DNA of 64,000 nt. Source: Crocinitomicaceae bacterium (GTDB lineage Bacteria > Bacteroidota > Bacteroidia > Flavobacteriales_D > Crocinitomicaceae). Below the pieces are notes generated by a model. That model did no database searches and was not told where the DNA came from. It saw nothing but the letters and a program-made list of their open reading frames with translations. Positions 1-64,000 of the stretch are shown in pieces. The position numbers and the translations under genes are program-made. The stretch covers positions 1 through 64,000 of the forward strand of contig JAKVAQ010000023.1 in the NCBI GenBank assembly GCA_022447665.1, in the 5' to 3' direction. Within the stretch, counting starts at the first letter, position 1; every line of letters starts with the position of its first letter.

Positions 1-1
1 T

Positions 2-311
2 GTTTTTGATAAAATCAAAGCCAACGGAGACTGCAGACAGCATGTAGATTTGCATGTCAAAAGTAATTAGAACTGCCAAAGTAACTATAGCTCCTTTCAG
101 TTCAAGGATAAAAAGTGTTCCTTCGAAATTCTTAAGAAGAAATCTTCACTTGATGAATCGAGTTCTGAACAAGAATCAGATATTAACAACCTTGATTCAA
201 ACGGGAAAGACAAGAGTCAGGGCTGCGCGATGTTTAGATAAAATGGAGATCACAATTACAATAATTCGTTTAAAAGATACGTTTGATCCTAGCGAGGACA
301 GTGATTGGTAG
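2..311 (+). pseudogene. Possible decayed 3' end of an unidentified gene
   Basis: One reading frame (codons starting at base 2) has protein-like composition: a Lys/Ser/Glu/Asp-rich stretch, then an Asn-rich stretch. It is broken by TAG at 68-70 and TAA at 239-241. A one-base change near 281-284 would join it to a plausible acidic C-terminus (DPSEDSDW) ending in TAG at 309-311. This fits a gene remnant whose 5' part lies outside the window. The alternative is that a gene ends at base 70 and the rest is non-coding. No family is recognised. Three stops in about 100 codons is not far from chance for AT-rich DNA, so confidence is low. Confidence 0.25.
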
Positions 312-1119
312 AAAACTAATAATACTCTTAACCTTTATGGTAACCGGCATAATTACCTATGCCGGAACCAACTATTCTTTTGTTGAAACTAAACACATTT
401 CAGGAAAGTTTAATGCTTTCTCGGTAGATAACTTTGGACGTATCTATCTGGTAGAAGATGATATTGTAGTACAATTATCAAAAGAATACGACACCATTTT
501 TACTACTTCTCTTAAAACTTTTTTTCCCTATAGTATTGAAAGTCGAAAGTCCTTCAGGTCGTTATTGTTCGACATTGATCGAAGTACTATTCTCTTCCTA
601 GACAATACACTAACCAATATTCAGGGTGATATTGATTTAGTCCAACTCAATATTCAACAGCCTGTTTTAGCCTGTGAATCTTTCAATGGAAATACCTTTT
701 GGGTGTTAGATGCGGCAAATATGCGTTTGGTCCGACTGAATGACAAACTAGAATTTATAAATCAAACCGAAAATCTCATTCATTTATTCGATTCAGCAAA
801 CGAACCAGCGCAAATGTTAGAGTCAAATGATTTCGTATATATTTTAGTTCCAGAAAAAGGCGTGGCTGTATTTGATGTATTTGGAACCTTTATTAAACTG
901 GTAGAGGTGAATGGAAAAAGCATTGCTGGTTTCAATCGTTTTTTATTGGTCGCAAAAGAGAATGAGATAGAAGTTTTTGATTCTCAAAATCTTTTTCTCT
1001 CCTCCGGAGCTTATCCTATTCCCGAAGAATCAACTTCGTTCTATTTCACACAACAATTATCCTATTTTCTAACGGACAAAGGACTAAAAATTGGTAGGTT
1101 CATCGAAAAAGAGGAGTAA
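301..1119 (+). CDS. Secreted beta-propeller-like protein of unknown function
   Basis: About 272 residues. GTG at 301 is preferred because it gives a compact signal peptide: a basic RK start, a hydrophobic core LIILLTFMVTGIITYA and a following Gly. A TTG at 283 would add six residues, and ATG at 337 would remove the basic part. The mature protein repeats short strand-rich segments such as FGRIYLVEDD, STILFLDN and FWVLDAAN, which resemble NHL/six-bladed propeller blades. No catalytic motif or sorting domain is visible, and no Cys follows the signal to make it a lipoprotein. It lies 122 bases upstream of the PASTA gene, which has its own promoter, so joint function is only a guess. Confidence 0.6.
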   Translation: MIGRKLIILLTFMVTGIITYAGTNYSFVETKHISGKFNAFSVDNFGRIYLVEDDIVVQLSKEYDTIFTTSLKTFFPYSIESRKSFRSLLFDIDRSTILFLDNTLTNIQGDIDLVQLNIQQPVLACESFNGNTFWVLDAANMRLVRLNDKLEFINQTENLIHLFDSANEPAQMLESNDFVYILVPEKGVAVFDVFGTFIKLVEVNGKSIAGFNRFLLVAKENEIEVFDSQNLFLSSGAYPIPEESTSFYFTQQLSYFLTDKGLKIGRFIEKEE

Positions 1120-1184
1120 AACAACCAATTTCCTTAATCTTATAACGCTTAATCAATTCGTTGAAAACGATACCTATTTACTTC

Positions 1185-1213
1185 TTGCCCTTTTACCTTT
1201 ATAATTATATTTG
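1185..1213 (+). promoter_or_regulatory. Bacteroidota sigma-A promoter for the PASTA-rluD operon
   Basis: TTG at 1185-1187, an 18-base spacer and TATATTTG at 1206-1213 match the Bacteroidota -33/-7 consensus (TTG, TAnnTTTG). Transcription would start near 1220, about 20 bases before the ATG at 1242. Confidence 0.6.
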
Positions 1214-1241
1214 TGTCTGGAAAATCTGAACCCACCCACAC

Positions 1242-2033
1242 ATGAAAAAATTCTTTCGCTTCTTTATCAGTAAACAATTTCTGCTGAATGTTGCGGCCAT
1301 AGTCTTGGTTTGGGTTCTTATCATCTGGGGGGAGAGCTGGTATCTAGATAGCTTTACTAATCATGACGAGGAAATTGCTGTACCATCGTTCTACCAAATT
1401 CATCAAGATGATCTAGCAGAATTCACCAGTGGCAAGGATATAAAATACACTATTGTTGATTCTGTTTTTATGGATGAATGGCCGAAAGGAACCGTGTGCT
1501 GGCAATATCCTCAACCTACTGATTCTACTGGTATGAATGTAAAACCTGGTAGAGAAATACAACTTTCAGTAGTAAGAACTTTGCCTCAGATGATTTCCAT
1601 GCCTAAAGTCGTTGATATGTCACAACGTATGGCTGAAACCACGCTTCAATCATTGGGACTCCGAACAAAAGTCTCTTATCAACCAGCCGTTGAAGGAAAA
1701 GGTTTCGTTCTAAAACAATTGTACAACGGCCAACCAATTCCTGTGGGCCAACCAATTCCTAAAGGAACAAGAATCGAACTAGTCGTAGCAAAAGGTAAAA
1801 CAGGAGAAGTAACACCTTTACCAGACTTAAAAGGAATAACAATAAACGAAGCTAAACAACGTTTGCTTAATCTAACACTCGCGCTTCATGTTGAATGTGA
1901 AACATGTGAAACAGAGGAAGACGAGGGTAATGCAATGATAATTAACCAAAGTCCCAACGGTGGCGCAAACGTAAACGTCTCTGCTGGTACAACAGTTACA
2001 GTATGGGCAACAAAAAGTGGAGGTTCTCAATAA
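1242..2033 (+). CDS. PASTA domain-containing membrane protein
   Basis: 263 residues. A short basic N-terminus and one transmembrane helix (about 14-34) precede three extracytoplasmic PASTA-like domains (about 44-111, 117-184 and 190-258), so the protein is anchored in the inner membrane with its PASTA part in the periplasm. PASTA domains bind peptidoglycan fragments in many bacteria. There is no kinase or transpeptidase domain, as is usual for the short Bacteroidota PASTA proteins found near rluD. PASTA2 carries a short internal duplication, GQPIP-V-GQPIP. The stop overlaps the next start as TAATG, suggesting translational coupling. A role in wall sensing or synthesis is inferred from the family. 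Confidence 0.85.
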   Translation: MKKFFRFFISKQFLLNVAAIVLVWVLIIWGESWYLDSFTNHDEEIAVPSFYQIHQDDLAEFTSGKDIKYTIVDSVFMDEWPKGTVCWQYPQPTDSTGMNVKPGREIQLSVVRTLPQMISMPKVVDMSQRMAETTLQSLGLRTKVSYQPAVEGKGFVLKQLYNGQPIPVGQPIPKGTRIELVVAKGKTGEVTPLPDLKGITINEAKQRLLNLTLALHVECETCETEEDEGNAMIINQSPNGGANVNVSAGTTVTVWATKSGGSQ

Positions 2034-4282
2034 TGACTAGAGCTAGTTTAGCACTTCTCTTTACATTTTCATTTATTGGTTTAGCGCAAGAGTACACCGC
2101 TCCTCTACTCCATAATGGAAGTCTGACCAAAGTCCACGAATCTAATTCGAACCGTGCAGCAGATGGAACTTTTGACAGCACTTTCGTTTACACTTTAGGA
2201 ACCTTAAGCATCACCGACCTTTTTGACGATTTTTCATCTGATAAATTTGTTGACTACAATGTAGATTATGGCGCTACAGGAGTTACCTCTACGCTGTATT
2301 ATCATTTAATGAATGATGCCGGCACAATGGAATTAGCGCCTGGTACCGTGCTCTGCGATTCATCCAAAACTCATCGAATCGAAGTTTCAATTTTTAGTGG
2401 GGTTTCTACAACTGACACCATTTGGGATTTTGCAGAGGTAAATATCCAAAGAAATATACTAGATGAGTATCCAGTAGCTACACAATCAAGAACATTATTT
2501 GCCGAATGCTATGTTACGTATGACACATTAATAGAAGGAGCTCCTGATCCAAGTCCTGATACTGTTTACCAAAACACCTTTACTGAATTCACTCAAGATA
2601 GTGCCCGCATATTCTTTGCTACTCTGAACGATAATTCTAAAATCTGGGCAGATAATTATGCATGTAGGAATTACGGTCTAGCTTACCAACCATGGTCGCT
2701 CGGAGTGGTGACCTTAGACGCTGTTGATTCTACTGGATGGCCTTATGCAATTGGTAGTCCTAGTGCTTATGGTACCGCAGATTACTTAACTTCAAAACCA
2801 ATCAACATGGCTGGTTTATCAGATGTTTATGTAGACTTTATATACCAAGCGCAAGGAAATTGTGATGCTCCTGAGGAACTTGATTCTCTGGTGCTCCAAT
2901 ATTATTACGTTACTGAAGATAGATGGATCAACTCTGGATGGTCAACACCAGGCAACAAACCGTTCGATGTTTGGGACACTGTTCATTATCCAGTTCCCGC
3001 CTTCATGCTATTAAACGGTTTTAAATTTCGATTCTACAACAAAGCATCCTTATCAGGTTGGTTAGATCATTGGCATATTGATTACGTGCGTGTCCGTGAC
3101 AATCAACTTCCAGGCCCAATTAACTTTAATGACCTTGCGATTTCCGAACCACCTCATACATTATTGCAAGACTATGTTAGTGTACCTTGGGACCATTTCA
3201 AGAATGTAACCCCTTCTGATAAAATGATAGACGAAGTTGTTCTTAATGGATATAACTGTGACAATACCGATTCTGGGCAAATCCCGGGAGCATTTCAAGT
3301 GGACTTTATGGGCGTAACTGATGGCGGTCCTTATTCTATTGGAGTAACGAGTGCTTGGTCTGTTGGTATTACCGAATACCCTGTACCTATTGCTTCTAAT
3401 TACGCTTACGACAATACAATTACTACTGATCCTCAAGCAACATTCGATGTTAAAATGAATATTGCTACAGATGGTGCTATTGCCAGCAAGAATTCTTTCC
3501 CAGACAACGACACAACCTATTTCCAACAAGAATTTAAAAACTATTATGCTTATGATGATGGATCTGCGGAACTAGCTTATGGAGTAACCGGAAATAGATC
3601 TTTATTGGCGTATAAATTTGAAGCGTATGAAGCTGATACCCTCACTGGAATTCTAATGTCCTTTGTTCCTTCTGTTGAGGACATGAGTGGTAATATTTTC
3701 TTGCTCACAATTTGGGCAGATGCCGGAGGCGAACCTGGAGATATAATTTATCAAGATGATTTTTTCTCTCCACATTACCCTGACTATGTTGGAGAAAAAA
3801 ACGGATTTGAATACTACACATTTGCTGGTGGTGTTGGTGTGGTTGTTCCCGAAACTTTCTATGTAGGATGGGATCAAATTGAAGACGAACGACTCAACAT
3901 TGGGCTTGACATGAACATTCCTAACAACGACAAAATCTTTTACAATACTGCTGGAACTTGGCAAACATCTTCTTTTGAAGGGTCATTGTTAATTCGACCT
4001 GTCTTCTCGACAGCATTGAACTACACACTGCACAATCCTGAACAAACATTTACCTCTGAAGTAAATATCTACCCCAATCCTAGCAATGGGATTTTTACAA
4101 TCGATGGAGTAAACCAAGACTCTTATGTAACAGAAGTCTTTGACATGAGTGGTAGACTAATTCTTTCAGACGTTAATTCTCGCGAAATAGATTTAACAGA
4201 TTTCGAAAAAGGAGTTTATATCGTTCAAATAAAAACCGAAAATGGTAACCTTATCGACACAAAAAAGGTAACTAAGCTTTAA
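2033..4282 (+). CDS. T9SS type A sorting domain protein, secreted
   Basis: 749 residues from the ATG that overlaps the PASTA stop; an in-frame ATG-less extension from 2003 would lie wholly inside the PASTA gene. A signal peptide ends near FIGLAQ. The body is rich in Asp, Thr and Tyr and contains a jelly-roll-like segment in the middle (around a WLDHWHIDYVRV motif) typical of extracellular adhesion or lectin-like folds. The last ~75 residues are a T9SS type A domain: VNIYPNPSNG, then VFDMSGR, then KGVYIVQI and a terminal KKVTKL. The protein should cross the outer membrane by T9SS and be attached to the surface or released. No enzymatic motif is recognised. It overlaps rluD by one base at its end. 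Confidence 0.85.
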   Translation: MTRASLALLFTFSFIGLAQEYTAPLLHNGSLTKVHESNSNRAADGTFDSTFVYTLGTLSITDLFDDFSSDKFVDYNVDYGATGVTSTLYYHLMNDAGTMELAPGTVLCDSSKTHRIEVSIFSGVSTTDTIWDFAEVNIQRNILDEYPVATQSRTLFAECYVTYDTLIEGAPDPSPDTVYQNTFTEFTQDSARIFFATLNDNSKIWADNYACRNYGLAYQPWSLGVVTLDAVDSTGWPYAIGSPSAYGTADYLTSKPINMAGLSDVYVDFIYQAQGNCDAPEELDSLVLQYYYVTEDRWINSGWSTPGNKPFDVWDTVHYPVPAFMLLNGFKFRFYNKASLSGWLDHWHIDYVRVRDNQLPGPINFNDLAISEPPHTLLQDYVSVPWDHFKNVTPSDKMIDEVVLNGYNCDNTDSGQIPGAFQVDFMGVTDGGPYSIGVTSAWSVGITEYPVPIASNYAYDNTITTDPQATFDVKMNIATDGAIASKNSFPDNDTTYFQQEFKNYYAYDDGSAELAYGVTGNRSLLAYKFEAYEADTLTGILMSFVPSVEDMSGNIFLLTIWADAGGEPGDIIYQDDFFSPHYPDYVGEKNGFEYYTFAGGVGVVVPETFYVGWDQIEDERLNIGLDMNIPNNDKIFYNTAGTWQTSSFEGSLLIRPVFSTALNYTLHNPEQTFTSEVNIYPNPSNGIFTIDGVNQDSYVTEVFDMSGRLILSDVNSREIDLTDFEKGVYIVQIKTENGNLIDTKKVTKL

Positions 4283-5301
4283 TGAGCGAAGATAATTCTA
4301 ATCAAGACATTTACGAACACCACCAGGTTACTGTTGATCCGGGACAGGAAATAATGCGTGTAGACAAATATTTGATGGACAGAATCCCTCAAATATCAAG
4401 AACAAGAATTCAAGCAATCGCTAAATCAGGCCTATTATTGGTTAACGGAAAGGCTGTGAAAGCCAACCATAAGATCCATCCCAATGACGAAATTTCTGTG
4501 AACGTATTATTCGAAAAGAATGAATTCGAGCTCGTTCCCGAGAATATTCCCCTTGACATCATTTACGAGGATGACGATGTTGCCGTAATTAACAAGCCTG
4601 CCTCCTTAGTAGTTCATCCAGGTCATGGCAATTACAATGGAACCTTACTCAATGGGCTAATCTATCACTTTAGTAATCTACCTCAAAGGGATGATTATGC
4701 AGGCAGACCCGGCATTGTCCATAGAATTGACAAAAATACTTCTGGATTACTGGTAGTAGCCAAAAATGAACACGCGCTAACGCACCTTTCCAACCAATTT
4801 GCTGAAAGGACGTCTGAACGAAGATACCTTGCGCTGGTATGGGGAGATTTTGAAGAAGATGAAGGAACTATAACAGGGAATATTGGTCGTTCTAGGAAGA
4901 ATAGAAAGGTCTACGAAGTGTACTCAGATGAGGAAGAATACGGAAAGCACGCCATTACGCATTACAAGGTTATAGAGCGATTAAGATATGTGACTTTGGT
5001 AGAATGTAAGCTAGAAACAGGCAGAACTCACCAAATTCGTGTACATATGAAGCATATTGGTCATCCACTTTTCAACGACATTGAATACGGGGGTGATAGA
5101 ATCTTGAAAGGAACAACTTTCACAAAATATAAACAGTTCATCGACAACTGTTTAAAACTTATTCCGGGACAAGCTTTACATGCAAAAACCTTAGGGTTTA
5201 CCCACCCGAAAACTGGCGACTGGAAAGCATTTGACTCCAATTTACCAGCGGGATTTGAGCAACTATTGGAAAAGTGGCGTGTATATGGAAGTAACCATTG
5301 A
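4282..5301 (+). CDS. rluD: RluD-family large-subunit rRNA pseudouridine synthase
   Basis: 339 residues. An N-terminal S4 RNA-binding domain (about 25-85) precedes an RsuA/RluA catalytic domain. The family signature GRPGIVHRIDKNTSGLLV spans residues 141-158, with catalytic Asp150. ETGRTHQIRVH further on is the second conserved RluA-family motif. The enzyme isomerises uridines of 23S rRNA; RluD specificity (helix 69) is the usual assignment for the single S4-containing member near a PASTA gene, but RluC-like specificity cannot be excluded. The start overlaps the preceding stop as TAATG. Confidence 0.9.
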   Translation: MSEDNSNQDIYEHHQVTVDPGQEIMRVDKYLMDRIPQISRTRIQAIAKSGLLLVNGKAVKANHKIHPNDEISVNVLFEKNEFELVPENIPLDIIYEDDDVAVINKPASLVVHPGHGNYNGTLLNGLIYHFSNLPQRDDYAGRPGIVHRIDKNTSGLLVVAKNEHALTHLSNQFAERTSERRYLALVWGDFEEDEGTITGNIGRSRKNRKVYEVYSDEEEYGKHAITHYKVIERLRYVTLVECKLETGRTHQIRVHMKHIGHPLFNDIEYGGDRILKGTTFTKYKQFIDNCLKLIPGQALHAKTLGFTHPKTGDWKAFDSNLPAGFEQLLEKWRVYGSNH

Positions 5302-5357
5302 TTATAGATTGCGTAATTAATGATTAGAAAAAGTGCTAATATTTAAAAATTTAACTA

Positions 5358-5380
5358 TTTTCGTCGCTCAAAGACGAAAA
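5358..5380 (+). promoter_or_regulatory. Hairpin in the leader of the OmpA-family gene
   Basis: TTTTCGTC (5358-5365) pairs with GACGAAAA (5373-5380) around a 7-base loop, 16 bases before the ATG at 5397. No U-run follows on either strand, so it is not a standard terminator. It may stabilise the mRNA or affect initiation; function unknown. Confidence 0.4.
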
Positions 5381-5396
5381 GAAAAATAGGTAACCT

Positions 5397-7517
5397 ATGA
5401 AGTCAGTAATTCCAATTGTAGCATTATTATTTATTGGAAGCTTTGCTTACGGACAGAGTGATGGACGTGCTAACACAAGAAACTATTCGAAAGAAGCGGA
5501 AAGATTGTGGATGGCAGGTGCATACGCTGAAGCAGCTGAAGCTTACAAATTAGCCTCTGAAAAAATCAACCCAAAGAACAAAAAAGCAAAGGATAAAAAA
5601 GCTCACTTTGCTTACATGTCAGCAACATGTTACCGTCTTTTAAGAGACTTCCCGGCTGCTGAACAGCAGTATGAGAAGGCGATTCTTCTTGGATATGACG
5701 AGATTGAGCCTATGGCACATTTCTACCTAGCAGAAATGGAAATGGCGCAATGCAAGCATAAAGAAGCGAAAGAGAACTATGAAGAGTATGAAAAGCTTAA
5801 CCCTGGTGACGCTATCACTAAAATCAGAATTGAGTCTTGTGAAAAGTACGAGGAGTTTGCTGGTAACCCAACACGTCATTTAGTATCTAACGTTACAAAA
5901 TTAAATACAAATACATTTGATTACGCTCCAGTAGTTGGACCAAGAGGAACTGAGATGTATTTCTCTTCTTCTCGTCAAGGTTCTACAGGTGAAAATACTG
6001 ATCCTATTACGGGAGAAAGCTACATGGATATCTGGATCTCTAATATTGACCGTAAAGGTAACTGGGGACAGCCAACTGTAGTTGAAGGAATCAATACTGG
6101 TGATAACGAAGGAACGCTAGCGTTTGACTCAAGAGGTAAAACAATGTTCTTTACGCGTTGTCCTGTTGAAGACAAAATGAGATTAGGTTGTGATATCTAT
6201 ACCTCAGAGAAAAAAGGTAAAGGATGGGGTGAACCTGTAAAACTTAGCTTAAAGGATCACGATTCAACACACGTTGGACACCCATGTATTTCACCTGACG
6301 GTAAAACTTTAATTTTCTCTTCTAACATGGCTGGAGGCTATGGTGGAGTTGACCTTTGGGTTTCAACGTACAACAGAAGAGAGGATTCTTGGAGCTTACC
6401 GGTAAACTTAGGACCTGAGATTAACACTCCTGGTAACGATGTTTTCCCTACTTGGGGGCCGAATAATGAACTTTACTATGCTACTGACGGATTAGTTGGT
6501 ATGGGTGGTTTAGATCTATACGTGGCTGAACGTGTAGGCGAAGAGAACAAATGGGAAAACCCAACTAACTTAATGGCACCTTTAAACTCTTGTAGAGATG
6601 ATTACCATATCTTCTTTACTGAGTCTGGAAAAATTCAAAGAGGTTTCTTCTCATCTAACCGTAATGGGTCTAAAGGAGAACACTCACAAGATATTTGGGA
6701 TTTCTATTTACCACCAGTATTAATTGATGTATTGGTAATGGTACACGACCAAGAAACTGGAGAGCCTATTCCTAATATGGATGTTACTCTTGTTGGTTCG
6801 GATGGATCTAACTATACCTTAAAGACAGATGCTTCAGGTATGATTAACCTAGGCGAAAAGCCTGATGGAAACCGTTATGTTGAGCCAGGAGCAACTTGGG
6901 ATTTAACTGCCGAAGGTGTTGAAGGTATTTACTTAGATGCTCAGGATAACTTTACTACGGTAGACATCACAAGTGCTACGCGTATTATTAGAGATCTTAA
7001 AGTATTGAACATTGAGAAGCCAATTCGTCTTCCTGAAGTTCGTTACCCATTAGGGTCAGCTAAATTACTTGTTGACGAAACAATCAACTCGAAAGATTCA
7101 TTGAACTATTTATATAACTTAATGATTGAGCACCCTAACTTAGTAGTTGAACTTGGTTCACATACAGATTCACGTGGATCTGCATCATCTAACCAGAAAC
7201 TATCTCAGGCTAGAGCACAGTCTTGTATCGATTACCTAGTTACGGAGAAAGGCTTACCTGCAGATCGATTCGTACCGAAAGGATATGGAGAGAATGTACC
7301 TACTACGTACCATGAAATTGATCCTGCATCAGGCGACACAACTAGTTCAACAGTACTTAAAGAATCTTACATCAATAAGTTCAAGAGTTCTGATAAAGAT
7401 AAATTTGAAATGCTTCATCAGTTAAATCGTAGAACTGAGTGTAAAATTTTAAGTATGGATTATGTTGCTAAGGAGCCAGAAGGAGATGGAACTCCAGAAG
7501 GTGGAGACGGCAATTAG
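5397..7517 (+). CDS. PorE-like OmpA family protein (TPR, WD40/PD40, CRD, OmpA)
   Basis: 706 residues. Signal peptide 1-19 (ending SFAYG-Q); TPR-like helices about 30-140; a PD40/WD40-type propeller about 165-425 with blades such as SPDGKTLIFSS and GPNNELYYATD; a carboxypeptidase-regulatory-like domain about 437-525; and a C-terminal OmpA peptidoglycan-binding domain about 545-690 with HTDSRG and LSQARAQSCIDYL. This order matches PorE, which in Porphyromonas gingivalis tethers the T9SS to peptidoglycan. PorE there is a lipoprotein, whereas this signal has no lipobox Cys, so it may be a paralogue. The OmpA domain has an insertion of about 40 residues (YHEIDPASG onward). A terminator follows, so it is probably transcribed alone. 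Confidence 0.75.
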   Translation: MKSVIPIVALLFIGSFAYGQSDGRANTRNYSKEAERLWMAGAYAEAAEAYKLASEKINPKNKKAKDKKAHFAYMSATCYRLLRDFPAAEQQYEKAILLGYDEIEPMAHFYLAEMEMAQCKHKEAKENYEEYEKLNPGDAITKIRIESCEKYEEFAGNPTRHLVSNVTKLNTNTFDYAPVVGPRGTEMYFSSSRQGSTGENTDPITGESYMDIWISNIDRKGNWGQPTVVEGINTGDNEGTLAFDSRGKTMFFTRCPVEDKMRLGCDIYTSEKKGKGWGEPVKLSLKDHDSTHVGHPCISPDGKTLIFSSNMAGGYGGVDLWVSTYNRREDSWSLPVNLGPEINTPGNDVFPTWGPNNELYYATDGLVGMGGLDLYVAERVGEENKWENPTNLMAPLNSCRDDYHIFFTESGKIQRGFFSSNRNGSKGEHSQDIWDFYLPPVLIDVLVMVHDQETGEPIPNMDVTLVGSDGSNYTLKTDASGMINLGEKPDGNRYVEPGATWDLTAEGVEGIYLDAQDNFTTVDITSATRIIRDLKVLNIEKPIRLPEVRYPLGSAKLLVDETINSKDSLNYLYNLMIEHPNLVVELGSHTDSRGSASSNQKLSQARAQSCIDYLVTEKGLPADRFVPKGYGENVPTTYHEIDPASGDTTSSTVLKESYINKFKSSDKDKFEMLHQLNRRTECKILSMDYVAKEPEGDGTPEGGDGN

Positions 7518-7541
7518 ATAAACATATTATAAAACATTAAG

Positions 7542-7575
7542 GCACGTTCCATTTAAAATGGATCGTGCTTTTTTT
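7542..7575 (+). terminator. Rho-independent terminator after the OmpA-family gene
   Basis: GCACG-t-TCCATTT pairs with AAATGGA-t-CGTGC (one T-T mismatch, tight AT loop) and is followed directly by seven T residues. Confidence 0.85.
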
Positions 7576-7597
7576 ATTTACATAACCTTAACCAAAA

Positions 7598-8764
7598 ATG
7601 ACGGACATTCGTTATAACGCGCGTGGTGTATCTGCCTCTAAAGAAGACGTTCACAACGCAATCAAGAAAATTGATAAAGGACTTTATCCTAAAGCATTTT
7701 GTAAAATCATTCCTGACCAATTAACAGGAAGTGAAGATCACTGTATTGTTATGCACGCCGATGGTGCTGGAACAAAAAGTAGCTTGGCCTATTTGTATTG
7801 GAAAGAAACTGGCGACCTATCGGTCTGGAAAGGAATAGCGCAAGATGCACTCATCATGAACATTGATGATTTATTATGTGTTGGCGCAACAGAAAACATA
7901 CTGCTTTCATCTACCATTGGAAGAAACAAGAACTTAATTCCTGGTGAAGTTCTCGCCGCTATTATTAATGGAACTGAAGAGTTATTAGAGAATCTTCGCA
8001 AACATGGTGTAAGTATTTTCTCTACAGGAGGAGAAACAGCTGATGTAGGTGATCTTGTGAGAACCATTATTGTTGATTCCACAGTAACGGCGAGAATGAG
8101 AAGAGATGAAGTTATTGATAACGCTAATATTCAGCCTGGAGATGTAATCGTTGGGCTAGCATCATATGGCCAAGCGACTTATGAAGATGAGTACAATGGC
8201 GGAATGGGATCAAATGGTTTAACCTCTGCTCGTCACGATGTATTTGGTAAATACATTGCAGAAAAATACAAAGAAAGCTATGATCCTGCTATCCCAGAAG
8301 ACCTAATATATAGCGGGTCAAAGAACCTAACAGACGCTGTTGAAGGTTCTCCAATTGATGCTGGAAAATTAGTTCTCTCTCCTACCCGAACATACGCGCC
8401 AATCATTCAAAAAATATTGAATAGCCATCGTGAAAATATTCATGGTATGGTGCATTGTAGTGGTGGAGCTCAAACTAAAATCCTTCATTTTGTGGACAAT
8501 GTTCATGTAATCAAAGACAACATGTTCCCACTACCTCCTCTTTTCAAAATGATTCATGAAGAATCAGGAACAGCTTGGGAAGAAATGTATAAAGTATTCA
8601 ATATGGGACATCGAATGGAAATCTATCTCCCAGCTGAACATGCAGAAGAAATTATTGAGATTTCTAAAAGCTTTAATGTTGATGCTCAAATAATCGGAAG
8701 AGTTGTAGCATCAGAAGAGAAAAAACTAACTATCAATTCAGAGTTTGGCACCTTTGAATATTAA
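7598..8764 (+). CDS. purM: Phosphoribosylformylglycinamidine cyclo-ligase (PurM)
   Basis: 388 residues, the length of the Bacteroidota PurM form. It makes aminoimidazole ribonucleotide from FGAM with ATP in purine synthesis. The AIR-synthase fold is shown by HADGAGTKSSLAY, the metal/ATP segment MNIDDLLCVGA, the GGETADVGDL motif and the C-terminal domain around MVHCSGGAQTK. This form differs from the ~345-residue E. coli PurM, so a sequence search would show it only as distantly similar. It is first gene of a tightly spaced run with prfA, pyrF and an RDD gene, and follows a terminator. I saw no convincing promoter in the short gap. Confidence 0.88.
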   Translation: MTDIRYNARGVSASKEDVHNAIKKIDKGLYPKAFCKIIPDQLTGSEDHCIVMHADGAGTKSSLAYLYWKETGDLSVWKGIAQDALIMNIDDLLCVGATENILLSSTIGRNKNLIPGEVLAAIINGTEELLENLRKHGVSIFSTGGETADVGDLVRTIIVDSTVTARMRRDEVIDNANIQPGDVIVGLASYGQATYEDEYNGGMGSNGLTSARHDVFGKYIAEKYKESYDPAIPEDLIYSGSKNLTDAVEGSPIDAGKLVLSPTRTYAPIIQKILNSHRENIHGMVHCSGGAQTKILHFVDNVHVIKDNMFPLPPLFKMIHEESGTAWEEMYKVFNMGHRMEIYLPAEHAEEIIEISKSFNVDAQIIGRVVASEEKKLTINSEFGTFEY

Positions 8765-8784
8765 ACCTATTTAAAGATTGACTA

Positions 8785-9861
8785 ATGAGTGATTTACTAC
8801 AAAAACTCGAAGCAATTAAAATCCGTTTTGACGAGGTAAGTCAAAAGATTGTTGACCCAGAAATCATTGCGGATATGGACCGCTATGTAAAGCTCAACAA
8901 AGAGTACAAAGACCTTGAAGAGATTGTTAAGGTGTATAAGGATTATAAAAATGTCATCGAAAACATTGAATCTTCAAAAGAAGTTCTCGAAACAGACGAT
9001 GATCCAGACATGAAGGAGATGGCTAAAATGGAATTAGATGAACTAGTTCCTCGAAAAGCCGAGCTAGATGAAGAGATTAAGTTTCTTTTGATTCCTAAGG
9101 ACCCTGAAGATGATAAAAACGTCATTATAGAATTGAGAGCTGGTACTGGTGGTGATGAAGCTTGTATTTTCGTGGAAGATATTTACAGAATGTATACCAT
9201 GTTCTTCAAAAATATTGGATTCAAAGCAGAAGTTATTAACTCTAATGAAGGAGGTACATCGGGCTATAAAGAAATTTCCATGGAGGTTTCTGGAGAGAGT
9301 GTATATGGAGTAATGAAATTCGAATCTGGCGTACACCGTGTACAACGCGTACCTGAAACTGAATCACAAGGGCGTGTTCATACCTCAGCAATAACTGTTG
9401 CTGTAATGCCAGAGGCTGAGGATGTTGATTTTGAACTTGACTTGAAAGATGTAAAGAAAGATACCTTTAGAGCATCTGGAGCTGGTGGACAGCACGTAAA
9501 CAAAACTGAATCGGCAATTCGATTAACACATTTACCTACGAATACAGTAGTAGAATGTCAGGATGGTCGTTCTCAGCATAAAAACTACGAGAAGGCATTA
9601 CAAGTATTAAGAACACGCTTATATCAAGCTGAACTAGAGAAAGTGAATGCCGAACGCGCCGCTCAACGTAAATCATTGGTATCTACTGGTGACCGTTCTG
9701 CAAAAATTAGAACGTACAATTATCCTCAAGGACGTATTACTGACCATCGAATCAATAAAACAATGTACAATCTATCAAACTTCATGAATGGCGATATTCA
9801 AGAAATGATAGATTCATTGAAGATGGCAGAAAACGCTGAAAAACTTAAAGAAGGAGCATAG
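8785..9861 (+). CDS. prfA: Peptide chain release factor 1
   Basis: 358 residues, normal for RF1. The catalytic GGQ is at 234-236 within [15 protein letters not shown]. The stop-codon recognition motif PxT is present as PET (190-192) in [10 protein letters not shown], which marks it as RF1 (UAA/UAG) rather than RF2 (SPF). It releases finished peptides at the ribosome. The gap to purM is 20 bases and to pyrF 7 bases, consistent with one operon. Confidence 0.95.
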
Positions 9862-9868
9862 AAACGTC

Positions 9869-10687
9869 ATGACGAAGGAGAAATTAATAGAAGAGATAAA
9901 ACGAAAAAAATCGTTTTTATGCGTAGGTCTTGACCCTGATTTAAGTCGCATTCCAAAACATTTATTGGAATATGACGATCCTATTTATGAGTTTAACAAG
10001 GTTATTATTGATGCCACTAAAGATTATGCGGTGGCTTACAAACCTAACCTTGCTTTTTACGAGTGTTTAGGGACACAAGGTTGGGAGACTTTAAAAAAGA
10101 CGGAAGCATATATTCCAGATAATTGCTTTAAGATAGCAGACGCTAAAAGAGGTGATATTGGAAATACATCAAAGTATTATGCGAAGGCTTTCTTTGAAGA
10201 CATGAACTTCGATTCTGTTACCATCGCTCCATATATGGGCGCCGATAGTGTAAAGCCTTTCTTTGAGTACGAAAATAAATGGGTAATACTATTGGCACTT
10301 ACCTCCAACGCTGGTGCACTGGATTTCCAGTTTAGTACAGATACTAAAGGTGAAAAGCTCTTCGAAAAAGTACTGCGTAAATCCTCTGAATGGGGTGGTG
10401 AAGATCGTTTAATGTATGTTGTTGGTGCTACTCGAAGTGAGGCCATTGCCGATGTACGTTCTAAAGTCCCTAATCATTTTTTCTTAGTTCCAGGTGTTGG
10501 AGCGCAGGGTGGAACAGTCGCTGAAGTTGCTAAATATGGCTGGAATAGAGATTGTGGCTTATTAATTAACTCTTCAAGAGGTATTATATATGCTGACGAC
10601 TCTGAAAATTTTGGTGCAGCTGCAGCAGAAAAAGCCAAAGAACTTCAAGTTCAAATGGCGAAAATCCTTGAAGAAAAAGAGTTATGA
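9869..10687 (+). CDS. pyrF: Orotidine 5'-phosphate decarboxylase
   Basis: 272 residues, the longer type 2 form typical of Bacteroidota. It converts OMP to UMP in pyrimidine synthesis. The catalytic motif [12 protein letters not shown] (about 89-100) gives Asp91, Lys93 and Asp96; [10 protein letters not shown] near the N-terminus and VPGVGAQGG near the C-terminus bind substrate phosphate. The stop overlaps the next start by four bases (ATGA), implying coupling to the RDD membrane protein. Confidence 0.93.
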
Positions 10688-11250
10688 AAGTTTCAGATAT
10701 CAAAGTAGAACGTATCTCTACTCGTGAAACCAAAGATGCCTTAGGAAGGAGAGTTCGAGAAAAATATCCAATTCAAGTAAAGAGAAAAGTTATAACTACT
10801 ACTCCAGGTATGCGTTTTTTGCATTACCTAATTGATTCATTAATTCTTGGGGGAATAATTTATTTATTATCATTTGCAGGAATTAAACTATACACTTCTA
10901 GTTTTAGAACTGGTAATGAAATAGCTATCTCTTATTATTTTAATGCGGGTACAATGCTTCTTGCATTCCTTTATTATGCCGTAATGGAAGTAACGGCTGG
11001 TAGAACGTTTGGAAAAATGGTAACAGGTTCCTACGTAATTAATGAGTACGCCGAAAAAATTTCTTGGAGTGATGGACTTGTCAGAACATTAATTAGATAC
11101 GTACCTTTTGAAGCCTTTTCTTGCCTTGGAGATCGTGGATGGCATGACAAATGGTCAAAAACTTATGTAGTACCGAAAAAGGAATATGACTTCTTAAGAA
11201 ACGAGCTAAAGGTTTCTGAAGGAGATGAAGATGAAATTTTGGATCGATAA
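10684..11250 (+). CDS. RDD family integral membrane protein
   Basis: 188 residues. Basic cytoplasmic N-terminus, then hydrophobic segments at about 45-67 and 80-100, followed by [12 protein letters not shown], typical of the RDD family loop, and a further membrane-associated segment near [11 protein letters not shown]. The Arg-Asp pattern is seen in [11 protein letters not shown] proteins are small transporters or membrane factors, some linked to Na+ or Ca2+ tolerance; no specific role can be read here. It ends the purM-prfA-pyrF run and lies three bases from a converging gene. Confidence 0.8.
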
Positions 11251-11253
11251 TTA

Positions 11254-12411
11254 TTATAGTCCTAGCCTAAACCCTACACTCCCTGTACTATATCCAAATC
11301 TCTGTGAAAACACAAAGCCAGGTGGCGATGAATTATTATCGAACTCCTCACCTAGCAAGCAATGTGCGTTAAAATCAAAGTACAAGGCGCCCCAATTTGA
11401 GAATTGAAATGTAGGTATCAAGGAAAGTGTAGGCCCTAGACCATCGAAAATATCTATACTGGTTTGATCCTCAATCGAATCTTCTATGAATTTCTGCTTC
11501 CTTCCAAGAATAACTCCCAAGTTCGATTCTAAACTGAAGTACTTACCGAGCTTTTTTCCTTCAAAATTGAAGCTTCTAAGCACCATTACACCGGCATACC
11601 AATTATCCACACTAGTTCTAACCCAATTATAACCATTTACAAACCATCGCTCTTGTTGATATGTTCCTTTTATCCCCCAATTCCCATTAAACATATATGC
11701 ATAACTCAGATTGGTATAGCTGCTATTAGTAGATAATAATAATGCAGTCCAGGAACGAAGCCCAAAATAAATTAAATGGTTTTTATTAATAGCGCTCTTA
11801 TCTCCAGGTGATTTATTTAAATCAAATTTTAGTCCTACACCAGAAGGCGCAAACCAATAGACACTGAAATCATCTTGAAGATAAGTTCTATCAAAAGGTG
11901 CAAACTCCAGAAATTCGCGTTCAATTCTAAAATAAGATTTAATTCCAATTCTAGTAAAAACACTCAAACGATCATTTATTTTGAAACTTGGTGCAAGTTC
12001 CAAAGAAGGGCCTATACCAATATGATTGAAACCGCGATTAATCGAGCCTTCCAAATAATCATAAAACAAAACTTGCCTTCCAGCAGATATTCCTGCGTTT
12101 AACTCTAGTCCTAACCAGTTTACTTTTTCTATTGTCCAATACCATTTTCTTGATAGAGTAACATCGTTATGATTAGCACGAACCGCAGATTTGTCGGACC
12201 AATTGTGTAGCCAAGAAGCATCAATTCTAATTCCTTTTCTATCGTTTTGATTAAAGGACATCCCACCCCATAAGGACCATGAATGCAATGGGTCAATATG
12301 AGAAACTATATTGTTGGCTCCAAAATACAAGGAGCTCGAAGAGAACCTTTCTTCCTGGCTCAACCCAGAAAAAGAAATAAATAAAAATAGAATCAGAGCA
12401 AGCTTTCTCAC
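11254..12411 (-). CDS. Predicted outer-membrane beta-barrel protein, unknown function
   Basis: 385 residues with a signal peptide (KLALILFLFISFSGLSQ). The mature part alternates aromatic and hydrophobic residues in repeated strands (SLYFGANNIV, NWLGLELNAGISAG, LYFDFNAHCLLGEE) and ends SVGFRLGL, as expected of a barrel. No TonB box, plug or known family motif is visible. It converges on the RDD gene with no room for a terminator, so the transcripts must overlap. The gene behind it on the same strand (methyltransferase) is 23 bases away, so the pair may be co-transcribed. Confidence 0.65.
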   Translation of the reverse strand: MRKLALILFLFISFSGLSQEERFSSSSLYFGANNIVSHIDPLHSWSLWGGMSFNQNDRKGIRIDASWLHNWSDKSAVRANHNDVTLSRKWYWTIEKVNWLGLELNAGISAGRQVLFYDYLEGSINRGFNHIGIGPSLELAPSFKINDRLSVFTRIGIKSYFRIEREFLEFAPFDRTYLQDDFSVYWFAPSGVGLKFDLNKSPGDKSAINKNHLIYFGLRSWTALLLSTNSSYTNLSYAYMFNGNWGIKGTYQQERWFVNGYNWVRTSVDNWYAGVMVLRSFNFEGKKLGKYFSLESNLGVILGRKQKFIEDSIEDQTSIDIFDGLGPTLSLIPTFQFSNWGALYFDFNAHCLLGEEFDNNSSPPGFVFSQRFGYSTGSVGFRLGL

Positions 12412-12434
12412 TCAATTAAGATACGAAAATGAAA

Positions 12435-13334
12435 CTACTTAGAAGATTTTCTAAGCACGTAAACCACTGAACTAGCTCGTTCAACATTCATAGAACCTTT
12501 CAAGAAAGAAATGAATCCTGTGAACATTCCTTTGATCAAACCTAATGAACCGCCTTTATACTTCTCGCTAAGAATAGAGATGTAGAAAGGATCAAATGGT
12601 AATTGTTTCATCTTGACCACTTCAAAACCCGTACGTTTCGCCAATTCTTTCATGGATTTTGGCGTAAAATGCCAAAGATGAATAGGTACATCATATGCTG
12701 CCCATTTATCCTTATACTTTCGCGCATCATAGGAATCACTATTAGGAACGGCTATAACCAAATGACCATCTTCCTTCAACAAACTTGAAAACTTCGCCAT
12801 GTAATCCTTCTTTCCATAAAGATGCTCTAAAACATGCCACAAAGAAATAAAGTCAAACTCCTTCTCCCCGGCTTCAATTACAGCATCAACAGAAGGATGA
12901 AGATTCAAATCAAACTTTTCGCTCGCGTACTTTCGGGTATCATCATCTACCTCAACCCCAACAACATCAAAACCTGCAGATTTCATTTGATTTGGAAAAT
13001 AACCTGTACCAGCACCTACATCTAATAATCGCTTTCCAGCACTCAATCGAGATATAAGTCTTTCCTTTTTCTTAAGCATGCGCTTACGTGCCATGTGATA
13101 AAGCTTGTAGGTCAAACCTTTTTGGGTATCCGAATGTGAGATGTAATCATCACTCTTGTAGTACGGACCAATCTCATCCTCCGAAGGAACTTTATCCGTA
13201 AACACAAAACCACAATCATTGCAACTCGTGAGTTCAAACAATTCCCCACTATGGGAATGATCTTTAATATCAAACTCTTTCTTAATATGAGCCGAACCAC
13301 AGAGTGGACAATTGGTATAAACGATTTTAGCCAT
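12435..13334 (-). CDS. Class I SAM-dependent methyltransferase with N-terminal zinc ribbon
   Basis: About 299 residues from the ATG at 13334; an in-frame start at 13388 would run over the promoter region, so the shorter form is preferred. Residues 8-40 hold two Cys pairs (CPLCGS and CNDCGF), a probable zinc ribbon, then a methyltransferase-11/23 fold with SAM motif LLDVGAGTGYF and post-motif SLWHVLEHLYGK. The N-terminal Zn region plus LWHFTPKSM resembles methyltransferases of sugar or polysaccharide synthesis; the substrate is unknown. It is divergent from panD. Confidence 0.8.
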   Translation of the reverse strand: MAKIVYTNCPLCGSAHIKKEFDIKDHSHSGELFELTSCNDCGFVFTDKVPSEDEIGPYYKSDDYISHSDTQKGLTYKLYHMARKRMLKKKERLISRLSAGKRLLDVGAGTGYFPNQMKSAGFDVVGVEVDDDTRKYASEKFDLNLHPSVDAVIEAGEKEFDFISLWHVLEHLYGKKDYMAKFSSLLKEDGHLVIAVPNSDSYDARKYKDKWAAYDVPIHLWHFTPKSMKELAKRTGFEVVKMKQLPFDPFYISILSEKYKGGSLGLIKGMFTGFISFLKGSMNVERASSVVYVLRKSSK

Positions 13335-13349
13335 TGATCTAGTCTGTCG

Positions 13350-13357
13350 CAAATATA
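13350..13357 (-). promoter_or_regulatory. -7 promoter box for the methyltransferase gene
   Basis: TATATTTG on the minus strand matches TAnnTTTG and would start transcription near 13343, just before the ATG at 13334. No clear -33 TTG was found. It supports the shorter start of the methyltransferase. Confidence 0.4.
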
Positions 13358-13377
13358 AGGTATTCCCCATATCTATT

Positions 13378-13407
13378 TTGTGAATCATGAGAGACTTAGT
13401 ACATTTG
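13378..13407 (+). promoter_or_regulatory. Promoter for panD
   Basis: TTG at 13378-13380, a 19-base spacer and TACATTTG at 13400-13407 match the Bacteroidota consensus. Transcription would start near 13413, upstream of the panD ATG at 13428 and downstream of the longer alternative start. Confidence 0.6.
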
Positions 13408-13427
13408 CACGAATTTATTTGAATAAG

Positions 13428-13778
13428 ATGCAGATAGAAGTAGTAAAATCAAAAATCCACCGCATAAAAGTTACCCAAGCGGACCTTAATTATATCGGGA
13501 GTATTACGCTTGATCCTGAGTTAATGGCTGCGGCAAATCTGATTGAAGGAGAGAAGGTTCAAATATTGAATATTGATAACGGAGAGCGTTTTGAAACCTA
13601 TACAATTCTTGGAGAACCTAATTCCGGAATTGTTTGTTTAAATGGTCCTGCAGCAAGACGTGTTGCCGTAGGAGATATCATTATTGTTATTTCTTATGCT
13701 CAAATGGACTTTGAAGAAGCGAAGAACTTCAAGCCATGGTTGGTTTTCCCGAACGAGGAAACAAATAAACTAGACTAG
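13428..13778 (+). CDS. panD: Aspartate 1-decarboxylase
   Basis: 116 residues from the ATG at 13428. The proenzyme self-cleaves at Gly24-Ser25 in YIGSITLDP, the same position as in E. coli, producing the pyruvoyl group that makes beta-alanine from aspartate for pantothenate and CoA. The [12 protein letters not shown] and [12 protein letters not shown] motifs are conserved. An in-frame upstream extension to 13380 would cover the promoter and is rejected. The following flippase-like gene starts 44 bases later. Confidence 0.93.
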
Positions 13779-13822
13779 TTACAATAGGTTGATGGGAAAA
13801 ACGTTATTCAACCGAATTCCTC

Positions 13823-14884
13823 ATGAAAAGTAAAATTATATCTGCCTTAAAAATTATTCTTCCTTTAGGGTTCGGTGTTTTCTTGATTTGGCTTTTTTAC
13901 GATGCACTTTGCGAACAAGAAAAGAAAGACCTCTTTTCAGCAATTGGCAAAGCGAATTATTCTTGGGTATTATTGGCTCTAGTTTTTAGTTTTTTGAGTC
14001 ATGCCTCAAGAGCACTTCGTTGGAAGTACCTTCTAGACCCAATGGGCTACAAAATCAAATTTTGGAATGCTTATCACGCATTAATGATTGGGTATATCGT
14101 GAACATTGTTTTCCCAAGAGCTGGTGAGGCGTCAAGAGCAGGAGTATTATCGAAAACAGAAAAAGTTCCTTTTCAAAAAGGATTCGGAACCATCTTAGCA
14201 GAGCGTGCCGTAGATGTTTTCATGTTAGGTGTGGTTATTCTTATTGCTCTTGGAATGCAGTACAATAAGCTCGATGATTTTCAAACAAAACTGAGCGACT
14301 TTAATTCAGGGGAAGCAGGATGCGGAAACAGCCTAATTTTTTCTATTCTTGGTAAAGTTGTTACTTATGGAATTCTTCTTGGTTTTGCAGCAATTGTGAT
14401 TCTTTTCATTGCTAAAAAATCGTTCCGACGAAAAATAATTGACTTTGTTAAAGGCATGATAGAAGGAGTATTTGCCATTTTCAAAACAAAACATAAGCTA
14501 AAATTCATTGGTCATACGCTGTTTATTTGGGTGATGTATATTCTGATGTTTTCCGTATGTTTTTATGCCTTAGATTCAACAGCTGTGCTCGGTCTTGATG
14601 CTATGCTAGCTGGTTTTATTGCGGGAACATTTTCCATCATTCTTGTTCAAGGTGGAATTGGGGTTTATCCTGCTGCAGTAGGATTAATTGTTACCACCTA
14701 TTTGGCTCCAAACGATCCTGGTATCTTACCTGATGCTTTGGCGCTTGGATGGATAATATGGACTTCTCAGACTATATTAATGATTATTCTAGGACTAATT
14801 TCTTTAGCGCTGAACGGTAAAAACGTTAAATTTAAACATGACGAATCTTCAACTCCTTCAGCAGAAAATTCTTCCGCTCAATAG
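13823..14884 (+). CDS. Flippase-like / UPF0104 (lysylphosphatidylglycerol synthase TM-like) membrane protein
   Basis: 353 residues with about eight hydrophobic segments, for example FGVFLIWLFY, WVLLALVFSFLSHA, GILLGFAAIVILFIA and WVMYILMFSVCFYAL. The conserved NIVFPRAGEASRAGVL loop and the LAERAVDVFML segment are signatures of the LPG_synthase_TM/UPF0104 family. No aminoacyl-transferase domain is attached, so it is probably a lipid or glycolipid translocase-type protein, not an aminoacylating enzyme. Its end overlaps the next gene by 47 bases. The panD-flippase-nucleotidyltransferase order suggests one operon. Confidence 0.8.
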   Translation: MKSKIISALKIILPLGFGVFLIWLFYDALCEQEKKDLFSAIGKANYSWVLLALVFSFLSHASRALRWKYLLDPMGYKIKFWNAYHALMIGYIVNIVFPRAGEASRAGVLSKTEKVPFQKGFGTILAERAVDVFMLGVVILIALGMQYNKLDDFQTKLSDFNSGEAGCGNSLIFSILGKVVTYGILLGFAAIVILFIAKKSFRRKIIDFVKGMIEGVFAIFKTKHKLKFIGHTLFIWVMYILMFSVCFYALDSTAVLGLDAMLAGFIAGTFSIILVQGGIGVYPAAVGLIVTTYLAPNDPGILPDALALGWIIWTSQTILMIILGLISLALNGKNVKFKHDESSTPSAENSSAQ

Positions 14885-15353
14885 TCTTGAAAAAGTAATA
14901 GCAGGATTGCGAAAGCAGGATGCTAAAGTTGTTTTTACAAACGGATGTTTCGATATCCTTCATCGTGGACACTTAGAATATTTAGCAGCAGCTTCTGATG
15001 AAGGCGATATCCTTGTGGTCGGCCTTAATTCGGATGATTCTGTTAAACGTCAAAACAAAGGACCTGAACGCCCAATCAATAATGAAAATAGTAGAGCCTT
15101 TATTTTAGCAGGTTTGGCTGTTGTGGATTTTGTAGTTGTATTTGATGAGGATACTCCGTACAACTTGATTGAATCACTTGTACCTGATGTTCTAGTTAAA
15201 GGAGGAGATTATTCTGTGGAAGTTAGAGATGAGAATTCAAAACAATACATTGTAGGAAGCGATATAGTTTTAGCGAATCATGGAATTGTAAAAACGATTG
15301 ATTTAGTAGATGGATTTTCTACAACCAACATAATTAATAAGATTAAAGAATGA
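14838..15353 (+). CDS. rfaE2: RfaE2-type D-glycero-beta-D-manno-heptose 1-phosphate adenylyltransferase
   Basis: 171 residues, a stand-alone cytidylyltransferase-like domain equal to the C-terminal half of HldE. The nucleotidyltransferase motif is VFTNGCFDILHRGH (about 32-45), with H42 and H45 forming HxGH; AGLAVVDFVVVFDEDTP and a later GFSTTNIINKI are typical of the family. It would activate heptose-1-phosphate for LPS core synthesis. The start lies 47 bases inside the upstream gene, but homologues have the same N-terminal helix. It overlaps the next gene by four bases (ATGA). Related cytidylyltransferases remain possible. Confidence 0.82.
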   Translation: MTNLQLLQQKILPLNSLEKVIAGLRKQDAKVVFTNGCFDILHRGHLEYLAAASDEGDILVVGLNSDDSVKRQNKGPERPINNENSRAFILAGLAVVDFVVVFDEDTPYNLIESLVPDVLVKGGDYSVEVRDENSKQYIVGSDIVLANHGIVKTIDLVDGFSTTNIINKIKE

Positions 15354-15676
15354 CAATTAAAGAAGCACAGGCATTAGTAGACGATTGGATTAAAACTTAT
15401 GGTGTTCGTTATTTTAATGAGCTTACCAATATGGCTCAGCTTACTGAAGAGGTAGGTGAAGTGGCACGAATTATTGCACGTCGATACGGAGAGCAATCAG
15501 AAAAAGAATCCGATAAGAATAAAGACCTTGGGGATGAGATGGCCGATGTTTTATGGGTATTGATTTGTCTTGCTAATCAAACCGGTATTGACTTAGAAGA
15601 AGCTCTTAAAAAGAACCTTGATAAAAAGACTAAAAGAGATAATACTAGACACAAGGAAAACGAGAAGTTGAAATAA
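15350..15676 (+). CDS. MazG-like nucleotide pyrophosphohydrolase
   Basis: 108 residues, one MazG domain. EEVGE and DEMADVLW are the EExxE...ExxD metal-binding motifs of the dUTPase/MazG all-alpha NTP-pyrophosphatase superfamily; LTEEVGEVARIIARRY is the first helix pair. It probably hydrolyses non-canonical or excess NTPs to monophosphates. Translation is coupled to the preceding gene by an ATGA overlap, but no functional link to heptose metabolism is evident. The C-terminus is Lys-rich. Confidence 0.85.
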   Translation: MTIKEAQALVDDWIKTYGVRYFNELTNMAQLTEEVGEVARIIARRYGEQSEKESDKNKDLGDEMADVLWVLICLANQTGIDLEEALKKNLDKKTKRDNTRHKENEKLK

Positions 15677-15742
15677 TTTCAACCTCGATTAAACCATTTT
15701 CAAAATCTCAAGTCAAAGATGAAAACCAACTAATACTTTGAT

Positions 15743-16171
15743 ATGAAAACGATGAAATTAGCCTTCCTTTCTTTTTTATTGGCCTTAGCTCCAATGATTT
15801 TTGCAACGCCTAATGCAGGTCAGAATCTGGAAAAAATTGCTCAAGGAGATTGGGAACTCCTTGGAAGACGAACTGTAAACATGGGTGCCGACCATGACGA
15901 GATTATGGTAACAGCGAAAGATGGCGCTTTTACTAAAGTGAAATTGAAAATTAAAAAAGCACCGATCTTCTTAAAGAACATCAACATTGTTTTTGGAAAT
16001 GGAGAAAATAAAAATGTTGCCTTCAACAAAAACTTTCCAGCAGGATCTGAAACGAGAGTGATTGATTTGCCAGGTAATAAGCGCATTATTAAAAAGGTAA
16101 AATTAAATTATACTACAAAGAATAAATCAAAAAGCGGTAGAGCTGTTGTTGCTCTATGGGGGAGAAAATAA
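15743..16171 (+). CDS. DUF2541-like exported protein
   Basis: 142 residues. A signal peptide ends near MIFA-TPNA. The mature part follows the DUF2541 pattern: WELLGRRTVN, an ITVTAKDG-like strand, KIKKAPIFLKN, VFGNGENK, then PAGSETRVIDLPGNKR and AVVALWGRK. The family is small, periplasmic and beta-rich, with no assigned biochemical role. It is transcribed from the gap after the MazG gene or by read-through and ends at a strong terminator. Confidence 0.7.
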   Translation: MKTMKLAFLSFLLALAPMIFATPNAGQNLEKIAQGDWELLGRRTVNMGADHDEIMVTAKDGAFTKVKLKIKKAPIFLKNINIVFGNGENKNVAFNKNFPAGSETRVIDLPGNKRIIKKVKLNYTTKNKSKSGRAVVALWGRK

Positions 16172-16202
16172 TCTTAATGTGCAGGAGATTAAACGTGTTT
16201 GA

Positions 16203-16230
16203 GGCGCCACGAAAGTGAGCGCCTTTTTTT
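16203..16230 (+). terminator. Rho-independent terminator after the DUF2541 gene
   Basis: GGCGC-CAC pairs with GTG-GCGCC around a GAAA tetraloop, with one bulged A, followed by seven T residues. Confidence 0.85.
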
Positions 16231-16243
16231 GTATGTTTAATTC

Positions 16244-17113
16244 ATGAAATACTTTTTATTCTTTATTCCATTCTTAATTCTAGCCTGCGGCAATGAGGTA
16301 GCAGAAACCATCGAATCAGAAAATCACAAACAAGCATCTGCTGACACGAGTAATGTTACGCTTGTAGAAGAGATTATACCAAGCCTTGAGGTTGAAACAA
16401 TAAATAATGACCTCACAGCCATGTATTTATCTGGCGATATCGAAAGCGTTTCAATTCATACTTTTCAAGTTGATGACGAAGGCGAAGAAATAGGTATGGG
16501 AGGAAGCTATGAATATTATTCTTTTAATGTAAACGGCATGATAACTCAATTAGAAATCGCAGGGTGTTGTGGGACAGATTCAGAGATGTGGGAATATATC
16601 TACAATGATGGCGATTACCTAACACATAGAAAAAGGTATTTAGATTCTGATTATGATGATGAATATGAAGAATTCATGGAGAAAGAAAAATATTTCTACA
16701 ATTCTGATAGCATTTTGGTCAAAATAAAATTTGCTGGAGAGGATAAAGAGCTCACGAAAGAAACATCTTTCGAATACGATGACGAAGGAAGGATTGAAAT
16801 TGAACTTACAGAGTACACAAGTGATGATTCATATGAAGAACGTTCTTACTTCTACGGGCCTGATTATACCACTGAAAATGTTTCTGGAAGCGATGAAAGT
16901 ATGAACTATTCCAGCACAGAATATTATAGTGAAAATGGAATGATTATTAGAGAAGAAAAGACGTTATCAGTTGGGAACATGATTACGAAGTATGAATACA
17001 AATTAGATGATCGAGGCAATTGGATAGAGCGTACCTCACGCTATAAATATGAAAGCGAAGAGAATTGGAACCCTTCAACAACGGTGACAAGAAGCATTAA
17101 ATACCGAAATTAG
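16244..17113 (+). CDS. Lipoprotein with tyrosine-rich repeats, unknown function
   Basis: 289 residues. The N-terminus ends in a lipobox LILAC (Cys15). The mature protein is strongly acidic and Tyr-rich, with repeated strands ending in segments like YEYKLDDRGNWIER, FEYDDEGRIEIEL and YFYNSDSILV. These resemble the beta-hairpin repeats of DUF4595/YD-type secreted proteins of Bacteroidota. No catalytic motif is seen. It follows a terminator closely, so a promoter must lie in the short gap (TATGTTTA near 16231 is one mismatch from the -7 consensus). Its end overlaps the converging gene by four bases. Confidence 0.65.
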   Translation: MKYFLFFIPFLILACGNEVAETIESENHKQASADTSNVTLVEEIIPSLEVETINNDLTAMYLSGDIESVSIHTFQVDDEGEEIGMGGSYEYYSFNVNGMITQLEIAGCCGTDSEMWEYIYNDGDYLTHRKRYLDSDYDDEYEEFMEKEKYFYNSDSILVKIKFAGEDKELTKETSFEYDDEGRIEIELTEYTSDDSYEERSYFYGPDYTTENVSGSDESMNYSSTEYYSENGMIIREEKTLSVGNMITKYEYKLDDRGNWIERTSRYKYESEENWNPSTTVTRSIKYRN

Positions 17114-17460
17114 CCATCTATTTCAAGCTCCAAATTTGGGTCCCAATAACACTCTTTAAAGTTCTGAATCTTATCTTCTTTAACGGTAATCCCTTCTGCT
17201 TCTAAAGCTTCTTGCATGGCCGAAGGAGGACTGAAATGTGCTTTACCAGACAGCATACCTAATCTATTGACTACCCGATGTGCCGGGATGTTTTCTCCAT
17301 TGGTAATGGATCCATTCAGTGCCCAACCTACTACACGTGACGATTTAGCTGCACCAAGATATTTTGCAATGGCACCATAGCTGGTGACTCTTCCTTCGGG
17401 AATTAGGGCTACCACATCATAAACATCACGGAAAAAATCTTGATTAGGATCTTTTGTCAC
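17110..17460 (-). CDS. Alkyltransferase-like (ATL/MGMT family) DNA-binding protein
   Basis: 116 residues, only the C-terminal domain of O6-alkylguanine DNA alkyltransferase. EGRVTSYGAIAKYLG is the DNA-binding helix-turn-helix and SSRVVGWAL holds the nucleotide-flipping Arg. The active-site PCHR of true alkyltransferases is PAHRV here (about 59-63), with Ala60 in place of the acceptor Cys. It therefore cannot transfer the alkyl group and should act as an ATL protein, marking alkylated bases for nucleotide excision repair. This is inferred from known ATL proteins. Confidence 0.88.
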   Translation of the reverse strand: MTKDPNQDFFRDVYDVVALIPEGRVTSYGAIAKYLGAAKSSRVVGWALNGSITNGENIPAHRVVNRLGMLSGKAHFSPPSAMQEALEAEGITVKEDKIQNFKECYWDPNLELEIDG

Positions 17461-17468
17461 TTCTTGAA

Positions 17469-17921
17469 TTAAAGTGAGCCTTCGCTGAGAAGGTAGAACA
17501 TGTTATTATTTAAAGAAGCAAACAGATAAACCTCTTTAACAGGACCAAAGAACCACTTTCTTTTAACTAATAGTTTGTAGTTTTTAAACTCCGCATTTAA
17601 ATAACGCTGCTCGTTCTTGATAAACAGTAGTGTGTCAATGTCTAATTTGAAACTGTCTACTGTAATTGATTTTTTGCGTAAACCTTTAAATAAGCGCTTG
17701 TTGCGTAATTGTTTCTTCGTGAAAATTCTATCAAAGTCAAGTCTTAGCTCATCAACTATGCTCGCAGCATTAGAATTGTTTGCATAAATTTCTGCACGAA
17801 TTTGCTCCTCTTCTAACTGCTCGTTGAAGAAAAGATTCTTGATCTCGACAACTGTTTCGTCGACACTTCCAACCTTAATTGGTGATAATTCACCTTCGCT
17901 ATAGAAACTTGTAACTTTCAC
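17469..17921 (-). CDS. Hypothetical protein
   Basis: 150 residues, not recognised. No signal peptide or membrane segment is present. The sequence is charged, with Lys-rich blocks (KKQLRNKRLFKGLRKK) and a strand-rich C-terminal half (KLLVKRKWFFGPVKEVYLFA). The unknown gene lies eight bases upstream of the ATL gene on the same strand, so the two may be co-transcribed. About 130 bases separate it from trmB, in which I see no clear gene or promoter. Confidence 0.6.
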   Translation of the reverse strand: MKVTSFYSEGELSPIKVGSVDETVVEIKNLFFNEQLEEEQIRAEIYANNSNAASIVDELRLDFDRIFTKKQLRNKRLFKGLRKKSITVDSFKLDIDTLLFIKNEQRYLNAEFKNYKLLVKRKWFFGPVKEVYLFASLNNNMFYLLSEGSL

Positions 17922-18053
17922 TTAGTACTTATAAAACGGGGCTTAAAACCCTATAGTTGCCTAAAAAAAACAATAAATTTTCTAGGTGGCGCTTTTTAAA
18001 TTTAAGAATATCTTTTCAACCTTCAAAATTAAATTCTCAAACGATTTAACTAA

Positions 18054-18737
18054 CTAGTTGATTTTGAACTTGCAATATTTTATGGAGTACCCTTTTGATG
18101 AAAAAAGCTCTTCATAGTAAGTTTTGATATTTAGAATCTCTTGTGTCTCCGAATCTAGAGAATCGAACAACTCTCCATAAAGGTCCCAAGTTTTAGTTAT
18201 GCAAGTGTAACTATGCTCTTCTATTTCCTCCAAGGTACTTTCAAAGAGCAAGTCGCTATCGGTTTTTAAATGGACTATACCACCTGGTTTAAGGAACTTT
18301 AAATACTCTTCTATAAATCGTCTTGAGCTCAGTCTTTTTCTGGCTTTTTTAGGTTGAGGGTCTGAGAAGGTTAACCAAATCTCATCCACTTCATCTTTAC
18401 CAAAGAAATTAGCGATGTATTCAATTCTAGAGCGAATAAAACCAACATTTTTCATTCCTGTTTCGCGGACTTCACTTGCACCGTACCAAATACGTGCTCC
18501 TTTAATATCTACACCAATAAAGTTCTTATCAGGGTACTTTTTACCTAACTGTACGGCATATTCACCCTTCCCACACCCAAGTTCGATAACAATTGGATCG
18601 TCATTTTTAAAAAAGTCTTTATTCCAATTACCCTTAAGCGGAAAATCTCCACCCATGGCTTGGTCATAAGTAGGCTCAATGACATGAGGCATTGATGAAA
18701 CATCTGCGAAACGTTGTAATTTTTTCTTCGCTCCCAT
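18054..18737 (-). CDS. trmB: tRNA (guanine-N7-)-methyltransferase
   Basis: 227 residues. It methylates G46 of tRNA. SAM-binding motif IELGCGKGEYAVQLG, acidic motif FIGVDIKGARIW, and the TrmB signature WLTFSDPQPKKARKRLSSRRF are all present. The start overlaps the stop of the HEAT gene in TAATG, so translation of the two is probably coupled. The start ATG and overlap are well supported. Confidence 0.92.
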   Translation of the reverse strand: MGAKKKLQRFADVSSMPHVIEPTYDQAMGGDFPLKGNWNKDFFKNDDPIVIELGCGKGEYAVQLGKKYPDKNFIGVDIKGARIWYGASEVRETGMKNVGFIRSRIEYIANFFGKDEVDEIWLTFSDPQPKKARKRLSSRRFIEEYLKFLKPGGIVHLKTDSDLLFESTLEEIEEHSYTCITKTWDLYGELFDSLDSETQEILNIKTYYEELFSSKGYSIKYCKFKIN

Positions 18738-19279
18738 TATAATGAGTCATTAATTCTAGCTAAGATCGCTGCAATTTCCTTTATGATCTCATTTTTGGGA
18801 TTCTCGTCGGTTGTATTAGAAAGGTACTCTTGTACAGAAAGTAATGCCTCCATAATATCTTCCTCTTCAAACGGCCCCGAAGTGTTCTCAATAATCGTGA
18901 TACATTCTATTGCTTCCATCATTTCACCATCAAGTGCAACATTTACAATGATGTTTAGATACTTTTTATAATCCAAACCAGAGTTCCACATGGTATTCAA
19001 AAGGATTCCGTGAATAGGAGCATACTCCTCTTTTTGGAGGCAAAGTGCCATTTCCTTTGTAGCGCCTCTTAGTTTGAGGGATGAAAGAATATCAACAATG
19101 GCATTTTTCACTTCATCAGAAGGAGAGTTTGCTAAATGAAAAACTAAATATTCCACCGCTTCTACATCGCCATTAACCTTAAGCCCTTTGATTGCTTTAA
19201 GCTGTTTCTTCTCATCCCCAGACTCTAAATCAGCCAGTAATGCTTTTAGTTTCTTGTTTTCCTTTTTCGCCTCTGCCAT
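18737..19279 (-). CDS. HEAT-repeat-like protein
   Basis: 180 residues, predicted cytoplasmic and all alpha. A Lys-rich N-terminus is followed by HEAT/armadillo-like helices: KKQLKAIKGLKVNGDVEAV, then SPSDEVKNAIVDILSSLK and later segments. The acidic C-terminal half is rich in Glu and Ile. HEAT repeats usually mediate protein contacts; no partner can be named, though coupling to trmB is notable. It begins right after a -7 promoter box. Confidence 0.65.
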   Translation of the reverse strand: MAEAKKENKKLKALLADLESGDEKKQLKAIKGLKVNGDVEAVEYLVFHLANSPSDEVKNAIVDILSSLKLRGATKEMALCLQKEEYAPIHGILLNTMWNSGLDYKKYLNIIVNVALDGEMMEAIECITIIENTSGPFEEEDIMEALLSVQEYLSNTTDENPKNEIIKEIAAILARINDSL

Positions 19280-19295
19280 TTTCTAAAAATTTTCG

Positions 19296-19303
19296 CAAAG
19301 ATA
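19296..19303 (-). promoter_or_regulatory. -7 promoter box for the HEAT-trmB pair
   Basis: TATCTTTG on the minus strand matches TAnnTTTG and predicts a start near 19290, about 11 bases before the ATG at 19279. The -33 element is not clear. Confidence 0.4.
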
Positions 19304-19334
19304 GTATTTTGATTTCGTTTGCGTTAGAGAAAAA

Positions 19335-19702
19335 GAAAAGCAAACCTATAAGCCGGGTTCTGTACGAACAAGTTCGTTCTTGTCATTTATCTAGTCCCGA
19401 AGTCACCCGCGGGATCAATCTATCTACCCTCCAGGATCAGTCGAGCAGACTTCAGGCCCTGGTTTACATGATATTTCAGCTCATGAGGTTTACCCTGACA
19501 CATTATGTCACCATAATACCGGTGAGCTCTTACCTCACCATTTCACCTTTTCCCCGTATGCACGAGGTAGTTTAATTTCTGCGGCACTTTCTGTAAAACG
19601 AGATTTTCATCATCGTTCCCCTTCCAGTTAGGAAGCATGATGCTCTTTGCTGCCCAGACTTTCCTCCCCGAACGATCGGGGCGACAAGACGGTTTGCTTT
19701 TC
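19335..19702 (-). ncRNA. rnpB: RNase P RNA
   Basis: The minus-strand RNA begins GAAAAGCAAACC and its 3' end is the complement of GAAAAGCAAACC at 19335-19346, giving a 12-base-pair P1 helix with GGTTTGCTTTTC at 19691-19702. GGAGGAAAGTCTGGGCAGC (complement of 19651-19673) is the universal 5' core and ACAGAACCCGGCTTAT the universal 3' core. Length is about 368 nt, in the range of bacterial type A RNase P. It is the catalytic RNA for tRNA 5' maturation. A plus-strand reading frame over this region is a shadow. No promoter of its own was clearly found before the RNA. Confidence 0.95.
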
Positions 19703-19722
19703 AGCTATAAAAGTAATTAAGA

Positions 19723-20766
19723 TTATTTAAGACCGATTTTAAATCGTCCTGAAAGATCTGTAAGATCAAGTTCTGACTGAAGGTCTTCAGTATAAAGCTT
19801 TGATTTTAATGCAATATTAAAAATCGCCCGTTCAGGCTTAAAATCCTCATCGATATTGTATTCAATGTTTGAAACAGAAAAGTACTCATCAGATAGTGCA
19901 TATTCTGAATCAGAATAATACCATACACCGTCCTTCTCTACAGATAATTTCACTTTGCCAAAATTTTGTTTTGGTGTTGAATCGTCACAATAGTTTAAGT
20001 TCATTTGCCAATAAAACTCACTTGCCCTGAACCTCACCAAAGTAGTATAACTTTTCACTTTACCATCTACATCCACTTCATGCTTTACTTTATGAATTCC
20101 ATTATTGATAGTACCGATATAACTTGAATTCTCTGATACTAGAACATCATTTATGTACCATTTATGTGTTCCTTCAATACTCGAAGGCGCCAAAATGATT
20201 GAATCAGATACACCTGCAGTAGAAAATTCAGCATCTACCGAAGACCTATCAAAACCATATGATACTGGTATAGAAAAAGTCTTTACTCCAAAATCGGCAA
20301 ACTGAAAGTTTATATCGTAAGTACCGAATTCTGAAAAGGGCACGAATGAGGCTGGAACCAAAACTCCTTCTTCATTTTCAACCAATAAGAAATTCATTTG
20401 AGAACCACCGGTACTTCCAAAATCTACAGAAAGACACCCTTCTTCATGATGCAAAAACTCAACATTTTCCGATAAAATCTCTGTATTGTCAGTATAAAAT
20501 TCCGGCTCAATAATTTCAACTCTAAAAACCAAATTAGAACTCGGTGCACGAAGCTCTCCATAGAAGGTCTCGATTCCGTTCATTATCTCTTGACCTTGAG
20601 AAATTGTAACATTATTCTCCCCTACCGCCAAATCTATCTCATCACCTCCTACATTTCCACGTAGCGTGTAAAATGGATCATTTCCTTCTGGTAGTTCAGG
20701 TAAAGGTTCCTTAGTACAAGAGGCAATGACCAAACCTAGGATGAATAGGTAAATAATTTTTCTCAT
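19723..20766 (-). CDS. Lipoprotein, third gene of the sigma-factor operon
   Basis: 347 residues with lipobox VIASC (Cys17). The mature protein is beta-rich, with a PKD-like middle (around HKWYINDVLVSENSSY) and acidic segments. No enzymatic family is recognised. Its start overlaps the stop of the membrane-spanning regulator in TAATG, so it is produced with it. By context it may be the ligand, sensor or effector of that regulator at the outer membrane; this is inference. Confidence 0.6.
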   Translation of the reverse strand: MRKIIYLFILGLVIASCTKEPLPELPEGNDPFYTLRGNVGGDEIDLAVGENNVTISQGQEIMNGIETFYGELRAPSSNLVFRVEIIEPEFYTDNTEILSENVEFLHHEEGCLSVDFGSTGGSQMNFLLVENEEGVLVPASFVPFSEFGTYDINFQFADFGVKTFSIPVSYGFDRSSVDAEFSTAGVSDSIILAPSSIEGTHKWYINDVLVSENSSYIGTINNGIHKVKHEVDVDGKVKSYTTLVRFRASEFYWQMNLNYCDDSTPKQNFGKVKLSVEKDGVWYYSDSEYALSDEYFSVSNIEYNIDEDFKPERAIFNIALKSKLYTEDLQSELDLTDLSGRFKIGLK

Positions 20767-22592
20767 TAATGCTTTGTAAAAATGTTGTAGTGTAATCCTA
20801 TTTGTACGTTGGTTTCATGGTCGAACAAACTCTCTCCTAAGAAATCGTTATCTGTTCTATCAAATAGTCCGTATTGTCCTTTTATTGAAATTGCAAAAGC
20901 TCTTCCTAAATTGAATTGATAACCAAGTCCCAATAGAACATCCATCTTTTTGAGTCCGTCCATTGCTCCCCAGTTATCATTTATAGTTGTGATTTCGTCT
21001 GCATTAATCTGATGCGACATATTACTTCTAACAGCAGTTAGATAAGAACCTGTAACTGAAGTTAAAATTTTATGCTTGTTATTGATGTTATAATTGAAGT
21101 TAAATCCAACACCCGTATAATAAGCATCCTTAATTTGATATTTCATCCAAGATCTTGTAGCACCACCGTGAACATCATATACTGTAACACGTTCTTCAAT
21201 ACCTAGGTTATTTTGAATATTTCTTGACGCTGACAATTCTAGTCCTAATTCAAAACGCTTAAGCTTTCCATAAGTTGTAGCCCAAGAGATACCTACAGTA
21301 TTTCTCATTGAAGGCGGAATAAATCCTAAACCATATTGAATTCCATATCCTGTTTGAATGTTTAATGATACCACATGACTTGGAAGAATTTTAGACTTTA
21401 CAATCTGAATTTCAGGTGCTGTCCACTTATTTATAATGTCTGAATTAAAGCCCAACTCATCATTAAAACTAATCTTGTTAAGCTCAAAATCAGGCATTTC
21501 AAATGATTCATTCTCTGTGGAAATATTTAATTCGACACTATTGTTTAGTGTAGCATTGTGAATTACTTCTTCAACAATTTCTGTCTCTTCCAATTCATTC
21601 GAAACAGCTTTTATACTTAAGTTTTCCTCCAACTCAACGGTCTCCGGAATTTCATTAGCCAAGGCAATAGAGCTTATCTCATCACTTGTTTCTTCTAGAG
21701 AGAGATTACCATCAGACGCTTCATTATTTAAAAGGTTATTTTCTAAGTCGTCGGTATCAACGGCTTCATTATTCAATTCCGAATCGCCAGCTCTATTTAT
21801 TACTATGTCGCTCCCTTCCACATTATTCGCCTCTTCGAGAGTATTTACATTATCAACTTTATTATTGTAAGAAGCACTAGCCTCATCAGTTGGTAAGAGA
21901 CTATTCACTTCTTCTGTCTCTTGAACTACCAATATTTGTCTTGATTCTAACAGCTCTGGTTTTGTGTTTATGTTAGAAAGCTGCGTGCTTGTTTTATTAA
22001 TGGCATCTTCTATACTGCGATTAATTTGTGCATTCACAAAATCATTCCCGTTGAAGATTGATGAATTCATTCCTAAAAACGAAATCACTAATAATACAGC
22101 TGCAACAGCCGACCACTTGTAGAAGAACCCTTTTCTATCCGATTGCTCCAACATACTGCGTGCTTCTTCCCAATAAACAGGTTTATACTCGTGATGTAAT
22201 CCTTCGGAAGTAAGCGCTGCGTTAGCCATACCCCAATAAGCAGGAGAATACTCTGCTTTTGCTGCCTTAGCGGCATTTACAAAAGCGTCATCCATGTATA
22301 AATCAGCCTCGTTTGAAACAAAATTATTCCATAAGTTGGAAGAATATACAGCCTCGGTTTGGGACGAAGCATCGAGGAAAGCATCATCCATGAAAGCATC
22401 TTCGACTTCAGCAAAAGAGGCTCCAGCTGCAGAAACAGTTAGGTTATCTGCTGCATTAACGAATGCATCATCCATTGCAGCATCATCTAAGTCTGCACTC
22501 ATTTGATCCCACAAAGACTTATCGTAAGAAAAGTTCATTTCCTCACCCATTCGCTTGAAAGCGTCATCCATATGTTCTAATCCGTCACTCAT
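20766..22592 (-). CDS. Dual-membrane-spanning anti-sigma-like protein
   Basis: About 608 residues from the ATG overlapping the sigma stop (ATGA); a TTG nine bases upstream is an alternative. Residues 1-158 are hydrophilic and hold four MDDAF motifs (8, 40, 68, 100) and Trp-containing repeats. One helix (about 160-176, SAVAAVLLVISFLG) spans the inner membrane. An acidic, Asn/Glu-rich, disordered-looking linker of about 220 residues follows. Residues about 405-608 alternate aromatic and polar residues like an 8-strand outer-membrane barrel, although the protein ends with FTKH, not a terminal Phe. The layout resembles the Dma anti-sigma factors reported in Bacteroides. Sigma inhibition is inferred from context, not from a recognised domain. 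Confidence 0.65.
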   Translation of the reverse strand: MSDGLEHMDDAFKRMGEEMNFSYDKSLWDQMSADLDDAAMDDAFVNAADNLTVSAAGASFAEVEDAFMDDAFLDASSQTEAVYSSNLWNNFVSNEADLYMDDAFVNAAKAAKAEYSPAYWGMANAALTSEGLHHEYKPVYWEEARSMLEQSDRKGFFYKWSAVAAVLLVISFLGMNSSIFNGNDFVNAQINRSIEDAINKTSTQLSNINTKPELLESRQILVVQETEEVNSLLPTDEASASYNNKVDNVNTLEEANNVEGSDIVINRAGDSELNNEAVDTDDLENNLLNNEASDGNLSLEETSDEISSIALANEIPETVELEENLSIKAVSNELEETEIVEEVIHNATLNNSVELNISTENESFEMPDFELNKISFNDELGFNSDIINKWTAPEIQIVKSKILPSHVVSLNIQTGYGIQYGLGFIPPSMRNTVGISWATTYGKLKRFELGLELSASRNIQNNLGIEERVTVYDVHGGATRSWMKYQIKDAYYTGVGFNFNYNINNKHKILTSVTGSYLTAVRSNMSHQINADEITTINDNWGAMDGLKKMDVLLGLGYQFNLGRAFAISIKGQYGLFDRTDNDFLGESLFDHETNVQIGLHYNIFTKH

Positions 22593-23164
22593 TGTGCCCA
22601 AGCAGCTCTTTGCTTTTCGCTATTCTGTAATTTTTCAACCATACCGCGCAATAATTTGCGGGCATTACTTAAATGCCATTTACTTGTTCCATCAGAAATG
22701 TCAAGCATGGCTCCTATTTCTTTGTGAGAGTAACCGTCAATAACATAAAGGTTGAATACCTTTCTTGAGACATCAGGTAGTCTCTTTAAAAGTCCCATTA
22801 ATACATCTGTTTCCAACTTTGACCAAATTGAATTTTCCACAGTAGTACCAGCCAATTCAAGTTCTCTGTCCGTTTCCTTGTTATCAACCAACTGAATGTA
22901 TTTTTTGTTCTTTCTGAACTCGTCGATAATAGTATTCATCACTATACGACGCACCCAAGCTTCGAATGGAGTTCCATCTTTTAGCTTGTCTAAATTCTTG
23001 CAAATCTTTACAAATCCTATGTTCAGGATGTGTCTTGCATCTTCTTCATTTTTGTGATATCTCATGCAAGTCGGCATAAGCTTCACGTAAAACCACTCGT
23101 AGAGCTTTTCCTGTGCTCTCCGGTCGTTCACCTTACATTTGTCAATAATCGACTGGTCAATCAT
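22589..23164 (-). CDS. ECF-type RNA polymerase sigma factor
   Basis: 191 residues. Sigma-70 region 2 (about 18-88, including FEAWVRRIVMNTIIDEFR) and region 4 (about 125-180) with the helix-turn-helix SHKEIGAMLDISDGTSKWHL. It has no extra domains. It should direct RNA polymerase to a small regulon at an extracytoplasmic signal. It overlaps the next gene by four bases, which is usual for a sigma/anti-sigma pair. The upstream gap (about 117 bases to the divergent sixA) showed no clear standard promoter, in keeping with possible autoregulation, which I cannot demonstrate. Confidence 0.85.
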   Translation of the reverse strand: MIDQSIIDKCKVNDRRAQEKLYEWFYVKLMPTCMRYHKNEEDARHILNIGFVKICKNLDKLKDGTPFEAWVRRIVMNTIIDEFRKNKKYIQLVDNKETDRELELAGTTVENSIWSKLETDVLMGLLKRLPDVSRKVFNLYVIDGYSHKEIGAMLDISDGTSKWHLSNARKLLRGMVEKLQNSEKQRAAWAQ

Positions 23165-23281
23165 AATATTGAGTTTAAGAACGAAAATTGAAAGAATATA
23201 TTGGACAGTTTCAATTTACTTCTACCTTGTTCTAATATTAACGATAATAAGTAATTTAGGGTTGGATAAAAGTCCAGATTT

Positions 23282-23767
23282 ATGAGAAAATTATTTGTGT
23301 TGAGGCATGGAAAGGCGAGTAAGAATTTTGATTATTCAGAAGATTATATCAGAAATCTCAATAAAAAAGGAATTGCTCAGATAAATCAAATAGGTTATAT
23401 AATGAAGAATTCTGAAGTTGTTATTGACGAGATAATTTCTTCTAAAGCTCGCAGAAGCTTCGAAACAGCTCAGATTGTAAACCATTATATTAACTGTTCG
23501 GAAATCAGTTTTAATGAAGAATTATATCTCTGTTCTTTAGATGAAATTGCCCAAAGTCTGAGTACAAACTCTAACGCTAAAACTCGATTATATGTGGGGC
23601 ACAATAATGGAATAAGCTATTTTGTGAACTGGTTATGTGATGAAAATATTTTGATGAATACTGGAATGCTTATTGAAATAGACCTTGAAATAGATGATTG
23701 GAATCACTTAAGTCAGGGTATAGGTTCGATTGTTAAGATTATTAGACCAGATGTATTAAGCTTTTAA
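23282..23767 (+). CDS. sixA: SixA-type phosphohistidine phosphatase
   Basis: 161 residues of the histidine phosphatase superfamily. The RHG motif is at 8-10 (His9 would be the nucleophile); [11 protein letters not shown] provides the substrate Arg, and VGHNNG holds the second catalytic His. Short SixA proteins dephosphorylate phospho-His in His-Asp relays or PTS proteins. It sits upstream of ruvC with a TAATG overlap. The name rests on size and motifs; other small histidine phosphatases are possible. Confidence 0.8.
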
Positions 23768-24327
23768 TGGCAAAGACGGATAAGATAATATTGGGTATAG
23801 ACCCTGGAACCAGTATAATGGGATATGGATTAATTCATGTGAAGGGGAAAGAAATGGTAATGCTGAATTTTGGGATAATCCAAATGCAGAAGATTAAGAA
23901 CCATGGGGATAAGCTTAAAAAAATATTTGACCGAGTAGATCAATTAATCCTTGAGTATAAGCCTGATGAAATGGCTATAGAAGCGCCATTCTTTGGTAAA
24001 AACGTACAGTCGATGTTAAAACTTGGAAGAGCGCAAGGCGTTGCTATTGCGGCGGCCCTGCATAGAAATATTCCCTATGAAGAGTATACCCCAAAAAAAA
24101 TAAAACAATCTATTACAGGTAGCGGAAATGCTTCGAAAGAACAAGTTGCTGGTATGCTATTGCGCTTACTCAACATAAAAGAAATGCCGAAGTATTTGGA
24201 TGCCACTGATGGACTTGCTGCTGCTGTCACACACCATTTTCAAGGAGGAATAGGAGAAAATAACAAATCAAAAAGTGGTTCGTGGAAGGCTTTTATTTCA
24301 GACAATCCAGACCGTAAAAAAGGTTAG
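23767..24327 (+). CDS. ruvC: Crossover junction endodeoxyribonuclease RuvC
   Basis: 186 residues. It cleaves Holliday junctions made by Ruv[16 protein letters not shown] gives catalytic Asp12; [10 protein letters not shown] gives Glu72; [11 protein letters not shown] gives Asp145 and Asp148. All four acidic residues of the active site are present. It starts in a one-base overlap with sixA and ends four bases inside the converging HIT gene. Confidence 0.95.
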
Positions 24328-24713
24328 GCTTTTTGAAGTTTTTCGGCAATTTCAATAAATTCTGCTTGCGTTAAATCTAATTTGGGACTCCTGAAATTCA
24401 TGTCCTTTTCCGCATTAATTGGAATAAGATGGATGTGAGCATGCGGAACTTCTAGTCCTATTACAGTCATACCAACTCTATTACAAGGGAAAGAATCTTT
24501 TATTTTACGCGCTACTTCCTTTGAAAAAAGGATCATTTCTTGGATGGTATCATTATCCTGGTCAAAAAAGTAATCAACCTCTTTTTTAGGCACAATCAAT
24601 GTGTGACCTTTTTGCAAGGGGTTTATGTCTAGAAAAGCGAGGAAGTCGTCATTTTCATGAACTTTATATGAAGGAATCTCCCCGTTTATGATTTTAGTAA
24701 AAATCGAAGCCAT
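24324..24713 (-). CDS. HIT family protein (histidine triad)
   Basis: 129 residues. HAHIHL (His91, His93, His95) is the histidine triad, and [17 protein letters not shown] the conserved N-terminal strand. HIT proteins hydrolyse nucleoside phosphoramidates or dinucleotides. The start overlaps the greA stop as TAATG, so the pair is co-translated. The exact substrate cannot be read from sequence. Confidence 0.88.
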
Positions 24714-25183
24714 TAACGGGTGATTTCTATAATTTCGAACTTCATTACACCGTTAGGAACTTTTATCTCTGCTACTTCACCAACGGACTTCCCTAATAAC
24801 CCTTTGCCTATAGGAGAATCAACAGATATTTTCTTAGCCTTTAAATCGGCTTCATTTTCCGCCACAAGCGTGTAAACTACTTCCATACCGTTGTCTACAT
24901 TCTTTATCTTCACATTTGACAGTATTAATGCCTTTGAATTATCTAGTTGAGAATCATCAATAACTCTAGCGTTAGCAACAATATCCTCAAGCTTAGCAAT
25001 CTTTGCTTCTAACAAGCCTTGAGCTTCTTTAGCAGCATCATACTCGGCATTCTCCGACAAATCACCTTTATCACGCGCCTCCGCAATCTGCTGAGAAATA
25101 CTAGGTCTCTCTACAGACTTCATGTGCTGAAGTTCATCTTTTAGCTTTTTTAATCCTTCTTCTGTGTAATAACTTAAGGCCAT
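24713..25183 (-). CDS. greA: Transcription elongation factor GreA
   Basis: 156 residues from the ATG at 25183; a longer in-frame start at 25240 would run through a hairpin and the promoter box, and its extra residues are not GreA-like. The N-terminal coiled coil carries RDKGDLSENAEYDAAKEAQ, the Gre acidic-tip motif; the C-terminal FKBP-like domain has SVDSPIGKGLLGKSVGE. It rescues backtracked RNA polymerase by stimulating RNA cleavage. A terminator-like hairpin lies in its leader. Confidence 0.92.
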   Translation of the reverse strand: MALSYYTEEGLKKLKDELQHMKSVERPSISQQIAEARDKGDLSENAEYDAAKEAQGLLEAKIAKLEDIVANARVIDDSQLDNSKALILSNVKIKNVDNGMEVVYTLVAENEADLKAKKISVDSPIGKGLLGKSVGEVAEIKVPNGVMKFEIIEITR

Positions 25184-25196
25184 GTCGAAATGTTTT

Positions 25197-25228
25197 AAAA
25201 AGAAAGAGAGCCCATCAAATGGACTCTC
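25197..25228 (-). terminator. Terminator-like hairpin before greA
   Basis: On the minus strand GAGAG-U-CCAU pairs with AUGG-G-CUCUC (one G-U) around a 3-base loop, then CUUUCUUUUU. It ends 14 bases before the greA ATG. It can terminate the PorV/PorQ transcript, attenuate greA, or both. Confidence 0.65.
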
Positions 25229-25237
25229 CGTTTTATA

Positions 25238-25245
25238 CAAATATA
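25238..25245 (-). promoter_or_regulatory. -7 promoter box for greA
   Basis: TATATTTG on the minus strand matches TAnnTTTG; a TTG 21 bases upstream (25267-25269) may be the -33 element. RNA would begin near 25231, directly before the hairpin. Confidence 0.45.
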
Positions 25246-25255
25246 TAAAAATTTG

Positions 25256-26332
25256 TTACTTCATGTCAATCGAAACCCCTAAGGTGTGAACACCATTGAA
25301 ATTACGAGTTGCTCTAAATGCGTATTGAATACCTAGTCTACTTGATGACTTTCCAACGATAGCATCTACTGACATACCAGCAGTAAATCCTGATAGCGCA
25401 GTTACTGTAGAACCGAAGTTAAAATCATTTGCGAATACACCATCCTCGTAAACATATCCTGCCATTAAATGGAATGCTGCTTTTTCAATCTCTAAACCGT
25501 AATCAAGCCCCAGACGGAACTGATCGTTTGAGAATGAGTTAGCCGAGAATGCAGCAGCAACAGTCAGTTTATTTGTTTCTGAGAAATTGAAATCATATGA
25601 ACCACCAATTCCTAGCAAAGAAGGTAATTCAAATTCCGCCGATCTTTGTTCTAGTGTTGCTAATTCTTCGGTAGCAATATGCTCGATTTGAATCGCAAGA
25701 CCATCACCTTTAAAACTCATTGTAGGACCAACATTCTTTAAGGTAATACCAAATTTAATTTGATCTTCCTCTCCGGTTACGTATCTGATCCCTGCATCAA
25801 TTGCCACACCATTTGCTCTAATGTTAGAAATAGATTGATTAATTACCTTGAAGTTAATACCACCATAAATAGAGTTCGAGAATTCACGTGCATACCCAAC
25901 GTTAAAGTTTGAGTATGTCGGCGAGAACTGTCCTATTCCACCTTCAGGTAGTTCAACCGTAGTAATATCAATGTCACCAAAATTCATAGCCATTATCGCA
26001 ACTGAAATAACTGAGTTATCAGAGACTCTTTGCGCCAGACCTGCAGAGTTTATATTAATACCTGTTCCTCCTAACCAGTTCGATCTGTCGAAACGGATTT
26101 GAGTTTTATCAGTAAAGGCCAAACCTGCAATATTTGTAAAGACACCATCTAAACCATTTGAGCAAGATACACCAGCATCAGCAAAAGCAGCTGAACGTGC
26201 CCAAGGATTAATTAGTAATTCGGAACCACCAGCAGATCCTACACGATCTCCATTTCCTGCGAAAACAATTCCACCGCTCATTAACGCTAAGCCTAGAATG
26301 CTTCCTTTACCTATTAAACTTTTGAAATTCAT
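25256..26332 (-). CDS. PorV/PorQ-family outer-membrane protein
   Basis: 358 residues with a signal peptide (residues 1-25, ending IVFA). The mature start SAGGSELLINPWARSAAFADAGVS is the PorV/PorQ signature, and the rest is a FadL/PorV-type barrel. PorV shuttles T9SS cargo to the attachment complex. A paralogue next to a TonB receptor and a giant secreted protein is probably dedicated to that neighbour. It is the last gene of the operon, followed by the hairpin before greA. The canonical PorV may lie elsewhere in the genome. Confidence 0.8.
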   Translation of the reverse strand: MNFKSLIGKGSILGLALMSGGIVFAGNGDRVGSAGGSELLINPWARSAAFADAGVSCSNGLDGVFTNIAGLAFTDKTQIRFDRSNWLGGTGININSAGLAQRVSDNSVISVAIMAMNFGDIDITTVELPEGGIGQFSPTYSNFNVGYAREFSNSIYGGINFKVINQSISNIRANGVAIDAGIRYVTGEEDQIKFGITLKNVGPTMSFKGDGLAIQIEHIATEELATLEQRSAEFELPSLLGIGGSYDFNFSETNKLTVAAAFSANSFSNDQFRLGLDYGLEIEKAAFHLMAGYVYEDGVFANDFNFGSTVTALSGFTAGMSVDAIVGKSSSRLGIQYAFRATRNFNGVHTLGVSIDMK

Positions 26333-26356
26333 ATCGTTAGTTCTTTAGTCTTTTTA

Positions 26357-29300
26357 TTAAATGTTATCTAAGTCTGCCTGACGTAATACTCCGAACCACT
26401 TAAGGATCTTTTCGTACTCCTGATCTGGATTACTTGGATGTGTAAACTTAACGTGGATAATATATACACCACCTGCAATTGGAACACCTTGATGGTTCTC
26501 TAAATCCCAATCCAGAGAGGTCATTGGATCATCCTTCACAAAGTTTCTTACTAATGCACCCTGCATGTTGAAGATAGTAATCTCACAACGTTCAGGTAGG
26601 TTAGTGAATTTAACAACGTTCTCAGTTTTATCTCCTTCATAAGTACTGTACGCATAATAAGGGTTAGGAACAACATTAATGTTATCAATAACCGAAACTA
26701 GCTTCGATTCATCACCTGTAATAGTAGGATTATCAATAGTGAATCTGTACATCGGGAAAGTATTGTTTGATAAATCAACTTCTCTAGGTCTGTACTCTTT
26801 ATTGATTCTTAATCCAACCTTCACATCAGTCTCTAATAGATCCATGTTTTGCTCTAACATTGGCGCCATTACCCACTGACAGTTTTTAAGCACTGCTTCG
26901 TAATCTTCTCTACGGTCACCGTTAGACTTTCCGTCGTCTTCTAGTTTTTCTCTTAACCATGCACCTTCATCATAAATTGGACAACCTGTATCATCGTTAT
27001 TTACACCAAATACATATACGTAATGCATTCCACCAAGAAGAGGATTACCAGTGTTATCAACAAATCTGCTCGTTGGATTCCAAATCATGTCATTACCGTT
27101 TTCACCCGTCAACCATGAGTTCTCAGAGAACATCATATTTAACCTTTGTCCAGTGTTAACATCAATTGCATAACCTGGGAACCATCCCATACCAGTTCCT
27201 GAACCATCTTCAGCGCCTGTTTTGTCAACTGAGTTATCAGATCTTAACTCCCAAATATCATCACCATGTTCAGTTTGATTTTCGTTGTTATTGATCTCAA
27301 TAACTGGACAACGCGTCCACTTAGTCTCGTCAGAGGTAATTACGATATCTACATCGTGTAACGTAATGAAATGGTTTTCCGCGTAAGCACCTGTAATTTC
27401 AGACTCTCTTAACGCTGCAGAAGCATCTCCTCCTTCATACCACGCAGTATTAGGATTTTCGCCAGGGAAACCAAATGGCATTCCATAACTTCCATATCCA
27501 CATAATCTGAAAGGAGCAACAGTACCTTCTAATAAACCTTCATATAATGCACTCTCAGAATCAAATCTTGGGTCATCGTCATAGAAACAAGGGTTATTGA
27601 TCCAAAGCTCTACATCACAAGTAGCGGCAGGGTCACCTCCGTCACCAGCTGTTTGCTCTGCTGCAGCTCCTGAACGAATCCAGTTTGTAGGGTAATAACC
27701 ATCACCATCAGAAACACCAGTTAGCCATTGTTTTGATGAATCAGCAAAGGTGATTGTTGCATCAATTGGCTCAGTAAATTTGAAACGATCATTATTTGAC
27801 GAACTTGTTTTAATGTAGTTTACTTGATTGATTGTAACGGATAATCCCCAATCTAAAATTAATTGTTCGTTCGCTTCAGCAATTGTAAAGTCTGAGACAA
27901 CTGTTTCTATAACTCCACCAAAGTTTCTTTCAAGTACCCATTGGTTGTCGTTAAACTCTGCAGTAGAATCTAGGAACTTAAGTGTGTATTCACCTTCTTT
28001 TAAGTTTAAAGGATCAATCACTTTTACATCAACAGGTCCAAATCCACTCTTATATGTTGGTTGCAGGTTTTGGCCATTATCTAAAATAGATTGAACTGTT
28101 GCGTCATTCAACTCCAAGAAAGCTCCACCATTTCCAATTCCCTCTACCTGCGTAATTTCTGGTTGGAAACCATAAGAAGTTGTATAAATAGTTCCATCTG
28201 CTTCTGGCGAAGGATCGTGTGGTATACCTAATACTGACTCTATACCTTGTCCAGTTGCTGAAATACGTGATCTTAAGTAAGGACGTTTTTGTCCATCTAA
28301 TAAGGTTGCATCGTCCGGGTCGTAATCTTTATAATTATTGTACGCGTAAGCAACCGCGATATAATAGTATTTCTTATGGTTAACTAATGTTCTTTCACCA
28401 GTTGCGAATAAATCCTCAGTGATCTTGAATGAATGTCTGATTCCCTCGTCTTCACCATTTACCATTACAGCAGGAATACTAATATCTAATTCCTCATTAT
28501 AAGTGTAATTAACTAATTTGTCTACTCCGTTTTTTCTATCACATTGTGCAACTAGTCTCGCAAATTCTATATCGTCTAGCTGAGTAATTGTAGCGTTCTC
28601 ATCTTTCATTTGGAAAATTTGATATCCTTCGAAACGGAAAGTATCATTGTATGGCCCATCGGCCGCTAAAATTGAATCTGGAGTAATGATGTTAATTCTA
28701 TCTCTCTCAAACCATTCGTTCTCGTCGAACGTAGGAGTTATGTATAAGATTAACTCATTCTCTAATTCCTGAATATTTAAGAATGGTGCTGCAGGTGGCT
28801 CAACTAATTCGAAACAGTTATCGAACAGAGCTTGTGCTTTAGTATCTGCAGTTTTCATTGATCTAACAGAAGCCTCTAAGTCGGTTTCATTTGATCTACC
28901 ATATACCACACCTACAGTGATGTTATTTACCGCACCTGGTACAAGTCTAAATGGACCAGCTGACTGAACAAAACGTCTATCAGCAGGCGCATTTCCAGCA
29001 GTAATTTCGTTCCAGTCAAAGTCACCTGGATCAATACCTCCAGTACCCCAGTTTAATGGATCTGTATTATCAGGGAACATGAAATCTGCTTCAACTGTAC
29101 CTCCAGTTGAAAAACCGTCACCACCGAATACCATTCGCTGTCCGTTTCTCCAAATACCTTGCATGTATCTGTAATAGTCTGTAGCCGATTGAGGATCCCC
29201 GTTTGGTCCTGCAGAGTTGTTGTAGAATACGAATCTTCTCATTCCATAACGCTCGTTATCAACAACACCATCACCATATCCGATACCATTCAAAGCCTCT

Positions 29301-30538
29301 CCATCTAAAATACCAATAGCATTATCCACACCATCATTATCTTGATAAGGTCCTTCGAAGAAATCTACACCAACTGCAGGTGGATTTGTTCCATATCCTG
29401 GTTGCGCTCCCTGACCGTTATCAGTTGCCTCACCGTTATAACAGAAACCTAGACCTCTTTGAACGTCACACCCTACAAGGTCATTTGTTGCATCCCCAAC
29501 ATCCGGATCTACGTACTGCGCAAAGTAAGTATCGAAAAGAGTTTGTGTACCACGGTTAATTAACTCGTAGTTATAAAAAGTCATGTCATTGATCGCATCA
29601 TCAGTAGCGAACGCGAAGGCTTGCGCTCTAATTTCCATACCAATTGGATCTCCACCTGACTCTGTGTGAATATTACCTTTATCGTTGAATACCCACCAGT
29701 GAGTCTCATCACCAAATAATGTTACACGTCGGTCATTTCTACAGTCAACTTCTTCGTTGATATCATACCACGGGTAATCTCCTTCCCCAATTGGGTCGTA
29801 GAAACCACTAGGCGATTGTCCCGGAGGTGCATTATCGTAAAAAGGTGCTAAGTACAAGTCTTGTCCTATTGAAGTATTACCGTGAGCTGGCCAGTTTATG
29901 ATTCTGTCCATTATCTCATCATTCGGTCTTTCCACATCCGCGCAATCAGCAGGATCAGTAACGCCGTTTTCACAATTCCACCATGCAATAAATTGAAGTA
30001 CTTCACCTTTTCTAATCGTAAAGAATTTATCATACTCCACACAAGTTACAGGGAATACCTCAGCCGCACCAAAATCCCTGAATAATGTTAACTCAGCATT
30101 CTGAGGTACGAAAGGATTATAGTTTCCGGAACCTTCAATTAGATCACCTAATGGACCAGCCCAGAAGTCATTCGCTTGACGGAATCTATGCGCAGCAAGC
30201 TTAAGCTGTCCATTAATATCCGTTCCTCCCATCCATAACGCACCTGCATATAGAACGTGGTTTTCAGACCCTTTTGGCACTTCGTACGAAGCAAGACCGT
30301 TATTACCAGCAGCACGATCCGTCCATAAGAAACCTGCAGTTTCAATTAGGGCATTAACGTTGTTAAAATTCATGAACAACTTTCCTACAGCAGGATCACA
30401 ACCCGCCGCTCTATCTCCCATACTTGATACGGGTCTATCTCCAGATCCATCACTCTCCGGCGCGTGCGAAAAGTTGTGGTACGCAGATGCCATTGATACT
30501 GCACCTATCGCCAATAAACTAAAAATTACCTTCTTCAT
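26357..30538 (-). CDS. Giant secreted protein of the TonB-PorV operon
   Basis: 1393 residues. Signal peptide with AVSMASA cleavage. The body is rich in Asp, Asn, Gly and Tyr, with many acidic loops suggesting Ca2+ binding, but no enzyme family is recognised. The last ~105 residues form a beta domain with VVPNPYYAYS, ITIFNMQGALVR and IAGGVYIIHV, close to the FlgD-like/T9SS C-terminal fold, then a tail KILKWFGVLRQ beyond it. It could be T9SS cargo handled by the PorV-family partner. Gaps to both neighbours are under 30 bases, so it is co-transcribed. Confidence 0.65.
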   Translation of the reverse strand: MKKVIFSLLAIGAVSMASAYHNFSHAPESDGSGDRPVSSMGDRAAGCDPAVGKLFMNFNNVNALIETAGFLWTDRAAGNNGLASYEVPKGSENHVLYAGALWMGGTDINGQLKLAAHRFRQANDFWAGPLGDLIEGSGNYNPFVPQNAELTLFRDFGAAEVFPVTCVEYDKFFTIRKGEVLQFIAWWNCENGVTDPADCADVERPNDEIMDRIINWPAHGNTSIGQDLYLAPFYDNAPPGQSPSGFYDPIGEGDYPWYDINEEVDCRNDRRVTLFGDETHWWVFNDKGNIHTESGGDPIGMEIRAQAFAFATDDAINDMTFYNYELINRGTQTLFDTYFAQYVDPDVGDATNDLVGCDVQRGLGFCYNGEATDNGQGAQPGYGTNPPAVGVDFFEGPYQDNDGVDNAIGILDGEALNGIGYGDGVVDNERYGMRRFVFYNNSAGPNGDPQSATDYYRYMQGIWRNGQRMVFGGDGFSTGGTVEADFMFPDNTDPLNWGTGGIDPGDFDWNEITAGNAPADRRFVQSAGPFRLVPGAVNNITVGVVYGRSNETDLEASVRSMKTADTKAQALFDNCFELVEPPAAPFLNIQELENELILYITPTFDENEWFERDRINIITPDSILAADGPYNDTFRFEGYQIFQMKDENATITQLDDIEFARLVAQCDRKNGVDKLVNYTYNEELDISIPAVMVNGEDEGIRHSFKITEDLFATGERTLVNHKKYYYIAVAYAYNNYKDYDPDDATLLDGQKRPYLRSRISATGQGIESVLGIPHDPSPEADGTIYTTSYGFQPEITQVEGIGNGGAFLELNDATVQSILDNGQNLQPTYKSGFGPVDVKVIDPLNLKEGEYTLKFLDSTAEFNDNQWVLERNFGGVIETVVSDFTIAEANEQLILDWGLSVTINQVNYIKTSSSNNDRFKFTEPIDATITFADSSKQWLTGVSDGDGYYPTNWIRSGAAAEQTAGDGGDPAATCDVELWINNPCFYDDDPRFDSESALYEGLLEGTVAPFRLCGYGSYGMPFGFPGENPNTAWYEGGDASAALRESEITGAYAENHFITLHDVDIVITSDETKWTRCPVIEINNNENQTEHGDDIWELRSDNSVDKTGAEDGSGTGMGWFPGYAIDVNTGQRLNMMFSENSWLTGENGNDMIWNPTSRFVDNTGNPLLGGMHYVYVFGVNNDDTGCPIYDEGAWLREKLEDDGKSNGDRREDYEAVLKNCQWVMAPMLEQNMDLLETDVKVGLRINKEYRPREVDLSNNTFPMYRFTIDNPTITGDESKLVSVIDNINVVPNPYYAYSTYEGDKTENVVKFTNLPERCEITIFNMQGALVRNFVKDDPMTSLDWDLENHQGVPIAGGVYIIHVKFTHPSNPDQEYEKILKWFGVLRQADLDNI

Positions 30539-30566
30539 AAACTCTTAATTAATTTCTTTAAACAAA

Positions 30567-33500
30567 TTAGAAATCAAATTTAACCCCTAGACGAATTGTT
30601 CTTGGGATACCCAAATTAAATGGGTTTTGTACTTTAAGCATGTAATAATCTCTAAATGCTTGTGAATCCAACTGCTGACTGATGAATGGTTGGAACTGAG
30701 CAGAAGCTAAGTAACCATCGTCATCAGGTGTACCTGTTGCACGGTAAACATTTAAAGTATTTATTATGTTGAAAATGTTTGTTACACGACAATAAACATT
30801 TAAGTAAGCGACTTTCTTTTTATCCTCGTCATTTCCAAACTCTAATAGGAAGTTTCTATCAATCTGTAAATCCATTCTATATTGCCAAGGCTTACGCGAA
30901 CCATTTAATGAACCTTCTAGGAATGACTGGTTAGAAGAGAATAACGCTTCACCAACTGGTTGACGGAACGCAGAATACGGAGTTCCTGAACCAATATTCG
31001 TTACAAAGTTTAATCCTGTATTCTCAAGTAAGGCAGTCTCACCTATCTTAGGACCATTATAGTCTTTTCCAGCTCCATATCTGTAGTCAAAGACAAAGTT
31101 AAAGTTGTGACGTTGGTCGTAAGTATAAGGGAAGATTGTTCTTAAATTCGGAAGACCAGCATTGATAAGACCTGCAGCTGAAGTAGCATCAGAACCAGTA
31201 CCGTTAGCGAACTGTAATGTATATGATGCTGTCATACGCACATTACCTGTTCTTCTTAAGTCATAAGCAACCGTTAACCCTTTAACCGTACCAAAATCTC
31301 TGTTACCGAATGTAATGTAAGAGTTTGGATGAGCGTTAACAACATTAATTAACTGTACTTGATCTCTCTGTTCTTTATAGAATGCTGAGATTTTTAAAGA
31401 TGAAGTTTTACTCAATACTTGCTGGAAACCTAACTCATAGTCTATTGTTCTTTCAGGTCTTAGGTTCGGATTCGCAATTGTTCCACCACCATTCGCTAAG
31501 AATTGGTAATCAACTGGGTTGAAAATGTTACCCGTCGTTGGTCTTCTTGTAAGGATATCGTAATGAGCGAAGAACGATGCCTCATCAGAAATTGGGAATG
31601 AGAATGCAATTCTAGGCATCACATTGATTTGAGTCTTGTAATCTTCGAAAGCATCTGCTGTAGGTGTAGACAAAGTTGGATCTACTAGCCAAGGAGCAAT
31701 ACCTTTTGAACCTTCGATTACAGTTGGATCTGCAACCTCAACACCATTCGCGTCATACCAAGTATCACCATTACGGTAACCATTAATTGTAGTAGGGTTA
31801 TCGATATCGTTTACGTACACAACAAAATCATCTCCCATGTTTCCTGGGTGAGTAACCGCTGTTCCATTTGGAAGTTCAGTGATTTCTCTTACTGTCCTTG
31901 CATTGTATAATAAGTAAGGATCCTTAAGTACAGGCTGGTTAGCATCGAATACATCCACTCGTAAACCTACGTTAAAGATGATGTCATCAAATGCAAACTT
32001 ATCCATAATGTAACCCGCCATGTAGATTGGTTGGAAGGCACCAATTTTTCTTACGAAGTTTCCGTTTTCATCATATTCTGTAAAGTAGTCATTGATATCT
32101 GTATTACCTCTTACTTTTTGTCCCGTATGATCGTAACCTCTCCAAGTAAATAAGCTGTTTCCTGAATTCAACAATTCATCAGGACTGAACATATCAAGGG
32201 TAAAAAAGTTCGGATCTAGCTGATCAATCACAATGAAATCTGTTCCATCAGTGTAAGCGTCTAAGTCAGCTCCAGATAAACCAGCTTGTTCTCCTAATTT
32301 TCTTCGCACGTTGTAATCAAAGAAGTATTGTGCATCATTTCCCTGAATACCTTCGTAGTCACCCTTTGATGCATTTAATCTTTCATACGTTAATCTTGGG
32401 AACGTTCCGAAATAATCGAAAGTAGTAGTCGCAGCACTTCTGTCTATCTCAAGAATATGACTATTCATATATTGACGAGCAATGCTCCATAAACCTATTG
32501 GCGCACCACTGAATGCTCTATCCCATCTTTGTTCGTATTCGAAACCTAATGAAATAGCATGGTTATTTAAGTTGATAGTACCTGAACCAGTGATACGGAA
32601 CTGATCATTTTGTGAATAACCGTAATTATTAAATGGTGTCCCGATATTATTCCAAATACCATAAATATTGAAAGGAGTGTCTCCATTTCTTAATGCACCA
32701 CCTTGCTGCAACTGTAGTATATTTTCATAGTTACCTTCAGGCTGATCAGCATAAATAGTGTAATACTGAGAAGTAATCGCAGCAAGAGCTTCATTATTTG
32801 TGGAAGGCGTAAAATTCACAATAGTCTCTCTAAAACCATCCATTAGCAGTGAATCGCCTGCCGAGTTAAACGAATATGTGGGCTCAAAAATTCTTTCAAA
32901 GGTCCCAACATGTCCATAGTTGAATATTCTATCCTGATGAGTTGCATCCCAGCTTCTTCCATAACTTTGAGAGTAATCAATCATTAATGAATAATAAGCC
33001 GATTTAATTTTTGAATTAGACCCTTCCGTATTGTTATTGAAACGCTGCGTAAAGCGACCATAAACCCTCCAGTCTAATCTTCTAGACTGACCAAAATTCT
33101 CGAAGTTCATTAGTGAACCAGCATAGTTATAACCTCTTCCTGTACTCCAAGCCATGTTCCCCCCAAAAGTAAGGTTGATACTTGGTCCAGCATTAACATC
33201 AATCTTTCCAGCTGCTGAAGCAGATCTACCTCTTGCATTCATTCTCCAAGGAACCTGCTCGAATGCTGAATTATTAGGATCATCAAAATCATGACGTAAG
33301 AAATCTGTATTGTAATAAGTACCTGTACCCGTACCTGTAGGTCTAAGAGGACCAAGAGCATTAGGATCTAAGATTGAATCTCTCCACTCTCTCTTCAATC
33401 TGTAGTTACCACCTTCTGCTAAAGGACGTCCATCAAGTACGTCTGAGAAGTTTCCAGAAATAAAGAACCCTAAAATTGGCTTAGTCTTTTTACCTGTTGA

Positions 33501-34349
33501 ATCTTTCTTCATTAATAAAGGACCAGAAATCATACCCTCAACAAGGTTATAAGCATACTTATCTAATCCAAAAACCCTTCCATCATATCCTAGAGGATCA
33601 TCTCCATTAAAGTAGAAACCTGAAGTTACACCTTCAAAAGAACCGAAGTACTTAGCTGATGGACCTCTAGTAGTAATTGAAATTACACCACCTGTTACAT
33701 CACCATAGTTAGCAGGAACACCACCAGTAATTACAGCTACCTCTTGAATCGCTGATTTTGGTAAAGCTGACGAACCCCTTACTTTAATACCATCAATGAA
33801 GTAGTATGATGCTTCAGAACGAGCACCTCGAATACTTAATGCATCAGAACCTTCCGCCGCGTAAACACCACCAACAGTTTTTGCGATACCAGCTGCATCA
33901 CGCATTGGCATCTTTGCGATATCATCTCTAGTTACAACAGCACCTGACGCTCCACCATCCTTATCGATAAGAGGAACCTCATAAGCAATTACCTCAACCA
34001 CGTCTAACATTTCAGACGATTGACCCATTTGAATTGGATCTAATGGAGTTAATTTATCTGAGTTTACAACAACCCCTTCTTGTCTTACGGGCTGATACCC
34101 TACGAATCGCACCTCTACATCATAAGAACCAGGTGCAAGAGAAGAAATTCTAAACACTCCATTAAAGTCAGTCTTTGAAACTGCCTTTTGTTGATCATTT
34201 TGAAAAACTGCAACCTTAACAAAAGGAAGCGGTTCTCCAGTTTCTTTATCAACAACGGAACCTTTAATGGATCCAACACCGGTCTGCGCGAACACAAAAC
34301 CAACTGACAACAAGCAAGTTGTGAAAAATAATCTTAGTGGTGTCAACAT
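30567..34349 (-). CDS. TonB-dependent receptor with carboxypeptidase regulatory-like domain
   Basis: 1260 residues. Signal peptide (ending FVFA-QT); carboxypeptidase regulatory-like domain (about 24-110, GSIKGSVVDKETGEPLPFV); a plug (about 115-230) with DALSIRGARSEASYYFIDG and VGGVYAAEGS; then a large barrel ending in Phe (GVKFDF). It belongs to the CarboxypepD_reg/TonB group common in Bacteroidota. Such receptors import or display large ligands, and no glycan or SusD partner is next to it. It is the first gene of the operon with the giant secreted protein and the PorV-family barrel. Confidence 0.9.
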   Translation of the reverse strand: MLTPLRLFFTTCLLSVGFVFAQTGVGSIKGSVVDKETGEPLPFVKVAVFQNDQQKAVSKTDFNGVFRISSLAPGSYDVEVRFVGYQPVRQEGVVVNSDKLTPLDPIQMGQSSEMLDVVEVIAYEVPLIDKDGGASGAVVTRDDIAKMPMRDAAGIAKTVGGVYAAEGSDALSIRGARSEASYYFIDGIKVRGSSALPKSAIQEVAVITGGVPANYGDVTGGVISITTRGPSAKYFGSFEGVTSGFYFNGDDPLGYDGRVFGLDKYAYNLVEGMISGPLLMKKDSTGKKTKPILGFFISGNFSDVLDGRPLAEGGNYRLKREWRDSILDPNALGPLRPTGTGTGTYYNTDFLRHDFDDPNNSAFEQVPWRMNARGRSASAAGKIDVNAGPSINLTFGGNMAWSTGRGYNYAGSLMNFENFGQSRRLDWRVYGRFTQRFNNNTEGSNSKIKSAYYSLMIDYSQSYGRSWDATHQDRIFNYGHVGTFERIFEPTYSFNSAGDSLLMDGFRETIVNFTPSTNNEALAAITSQYYTIYADQPEGNYENILQLQQGGALRNGDTPFNIYGIWNNIGTPFNNYGYSQNDQFRITGSGTINLNNHAISLGFEYEQRWDRAFSGAPIGLWSIARQYMNSHILEIDRSAATTTFDYFGTFPRLTYERLNASKGDYEGIQGNDAQYFFDYNVRRKLGEQAGLSGADLDAYTDGTDFIVIDQLDPNFFTLDMFSPDELLNSGNSLFTWRGYDHTGQKVRGNTDINDYFTEYDENGNFVRKIGAFQPIYMAGYIMDKFAFDDIIFNVGLRVDVFDANQPVLKDPYLLYNARTVREITELPNGTAVTHPGNMGDDFVVYVNDIDNPTTINGYRNGDTWYDANGVEVADPTVIEGSKGIAPWLVDPTLSTPTADAFEDYKTQINVMPRIAFSFPISDEASFFAHYDILTRRPTTGNIFNPVDYQFLANGGGTIANPNLRPERTIDYELGFQQVLSKTSSLKISAFYKEQRDQVQLINVVNAHPNSYITFGNRDFGTVKGLTVAYDLRRTGNVRMTASYTLQFANGTGSDATSAAGLINAGLPNLRTIFPYTYDQRHNFNFVFDYRYGAGKDYNGPKIGETALLENTGLNFVTNIGSGTPYSAFRQPVGEALFSSNQSFLEGSLNGSRKPWQYRMDLQIDRNFLLEFGNDEDKKKVAYLNVYCRVTNIFNIINTLNVYRATGTPDDDGYLASAQFQPFISQQLDSQAFRDYYMLKVQNPFNLGIPRTIRLGVKFDF

Positions 34350-34392
34350 AAGTAAGCGAATTATGTTAAATATTCTTAATTACAATAGCGGG

Positions 34393-34425
34393 TAAATATA
34401 GCTACTTTAAACATTATTTGATCAA
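34393..34425 (-). promoter_or_regulatory. Promoter for the TonB receptor operon
   Basis: TTG (complement of 34423-34425), 22-base spacer and TATATTTA (complement of 34393-34400), one mismatch from TAnnTTTG. Transcription would start near 34387, 38 bases before the ATG. Confidence 0.45.
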
Positions 34426-34522
34426 AAATTTAATAAAATCTTAACAGAGGCTACACTCCATGAACAAAGTTAGAGAATGTAATTAGATAAGTTTGAGACT
34501 GAAAAGACGAAAAAAGACTTAA

Positions 34523-34813
34523 TTATACTAGTCTATTATTCTTCATTGATTTTCCTTTTTGACGACGTTTAGCATTTTTTGCCGCACGTTTCATCCTTTT
34601 TCTAGTGGCTTTGTCTTGATTAGACCAATGTCTTTTACCACTTCTTTTTCTGGATCTATAGCTATTTTTGACTTTCTTATTCTTTTTACCGCCTTTATCA
34701 CTTTTAACGCTTTTTGCTCCTTTATCCTGAGCATAAACATTGTTAGGCTGAATAGCAGCTATTGCAATAAAAATAAATAACTTCGTTAATAAGAAACCTA
34801 GCTTTCGTCTCAT
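34523..34813 (-). CDS. Small secreted, strongly basic protein
   Basis: 96 residues from the ATG at 34813; a longer in-frame start lies inside the divergent lipoprotein gene. The signal peptide ends NNVYA-Q. The mature ~68 residues hold 29 Lys/Arg and only three Asp, so the protein is highly basic and likely binds nucleic acid or acidic polysaccharide. No family is recognised. Its start codon shares the palindrome CATG with the divergent gene. Confidence 0.55.
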   Translation of the reverse strand: MRRKLGFLLTKLFIFIAIAAIQPNNVYAQDKGAKSVKSDKGGKKNKKVKNSYRSRKRSGKRHWSNQDKATRKRMKRAAKNAKRRQKGKSMKNNRLV

Positions 34814-35246
34814 GAAACAAATATATGCAAGATACCTTTGGTTAACGTTAAGTTTTAACATTTTATTTTTCGTATCGTGTGAGGGTGGCGAACATCCAGT
34901 ACCGAATGTACCCGTGAATATTGTAATAAACACAGACCTCCCGCTATACCAGCCTCTAAAAGCTACAGGAGGAACTGCTTATGTTGAAGGTGGTTCAAGA
35001 GGAATTGTTGTTTACAATAATTTTGACAATATTGTCGCTTTAGATAGACATGGCACATTTAATTCATCAGACCCGAATGTTCAAGTGATAGTAAACCCAG
35101 AAAATCAATTTGAGCTTATCGACACTATTTCGGGATCTAAATACAGTATTTTAAGCGGTGTAGTTCTTGAAGGGCCGGCCGAATTTCCGTTACGCGGTTA
35201 CAATACAACTTGGGACGGATTCTTGAATATCAGTATCTTTAATTAA
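34812..35246 (+). CDS. Lipoprotein resembling a Rieske-fold protein that lost its cluster ligands
   Basis: 144 residues with lipobox FFVSC (Cys23), which is the only Cys. The pattern PNVPVNIVIN, GGTAYVEGGSRGIVVY, then ALDRHG, SGSKYSILSGVVLEGPAEFPLRGY and FLNISIFN follows the lipid-anchored Rieske-like proteins of Bacteroidota, which carry CPxxxx and CxxCGS. Here the cluster Cys/His residues are absent (SGSKY where CxxCGSxY is expected). It may be a structural or ligand-binding relative. The assignment is by pattern, not by search. A bidirectional terminator follows. Confidence 0.5.
   Translation: MKQIYARYLWLTLSFNILFFVSCEGGEHPVPNVPVNIVINTDLPLYQPLKATGGTAYVEGGSRGIVVYNNFDNIVALDRHGTFNSSDPNVQVIVNPENQFELIDTISGSKYSILSGVVLEGPAEFPLRGYNTTWDGFLNISIFN
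34818..34825 (-). promoter_or_regulatory. -7 promoter box for the basic secreted protein
   Basis: TATATTTG on the minus strand matches TAnnTTTG. RNA would start near 34811, at the ATG itself, so the mRNA may be leaderless. Confidence 0.35.
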
Positions 35247-35251
35247 ATAAA

Positions 35252-35277
35252 AAAGGTCGTCTTTTCGGACGACCTTT
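35252..35277. terminator. Bidirectional rho-independent terminator
   Basis: AAAGGTCGTC pairs with GACGACCTTT around TTTTCG. The flanking A-run gives a strong U-run to the minus transcript (ahcY), and the plus side has U residues for the lipoprotein gene, so it can serve both converging genes. Confidence 0.85.
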
Positions 35278-35301
35278 CTGCAAGAAAATTATTAGATTTT
35301 C

Positions 35302-36615
35302 TTAATATCTGTAGTGTTCTGGCTTATATGGACCTTCAACTTTAACGCCAATATAATCCGCTTGCTCTTCTCTTAACTCTGTAAGCTCAGCTCCAACTTT
35401 TGCTAGGTGAAGTTTAGCCACTTTCTCATCAAGATGCTTAGGCAACATATACACTTCATTTTCGTAGTTATCCGAATTATTCCAAAGCTCAATTTGCGCT
35501 AAAGTTTGATTCGTGAACGAGTTCGACATTACAAAAGAAGGGTGCCCTGTAGCACAACCTAAATTCACAAGTCTACCTTCTGCGAGAACAATAATATCAT
35601 TCCCATTTAAAGTGTACATATCTACTTGCGGCTTAATCTCTGTTTTAGTTGATCCATACTTATCGTTTAGCCATGCCATATCGATCTCGTTATCGAAATG
35701 ACCAATATTACAAACGATAGTTTTATCTCTCATCGCTTCAAAATGATGTCCTTGTACAATATCCTTGTTTCCTGTTGTAGTAACAACGATATCAACTTTA
35801 TCAACTACTGATTCAAGTTTTCTTACTTCAAAACCATCCATTGCCGCTTGTAAAGCACAAATTGGATCGATTTCAGTTACAATAACTCTGGCTCCAGCTC
35901 CTTGTAATGAAGCAGCAGATCCTTTACCAACATCACCATAACCACAAACAACAGCAACTTTACCAGCCATCATTGTATCCGTAGCTCTGCGAATTGCATC
36001 TACTAAAGACTCTTTACACCCGTATTTATTATCAAATTTTGATTTCGTAACAGAATCGTTAACGTTGATTGCAGGCATTACCAATGTTCCATTCTTCATT
36101 CTCTCATAAAGTCTATGAACACCAGTTGTAGTTTCTTCTGACAAACCTTTGATATCTTTTGTTAATTCTGGAAATCTGTCAAAAACCATGTTTGTTAAAT
36201 CACCACCATCATCCAATATCATATTTAAAGGCTGACCATCTTTAAACGAGAATAAAGTTTGTTCAATACACCAATCAAACTCTTCTTCATTCATTCCTTT
36301 CCATGCGTAAACTGGAATACCTGCAGCAGCTATTGCAGCAGCAGCATGATCTTGGGTTGAGAAAATATTACATGAAGACCATGTCACATCTGCTCCTAAC
36401 TCAACTAAAGTTTCAATTAAAACTGCAGTTTGAATAGTCATATGAAGACATCCAGCGATTCTCGCACCAGCTAGCGGCTTAGAATCTCCATACTCTTCTC
36501 TTAGAGACATTAATCCAGGCATTTCAGCTTCTGCAATTCTAATCTCTTTTCTACCCCAATCCGCTAATGAAATATCTTTAACCTTGTATTTCATTCTTTC
36601 TGTTGTATCACTCAT
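35302..36615 (-). CDS. ahcY: Adenosylhomocysteinase
   Basis: 437 residues, normal length. It hydrolyses S-adenosylhomocysteine to adenosine and homocysteine in the methylation cycle. [22 protein letters not shown] near the N-terminus, the NAD-binding [13 protein letters not shown] and C-terminal [20 protein letters not shown] are all diagnostic. A -7 box (TAAATTTG) and a terminator bracket it, so it is probably monocistronic. Confidence 0.97.
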
Positions 36616-36640
36616 TATTAATTTCTTTTCAAATATTTGG

Positions 36641-36648
36641 CAAATTTA
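36641..36648 (-). promoter_or_regulatory. -7 promoter box for ahcY
   Basis: TAAATTTG on the minus strand matches TAnnTTTG and predicts a start near 36635, 20 bases before the ATG. No clear -33 TTG. Confidence 0.4.
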
Positions 36649-36686
36649 CGAAACTCCTAGTTAATTTGCATTAAAATCTTCTCCCA

Positions 36687-37325
36687 TTGCATTATAAGAC
36701 GCAAAACATCATCGAAAATGACAATATTAGGTTTTCAATAATCCTTTATGCTGATGCGCTACCACTCTATCCTGAGGAGAATTTAAGTAAAGCAGATTTG
36801 CAAAAATATAATCGAGCTAAATCACGTAAAAGAAAATTAGAAATCTTTTATTCAAGCATATTATGGAAAACCTTTGGAATACAGGAGGAAATCAAGTATT
36901 CTGGTTTAGGTTCTCCAGAACTTAAAACCGGACATCTAAGTAAGTCTCATTGTTCACAACAAGTAGGCATACTCGTTTCGAAGAATGCACCTTTTGGTAT
37001 TGACCTAGAAGCAGTTGATGAGAAGGTTCATCGTGTTAAAAATAAATTTTTGCACCCAGACGAAGAAAAACGATTCGAAACAGACAAGACCATTAACTTA
37101 ATAAGAATCTGGAGTATTAAAGAGGCTACCTTTAAATTCTTGAAATTAAGCGGAGTTACATTTAAGGAAATGCTTTGTGTGACAAGCCTAGATGAAAATC
37201 AAGGCTCCATTGTTGTAGACCACCCCGATTATAGAGGAGTCCTTGCTGTTAAACATTGGATTTCACAAAGTAATGGAATGGTTTATTCCTTAGTGGGAAA
37301 ACCGGCGGATATTTCTAAACTATAG
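36687..37325 (+). CDS. 4'-phosphopantetheinyl transferase superfamily protein
   Basis: 212 residues from a TTG start. GIDLE (104-108) and WSIKEA (142-147) are the Mg2+/CoA motifs of the Sfp/AcpT family. It converts apo carrier proteins to holo forms using CoA. The small length and single-domain organisation suit the primary-metabolism type. Start position is uncertain because no ATG lies upstream. It is divergent from ahcY, with a 71-base gap. Confidence 0.8.
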   Translation: MHYKTQNIIENDNIRFSIILYADALPLYPEENLSKADLQKYNRAKSRKRKLEIFYSSILWKTFGIQEEIKYSGLGSPELKTGHLSKSHCSQQVGILVSKNAPFGIDLEAVDEKVHRVKNKFLHPDEEKRFETDKTINLIRIWSIKEATFKFLKLSGVTFKEMLCVTSLDENQGSIVVDHPDYRGVLAVKHWISQSNGMVYSLVGKPADISKL

Positions 37326-37372
37326 CACAACCTTTTAGGCCTCGCATACGTATTAATTAGAGTCAAGTTAGA

Positions 37373-38575
37373 ATGTTCTTTTTTCAATCAAATAACACAA
37401 AGGTTTTAGGCATATTGTTGTTCCTATTCAGCTTCATGGGTAATGCACAGAATGGATGGCATCAAAAAGCATCGCATGGCGGCGATGCAAGACACAGAAG
37501 CACTGCATTTGCCATAGGAAACAAAGGGTATTTCGGTGGAGGTCACATCAATTCTGGCGTTGAAGTCACCTACTCTGATTATTGGCAATTTGATCCATCA
37601 ACAAATTCATGGTCTCAAATAGCGGATTTTGGAGGAGGTAAAAGATATCACTCCACGGCTTTTACAATTGGAAACTGGGCTTATGTTGGCTGTGGAGAAG
37701 ATGGAGCAGACACCTATCATAATGACTTATGGAAGTATAGCCCAATTGTCAATACCTGGTTTCCATGCACTGCTCTACCGGGAAATCCGAGACGAGGAGC
37801 TGTTGCATTCGTAATTGGGGACTATGCTTATTTTGGAACAGGGCAAAGTGATTTCGGCTATGAAGTAGATTTCTACAAATTTGATCCAGTATCTGAAACC
37901 TGGACAACTATTGCCGACTTTATAGGTCAAGCTCGATCAGGAGCTGTTGCATTCTCGCATCAAGGTCTTGGATATCTGGGTACTGGACATATCCTCGGTG
38001 ATGCCACAAAGGATTTTTATAGTTATGACCCTATTACCGATACATGGGAACAAAAAGCTAACGTTGGAACCTTTCTAAGACAGGACGCTACAGGTTTTGT
38101 CTTGAATGGTAAAGGCTATATTGTAACAGGAAATAATGACTCTGGAGACTCTACATATAATGATGTTTGGGAATACAATTTCGACACCGATGAATGGAAA
38201 GAGCTTGAGGAGTTTCCGGGAACCCGAAGACGCTATATGGTTTCTTTCGTTATTGACAACATTGCCTACGCAGGTTCTGGTACAAGCGGGACTAACCTGA
38301 GAGACTTTTGGGCATTTCAGCCTTTTCTAAACAAGAGCCTTGAGAATAGACCCGAAATAAAATTAGGCCCTAATCCTTCATCTGATCTCATGGACATCTC
38401 TATTCCAAATGAATCTGTAGAACTAAAAATATTTGATCTTGACGGAAAATTAGTTTATACAAGATCTTTTAATGAACATACTCAAATTAGAAAATCAGAA
38501 ATAGGAACGGGCAAATTCATCTTAACACTAATTACTAGAAATCAAAGAATTAATCAAAGAATTATATTTGTATAA
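37373..38575 (+). CDS. Secreted kelch-repeat protein with T9SS sorting domain
   Basis: 400 residues with a signal peptide (ending FMGNA-QNG). Six kelch repeats (segments RSTAFAIGNKGYFGGG, HSTAFTIGNWAYVGCG and similar, each followed by WxxxDP-like strands) form a six-bladed propeller over about 35-315. The last ~75 residues are a T9SS domain: KLGPNPSSDLM, then FDLDGKLVYTR and GTGKFILTLI. Such proteins are surface or extracellular binding modules. It separates the PPTase and GGGP synthase genes and is directly followed by the latter. Confidence 0.85.
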   Translation: MFFFQSNNTKVLGILLFLFSFMGNAQNGWHQKASHGGDARHRSTAFAIGNKGYFGGGHINSGVEVTYSDYWQFDPSTNSWSQIADFGGGKRYHSTAFTIGNWAYVGCGEDGADTYHNDLWKYSPIVNTWFPCTALPGNPRRGAVAFVIGDYAYFGTGQSDFGYEVDFYKFDPVSETWTTIADFIGQARSGAVAFSHQGLGYLGTGHILGDATKDFYSYDPITDTWEQKANVGTFLRQDATGFVLNGKGYIVTGNNDSGDSTYNDVWEYNFDTDEWKELEEFPGTRRRYMVSFVIDNIAYAGSGTSGTNLRDFWAFQPFLNKSLENRPEIKLGPNPSSDLMDISIPNESVELKIFDLDGKLVYTRSFNEHTQIRKSEIGTGKFILTLITRNQRINQRIIFV

Positions 38576-39316
38576 GTGGAGTTTTTTGGAAAAAAAATAG
38601 AATCGAACAAATCTTTGATCGCTGTTCTCATCGACCCTGATAAGACATCTGAACATTCTGCACTTCAAAATCTTGTTAAAAAGATAGAGTTTGCAAACAT
38701 CGATTTTATTTTCATTGGTGGAAGTAGCGTAAAAGAAGAAGATTTTAACCGTTGCTTAGATAATCTAAAGGCGATTACTAAAGTACCAGTTGTAATATTC
38801 CCAGGAGGGCCCTCGCAAGTTTCTCTCAAAGCTGACGGTATGCTTTTATTAAGCCTTATTTCAGGAAGAAATCCTGATTATTTAATAGGGCACCACGTTC
38901 AATCTGCACCAAAACTCAAAGAACTTAAGGAAAAACTTTTACCTACAGGATATATCTTACTCGATGGAGGCAATAATTCTGCTGTTGCCTACATTAGTCA
39001 AACAAGTCCGATACCTCAGTCAAATCCGGAGATAGCAGTTAATACAGCCATTGCCGGAGAACTTTTAGGTCTTAAAGCCATTTTTATAGATGCTGGCTCA
39101 GGAGCCCATCATTCAGCAAATGAAAATCTGATAAAAAGACTGAGATCAGAGATAAACGTTCCGTTAATTGTAGGAGGAGGAGTAAAATCCATTGAGCGAA
39201 TACAAGAATTGGAAAATGCTGGTGCAGACATAATTGTAATTGGAAATAAAATAGAAGAAGACATTGATTTCTTGCTAGATATAGCTTCGATTAGAACAAC
39301 TAAAATTAATGAATAA
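38576..39316 (+). CDS. Geranylgeranylglyceryl/heptaprenylglyceryl phosphate synthase-family protein
   Basis: 246 residues, TIM barrel. AVLIDPDKT, FIFIGGSS and the phosphate-binding VGGGVKSIERIQ plus AGADIIVIGNKI match the GGGP synthase/PcrB family. Such enzymes join an isoprenyl group to sn-glycerol-1-phosphate. Bacterial group II members are common in Bacteroidota, where the product is not established in all species. It starts with GTG directly after the kelch stop and overlaps the next gene by eight bases. The nearby PPTase is part of the same conserved neighbourhood. Confidence 0.85.
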   Translation: MEFFGKKIESNKSLIAVLIDPDKTSEHSALQNLVKKIEFANIDFIFIGGSSVKEEDFNRCLDNLKAITKVPVVIFPGGPSQVSLKADGMLLLSLISGRNPDYLIGHHVQSAPKLKELKEKLLPTGYILLDGGNNSAVAYISQTSPIPQSNPEIAVNTAIAGELLGLKAIFIDAGSGAHHSANENLIKRLRSEINVPLIVGGGVKSIERIQELENAGADIIVIGNKIEEDIDFLLDIASIRTTKINE

Positions 39317-41909
39317 GTTATTCGTCCTAATATCAACATTATTTAGCGGACTAGGTTTTGCACAAGTGCTTGAAGCTCCGACTGCTAGTTTTGCTCCAGG
39401 AGTTTATCTTGGTCCAATAGACATCTCCCTTTCTCACCCTGAACCAGGTGTAACGATTTTCTACACCCTAAATGGAGATGAGCCAGGACCTGGAGACCTT
39501 GTATACTCAGGAAGCATAACGTTAGACAATAGGTCTGGGGATCCCAACAGTTATTCGACGATTCCAACAAATCCATCATTCACTTACCCGATGGGAGCAT
39601 ACAATGCCTCGCGCGCGAATAACCGTGGATGGTTACCCCCATTTACTACTATTTATAAGGTGAATGTTTTACGATTTAGAGCGTACAAACCTGGAACAGT
39701 TCCTAGTGAAACCGTAACAAAAACCTACATCATTGATCCAGCCGGAACATCTTTATATACATTCCCTATTGTATCAATAGTGCTAGACAGCATAGATTTG
39801 TTCTCTAACGAAAGTGGTATTTACGTTTTTGGTGACCATCCTGATGGAAACTACTCCAACAAAGGAGCCGCTTGGGAAAGAATCTCCCATTTCGAATACT
39901 TTGAACCAGATGGAACACTGGGTTACGCGCAAAATTCTAGGGCTCGAATACACGGAGGAGGAACTAGACATTCTACTAAAAAGAACTTCAGACTTTATGG
40001 AGAAACTGGAGAGAACAATAATTTTGAATACCAATTCTTTGACAACCTGGAGATTGATAGATTTAAGCGTATTCTAATTAGAGCTGGAGGACACAGGCCA
40101 GACTGCTTTCCACGCGATGATTTGGCCAATATGTTCACAGAGGGTCTAAATGCGGATCAACAACACTTTAAACACATCATCCTATTTTTAAATGGAGAAT
40201 ATTGGGGCATTCATGCCATTAAGGAACGTGTGGACAAATATTTTCTTCAAAATCAATTTGGTATTGATGACAACGAGATAACGATACTAGACCAAGAATT
40301 CGATGTACAAGACGGTTACGCCGCAGACAGTTTGGAAATGGCCATTCTTGAAGATTTTATAAACGTTAATGATATGAACGATCCTGCCAATTATCAATAC
40401 GCATTGGACAGAATTGACATGGATAGTTACATCGATTACATGTGTGCGGAAATCTTCCTCAGTAATGAAGACTGGGTCTACTCCAACGTTGTGATATGGA
40501 GAAAAACCGGACCTTATGATCCTTCAAAACCCGCAGGGCATGATGGGAAGTTTAGGTGGGTGTTTTATGATTTTGATGGTGCTTTCGGTGGGTCATGCAA
40601 CAACGCATACTACACTGTAAACACATTAGGAAGCGCCACTGTTGAAACAGGTATTTATACTTCATACACCAGATTTTTCCGTGGATTACTTGAAAATGAT
40701 GGTTTTAGAGCACGATTTATAAATCGCATGTGCGACCTCTCTAACTCCTGGTTCAAATCAACAGTAACTACAGACAAATTATGGAATCTGTATGACAAAT
40801 TAACACCAGAAATGCTTGAAAATGTTGAGCGTTGGCGATACCCATCAATGGCTACCAACTTGGCAGATAGAGCTCTAGAAACACCTTCACTTGATAGATG
40901 GAACGAGACTTTTGATTTATTGGATAGATTCTTAAGAAGGAGAGCCTCCAAAGTAGTAGAGGATATTATGCAAAAATGGTCCTATACGGATACCTCTTTC
41001 GTTACTATTGACGTTAATAACCTAGAAATGGGGCAAGTAAAACTGAGCAGCATTACTATAAACGAGCAGCTTCAGGGTGTAGATGCGGGTATTTATCCAT
41101 GGACTGGTCGTTATATTAATGACGTTGAAATCCCTCTTGTCGCGCAAGCCTATCCAGGCTACGAATTTGTTGAATGGTTGGAAACAGGCAACACCAATGA
41201 CTCAATTATGATTTCTATCAACAGCGATTCAACCTTTACGGCAGTTTTTCAGGAAAGCAGTTCTTTTCAAAATGTCTTGATCAATGAGCTAATGCCATCT
41301 AATGATGCAAGTTATAGCGATATTTTTGGAGATTTTGATGATTGGTTAGAGTTTTACAATCCAAACCCTTATCCAGTTTCACTCGGTAATTGCATCATGG
41401 AAAGAGACGGTCTTACCTGGACTATTCCAAATGATTTTATCATAGATGCCAACGGATTTAAAATTCTGTGGTTTGACGACGAAGAATACCAAGGAGAAAA
41501 TCATGTTAGTTTTAAACTACCCAATAACGAACACACTGTATTTCTGAAAAATGTGAATGGAGATATTATTGACCAAATAACATATCCGGACACCGAAACA
41601 GATAACTCATATGGAAGATTCCCTAATGGTAGCGGAACTTTTGCAAACTTCACTTACCCTACACCGCTCCAAACCAATGATTTGACTAGTACCTCAGCTT
41701 ACAATTATCAACCTTTGTATGCTTATCCAAATCCAAGTAAAGATTTTATGAATCTTAGCAGAGTATCTAGTTTCCAAATTTTTGATTTACAGGGTAGACT
41801 GATTAAAGCAGAAAACTCTACAAATCAAATCAATGTTGAAACCCTGAACAAAGGAACATACATACTCAAAACAGATCTAGGCGAGACACTTAAAATTATC
41901 GTACAATAA
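39309..41909 (+). CDS. Secreted CotH-family kinase with lamin-tail and T9SS domains
   Basis: 866 residues. Signal peptide (ending GLGFA-Q); chitobiase-like/CHB_HEX domain (about 23-140); CotH kinase domain (about 150-500) with RIHGGGTRHSTKKNF, KERVDK, SNEDW (385-389) and YDFDGAFGG (DFD at 421-423); an InlB-repeat-like piece; lamin-tail domain (about 655-790); and a T9SS C-terminus (YAYPNPSKD, FDLQGRL, KGTYILKT). CotH proteins are atypical kinases of spore coats in Bacillus; here the catalytic Asp/Lys pattern looks intact. Its substrate is unknown. The chain is coupled to the FG-GAP gene by an adjacent stop and start. Confidence 0.82.
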   Translation: MNKLFVLISTLFSGLGFAQVLEAPTASFAPGVYLGPIDISLSHPEPGVTIFYTLNGDEPGPGDLVYSGSITLDNRSGDPNSYSTIPTNPSFTYPMGAYNASRANNRGWLPPFTTIYKVNVLRFRAYKPGTVPSETVTKTYIIDPAGTSLYTFPIVSIVLDSIDLFSNESGIYVFGDHPDGNYSNKGAAWERISHFEYFEPDGTLGYAQNSRARIHGGGTRHSTKKNFRLYGETGENNNFEYQFFDNLEIDRFKRILIRAGGHRPDCFPRDDLANMFTEGLNADQQHFKHIILFLNGEYWGIHAIKERVDKYFLQNQFGIDDNEITILDQEFDVQDGYAADSLEMAILEDFINVNDMNDPANYQYALDRIDMDSYIDYMCAEIFLSNEDWVYSNVVIWRKTGPYDPSKPAGHDGKFRWVFYDFDGAFGGSCNNAYYTVNTLGSATVETGIYTSYTRFFRGLLENDGFRARFINRMCDLSNSWFKSTVTTDKLWNLYDKLTPEMLENVERWRYPSMATNLADRALETPSLDRWNETFDLLDRFLRRRASKVVEDIMQKWSYTDTSFVTIDVNNLEMGQVKLSSITINEQLQGVDAGIYPWTGRYINDVEIPLVAQAYPGYEFVEWLETGNTNDSIMISINSDSTFTAVFQESSSFQNVLINELMPSNDASYSDIFGDFDDWLEFYNPNPYPVSLGNCIMERDGLTWTIPNDFIIDANGFKILWFDDEEYQGENHVSFKLPNNEHTVFLKNVNGDIIDQITYPDTETDNSYGRFPNGSGTFANFTYPTPLQTNDLTSTSAYNYQPLYAYPNPSKDFMNLSRVSSFQIFDLQGRLIKAENSTNQINVETLNKGTYILKTDLGETLKIIVQ

Positions 41910-44210
41910 ATGAAAATATTAAGTACAATATCGTTTATAGTTTTTACTTGCGTAGGTTTTGGTCAGGTTTATGAGGAAATTTACAAAGCAGTTTCATCGG
42001 ATCGAGAAATTGATGATAGAGCAGGTTATGCTGTAGCAGTTGAAGGAGATTATGCCGTAGTAGGTGCTTATGGAGATGATTTTTCGAGCGAAAACGAAGG
42101 CTCTGTTTATGTCTACAAAAGAACTGGAGTATCGTCTTGGGACTTTCTACAAAAGCTTACCTCATCGGATCAAGAGGGGTATGACAGATTCGGTTGGTCT
42201 GTTGCTATGGATAATGATTATTTAGTTGTTGGAGCATACGCTGAAGATGATGATTTATCGGGTGGAGATTCTAAATCCAAAGCAGGTTCTGCATATGTAT
42301 TTAAAAGAGATGGAAGTGGAATGTACATAGAAGTACAAAAACTAATTGCACCTGACAGAGATGTTGGTGATGAATTCGGTTGGTCTGTTGACATTCATGA
42401 CTCTACAATAGTTGTTGGTGCGCATACCGAAGATCATTCAGATCTGGGAAGCGCAGACTATGAGTATAATGCAGGATCTGTATACATGTTTGATTTGGAC
42501 ATAACCGGAACGTGGAATTTTAGTCAGAAAGTTGTTCCAATTGAACGTAATGATGACCACGTATACCCAGAAGGTTATTCTGGGGAAGACCTATCTGATT
42601 TATTTGGAGGCTGCGTAGCGATTTCAGGGGATTACATGATTGTTGGATCCCACATGCATGATTACGGACCGGGCGCCTCTGCCTATCAATGGAATGCTGG
42701 AACTGCTTACATTTTTGAGCGTGATGGAACAGGAACTTGGAATCAAGCAATAAAACTATTAAGCTTTGATCGTGACGCTTGGGATAGATTTGGTTGGGAT
42801 GTTGATATTGACTCAAATGTAGCCGTTGTATGTGCAAGAGCCGAAGATGAAGGTCCTGATGGAGTTACCGAATACATGCACAACACTGGATCCGTATACA
42901 TCTATGAGAGAAATGCTGGAGGCTCATGGTTATTAGACCAAAAAATAATTGCAAGTGACAGAGAGCCAGGAGATCATTTTGGCAATGGATTAAGTATTGA
43001 TGGGGATATTATTGTTTTAGCCACACACTCAAATAATACTGATGCATCTGGAGGAGACACACAGGATAATGCAGGTGCCGCGTACGTTTTTCATAATGAC
43101 GGAGGTACTTGGACGCAACATCAAAAGTTAGTAGCATCTGATAGAGATGTAGATGACGAATTTGGTTGGGACGCTAGAGTTGAGGGAAACACCGTAATTG
43201 TAGGAGCACCATATCAAAAATTTGACGCCACAGGCGCTAGTCCGATTGAGGAGGCTGGGGCTGCATATTTCTTCAGCCAGGATATTTGCGAAGATGGATT
43301 TAGTACATTAGATACGACAATTTGCAGCGGCCAAAGTATTACGATTGAAGGAAGTACATACGATAGCGAAGGCACCTTCATTAACACCTTCACTAAACCA
43401 GACGGTTGCGACTCAACTATTACGATAAACTTAACATTAACTCCCCCTCCAGTATATTACAAAACAGTAAACCTATGTTATGGTCTTAGTTACTCTATTG
43501 GAGGCACAACCTATACCACAAGTGGAATCTATAATGACACGCTCACTGCCACAGGCGGTTGTGACAGCGTAGTTGTGACAGACTTGACGATTGAAGACGA
43601 AAACGCTGTAACACAAGAAGTGAGTATATGTTGGGGAGAAGAATACTCTATAGGCGCATCAACTTATAATGTGAGTGGAACCTATACCGACATTATTACT
43701 TCATCAACCTTTTGTGATAGTGTGATAACGACGATTCTAACTGTAGAGCTTCCGGTAAACATAGCAGTAACGGCTTCAGGGAGCCAACTCAGCGCGGCCG
43801 CTGCTGATGCAGAGTATCAATGGATGAAATGTGAAAATGATTTCACTATACCTGGTGCCACGAATCAAACTTATATCGCAAGTACTGCTGGCGAATACGC
43901 GGTAATCGTAACAGAAAATGGATGCACTGACACTTCTTCTTGCGTCTTTATTAGCTCAGTCGGGATAACAGATACCGATTTCGAGTTTAGCATCTTCCCT
44001 AACCCAACCAATTCTAAAATAATTCTAAGTTTTGAGAACCCTTCGCGACGCACGATAGAAGTATTGGATCAATCAGGAAAAATATTGCTTGTAGAGTATA
44101 ATAGCGAAAACTCTGTCGAATTAGACTTCAGTAAATTTGATGCAGGCATATATTTTACAAGAATCAGTGGTGCCGGAGCAACAATCACCAAAAAAGTACT
44201 AAAGAATTAA
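41910..44210 (+). CDS. Secreted seven-bladed FG-GAP protein with T9SS domain
   Basis: 766 residues with a signal peptide (ending VGFGQ). Seven FG-GAP-like repeats (AVAVEGDYAVVGAYGDD, SVAMDNDYLVVGAYAED and so on) fit an integrin-alpha-like seven-bladed propeller. Three Cys-containing repeats (about 470-640) each have a CxG start and a CDS end. A PKD/Ig-like segment follows, then a T9SS domain (FPNPTNSK, VLDQSGKI, DAGIYFTRI). It is translated right after the CotH gene. The protein may be an adhesin or kinase substrate; both are inference. Confidence 0.82.
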   Translation: MKILSTISFIVFTCVGFGQVYEEIYKAVSSDREIDDRAGYAVAVEGDYAVVGAYGDDFSSENEGSVYVYKRTGVSSWDFLQKLTSSDQEGYDRFGWSVAMDNDYLVVGAYAEDDDLSGGDSKSKAGSAYVFKRDGSGMYIEVQKLIAPDRDVGDEFGWSVDIHDSTIVVGAHTEDHSDLGSADYEYNAGSVYMFDLDITGTWNFSQKVVPIERNDDHVYPEGYSGEDLSDLFGGCVAISGDYMIVGSHMHDYGPGASAYQWNAGTAYIFERDGTGTWNQAIKLLSFDRDAWDRFGWDVDIDSNVAVVCARAEDEGPDGVTEYMHNTGSVYIYERNAGGSWLLDQKIIASDREPGDHFGNGLSIDGDIIVLATHSNNTDASGGDTQDNAGAAYVFHNDGGTWTQHQKLVASDRDVDDEFGWDARVEGNTVIVGAPYQKFDATGASPIEEAGAAYFFSQDICEDGFSTLDTTICSGQSITIEGSTYDSEGTFINTFTKPDGCDSTITINLTLTPPPVYYKTVNLCYGLSYSIGGTTYTTSGIYNDTLTATGGCDSVVVTDLTIEDENAVTQEVSICWGEEYSIGASTYNVSGTYTDIITSSTFCDSVITTILTVELPVNIAVTASGSQLSAAAADAEYQWMKCENDFTIPGATNQTYIASTAGEYAVIVTENGCTDTSSCVFISSVGITDTDFEFSIFPNPTNSKIILSFENPSRRTIEVLDQSGKILLVEYNSENSVELDFSKFDAGIYFTRISGAGATITKKVLKN

Positions 44211-45052
44211 TGGGTAAGATTTACGCCTCCCAATGGTCCGACTACGAGTTAATCGATGCTGGAGGAGGACTCAAACTAGAACGATGGGGGAAAATAATCA
44301 CTATTAGACCTGATGTAAATGCTTACTTCAAGTCAGGAGATCCACATTCTAAATGGCGACAAATTGCTCACGCAGAATTTATTGAAAGTTCTCACACAAA
44401 AGGCGAATGGAAATTCCTCAAGGACACTAAAAAGGAATGGACAATAGAATACAACACCTTGGTATTTAACCTTAGGTTCACTCCTTTCAAACATGTAGGC
44501 CTCTTTCCTGAACAAGAGTTTAATTGGAAGTGGATTCATGAAAACATTACAGAAAAATCACGCGTACTAAATCTTTTCGCATACACTGGAGCGGCAAGTA
44601 TAGCGGCGAGAAAAGAAGTTGCAGAGGTATACCATGTAGACTCTATAAAAACAGTAAACAATTGGGCAAAATTAAATATGGAGAGTTCAGGACTCGTGGA
44701 TGTTCGCTGGGTCACTGAGGATGCTCTTAAATTTGCTTCCCGTGAGCAAAAACGTGGAAACTCATACGATTGTATTCTTATGGATCCACCGGCATTTGGT
44801 TTAGGACCGAATAAAAAACGCTGGAAAATTGAAAATCACTATAAAGCTTTAATCGATGCGGCGCTCAACATTCTTAATCCTGGAGGAAAGATCATTTTAA
44901 ACACCTATTCTCCCAAATTGAATGAGCAGAAAATCAAAGAATTTGTTTTGAGCAAAAATGGAATTAAGAATTTCACAACAGATACTCTTTGCATAAAATC
45001 CAAATCAGGCAAGCGACTTGAATATGGAATTAGGACATTTTTAGAGAAGTAA
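44210..45052 (+). CDS. Class I SAM-dependent rRNA methyltransferase (RlmI/RlmK type)
   Basis: 280 residues. NLFAYTGAASIAA is the SAM motif, ILMDPPAFGLGPNKKRW is the NPPY-like catalytic motif, and PGGKIILNTYSP follows. This matches the SAM-methyltransferase domain of RlmI/RlmK m5C/m2G-type enzymes; there is no PUA domain, so the exact target cannot be stated. It starts in a TAATG overlap with the FG-GAP gene, which is unusual company for a housekeeping enzyme. Confidence 0.82.
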   Translation: MGKIYASQWSDYELIDAGGGLKLERWGKIITIRPDVNAYFKSGDPHSKWRQIAHAEFIESSHTKGEWKFLKDTKKEWTIEYNTLVFNLRFTPFKHVGLFPEQEFNWKWIHENITEKSRVLNLFAYTGAASIAARKEVAEVYHVDSIKTVNNWAKLNMESSGLVDVRWVTEDALKFASREQKRGNSYDCILMDPPAFGLGPNKKRWKIENHYKALIDAALNILNPGGKIILNTYSPKLNEQKIKEFVLSKNGIKNFTTDTLCIKSKSGKRLEYGIRTFLEK

Positions 45053-45070
45053 TTCTTTTTCACAAGAATA

Positions 45071-45098
45071 GAAAAAGGCGAACCCTAAAGATCCGCCT
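45071..45098 (-). terminator. Rho-independent terminator after sufD
   Basis: On the minus strand AGGCG-G-A-U-C pairs with GGUUCGCCU (two wobble pairs), followed by UUUUUC. On the plus strand the pairing has mismatches, so it serves the suf genes. Confidence 0.75.
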
Positions 45099-45104
45099 CT
45101 TATC

Positions 45105-46325
45105 TTATAATACCCATCCAAATCTTTGTTCAAATTGCCTGAACAAATAAGATCTTACATCTTCGTTTTCATATTCCTCGATGACCTCTGCTATAAAAGC
45201 TGCTACCAACATTTTTTCAGCATTTCTCTTTGAAATACCTCTCGTTTGAAGATAGAAAATTGCGTTCTCGTCTAGCTGTCCAGTAGTCGATCCATGCGAA
45301 CATTTTACATCATCAGCATAAATCTCGAGTTCTGGTTTTGCGTTAATTGAAGCGGTATCGGAAAGTAATATATTTCCATTGCTTTGAAACGCATTTATTT
45401 GTTGTGCATCTTTTTGAACAATCACGCGACCGTTAAAGACGCCGGTAGACTTATCATCCATCACGTATTTATAATTCTCATTACTTACGCAGTGTGATTT
45501 ATCATGACTAACGAATGTGTGATTATCAACATGATTATTTCCATGCCCCATCACAATTCCATTCAAGTTGGTTTCGCAATTTTCACTCGTTACACGAATA
45601 TTCAGATTGTTTCTTACCAATTGTCCGTATAATGTATTAGTATTAATGGTAAATCTTGAAGAGTTTTCTTGAACAATATTATCATTAGAAACATGTGAAG
45701 TTGACCCTTCTTCCAATTGAAATTTATTCACACTTAAACTAGCGTTTTTACCCACATGCATGCGGCTATAGAAGTTGGTAAACACTTCTTCACTGTTACG
45801 CCCTAAATATGAAAAAACTAACTCTCCTTCTGCGTTATCTCCCACTTCCACATCTACCAACGAAGACTGCAAAATATTCTTACCATATCCTACAAAAATC
45901 AATTGTAAAGGACCATCAGTTCTCTCTCCTTTTCCAAGTTTAATTGAGATTTTACGGTTAATAGTAGCGTTGTTTAGCCACCCAAAAACATCTAAACCAT
46001 CATTTAACTCAGCAGTTTCTGCCGATTCAAATTCAACCTTAAATTTTGTTTTAGTGTATTGACTTAAATCTTCACGAATTACGCCGTTTACAACGACTAA
46101 ATAGTCTTTACAAACGATATCATCGGTAATATTGATATGATCCTCTACTCGATCAACGTTTTTGTAATTTCCGTTGGCTATTTTACCAACTCTGGTATAC
46201 TTCCAATACTCATCGCGAGTCGTTGGGAACTCAGACGCTAAAAACTTCTCCCATGCCTCAGTTTGGTTTTGACCTTGAGGAGGAATAATGTTCTGCGCAA
46301 ACTTTTCGATTTTACTTTCTGCCAT
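45105..46325 (-). CDS. sufD: Fe-S cluster assembly protein SufD
   Basis: 406 residues. A beta-helix scaffold of the SufBC2D complex. The HGSTTGQLDENAIFYLQTRGI motif near the C-terminus and FIAEVIEEY are conserved. It lacks the SufB Cys pattern. It is the last gene before the terminator; no sufS or sufE follows here. Confidence 0.95.
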   Translation of the reverse strand: MAESKIEKFAQNIIPPQGQNQTEAWEKFLASEFPTTRDEYWKYTRVGKIANGNYKNVDRVEDHINITDDIVCKDYLVVVNGVIREDLSQYTKTKFKVEFESAETAELNDGLDVFGWLNNATINRKISIKLGKGERTDGPLQLIFVGYGKNILQSSLVDVEVGDNAEGELVFSYLGRNSEEVFTNFYSRMHVGKNASLSVNKFQLEEGSTSHVSNDNIVQENSSRFTINTNTLYGQLVRNNLNIRVTSENCETNLNGIVMGHGNNHVDNHTFVSHDKSHCVSNENYKYVMDDKSTGVFNGRVIVQKDAQQINAFQSNGNILLSDTASINAKPELEIYADDVKCSHGSTTGQLDENAIFYLQTRGISKRNAEKMLVAAFIAEVIEEYENEDVRSYLFRQFEQRFGWVL

Positions 46326-46344
46326 TTTATGCTAGATTTAATTT

Positions 46345-47106
46345 CTAGGCTTCAGTCAGCCAATCGTATCCTTTTTCTTCTAACTCTAGCGCCAATGATT
46401 TATCACCGGTTTTAACAATTTTACCATCCGCTAAAACATGAACAAAATCAGGAACTATATAGTCTAATAATCTTTGATAGTGCGTAATTACTACTACCGC
46501 GTTATTTTCACTTTTTAGTTTATTCACCCCTGCCGCAACAGTCCTAAGAGCATCGATATCTAGACCAGAGTCTGTTTCATCTAGAATTGAAACCTTTGGT
46601 TCTAACATAGCCATCTGGAAGATTTCATTTCTTTTCTTTTCACCTCCGGAGAACCCTTCGTTAACAGCTCTTGACGCCAGTTTCGCATCTAATTCAACTA
46701 ATTTAGATTTCTCACGAACCATTGCCATGAAATCTTTTGCAGAGATTTGTTCTTCACCTCTGTAGTCTTTGATTTCGTTCAATGCTGTTCTTAAAAAGTT
46801 GATATTACTAACGCCCGGAATCTCAACTGGATATTGAAAGGCAAGAAATAAACCTTCTTTAGCTCTTTCATCAGGATCAAGATCAAGAATATCTTTTCCA
46901 TCAAAATTGATTTCACCATCAGTAACTTCATAACCATCTTTACCTGAAACAACAGATGCTAAAGTAGATTTTCCAGCACCATTTGGCCCCATAATCGCAT
47001 GAACCTCACCAGCATTTACTTTAAGATTTAAGCCTTTTAATATTTGCTTTCCTTCATCTTCAATTTCTGCATGAAGGTTTTTTATATCTAATAATGTTTT
47101 GCTCAT
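46345..47106 (-). CDS. sufC: Fe-S cluster assembly ATPase SufC
   Basis: 253 residues. ABC-type ATPase: Walker A GPNGAGKS (40-47), signature FSGGEKKRNEI, Walker B VSILDETDSGLDIDA. It powers conformational change of SufBD during cluster assembly. It is separated by about 12-20 bases from sufB and sufD and so belongs to one operon. Confidence 0.97.
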   Translation of the reverse strand: MSKTLLDIKNLHAEIEDEGKQILKGLNLKVNAGEVHAIMGPNGAGKSTLASVVSGKDGYEVTDGEINFDGKDILDLDPDERAKEGLFLAFQYPVEIPGVSNINFLRTALNEIKDYRGEEQISAKDFMAMVREKSKLVELDAKLASRAVNEGFSGGEKKRNEIFQMAMLEPKVSILDETDSGLDIDALRTVAAGVNKLKSENNAVVVITHYQRLLDYIVPDFVHVLADGKIVKTGDKSLALELEEKGYDWLTEA

Positions 47107-47118
47107 TTTTCTGATTTT

Positions 47119-48558
47119 TTATCCAACACTATTTTCAAGTGAGATTGCTAATAATTTTTGCGCTTCTACCGCAAATTCCATTGGTAATTTATTGAGAACT
47201 TCTTTACAGTATCCATTAACAATCAAGCTAATGGCCTTTTCTTCAGAAAGTCCTCTTTGTTGACAATAAAATATTTGATCTTCTCCGATTTTGGAAGTTG
47301 TTGCCTCGTGCTCCAACTTAGCAGAGTTATTTTTACATTCTATATACGGGAAGGTATGTGCTCCGCACTCGTCAGTCATTAATAAACTATCACATTGTGT
47401 AAAGTTTCTTGCATTATCTGCCTTCGGATTAATTTGGATCAATCCTCGGTAAGAATTTTGTGACTTTCCAGCAGAAATACCTTTTGATATTACTGTACTC
47501 TTTGTGTTTTTTCCCAAATGTATCATCTTAGTACCGGTATCCGCCTGCTGATAATTATTGGTTACTGCAACTGAGTAAAACTCTCCAATTGAATTATCAC
47601 CTTTAAGCACACAAGAAGGGTATTTCCATGTAACCGCTGAACCAGTTTCAACCTGAGTCCAAGATATTTTAGAATTGGTGTGGCACATTCCTCTTTTTGT
47701 AACAAAGTTGAATACACCACCTTTTCCGTTCTCATCGCCTGGAAACCAATTTTGAACCGTAGAATACTTAATTTCGGCATCATCCAAAGCAATCAACTCA
47801 ACAACAGCTGCGTGTAATTGATTTTCATCTCTCATCGGCGCGGTACATCCTTCTAGATAGGACACATAAGAACCTTCATCAGCCACCAGTAATGTTCTTT
47901 CAAATTGACCAGTTCCTGATTCATTTATCCTGAAATAAGTACTTAATTCCATAGGACATTTTACTCCTTTGGGAATATAGCAAAACGATCCATCTGAAAA
48001 GACAGCTGAATTTAAGGCTGCATAGAAATTATCTTGCGTAGGTACCACTGTACCTAAATGCTTTCTTACCAATTCTGGATGATCCTGAACTGCTTCAGAA
48101 AATGAGCAGAATATAATGCCTAACTCACTCAATTTTTCTTTAAAGGAAGTTGCAACAGAAACAGAGTCCATTACAAAATCAACTGCTACTCCTGTAAGTT
48201 TCTTCTGCTCATCGAGAGAGATTCCTAACTTATCCATAGTAGCCTTCATCTCCGGATCAACATCTTCCCATGATTCGTATTGCTTCTTAGGAGCTGCAAA
48301 GTATGATATCGCTTGAAAATCCGGCTTATCGTATTTCACATGTGCCCATTCAGGCTCCTCCATTTCAGACCAAATTCTAAAGGCATTTAATCTGTACTCC
48401 AACAGCCATTCCGGCTCATTCTTTTTCGCAGATATTAATCGAATAACGTCCTCATTGAGACCATTCGGTATTTTCTCGGTTTCAATATCCGTAGTAAAAC
48501 CAAACTCGTATTTCTTATCTTTTAACTCCTCTGCTAATTCTTCTTCAGTATATCCCAT
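47119..48558 (-). CDS. sufB: Fe-S cluster assembly protein SufB
   Basis: 479 residues. SufB carries the scaffold site for nascent clusters, and [18 protein letters not shown] plus [30 protein letters not shown] are diagnostic; [15 protein letters not shown] near the C-terminus is the conserved cluster/SufD-contact region. It is longer than sufD by about 70 residues, mainly at the N-terminus. Confidence 0.97.
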
Positions 48559-48567
48559 TGTTTGATT

Positions 48568-48891
48568 TTAAAGTGAAAAACTCTCACCGCATCCACATGT
48601 TCTAGATGCATTAGGGTTTGTAAATATGAAGCCCTTGCCATTTAAACCACCACTGTAGTCTAAGGTTGTACCAACTAAATAAAGGACGGACTTCTTGTCA
48701 ACTACTACTTTGATACCATTGTCTTCAAACTCTTTATCGTCCTCATTAATCTGATTATCAAAGTCAAGTTCATACATCAACCCTGAACAACCTCCTCCTT
48801 TAACTCCAACGCGAATAAAGGAGTTTGGCTTATTATCCTCAGCCATCATTCTTAGGGCCGTTTCCTTTGCTAAATCACTAACTTTTATCAT
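48568..48891 (-). CDS. sufA: HesB/IscA-type Fe-S assembly protein (SufA-like)
   Basis: 107 residues of the A-type carrier family. The three conserved Cys appear as GGGCSG and CGCGESF (C-terminal). It receives clusters and passes them to target proteins. It is the first gene of the suf run; a -7 box and a palindrome lie directly before it. SufA versus IscA naming rests on operon context. Confidence 0.9.
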   Translation of the reverse strand: MIKVSDLAKETALRMMAEDNKPNSFIRVGVKGGGCSGLMYELDFDNQINEDDKEFEDNGIKVVVDKKSVLYLVGTTLDYSGGLNGKGFIFTNPNASRTCGCGESFSL

Positions 48892-48904
48892 TATCTTAAG
48901 TTAT

Positions 48905-48919
48905 TTAGAATTATTCTAC
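48905..48919. promoter_or_regulatory. Fur/PerR-like palindrome before sufA
   Basis: TTAGAAT-T-ATTCTAC is a 7-1-7 inverted repeat (perfect over TAGAA/TTCTA), close in form to the PerR/Fur consensus TTATAATnATTATAA. It lies between the predicted transcription start (near 48927) and the sufA ATG, where bound repressor would block transcription. Iron or peroxide control is inference. Confidence 0.45.
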
Positions 48920-48933
48920 ATAAGAATTCAAAG

Positions 48934-48941
48934 CAAAAATA
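48934..48941 (-). promoter_or_regulatory. -7 promoter box for the suf operon
   Basis: TATTTTTG on the minus strand matches TAnnTTTG. It predicts RNA starting near 48927, 36 bases before the sufA ATG. No clear -33 TTG. Confidence 0.45.
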
Positions 48942-49098
48942 CCGCTTTTGGGGTATTGACTAAAAAAATCTATTAAGAAATTCAACCACTTTTTTCAAAG
49001 AAAACACTGAACCCCTTGATATAGTTCAGCTTAGAGCAATGATTTTATTTAGAATGAGTCTAAACAATTTAATAATTCAGAACTACCGCTACTTTGAG

Positions 49099-49129
49099 TT
49101 GTTATCAAATAGTAAAGCAGTTATTTTTG
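49099..49129 (+). promoter_or_regulatory. Promoter for sdhCAB
   Basis: TTG at 49099-49101, a 20-base spacer and TATTTTTG at 49122-49129. Transcription would start near 49136, 33 bases before the ATG. This supports the shorter SdhC start. Confidence 0.55.
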
Positions 49130-49168
49130 TTGACTGTTAACAAAAGTATTGTCAAAATCATTCAATTC

Positions 49169-49831
49169 ATGAAAACGTCAATAATCAGAAAAGTCCTAAT
49201 GGCATTGTCCGGATTATTCTTAATCGTTTTTTTACTTCAACATTTTTCGATTAACCTAATGTCTGTATTCAGTGCAGATTTATTTAACGAGGTATCGCAT
49301 TTTATGGGAACCAATTCTGTAATACAATATGCGCTACAGCCAGTGCTAATTTTTGGTGTAATATTTCACTTAACAATGGGAATGTATTTAGAGGCAAAAA
49401 ACAGAGGGGCACGTCCTCAGAAATATGCTTACAATAAAGCTGGAGCTTCAGCTTCATGGATGTCAAGAAACATGATTATTACCGGGATCATGGTAATGTT
49501 GTTCCTAGGGTTACATTTTTATGATTTTTGGTTTCCAGAGATAAAGATTAAATTTATTGATGGTGACTGGTCAGGTATGGAGAATGGAGCATACCGCTAT
49601 TGGGATCACACGCATCATAAATTTGTAGATCCAATTCGTGTTGGGTTATATTGTGCTGCTTTTGTTTTCTTAGCCTTGCATTTATTGCACGGCTTTCAAT
49701 CAGCATTCCAGTCAATGGGCTGGCGTCACCAAAAATATACGCCTGTTGTTGAAAAAGTAGGATACGCATATGCGATCATTATTCCTTTAGGATTCATAGT
49801 TATTGCATTATATCATCACCTGATCCATTAA
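49169..49831 (+). CDS. sdhC: Succinate dehydrogenase/fumarate reductase cytochrome b subunit
   Basis: 220 residues from the ATG at 49169. About five transmembrane helices with His residues for heme binding ([37 protein letters not shown]). A longer in-frame start at 49094 lies on the promoter and is rejected. It is the single membrane anchor of the Bacteroidota-type (B-type) complex II, with sdhA and sdhB directly behind. Confidence 0.9.
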
Positions 49832-49841
49832 AAATTTGAAT

Positions 49842-51857
49842 ATGTCAGTTTTAAATTCAAAAGTACCTGAAGGTCCAATTAAGGATAAATGGACCAACCA
49901 CAAGAATAAGATTAACCTTGTAAACCCTGCAAACAAGCGTTTAATTGACGTTATTGTTGTAGGAACAGGTTTAGCGGGTGGAGCTGCAGCTGCTTCCTTA
50001 GCTGAAATGGGATATAAGGTTAAGGCATTCTGTTTTCAAGATTCTCCAAGACGTGCCCACTCAATTGCTGCACAAGGAGGAATTAACGCGGCTAAGAACT
50101 ACCAAAACGATGGTGACTCTGTTTACCGTTTATTTTATGATACTGTTAAGGGAGGTGATTATAGAGGAAGAGAAGCTAACGTTTACCGTTTGGCAGAAGT
50201 CTCTGCAAACATCATTGACCAATGTGTTGCTCAAGGTGTACCTTTCGCTCGTGAATACGGCGGATTACTAGATAACCGTTCTTTCGGTGGTGTACTTGTA
50301 TCAAGAACATTCTACGCTAAAGGACAAACAGGGCAACAATTATTACTTGGCGCATACTCAGCGATGAACCGCCAAATTGGAAAAGGAAAAATAGAAATGT
50401 TCAACCGTCACGAGATGTTAGATCTTGTAGTGGTGGATGGAAAAGCGCGAGGAATCATCGTTAGAAATCACGTTAATGGTGAGATCTCAAGACACTCGGC
50501 TCATGCGGTTGTTTTAGCAACTGGTGGATATGGTAATGTTTTCTTCCTTTCTACGAATGCGATGGGATCGAACGTTACTGCAGCATGGAAAGCGCATAAA
50601 AAAGGAGCATTCTTTGCAAACCCTTGTTACACGCAAATTCACCCAACGTGTATTCCGCGTTCTGGAGACTACCAATCTAAGCTTACACTTATGTCGGAGT
50701 CTTTAAGAAATGATGGACGTATTTGGGTACCTAAAAATATTGAAGACGTAGAAGCAATAAGATCTGGCAAGAAAAAACCTACTGAGCTTAGTGAAGATGA
50801 AAGAGATTATTACTTAGAAAGAAGATACCCAGCATTCGGTAACCTTGTACCTCGTGATGTAGCATCTAGAGCTGCCAAAGAAAGATGTGATGCTGGATAC
50901 GGTGTTAACCAAACAGGTGAAGCTGTTTATCTTGACTTCTCTTCAGCAATTCAACGCTACGGAAAAGAAGCAGCCACTGTAAAAGGTGAAAAGAACGCTA
51001 CGAAAGAAAGAATTACAGAATTAGGAGAAGAGGTAGTAAGAACCAAGTACGGTAACTTATTCCAAATGTACGAGAAGATTGTTGACGACAACCCGTACAA
51101 AACGCCAATGATGATTTACCCGGCTGTACACTATACAATGGGAGGACTTTGGGTTGATTACAACTTAATGACAACAATTCCTGGATGTTATGCAGCTGGA
51201 GAAGCTAACTTCTCTGACCATGGAGCAAATAGACTAGGAGCTTCAGCGCTAATGCAAGGGTTGGCTGATGGCTACTTTGTATTACCCTATACTATTGGTG
51301 ACTATTTAGCAGATGAAATTAGAACTGGACCTATCTCAACAGATACGCCAGAGTTTGAAGCGGCAGAAAAAGCAGTTAGAGGTCAACTGGAGACACTTAT
51401 GAATATCCAAGGAACAAAATCTGTAGATCACTTCCACAAGCGTCTTGGTAAAGTGATGTGGGATAAAGTAGGAATGTCAAGAAACGCCCAAGGCCTAACA
51501 GAAGCTATCGCAGAGATAAGACAAATTCGCGAGGAATTCTGGAAAGACGTTAAGATTCCTGGTGGACTAAATGAGTTCAACCCTGAATTAGCCAAAGCAA
51601 CTAAGGTTGCTGACTTTTTAGAGCTGGGAGAGCTTTTCGCTGTTGATGCATTGTCAAGAAACGAATCGTGTGGTGGACACTTTAGAGAGGAATCTGTTGA
51701 ACTTGACGGAGAACAAAAAGGAGAAGCTAAGCGTGACGATGTTAACTTTAAATATGTAGCCGCTTGGGAATGGAACGAAGATCCAGGAGCAGCGAATCTA
51801 CACAAAGAAGAATTAGAATTTAAGGATATAGAACTGAAACAACGTTCTTACAAATAA
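49842..51857 (+). CDS. sdhA: Succinate dehydrogenase flavoprotein subunit
   Basis: 671 residues from ATG 49842; a TTG six bases earlier is weaker. FAD binding [20 protein letters not shown] near the N-terminus, [18 protein letters not shown], active-site [11 protein letters not shown], and the C-terminal [10 protein letters not shown] are typical of SdhA/FrdA. It oxidises succinate with FAD. The B-type arrangement with one cytochrome b subunit is usual in Bacteroidota. Confidence 0.96.
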
Positions 51858-51864
51858 GAGAGTT

Positions 51865-52626
51865 ATGTCAGAAAAAGGTATGAATTTAACGTTGAAGATT
51901 TGGAGACAAAAAGACTCTAAATCGAAGGGGAAAATGGAAACTTATCCAGTAACTAATATTTCGGAACACATGTCGTTCCTTGAGATGTTAGATGTACTGA
52001 ATGAGCAATTAGTAGAAGAAGGAAAAGAGCCTGTTGCTTTTGACCATGATTGTAGAGAAGGAATTTGTGGAATGTGTTCACTACATATCAATGGAGAGGC
52101 TCATGGGCCTGACAGAAGGGTTACTACTTGTCAGCTACACATGAGAATGTTCAATGATGGAGACACGATTCATATTGAACCTTGGAGAGCTAAGGCATTC
52201 CCTGTGATCAAAGATTTGATTGTAGATAGAAGCGCTTTTGATAGGATCCAACACGCTGGTGGATTCATCTCTGTCAATACATCTGGTAACACAATTGATG
52301 CGAATGCAATTCCAATTGAGAAAGAAGATGCTGATGAAGCATTTAATGCGGCTACTTGTATTGGTTGTGGCGCTTGTGTAGCATCATGTAAAAATGCATC
52401 TGCAATGCTTTTCGTTGGAGCTAAGATTTCACAGTTCTCATTATTACCACAAGGTCAAGTAGAAGCTAAAAACAGAGCGCTTAACATGGTTAAGCAAATG
52501 GATTTGGAAGGTTTTGGAAACTGTACAAACACAGGTGCTTGTGAGGTACAATGTCCAAAAGGTATTTCTTTAGATAATATCGCAAGAATGAACAGAGATT
52601 TCCTATCAGCTTCAGTAAAGAAGTAA
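51865..52626 (+). CDS. sdhB: Succinate dehydrogenase iron-sulfur subunit
   Basis: 253 residues. A 2Fe-2S ferredoxin domain ([23 protein letters not shown]) and a C-terminal domain with [11 protein letters not shown] and [14 protein letters not shown] binding the 4Fe-4S and 3Fe-4S clusters. It passes electrons from SdhA to the membrane. It ends 20 bases before a terminator. Confidence 0.96.
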
Positions 52627-52645
52627 AAAGACAAAAAAATGACTG

Positions 52646-52679
52646 AAAGCCCTGACCTTAATTGGCTCAGGGCTTTTTT
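52646..52679 (+). terminator. Rho-independent terminator after sdhB
   Basis: AAAGCCCTGA pairs with TCAGGGCTTT around an 11-base loop, with a run of six T residues. Confidence 0.88.
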
Positions 52680-52693
52680 AGTAGATTTAATAC

Positions 52694-53647
52694 GTGAATC
52701 CCTTATCCACCATAGAAAACTCAAAAGTAATCCTATCAGCTTTAGATTGGGGGTTTGGTCACACAACACGTTTAATCGTTATTATCAAATCACTACTTGA
52801 AAAAAACAACAAAGTTCATTTCGCAGGAACCAAAGAACAGATTGAATTTTTCGAAAACGAATTTGAGGGGATTACTTATCATAATTTAAAAGGATACCGA
52901 ATAACACTCAACGATAAAAAGAAAACGTATTGGCAATTGTATTTTCAGAAAAATAAGGCCTTGAAATTGATTGCCGAAGAAGAGTATTATCTAAAGCAAT
53001 TGCACGAAAAGGAAAAATTTGACTACGTTGTTTCCGATAATAGATATGGTTTTCGATTAAAAACAATTCCATCCTTTGTGATTTGTCACCAGCTTAATCT
53101 ACAAGTTCCTTTTGCAAAGAAAATAGCCAACAGTATTCATAATAATCTTCTATCGAAATTCACGGCTTGCTTAGTGCCAGACCATCAAGACCAACGATTA
53201 ACTGGCGAACTATCAACTTCTTCACTTAAAATCCCGGTACACTATATTGGACCTTTGTGCAGATTTGAAAAACTAGATGAAGAAATAGAATACGATTACA
53301 CCTTTATAGTTTCTGGACCTGAGCCCGCTCGAACCAACTTCATAAATTCTATAAAGAGATGGATCAAAGAAAATCCAGAAAAAAAAATCGCTGTTATAGG
53401 CACAAGTTTAGTCGGTACAGAAAACTGTAAAAGCTTTATCAAATTAAGAACAGACGAATTAAATCGCATTATTTCTAAATCTGAAGAGGTGGTTTCGCGA
53501 GCTGGATACACAAGCATTATGGAGCTATATACGCTCAAAAAGAAATCAACATTAATTCCTACCAAAGGACAATTTGAACAAGAGTACCTTGCAAGTTTTA
53601 TTAAAACTGATTTTCTGAGTTTTAAAAACGAAACAGAATTCTTTTAG
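52694..53647 (+). CDS. Glycosyltransferase family 28-like protein
   Basis: 317 residues, GTG start. LSALDWGFGHTTRL resembles the nucleotide-sugar/acceptor loop of MurG-like GT-B enzymes, and the C-terminal half has SRAGYTSIMEL, typical of the GT28 C-terminal domain, with TFIVSGPEPAR. It lacks other MurG signatures; a donor and acceptor cannot be named. It follows the sdh terminator closely, and the promoter is not obvious. Confidence 0.75.
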   Translation: MNPLSTIENSKVILSALDWGFGHTTRLIVIIKSLLEKNNKVHFAGTKEQIEFFENEFEGITYHNLKGYRITLNDKKKTYWQLYFQKNKALKLIAEEEYYLKQLHEKEKFDYVVSDNRYGFRLKTIPSFVICHQLNLQVPFAKKIANSIHNNLLSKFTACLVPDHQDQRLTGELSTSSLKIPVHYIGPLCRFEKLDEEIEYDYTFIVSGPEPARTNFINSIKRWIKENPEKKIAVIGTSLVGTENCKSFIKLRTDELNRIISKSEEVVSRAGYTSIMELYTLKKKSTLIPTKGQFEQEYLASFIKTDFLSFKNETEFF

Positions 53648-53676
53648 GTATTTAGATTTTGTAATACTCTAATTAA

Positions 53677-54105
53677 ATGACTAAATTCAAATGGAAAAGC
53701 CTACCCCCTTTGGTCATTCGCAGAGACATATATCAACTAGAAAAGATCGCTGAAGATCGTTTAGTTATAACCTTTAGAGACAAGGTTCAAATTGAAATTG
53801 AAGGAGCTAAATTGTTGGATGCTGATTGCATAGCACTTTCTGGTAATAAACGTTTCAAACTTATTATTGAATCTAGAAATATAAATTCAAATATTACAGG
53901 CGGTGCTTTAAACTATTTAGCCAAAGAAGCTCCATCGAGAAAACTGGTTATTGGATCAGTTTTACTCGTTAATAATCTTCCTATACGATTATTAGCTAAG
54001 GTTTATATCCGTTATCACAAACCACCGTATCCGTCTAAAATTTTTAAGGAAAGAGAAGTTGCAATTAGATGGTTGGATGAATTAGTTCCCACAATCACAG
54101 CCTAA
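53677..54105 (+). CDS. STAS-like (DUF7793-type) protein
   Basis: 142 residues, cytoplasmic. LDADCIALSG and LAKEAPSRKLVIGSVLLVNN, then LLAKVYIRYHKPPYPSKIF and EVAIRWLDEL follow the pattern of the STAS-like DUF7793 proteins of Flavobacteriales. STAS domains act in anti-sigma antagonism, but no partner kinase is adjacent. It overlaps the converging LRR gene by 24 bases. Confidence 0.6.
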   Translation: MTKFKWKSLPPLVIRRDIYQLEKIAEDRLVITFRDKVQIEIEGAKLLDADCIALSGNKRFKLIIESRNINSNITGGALNYLAKEAPSRKLVIGSVLLVNNLPIRLLAKVYIRYHKPPYPSKIFKEREVAIRWLDELVPTITA

Positions 54106-54657
54106 ATCAAACTCAAACTTAACCCAAGGCATTTTCTTACGCCACTCCTCTTGCATTGAATTCGAATAACTCATACCTCTAAAATCGGCAAAACGCAACG
54201 CCCTTAGTTGAGCAAATTCTTCTGGAATTATTTCTACAAGATTAAACCATAAATCAAGATGCTCTAAACGAGTTAAATTACTAATACATGAAGGTATTTC
54301 TGCAATATGATTCTTTTGGAGATGCAGTACTTTCAAGGTTTTAATTTGACATATTTCCTCAGGAAAATCTCCAAAGTCATTTTTTGATAAGTCTAAATGC
54401 TCCAATTTTGGAAAATAAAAATCTTGCGGCAATTCAGAAAACTTAGTTTTTGATAGATTTAGCCAAGTTAAATTCTGAAAAGTAAAAATCTCGTTAGGAA
54501 ACTCTTTAAATTTTGATTTGGACAAATCGAGCTTAAAGACACTATCAGCGGGAACAGCCAGGGCCTCCTCTAGCGAATAATAGGTTTTGTTTGATTGCGC
54601 CAACGAAACGCTAACCAATAAACTCAGAAACAAGAATATTCCTTGCTTTAACTTCAT
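54082..54657 (-). CDS. Exported leucine-rich-repeat protein
   Basis: 191 residues from the ATG at 54657 (residue 7 of the longer frame), giving a signal peptide MKLKQGIFLFLSLLVSVSLA. Five to six LRR units of about 22-23 residues (LTWLNLSKTKFSELP, LEHLDLSKNDFGDFP, LKVLHLQKNHIAEIP, LEHLDLWFNLVEIIP). The tail has Cys-Asp-Cys (CDCGN). It overlaps ribF by 47 bases, so its start uses the ribF frame region. Likely a binding module at the surface or periplasm. Confidence 0.7.
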   Translation of the reverse strand: MKLKQGIFLFLSLLVSVSLAQSNKTYYSLEEALAVPADSVFKLDLSKSKFKEFPNEIFTFQNLTWLNLSKTKFSELPQDFYFPKLEHLDLSKNDFGDFPEEICQIKTLKVLHLQKNHIAEIPSCISNLTRLEHLDLWFNLVEIIPEEFAQLRALRFADFRGMSYSNSMQEEWRKKMPWVKFEFDLGCDCGN

Positions 54658-55555
54658 CTTTTTTAATCTGATCAATTAAGGCTTCAACAGAATCAAATTT
54701 CATTTCGTCCCTTATTTTTTCTACAAAGAATACCTCAACTACCTTGCCATAAAGGTTTTCCTCATAATCTAAAATGTGCACCTCGTAAGTTCTATTTTCA
54801 CCATCAGATACTGTTGGAGTGGTTCCAATGTTCATAATACCTTGGTGCATGCCTCCATTTACTTTCACCATAACGGCATAAACCCCGTCTGTTGGTGTAA
54901 GTTGATACGGTGCGAAAATCTTCAAGTTAGCTGTTGGGTACCCTAAGTTTTTTCCAAGGCCCTTTCCTGTCTCCACTCGTCCCTCAATTGAAAAGGTTCT
55001 ACTCAAAAAAGAGTTTGCTTCCTTAATCCTTCCCTCCTTAATCGCTTTTCTAATTTTTGTTGAGCTAATTTTTATACCATCGACCTCTAGGGCTGAAGTT
55101 TCTTCCACTTTAAAATCATACACTTCTGAAAGGTTTTTCATCAACTCTATATTTCCTTCACGATTCCTACCAAAATGATGATCGTAGCCAATATTCAGCG
55201 TATGTACATTAATTTGATTCACTAAAACTCTTCTCACAAAATCTAAAGCAGTAGTTCTGGAAAACTCCATCGTAAATGGAAAAAGAATGAGATGATCGAC
55301 CCCCATATTTGAAAGCTCGTTAATCCTCTTTTCTATTGGTTGAATTAATTCTAAACCATGATCGTCTGGATTCAATACAATCCTAGGATGAGGATTAAAG
55401 GTTAAAACAACGCTCTCCCCTCCTATTTCTCGCGCCTGTTCATTAAGTCTTTGAATAATTGCTTGATGGCCTTTATGAACTCCATCAAATGTTCCTAAAG
55501 TAAGAACAGGATTCTTGATATTAAAGCTAGAAGCGTTCTCGTGATGTACTTTCAA
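54611..55555 (-). CDS. ribF: Bifunctional riboflavin kinase/FAD synthetase
   Basis: 314 residues. N-terminal FAD synthetase with TLGTFDGVHKGHQ (HxGH-type) and the C-terminal riboflavin kinase with GKGLGKNLGYPTANL and DGVYAVMVKVNG. It makes FMN and FAD. A strong -7 box (TAAATTTG) at 55653-55660 on the minus strand may drive it with a long leader. Confidence 0.93.
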   Translation of the reverse strand: MKVHHENASSFNIKNPVLTLGTFDGVHKGHQAIIQRLNEQAREIGGESVVLTFNPHPRIVLNPDDHGLELIQPIEKRINELSNMGVDHLILFPFTMEFSRTTALDFVRRVLVNQINVHTLNIGYDHHFGRNREGNIELMKNLSEVYDFKVEETSALEVDGIKISSTKIRKAIKEGRIKEANSFLSRTFSIEGRVETGKGLGKNLGYPTANLKIFAPYQLTPTDGVYAVMVKVNGGMHQGIMNIGTTPTVSDGENRTYEVHILDYEENLYGKVVEVFFVEKIRDEMKFDSVEALIDQIKKDEVKARNILVSEFIG

Positions 55556-55641
55556 GTGAGTGATTTTCAGTTTTTCGACTAATCCACTTCAAAATTAGAT
55601 AAAAAAGTATCAAAATTATTAACCAACCACATAAAATGAAT

Positions 55642-55649
55642 TACCTTTG
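55642..55649 (+). promoter_or_regulatory. -7 promoter box for atpDC
   Basis: TACCTTTG matches TAnnTTTG and predicts RNA starting near 55656, about 35 bases before the ATG. The -33 element is unclear. Confidence 0.45.
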
Positions 55650-55678
55650 CGCCAAATTTATAAGTAACGCCTGAATAA

Positions 55679-57196
<1,518 letters not shown>

Positions 57197-57205
57197 TTTT
57201 AAAAC

Positions 57206-57502
57206 ATGCTTTTAGAAGTTATTACTCCAGACCAACTATTATTCAAAGGAAGCGTTACTCACGTTCAACTTCCAGGATTGGATGGTTCTTTCGGTATCTT
57301 GAATAACCACGCACCCTTAATCTCTGCATTGAGCAAAGGAACTGTTAAAGTAGATCAAGTTGTAGCTGAAAACGCCAACATCGATGAGGAGGAAGCTGGT
57401 TCATTAAATGAATCACACAAGAACGATGAAACATTTTCTTTTGAAATCAATGGTGGAGTCATTGAAGTAAAAGAGAATAAAATAATGCTCCTAGCGGAGT
57501 AA
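57206..57502 (+). CDS. atpC: F1 ATP synthase epsilon subunit, short form
   Basis: 98 residues. Beta-sandwich domain with SVTHVQLPGLDGSFGILNNHAPLISAL. It lacks the C-terminal helical domain of longer epsilon subunits (about 130-140 residues), so it cannot inhibit by extending that domain. An acidic insert (about 52-72, with DEEEAG and DETF) lies between strands. It follows atpD by 9 bases and ends before a terminator. Confidence 0.88.
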   Translation: MLLEVITPDQLLFKGSVTHVQLPGLDGSFGILNNHAPLISALSKGTVKVDQVVAENANIDEEEAGSLNESHKNDETFSFEINGGVIEVKENKIMLLAE

Positions 57503-57521
57503 CAGGAAAATAATTCAATTT

Positions 57522-57550
57522 AAGGGAGTGATTTTTCACTCCCTTTTTTT
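57522..57550 (+). terminator. Rho-independent terminator after atpC
   Basis: AAGGGAGTGA pairs with TCACTCCCTT around a TTTT loop, followed by a T-run. Confidence 0.9.
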
Positions 57551-57646
57551 GTGTTAATCCTTGTTAAAAGCGCAATGATTTGCGAATTATAACGTTCTCA
57601 GGCTATTGCAGGGTAAAAAAAAAGTGGCAAATTTGCCTCCATACTA

Positions 57647-58396
57647 ATGAGTGTTAAAGATAAATTAGACCTAAACCGCATCCCTTCCCACGTTGCCATT
57701 ATAATGGATGGTAATGGTCGTTGGGCACAAGAGCAAGGAAAAATGCGCTTGTTTGGACATGCTACTGGAGTTGAAGCCGTTCGCGAGGCCTTAACTGCTG
57801 CGTCTGAGATTAACGTTAAACATCTTACACTTTATGCCTTCTCAACCGAAAACTGGAACAGACCAAAAGAAGAAGTTGAAGGACTAATGGATTTGTTAGT
57901 AAAAACGATTGCAGGTGAAGTAGAGTCTCTGCACAATAATGACGTTCGTTTAACTACCATTGGGAATACAAACGAACTTCCTGATGCTTGTAGATTCGAA
58001 CTTCAAGAAGCAATCAAAAAGACTTCCAAAAACAAAGGAACCAATTTAATCCTTGCCTTGAACTATTCTTCTAAATACGAAATAAGAAGAGCGATTAAGG
58101 CAATTGCTGCAGATGTAAAAAGCGGAACTATAGGTTTAAATGACATTACGGATGAATTAATCCAAAATAACCTTTATACAGCAGGTATCCCTGACCCTGA
58201 ACTAATGATTAGAACTAGCGGCGAGATTAGGATTTCTAATTTCTTGTTATGGCAATTAGCATACAGTGAACTTCACTTTGCTCAAAAGTATTGGCCAGAC
58301 TTTACGAAAGAAGATTTCTTCCAAGCCATTTATGCTTACCAAAATAGAGAAAGACGCTTTGGTATGATTAGTTCTCAGGTAAATGATAATAGTTAA
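57647..58396 (+). CDS. uppS: Undecaprenyl diphosphate synthase / isoprenyl transferase
   Basis: 249 residues. VAIIMDGNGRWA gives Asp21 for catalysis; LTLYAFSTENW and MIRTSGEIRISNFLLWQLAYSE are family signatures. It builds the C55 lipid carrier for peptidoglycan and LPS. It heads the uppS-bamA-skp-skp-murI cluster and overlaps bamA by one base (TAATG). Confidence 0.95.
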   Translation: MSVKDKLDLNRIPSHVAIIMDGNGRWAQEQGKMRLFGHATGVEAVREALTAASEINVKHLTLYAFSTENWNRPKEEVEGLMDLLVKTIAGEVESLHNNDVRLTTIGNTNELPDACRFELQEAIKKTSKNKGTNLILALNYSSKYEIRRAIKAIAADVKSGTIGLNDITDELIQNNLYTAGIPDPELMIRTSGEIRISNFLLWQLAYSELHFAQKYWPDFTKEDFFQAIYAYQNRERRFGMISSQVNDNS

Positions 58397-61017
58397 TGAG
58401 AAGACTCCTTCAAATAATTTTAGTGCTACTCGTTTCTACGAATCTTTCTAACGCTCAAATAGGCGGTGGATTCAGTGGTAATACGATTGGAGGAGATGAT
58501 GATTATCTGAACCCAAAAAAGTACACAATTGCTAGTACAGTAATTACTGGGGTTGATTATTACCAGCACGACGCAATTCGATTAATCTCCGGACTTTTAC
58601 CAGGTAAAGAAATTACAATTCCAGGTGATGATATTTCCAACGCTATAAAAAAGCTTTGGGAGCAAGAACTATTCTCAAATGTTGAGATTTACTATGAACC
58701 GATACCAGGTGGAGAAGTTAGAATTGAAATAGCTCTTGTAGGTCGTCCAAAACTTTCTTATTTCAAATTCAAAGATAACGGCAATGTTAGCCGTGGTGAG
58801 GCAGATAAAATTCGTGAGATTATTGATTTATACACTGGTAAAACAATTACGGAATCACTAAAGCAAAATACAGAAAACACCGTCCGTGGATTCTATCAAG
58901 AGAAAGGTTTTTTAAAGACTGTTGTTAATGTTGAGGAACTCGTAGATACTGCTAATTTCAATTCTCGCATTTTTGTTATCGAAGTATTAAAAGGTGAGAA
59001 GATTAAGATTGATCATATTAGTTTCTTTGGTAATGAGTTAGCTGAAGGATCTATTCCTGATGATGCTTCCTTTTTAAAGAAATGGAAAATGAAACGTTCT
59101 GTATCTGATGGCGGACTACGAAAAGCCATGAAGGATACAAAACAAAAAGGTATAGCTCGAATTTTTTCTAGATCTAAATTTAACCAAACCGCCTACGAAA
59201 GAGACAAGTTTGCCATTCTAGAGCGATATAATGCTTTAGGGTACAGAGACGCTGCAATTGTTGTTGACACCATTTATGATGTAGACAGCAGCTCTATCGG
59301 AATTGATTTAACAATTGACCAAGGTGATATGTATTACTTTGGAGATATCTCTTGGATAGGGAATACCAAGTACAGTAGTGGATTATTGGATACAGTGCTA
59401 GGAATCAATTTTGGTGATCCATTCAACAAGGTGCTGCTAGAGGAAAGACTTTACATGAGCTTAGATGGTAGAGATATTACTTCACTATACATGGACCGCG
59501 GATACCTGTTCTTTAACATTGCTCCTGTAGAAATGTACATTGATGAGAATAATCATATCTACTACGAAATGAGGATTCAAGAAGGGAAAGAAGCCCGAAT
59601 TGGTGACATTTCAATTTTAGGAAACACAAAAACTAACGACAATGTAATTCTTCGTGAAATACGTACGCGACCTGGTGACCTTTTCAACAGAAATGACATC
59701 ATTAGAACTCAGCGAGAACTTGCTAATCTTGGTTATTTTGACCCAGAACAAATGCAGGTAAACCCTATTCCAAATCCTGCGGACGGAACTGTAGATATTG
59801 TTTATACGGTAGTGGAAAAATCATCCGATCAAATTGAACTTTCAGGTGGTTTTGGTGCAGGAAGACTCATTGGTACTTTAGGACTTTCGTTCACCAACTT
59901 TTCTACCAAAAACTTCTTTAAAAAATCAGCTTGGCAACCGCTACCTTCAGGAGATGGGCAGCGTTTAAGCTTGAGAGGTCAAACATTTGGCCCTGGTTTC
60001 CAATCGTATAACTTATCATTCACAGAACCTTGGTTAGGTGGAAAAAAACCAACTTCATTGACTATTTTCGGTACGCATTCATTATTGTCCAGTGGACAGA
60101 AGGATTCTCCTGGCTATTCAAGAACTTCAATTACATCAGTTGGTATTGGTTTGGGAACCCGTTTAAAATGGCCTGATGATTATTTCCAGATATACGGAGA
60201 ACTTAACTACCAGTATTATGATTTAACAGGTTCGCAATTCTTTATTTTCTCTGATGGATTTTCGAATAACATTTCTTTAAAAGGTGTGCTTTCTAGAAAC
60301 TCTGTTAACCAACCCCTTTATCCTAGCTCTGGTTCAATTTTCACATTAACTACAAAAGCTACATTGCCTTACTCAAGCTTTGATGGAATTGCGGATGACG
60401 AATACCCTACCCTTACGGCACAGGAGCGCTACAAGTACGCAGAATACTACAAAATAAAGTTTACGGGTGAGTGGTATACAGCCTTAGACAAGCAAAACAA
60501 GCTCGTTTTAAAAACTCGTTTTGGATTTGGGTTCCTAGGAGCGTATAACTCAGCAAAAGGTTATTCTCCATTTGAACGTTTTTACCTTGGTGGTAGTGGA
60601 TTAAATGGTACATGGCAGTTTGACGGACGAGAGCTAATCGCCTTAAGAGGTTATGATGGACAAAACTCCGTTTCACCATTAACAGGAGCAACAGTTATTG
60701 CAAAATATACTATGGAACTTAGATATCCGTTATCATTAAATCCAAACGCAACTATTTATGGACTAGCGTTCTTAGAAGCAGGAAATACGTATGATGGATT
60801 TTCAAATTTTGACCCGTTCAATGTTAAACGTTCAGCTGGTGTTGGTGTAAGAATCTTCTTACCTATGTTTGGTCTACTGGGAGTAGATATAGGTTGGGGA
60901 TTTGACCCATTAGATCCTATTCATGATGGATTTGGTGGACCAAACGATCCATCAGCATTAGGTAAACCTGCATTTACGCTCTTCCCTATAATTGGTATGA
61001 GTATTGGAGAATTATAA
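58396..61017 (+). CDS. bamA: Outer-membrane assembly factor BamA
   Basis: 873 residues. Signal peptide (ending LSNAQ), five POTRA-like domains (about 40-440) and a C-terminal Omp85 barrel (about 470-873) ending MSIGEL. GQRLSLRGQTFGPGF and the GLNGTWQFDGRELIALRGYDG barrel loop are typical of BamA. It inserts barrel proteins, including TonB receptors such as that encoded here. Co-location with uppS and two skp genes is conserved. Confidence 0.93.
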   Translation: MRRLLQIILVLLVSTNLSNAQIGGGFSGNTIGGDDDYLNPKKYTIASTVITGVDYYQHDAIRLISGLLPGKEITIPGDDISNAIKKLWEQELFSNVEIYYEPIPGGEVRIEIALVGRPKLSYFKFKDNGNVSRGEADKIREIIDLYTGKTITESLKQNTENTVRGFYQEKGFLKTVVNVEELVDTANFNSRIFVIEVLKGEKIKIDHISFFGNELAEGSIPDDASFLKKWKMKRSVSDGGLRKAMKDTKQKGIARIFSRSKFNQTAYERDKFAILERYNALGYRDAAIVVDTIYDVDSSSIGIDLTIDQGDMYYFGDISWIGNTKYSSGLLDTVLGINFGDPFNKVLLEERLYMSLDGRDITSLYMDRGYLFFNIAPVEMYIDENNHIYYEMRIQEGKEARIGDISILGNTKTNDNVILREIRTRPGDLFNRNDIIRTQRELANLGYFDPEQMQVNPIPNPADGTVDIVYTVVEKSSDQIELSGGFGAGRLIGTLGLSFTNFSTKNFFKKSAWQPLPSGDGQRLSLRGQTFGPGFQSYNLSFTEPWLGGKKPTSLTIFGTHSLLSSGQKDSPGYSRTSITSVGIGLGTRLKWPDDYFQIYGELNYQYYDLTGSQFFIFSDGFSNNISLKGVLSRNSVNQPLYPSSGSIFTLTTKATLPYSSFDGIADDEYPTLTAQERYKYAEYYKIKFTGEWYTALDKQNKLVLKTRFGFGFLGAYNSAKGYSPFERFYLGGSGLNGTWQFDGRELIALRGYDGQNSVSPLTGATVIAKYTMELRYPLSLNPNATIYGLAFLEAGNTYDGFSNFDPFNVKRSAGVGVRIFLPMFGLLGVDIGWGFDPLDPIHDGFGGPNDPSALGKPAFTLFPIIGMSIGEL

Positions 61018-61065
61018 AGGAAAAAGAGTAAATTCGCAGCCTCTTCGGCATACAAACAACGTATT

Positions 61066-61590
61066 ATGAAGCATTTATTAATAACATTCGTTTTCTTATT
61101 GGGTCTCTCATCAGTGGGTCTAGCACAACGTTATGCTTACGTAGACACCCAATATATTTTAGATAACGTTCCTGAATATCAAGCTGCTCAAGAAGAGTTA
61201 AATAGACTTTCTGAAGAATGGCAAAATGAAGTGGAAATGCAGTTTAAATTGGTAGCGCAAAAAAGAAAAGAATTTCAAGATGAAGCTATTCTTTTACCTG
61301 CCGAAATTAAGGCGCAAAGAGAAAAGGAAATTCTAGACATGGAAAACAAAGCAATGGAGCTTCAAAAACAGCGCTTTGGTGTTGGTGGAGATCTATTTGT
61401 AAAAAGAGAACAATTAATAAAACCTATTCAGGACAGAATATTTGATGCTATACAGCAAATAGCTTCAGAAAGAAACTTTGCCTTTGTTTTTGACAAGGCG
61501 AATCAGTCAAATTTGCTCTACGCTGACCCTAAGTATGATATTAGTGATCAGGTAATTAAGGAAATGGGCATTAAAGTTGATAATAACTAG
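61066..61590 (+). CDS. OmpH/Skp family periplasmic chaperone (first copy)
   Basis: 174 residues. Signal peptide (ending GLA-Q); strand RYAYVDTQYILDNVP opens the OmpH domain; a long coiled coil follows (about 40-115), then a strand region ending near YDISDQVIKEMG. Skp trimers hold unfolded outer-membrane proteins for BamA. The gene is paired with another copy 23 bases downstream. Confidence 0.9.
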   Translation: MKHLLITFVFLLGLSSVGLAQRYAYVDTQYILDNVPEYQAAQEELNRLSEEWQNEVEMQFKLVAQKRKEFQDEAILLPAEIKAQREKEILDMENKAMELQKQRFGVGGDLFVKREQLIKPIQDRIFDAIQQIASERNFAFVFDKANQSNLLYADPKYDISDQVIKEMGIKVDNN

Positions 61591-61612
61591 ATAAACAAAT
61601 TAATTAGACATC

Positions 61613-62128
61613 ATGCGAAATATATTTTTTATAGCAACCCTCTTACTAACTCTTTGCGCTTTTAACACAAACGCGCAAGACGCAAAAATTGCACATGTGA
61701 ACTATTTAGAGGTAATTGATAGCTTGCCTTCTAAATTACTAGCAGATAAAGAAATTCAAAAGTTCCTAGAAGATGGTCAGAAAACGATCACTGATATGGA
61801 GATAGAATTAGAGACACAAATCAACACATATCTTGAAGAGAAAGAAACGCTTTCAGTAATCATGCAAGAATTACGTGAAAAGCAAATTCAAGAACAGTCT
61901 CAAATTATTGAATTAAAAAGACAAACGTTACAGCAAGATTTAGAGATCTTAAATGCACGTATGTACGATCCTATTGAAACTAATTTGAAGAAAGCTATTG
62001 ATTTAGTAGCTGAACGCCATAATGTAACTTACGTTATTGATGAAAGCATGCTACTCTATGTAAATGGTGGTCTTGATTTAACAGAAGAGGTTAAAGCAGA
62101 AATGCTTAAGATGGAGACTGGCGGATAA
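61613..62128 (+). CDS. OmpH/Skp family periplasmic chaperone (second copy)
   Basis: 171 residues. Signal peptide (ending TNA-QD), KIAHVNYLEVIDSLP, Glu/Gln/Lys-rich coiled coil and VTYVIDESMLLYVNGG. It is a diverged duplicate of the first copy. Together they may form mixed or separate trimers. A terminator follows. Confidence 0.9.
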   Translation: MRNIFFIATLLLTLCAFNTNAQDAKIAHVNYLEVIDSLPSKLLADKEIQKFLEDGQKTITDMEIELETQINTYLEEKETLSVIMQELREKQIQEQSQIIELKRQTLQQDLEILNARMYDPIETNLKKAIDLVAERHNVTYVIDESMLLYVNGGLDLTEEVKAEMLKMETGG

Positions 62129-62153
62129 TAGATCAGGTCCCTTAAATAATATT

Positions 62154-62182
62154 AATCCTCGTCTTTACGGCGGGGATTTTTT
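62154..62182 (+). terminator. Rho-independent terminator after the second skp gene
   Basis: AATCCTCGTC pairs with GGCGGGGATT (10 pairs with two G-T) around TTTAC, followed by TTTT. Confidence 0.8.
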
Positions 62183-62217
62183 ATTTCAAAGACAAAAAAC
62201 TTATACCTTTAGAACCA

Positions 62218-63018
62218 GTGGATAGACCAATTGGCATTTTTGATTCAGGTATAGGGGGCTTAACGGTTGCGAAAGCAATTTCTGAAGCACTTCCAAATGA
62301 AAACTTCATTTATTTTGGGGATACAGCTCATTTACCCTATGGTGACAAGAGTAAGGAATCCATTCGCTTATACTCTAAGCGCATTTCGGACTTCCTTGTA
62401 GGAAAAGATTGTAAGGCGATAGTAATAGCCTGTAATACGGCTTCTGCCCACGCCTATGAAATCTTAAAGAAACGTCATCCAGCCATTCCAATAATCAATG
62501 TTATTGACCCTACGGTGAAATATTGTAGTAAAAAATACCATGATCAAAGTGTAGGTATTATCGCTACTAAAGGAACTATTAAGTCACGGATCTACCCGCG
62601 TAAAATTAAAAAAGCGAATGAAACATTGAGCGTTCCTCAGACAGCCACGCCGCTTTTAGCACCAATGATTGAAGAGGGATTCTTCAACAATAATATTTCA
62701 CAAACGATCATTAACTCTTATTTAAGTGCCAAACAGTTAAAATCTATTTCAGCCTTAATATTAGCTTGTACCCATTACCCTTTAATCAAACCTGAGGTAG
62801 AAAACTTCTTTAAGAATAAAGTAGAAGTAATCGACTCCGCAACAGTAGTTGCTGAGTACACAAAAACACTTCTTAAAAAGAAAAAATTACTTTCTAAGCG
62901 AAAGAAAGAAGGTAAAAAAGTCTTCTGTATTTCTGATTACACTTTATCTTTTGAAGCCACTTCTCGCCTTTTTTTCGGAGAAAAAATTAAATTAGAGGAA
63001 GAAAGAATCTGGGACTAA
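62218..63018 (+). CDS. murI: Glutamate racemase
   Basis: 266 residues, GTG start. FDSGIGGLTV, then AIVIACNTASAHAYE (Cys72) and ALILACTHYPL (second catalytic Cys near 184) are the two Cys acid/base pairs. It makes D-glutamate for peptidoglycan. TACCTTTA just before it is one mismatch from the -7 consensus, so it may have its own promoter after the terminator. Confidence 0.95.
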   Translation: MDRPIGIFDSGIGGLTVAKAISEALPNENFIYFGDTAHLPYGDKSKESIRLYSKRISDFLVGKDCKAIVIACNTASAHAYEILKKRHPAIPIINVIDPTVKYCSKKYHDQSVGIIATKGTIKSRIYPRKIKKANETLSVPQTATPLLAPMIEEGFFNNNISQTIINSYLSAKQLKSISALILACTHYPLIKPEVENFFKNKVEVIDSATVVAEYTKTLLKKKKLLSKRKKEGKKVFCISDYTLSFEATSRLFFGEKIKLEEERIWD

Positions 63019-63034
63019 CCAAAAAACTAACTCT

Positions 63035-63427
63035 ATGGAAGAAGTATTAGACCAAGGGATTGACCAAGACGTGTCAATCACCAAAGACAATGCTATGTAC
63101 CGTTTTAAAGACACTAACGTTGAAGAATTAAGCGGGAAAGTTGAAAAATACCTATTAGGAAAAGGATATAAATTAGAATCGGGGACACCTGAAAATGCCA
63201 TTTACGGTAAAGGAAACAAAACCTTAAGAATTTTATTTGGTGCTTTTGTAAAACGTTTTACCTGGAAAGTAACAGTAGTTGCTGATGGTAACACAACGGT
63301 ATTGAATTTCATTAAAGATGAAAAAGGATACTGGGGAGGAGCTATCGGAGTGAGTCAAGTGAAAAATGAATTCAAAAGAATTACTGATGCACTTACGCAA
63401 TTCCATGCGTCATTTAAGAAAGCATAA
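63035..63427 (+). CDS. Hypothetical cytoplasmic protein
   Basis: 130 residues, unrecognised. No signal peptide or membrane helix. It has an acidic N-terminus, a strand-rich centre (KTLRILFGAFVKRFTWKVTVV) and a Trp-Gly-Gly loop (GYWGGAIGVSQ). It lies between murI and a P-loop gene with short gaps, so it is probably in the same transcript. Confidence 0.55.
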   Translation: MEEVLDQGIDQDVSITKDNAMYRFKDTNVEELSGKVEKYLLGKGYKLESGTPENAIYGKGNKTLRILFGAFVKRFTWKVTVVADGNTTVLNFIKDEKGYWGGAIGVSQVKNEFKRITDALTQFHASFKKA

Positions 63428-63430
63428 CGA

Positions 63431-63925
63431 ATGCTTAAAGTTGCGATTACAGGTCCTAAAAATTCCGGAAAATCCATTATTTCAGAATATGTTTCTGAAA
63501 AACTAGACGAGGCATTTGCCGATGATTTTTCTGAGCAATTTCTTAAACAACGCGAGAGAGAATTCAACTTTGAAAATCTCGAAGAAATAGGTCGTGGGCA
63601 AAAAATGCTCATGGAATTTTTGAATCCTAAAAAATACCTCATTACTGAGACTGAAATGCTTTACCTCAAAATTTGGTCAGAAATCAAATTTGGGAAATGC
63701 AGTTCATACATAATTCAAGAATGGCACAAGCAAGAGTTTGACCTGTACCTTGTTTGTTGGCCAAAAGCTAAATACCAGGAAGACTATAACGCTGAAGATT
63801 TTGCGAATAAAATCATTGAAGAGTTAGACATACGAGAAGCAAATTATCTGGTGCTCAAGGGTAATAATGCCCAACGCAAATTAGATGCTTTCGAAGCAAT
63901 TAAAAAAATTTCTAGACTATCTTAA
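63431..63925 (+). CDS. P-loop ATPase/kinase-like protein (NadR-like AAA_28)
   Basis: 164 residues. Walker A GPKNSGKS near the N-terminus and a body that resembles the NadR-type nucleotide kinase fold, with an acidic helix after strand 2. No transcription-regulator domain is present. The substrate is unknown. It starts three bases after the preceding gene, so translation is likely linked. Confidence 0.65.
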   Translation: MLKVAITGPKNSGKSIISEYVSEKLDEAFADDFSEQFLKQREREFNFENLEEIGRGQKMLMEFLNPKKYLITETEMLYLKIWSEIKFGKCSSYIIQEWHKQEFDLYLVCWPKAKYQEDYNAEDFANKIIEELDIREANYLVLKGNNAQRKLDAFEAIKKISRLS

Positions 63926-64000
63926 CCCTACTCCTTTGGAGGGGAATTGAGGGGGAGGACTTTTTTTTGTGACTTCGATAGTTCGACCAGTACTTCGACA
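63926..64000. repeat. Repeat-like intergenic sequence at the right edge
   Basis: The last bases hold CTCCTTTGGAGGGG, GGGGGAGGAC followed by a run of eight T, then three spaced copies of TTCGA. Similar short G-rich/TTCGA intergenic elements are known to be dispersed in Bacteroidota genomes. The element is cut by the window end, so its full form cannot be seen. Confidence 0.4.

Follow-up and report, generated by a model that had tools for sequence, protein, structure and literature searches.

Animals have protein kinases that act beyond the cytosol, Fam20C being an example. The best match, by profile and by structure, to the protein described here is Bacillus CotH (B. cereus structures 5jd9/5jda), a spore-coat kinase; according to extracts of one study (PMC7821199), its known substrates CotB and CotG carry Ser-rich repeats, and D228 and D251 of the B. 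subtilis protein form an essential Asp pair, D228 being essential in its own right. Excerpts of two further papers describe SIR_1594 of S. intermedius, an exported CotH-FN3 protein of a Pel cluster in a non-sporulating bacterium (PMC12345266, PMC7112168), and Gram-positive Pel clusters in which CotH occurs with polyphosphate polymerase and DUF4956 (PMC7112168). Furthermore, CotH-like domains are part of an extracellular machine, the cellulosome (extract of PMC12484212), and an adhesion or binding role has been proposed for fungal CotH invasins. Among the listed open-access papers searched, no description was found of a substrate for a Bacteroidota CotH protein.

The CotH gene described here lies in a 64,000-nucleotide stretch of Crocinitomicaceae DNA, the whole of which is referred to as the window. 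Its product shares with Bacillus CotH the kinase fold, the catalytic Asp pair, the Lys and the Asn; unlike Bacillus CotH, it also contains a CHB_HEX/Fn3_assoc module, a lamin tail and a type IX secretion system (T9SS) sorting domain, and its neighbours are acidic propellers. It resembles SIR_1594 in joining an exported CotH domain to a beta-sandwich module, whereas the gene neighbours described for such clusters (Pel, polyphosphate polymerase and DUF4956) are not found among the scanned window genes around CotH. Cellulosome CotH proteins carry dockerins where the window protein carries its T9SS sorting domain. The CotH family itself is known; the T9SS/propeller setting is a new variation on it.

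Domains, fold and catalytic residues of the CotH protein

Open reading frames, Pfam/TIGR profiles and predicted models identify two plus-strand genes, one for a CotH-family protein of 866 aa (39309..41909) and one for an FG-GAP propeller protein of 766 aa (41910..44210), both with a T9SS sorting domain. The TAA of the former is followed at once by the ATG of the latter (41909/41910), so that the abutting stop and start proposed in the initial annotation are exact. The two genes end a packed plus-strand run that begins with a 4'-phosphopantetheinyl transferase (PPTase; 36687..37325, Pfam) and continues with a 400-aa kelch propeller protein bearing a T9SS sorting domain (37373..38575) and a geranylgeranylglyceryl phosphate (GGGP) synthase family enzyme (38576..39316, profile match), the 3′ end of whose gene is overlapped by the CotH start. 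The same genome contains nine further CotH matches. The packed run, the CHB_HEX_C_1/Fn3_assoc and lamin-tail domains and the further CotH copies were absent from the initial annotation.

The Pfam CotH profile PF08757 matches aa 213-547 (E 3.7e-38; 132.2 bits against a cut-off of 23.8) over profile positions 2-320 of 322, i.e. the full domain. In the predicted model, aa 151-557 (39759..40979) adopt the CotH kinase fold and superimpose on B. cereus 5jd9 with Z 27.2 and an rmsd of 2.5 over 332 residues. Consistent with this, Foldseek (5jda at E 3.6e-12) and VIA (Z about 27) both rank 5jda/5jd9 first for the model, ahead of the next solved structure, H. pylori CtkA, which is also a kinase (Z 11.9) and to which the CotH-profile sequence match is not significant (E 0.083). 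Fam20C is not among the 50 best structural rows listed for the model, an absence that excludes nothing. A profile of CotH domains built from the window protein, one sister and seven paralogues of the same genome (alignment A2, nine rows) retrieves 5jd9/5jda at E 1.1e-31 with the whole domain covered; 5jd9 is not among the matches listed for a whole-protein profile (alignment A3, the window protein and 39 relatives of 28-59% identity, 40 rows), and phmmer with the single protein or its domain alone matched no CotH structure.

The kinase domain is flanked by other modules. Specifically, a CHB_HEX_C_1/Fn3_assoc module occupies aa 29-140 (39393..39728, Pfam), and aa 20-142 of the predicted model correspond to a stretch of 73 residues in 8ayr (Z 11.1). 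A lamin-tail domain of Ig fold follows at aa 650-760 (41256..41588; PF00932, E 2.5e-12), a region of the model that matches lamin A/C (Z 9.8), and a type A T9SS sorting domain closes the protein at aa 806-864 (41724..41900; PF18962/TIGR04183).

The residues expected of an active CotH kinase are in place. D388 (40470..40472), the Asp of the Asn-Glu-Asp-Trp motif at residues 386-389, and D421, the first residue of the Asp-Phe-Asp motif at residues 421-423 (40569..40577), are both identical in all rows of A3 (40/40), A2 (9/9) and a third alignment, A1 (18/18). They are placed at the B. subtilis residues D228 and D251, respectively, through profile alignment to 5jd9 rather than to a B. subtilis sequence; carrying this placement over from 5jd9 to B. 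subtilis positions is an inference based on the equal spacing of the two residues, 23 in both proteins. The conserved N-lobe Lys, K225 (39981..39983), falls at the KK of 5jd9 in the profile alignment and is present in 18/18 rows of A1, 39/40 of A3 (the remaining row having a gap) and 6/9 of A2. N393 (40485..40487), five residues after the catalytic Asp, is found in 39/40, 18/18 and 7/9 rows of A3, A1 and A2, and D423 in 40/40, 18/18 and 6/9. N386 and W389 are identical throughout A3, and are kept in seven and three of the nine A2 rows, respectively. E306 (40224..40226), the Glu after the NGxYxG strand, is present in 9/9 rows of A2 and 16/18 of A1, and in 26/40 of A3 with Asp in nine others; it is thus not universal, and some paralogues also vary at K225, N393 and D423.

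The profile score, far above cut-off, and the predicted fold bear out the CotH domain proposed in the initial annotation, and no key catalytic residue is missing, the D228/D251 equivalents, the Lys, the Asn and the second Asp all being present. Its three motifs (Lys, Asn-Glu-Asp-Trp and Asp-Phe-Asp) are all there, but as signatures they need trimming, since the Trp, the middle Phe and in part the second Asp are not general among the paralogues of A2. Identity of the catalytic residues across relatives only 28-59% identical argues for selection on catalysis, and together with the modelled fold it makes the CotH protein a likely working kinase.

The FG-GAP protein and predicted export by the T9SS

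The FG-GAP protein matches PF14312 in seven stretches at aa 20-458 (41967..43283; E 3.8e-78), in agreement with the seven blades initially assigned to it. Cys-Asp-Ser (GCDS) repeats lie between propeller and tail at aa 462-625 (43293..43784, alignment A4), in a region matched in many family genomes and hence not specific, and a type A T9SS sorting domain occupies aa 695-763 (43992..44198; PF18962/TIGR04183). The integrin alpha head likewise has seven FG-GAP-type repeats, and integrin alpha chains make up most of the top PDB rows for the predicted model (E 1e-14), yet their TM-scores by query are 0.33-0.37 with rmsd 6-31, and the model itself is moderate (pLDDT 72.6, pTM 0.57). Two candidate phosphosites were rejected: the Ser-Asp-Arg of the first blade, whose Ser is kept in only two of five aligned FG-GAP proteins, and the GCDS repeats, as the GCDS-and-tail part is also matched in genomes that have no CotH orthologue.

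The T9SS domains that the initial annotation gave to both proteins score well above the TIGR04183 cut-off of 23 bits, with 39.7 bits for CotH (aa 806-866) and 51.9 bits for the FG-GAP protein. Both N-termini look by eye like signal peptides, with a hydrophobic start ending in FAQ or FGQ. Furthermore, a T9SS search, conducted with SprA, found SprA_N in the same genome at 529 bits, in an open frame of 2462 aa. The sorting domains and the SprA-type protein support predicted export of both proteins by the T9SS.

Gene order around CotH in relatives

A CotH orthologue is present in 16 of 150 genomes of the family, and the same 16 carry a near-full propeller, defined as a match of at least 250 residues and 250 bits. 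The FG-GAP gene directly follows CotH in 13 of the 14 orthologue loci first fetched, in 14/15 with G054 and in 15/16 with the window; at the sixteenth locus (G088) the contig ends 101 bases past CotH. The copy that adjoins CotH forms one group across six genera. Extra tandem copies occur only in genus g12, in all eight readable loci (split support 0.93), giving two to four copies per locus. In some of these genomes, near-full propellers are also found on contigs other than that of CotH (G059:C55, G030:C52 and G008:C377, among others).

In one genome, G041, which is the sister of G004 inside genus g5 (support 1.0), the genes for S-adenosylhomocysteinase (AHCY), PPTase and GGGP synthase lie side by side, and kelch, CotH and FG-GAP genes are absent there. 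Hence, in this one case, three exported genes are missing at two places and the enzyme gene between them, GGGP synthase, is kept, as is PPTase. At four loci (G020, G004, G025 and G054) the sequence extends 4.9 kb or more beyond the FG-GAP gene; in all four, the methyltransferase and Suf genes of the window are absent after FG-GAP and the CotH–FG-GAP pair is kept. The upstream AHCY/TonB-receptor block is conserved at the orthologue loci as well. All 16 carriers form one clade, so that, G041 apart, joint presence may be plain inheritance. The conserved order, the tandem copies and the joint absence support the FG-GAP neighbour as a functional partner of CotH; what these data support is a functional unit, not kinase–substrate chemistry as such.

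Beyond the orthologues, six CotH loci of lower identity (32-40%) were inspected, one of which lies on a contig of 4.8 kb, and none has an FG-GAP neighbour. A single-protein CotH query for relatives gave no matches, and an alignment query gave at least 577, of which 80 were kept. Around these 80 named loci the window propeller is present at L070 and L129, both of the same clade, and weakly at L140, where the gene directly before CotH encodes, by Pfam, an FG-GAP_3 T9SS protein. The 78 other CotH loci have 60 immediate neighbours on the same strand at a distance of up to 250 bases. The families found most often among these are T9SS tail (nine), CotH (seven), lamin tail (seven), family 2 glycosyltransferase (GT2; four) and DUF4956 (four); FG-GAP is not among the 25 listed of 62 neighbour families, though the L140 neighbour is one of the 60. 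The FG-GAP pairing is thus mainly confined to this clade.

Possible roles of the CotH–propeller pair

We consider it about an even call that CotH is a competent atypical kinase, exported by the T9SS and acting at the surface, that is co-inherited with the kelch and FG-GAP propellers. By family a Ser/Thr kinase, it would pass through the T9SS to the cell surface, use ATP outside the inner membrane and phosphorylate the FG-GAP protein, the kelch protein or both, which may in turn alter surface-layer assembly or adhesion. As a substrate of such extracellular phosphorylation the FG-GAP neighbour is a good candidate, with the T9SS kelch protein as a further one. The stricter version, which we put forward only tentatively, is a dedicated extracellular module: the exported kinase would phosphorylate a co-exported, integrin-alpha-like FG-GAP propeller (and the kelch propeller) and so switch surface assembly or adhesion; one genus would have amplified the substrate in tandem, and another lineage would have lost all of the module together. 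CotH substrates of the CotB/CotG type are Lys/Arg-rich and basic, and no such Ser-rich, basic protein was found beside the kinase: the FG-GAP protein has a pI of 4.06 and 5% Lys+Arg, an acidic composition that counts against its phosphorylation by CotH, and the pI of the kelch protein is 5.29. A conserved kinase–propeller pair with a multicopy partner and a relative lacking the set offers a small, tractable system for bacterial extracellular phosphorylation, and raises the question of where ATP outside a bacterial cell would come from.

As doubtful as the strict module, yet worth weighing, is the reading that CotH is an active surface kinase for which the FG-GAP protein is no substrate, and that its targets are the kinase itself or matrix or polysaccharide-related molecules, with the propellers as partners in one surface structure. 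CotH genes of other lineages do keep other company. In particular, a GT2 gene lies directly upstream in four of the five named relatives that are full-length and 36-40% identical (L071, L073, L074 and L075, with L072 beginning at a contig end), and a GEVED-T9SS gene and four kelch genes follow CotH in 4/4 of the g18 loci examined, this closeness having been the criterion for picking them. The DUF4956 neighbours (4/60) recall Gram-positive Pel clusters (excerpt of PMC7112168), and in S. intermedius deletion of a secreted CotH-domain protein led to less aggregation and altered Pel levels (excerpt of PMC12345266). In the present clade, however, the fixed partner is the FG-GAP gene rather than a glycosyltransferase, and it is multicopy in one genus.

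It appears improbable that, in the ATP-poor exterior, the CotH domain has no kinase role and is instead a binding or adhesion module with FG-GAP and kelch proteins as fellow adhesins. The flanking CHB_HEX_C and lamin-tail domains and the integrin-like partner suggest surface binding, and we know of no ATP source at the cell surface, which would suit such a role; fungal CotH, too, mediates invasion via GRP78 (extract of PMC12211043). The strict identity of N386, D388, D421 and D423 across A3, with K225 in all rows but one, instead points to selection on catalysis. Passive synteny, a run of unrelated genes passed down together within one clade and having no functional contact, is very improbable, for although the run includes enzyme genes, the block upstream is conserved too and every carrier belongs to one clade, the pair persists at four loci whose downstream genes differ from the window, and G041, a single case, lacks exactly the three exported genes.

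Returning to phosphorylation by an exported CotH, one basic protein in the window drew attention as a substrate tied to CotH, a Lys/Arg-rich protein of 96 aa (34526-34813, minus strand), and was set aside in that capacity. It is present in 15 of the 150 genomes, namely 14 of the 16 CotH carriers and G041, and its gene adjoins AHCY in 10 of 14 orthologue loci; its presence in G041, which has no CotH, indicates that it follows the clade rather than CotH. As a CotH substrate it is a possible candidate.

Organization of the CotH and FG-GAP genes

The CotH-family protein (866 aa; 39309–41909, forward strand) begins with a signal-peptide-like N-terminus, as judged by eye, and is composed of a CHB_HEX_C_1/Fn3_assoc module (aa 29–140), a CotH domain (aa 213–547, E 3.7e-38), a lamin-tail domain (aa 650–760) and a T9SS type A sorting domain (aa 806–866), with a Flg_new_2 match under the cut-off. 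Its TAA stands directly before the ATG of the 766-aa FG-GAP ORF, which lies on the same strand and ends at 44210, in agreement with the initial annotation, which had the CotH stop abutting the FG-GAP start. The FG-GAP protein comprises seven FG-GAP_2 repeats (E 3.8e-78), followed by Cys-Asp-Ser repeats and a T9SS type A sorting domain, and the claim that both proteins carry a T9SS domain is thereby borne out at both C-terminal ends. A SprA-type protein is encoded in the same genome.

The two genes form the end of a packed forward-strand run, comprising PPTase (36687), a T9SS kelch gene (37373), GGGP synthase (38576), CotH and FG-GAP, and the next gene, at 44210, encodes a methyltransferase. 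The kelch gene thus lies between PPTase (36687–37325, forward strand) and GGGP synthase (38576–39316, forward strand), the latter belonging to a family of enzymes for archaeal-type ether lipids. Other genes in the region are, as we take them from the appearance of their sequences, AHCY (35302–36615), a TonB receptor (30567–34349) and Suf (45105–48558).

Fold and catalytic residues of the CotH domain

A profile built from nine CotH domains (the window, one sister and seven paralogues of the same genome) matches the solved Bacillus cereus CotH structures 5jd9 and 5jda over the whole domain (E 1.1e-31). An AlphaFold2 model of the CotH protein, built from 40 sequences (pLDDT 88.3, pTM 0.78), likewise has 5jda/5jd9 as its top Foldseek matches (E 3.6e-12, TM 0.75 by target), and VIA-align superimposes aa 151–557 of the model on them with a Z of 27.2 over 332 residues. 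The next solved kinase is Helicobacter pylori CtkA (Z 11.9), followed by PI3K and HipA (Z about 10).

Consistent with the initial annotation, which held that the domain keeps its catalytic motifs, no key catalytic residue is missing. Specifically, D388 pairs with the Asp of NFDG in 5jd9 and D421 with the first Asp of WDYD, and both are identical in 40/40 rows of an alignment of the window protein and 39 relatives. In a study of B. subtilis CotH, change of D228 or D251 is reported to inactivate the protein (PMC7821199). Because the two Asp residues of 5jd9 have the same 23-residue spacing as D228 and D251, we take them as that pair, and D388 and D421, spaced by 33 residues, would then be the counterparts of D228 and D251. 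In the 40-row alignment, N386, W389 and D423 are also invariant, K225 is kept in 39 rows (the remaining row has a gap), N393 in 39, and E306 in 26, with Asp instead in nine. In the nine-row set, which leaves out two (C69, C18) of the genome's ten CotH matches, D388, D421 and E306 are kept in 9/9 rows, N386 and N393 in 7/9, D423 and K225 in 6/9, and W389 in 3/9. The CotH protein of the window is likely to be catalytically competent.

Two distant relatives, L057 (G034) and L058 (G123), have Ser and Ala, respectively, in place of Glu at the E306 position, and possibly represent altered kinases.

Conservation and joint absence of the run

We searched 150 genomes of the GTDB family for CotH and found matches at E <= 1e-30 in 62. 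An orthologue (at least 50% identity) is present in 16, counting the window's own genome; in G054 it is divided between two contigs. Fourteen orthologue loci and six distant relatives (32–40% identity) were compared, and G054 was added. The FG-GAP gene directly follows CotH at 13/14 loci (14/15 with G054, 15/16 with the window), the sole exception being G088, where the contig stops 101 bases past CotH. GGGP synthase lies upstream at all 14, and kelch and PPTase at 13, the contig of the 14th starting within the GGGP synthase gene. Neither the FG-GAP gene nor the run was found at any of the six distant loci, one of which is on a 4.8-kb contig. Most orthologue stretches or contigs stop close to or within the FG-GAP genes; none of the four loci that continue for at least 4.9 kb beyond the FG-GAP gene (G020, G004, G025, G054) has the methyltransferase or Suf genes of the window downstream.

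A propeller-only search of the 150 genomes yielded matches at E <= 1e-15 in 26. Near-full propellers (matches of 250 or more residues and 250 or more bits) occur in 16, exactly those with a CotH orthologue, and the matches in the other ten are partial (at most 137.5 bits). These co-occurrence counts are not independent, because all 16 genomes form one clade. Two features reach beyond single-clade inheritance: the tandem FG-GAP copies and the absence in G041. CotH-adjacent FG-GAP copies group together across six genera, split from further copies with a support of 0.93. Extra tandem copies were seen only in genus g12 (two to four in all, at 8/8 readable loci, G088 being unreadable). Outside g12, five loci can be read past the first copy (window, G020, G004, G025, G054), and each has just one; the contigs of G008 and G038 stop inside the first copy or less than 1.2 kb after it.

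In the G041 genome (98% complete), a 91-kb contig carries AHCY, PPTase and GGGP synthase next to one another: kelch is missing between PPTase and GGGP synthase, and neither CotH nor FG-GAP follows. G041 has other, weaker matches to these genes, located elsewhere. In a tree built from four genes at 12 loci, G041 is the sister of G004 within genus g5 (support 1.0), and the g5 genomes G004, G025 and G054 have the kelch/CotH/FG-GAP set. By parsimony, the three exported genes were lost in G041 from two sites, with the enzyme gene between them retained. From this pattern, a single case of joint absence, we read kelch, CotH and FG-GAP as a functional unit.

Proposed function and wider setting

The computation shows the CotH fold, the residues, the sorting domains, the gene order and the joint absence; activity, ATP at the surface, substrate and effect are what we infer. 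Most likely, the CotH protein would be exported via T9SS, retain kinase activity, and modify a co-exported surface protein. By position and co-inheritance, the FG-GAP protein, which the initial annotation had named as a substrate candidate, would be the first candidate target, and the kelch protein the second. The repeats modified by Bacillus CotH are rich in Lys and Arg. They are described as Ser-rich (PMC7821199), whereas the FG-GAP protein has a pI of 4.06 and 5% Lys+Arg, a difference that speaks against carrying the Bacillus model over unchanged. When the FG-GAP model (pLDDT 72.6) is compared with the PDB, integrin alpha chains come out on top (TM by query 0.33–0.37), and by this analogy alone an adhesion role is suggested.

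The combination of kinase and N-terminal sandwich occurs widely, with at least 577 related stretches in species-representative genomes, of which 80 were kept; recorded taxa include Bacteroidota, Balneolales, Clostridia and Verrucomicrobia, among others. The partners of CotH vary by lineage. In four of five named full-length relatives of 36–40% identity (L071, L073, L074, L075; the fifth, L072, starts at a contig end), the gene immediately upstream of CotH encodes a family 2 glycosyltransferase, a possible polysaccharide-linked system. At all four g18 loci compared (L188–L191), picked because coordinates pointed to this arrangement, a CotH protein of about 1330 aa precedes a T9SS protein, and four genes for kelch-T9SS proteins come next; a Pfam search with three proteins from one of these loci (L188) gave three lamin tails in CotH and GEVED in the T9SS protein. 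At L140, an FG-GAP_3-T9SS protein is upstream of CotH. Sixty immediate neighbours of the 78 other loci include T9SS tails (9), CotH (7), family 2 glycosyltransferase (4) and DUF4956 (4). In Gram-positive Pel clusters, DUF4956 occurs with CotH and polyphosphate polymerase (PMC7112168), and deletion of a secreted CotH-domain protein reduces aggregation and alters Pel levels (PMC12345266). By inference, the common thread would be cell-surface or matrix assembly.

Among the open-access papers listed, we found no title or abstract start dealing with a CotH kinase of Bacteroidota, and nothing on extracellular phosphorylation in Bacteroidetes. The CotH family is already known; a T9SS-exported CotH kinase kept beside integrin-like propellers would be a variation on it.

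Elsewhere in the same genome, a second FG-GAP_2 gene (L204:7474–9044, contig C17) is split into two open frames (402 and 134 aa), with no CotH match within the 16-kb stretch, and L205 (contig C28: 33001–51000) has a T9SS protein resembling an esterase, close to three genes of the kelch-T9SS kind, with no CotH in the stretch. In the window, a 96-aa protein (34526–34813, reverse strand; 34% Lys+Arg, signal-like start by eye) is head to head with a 144-aa protein (34812–35243, forward strand) that is lipoprotein-like by eye; neither has a Pfam match. The pair recurs at 10/14 orthologue loci. Of the remaining four loci, three lie on contigs that stop short of that place, and at L052 (G038) the pair is absent from the 1.2 kb past AHCY, with the basic protein on a different contig. 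The window's only Rfam match at the gathering threshold is a class A RNase P RNA (19333–19700, reverse strand).
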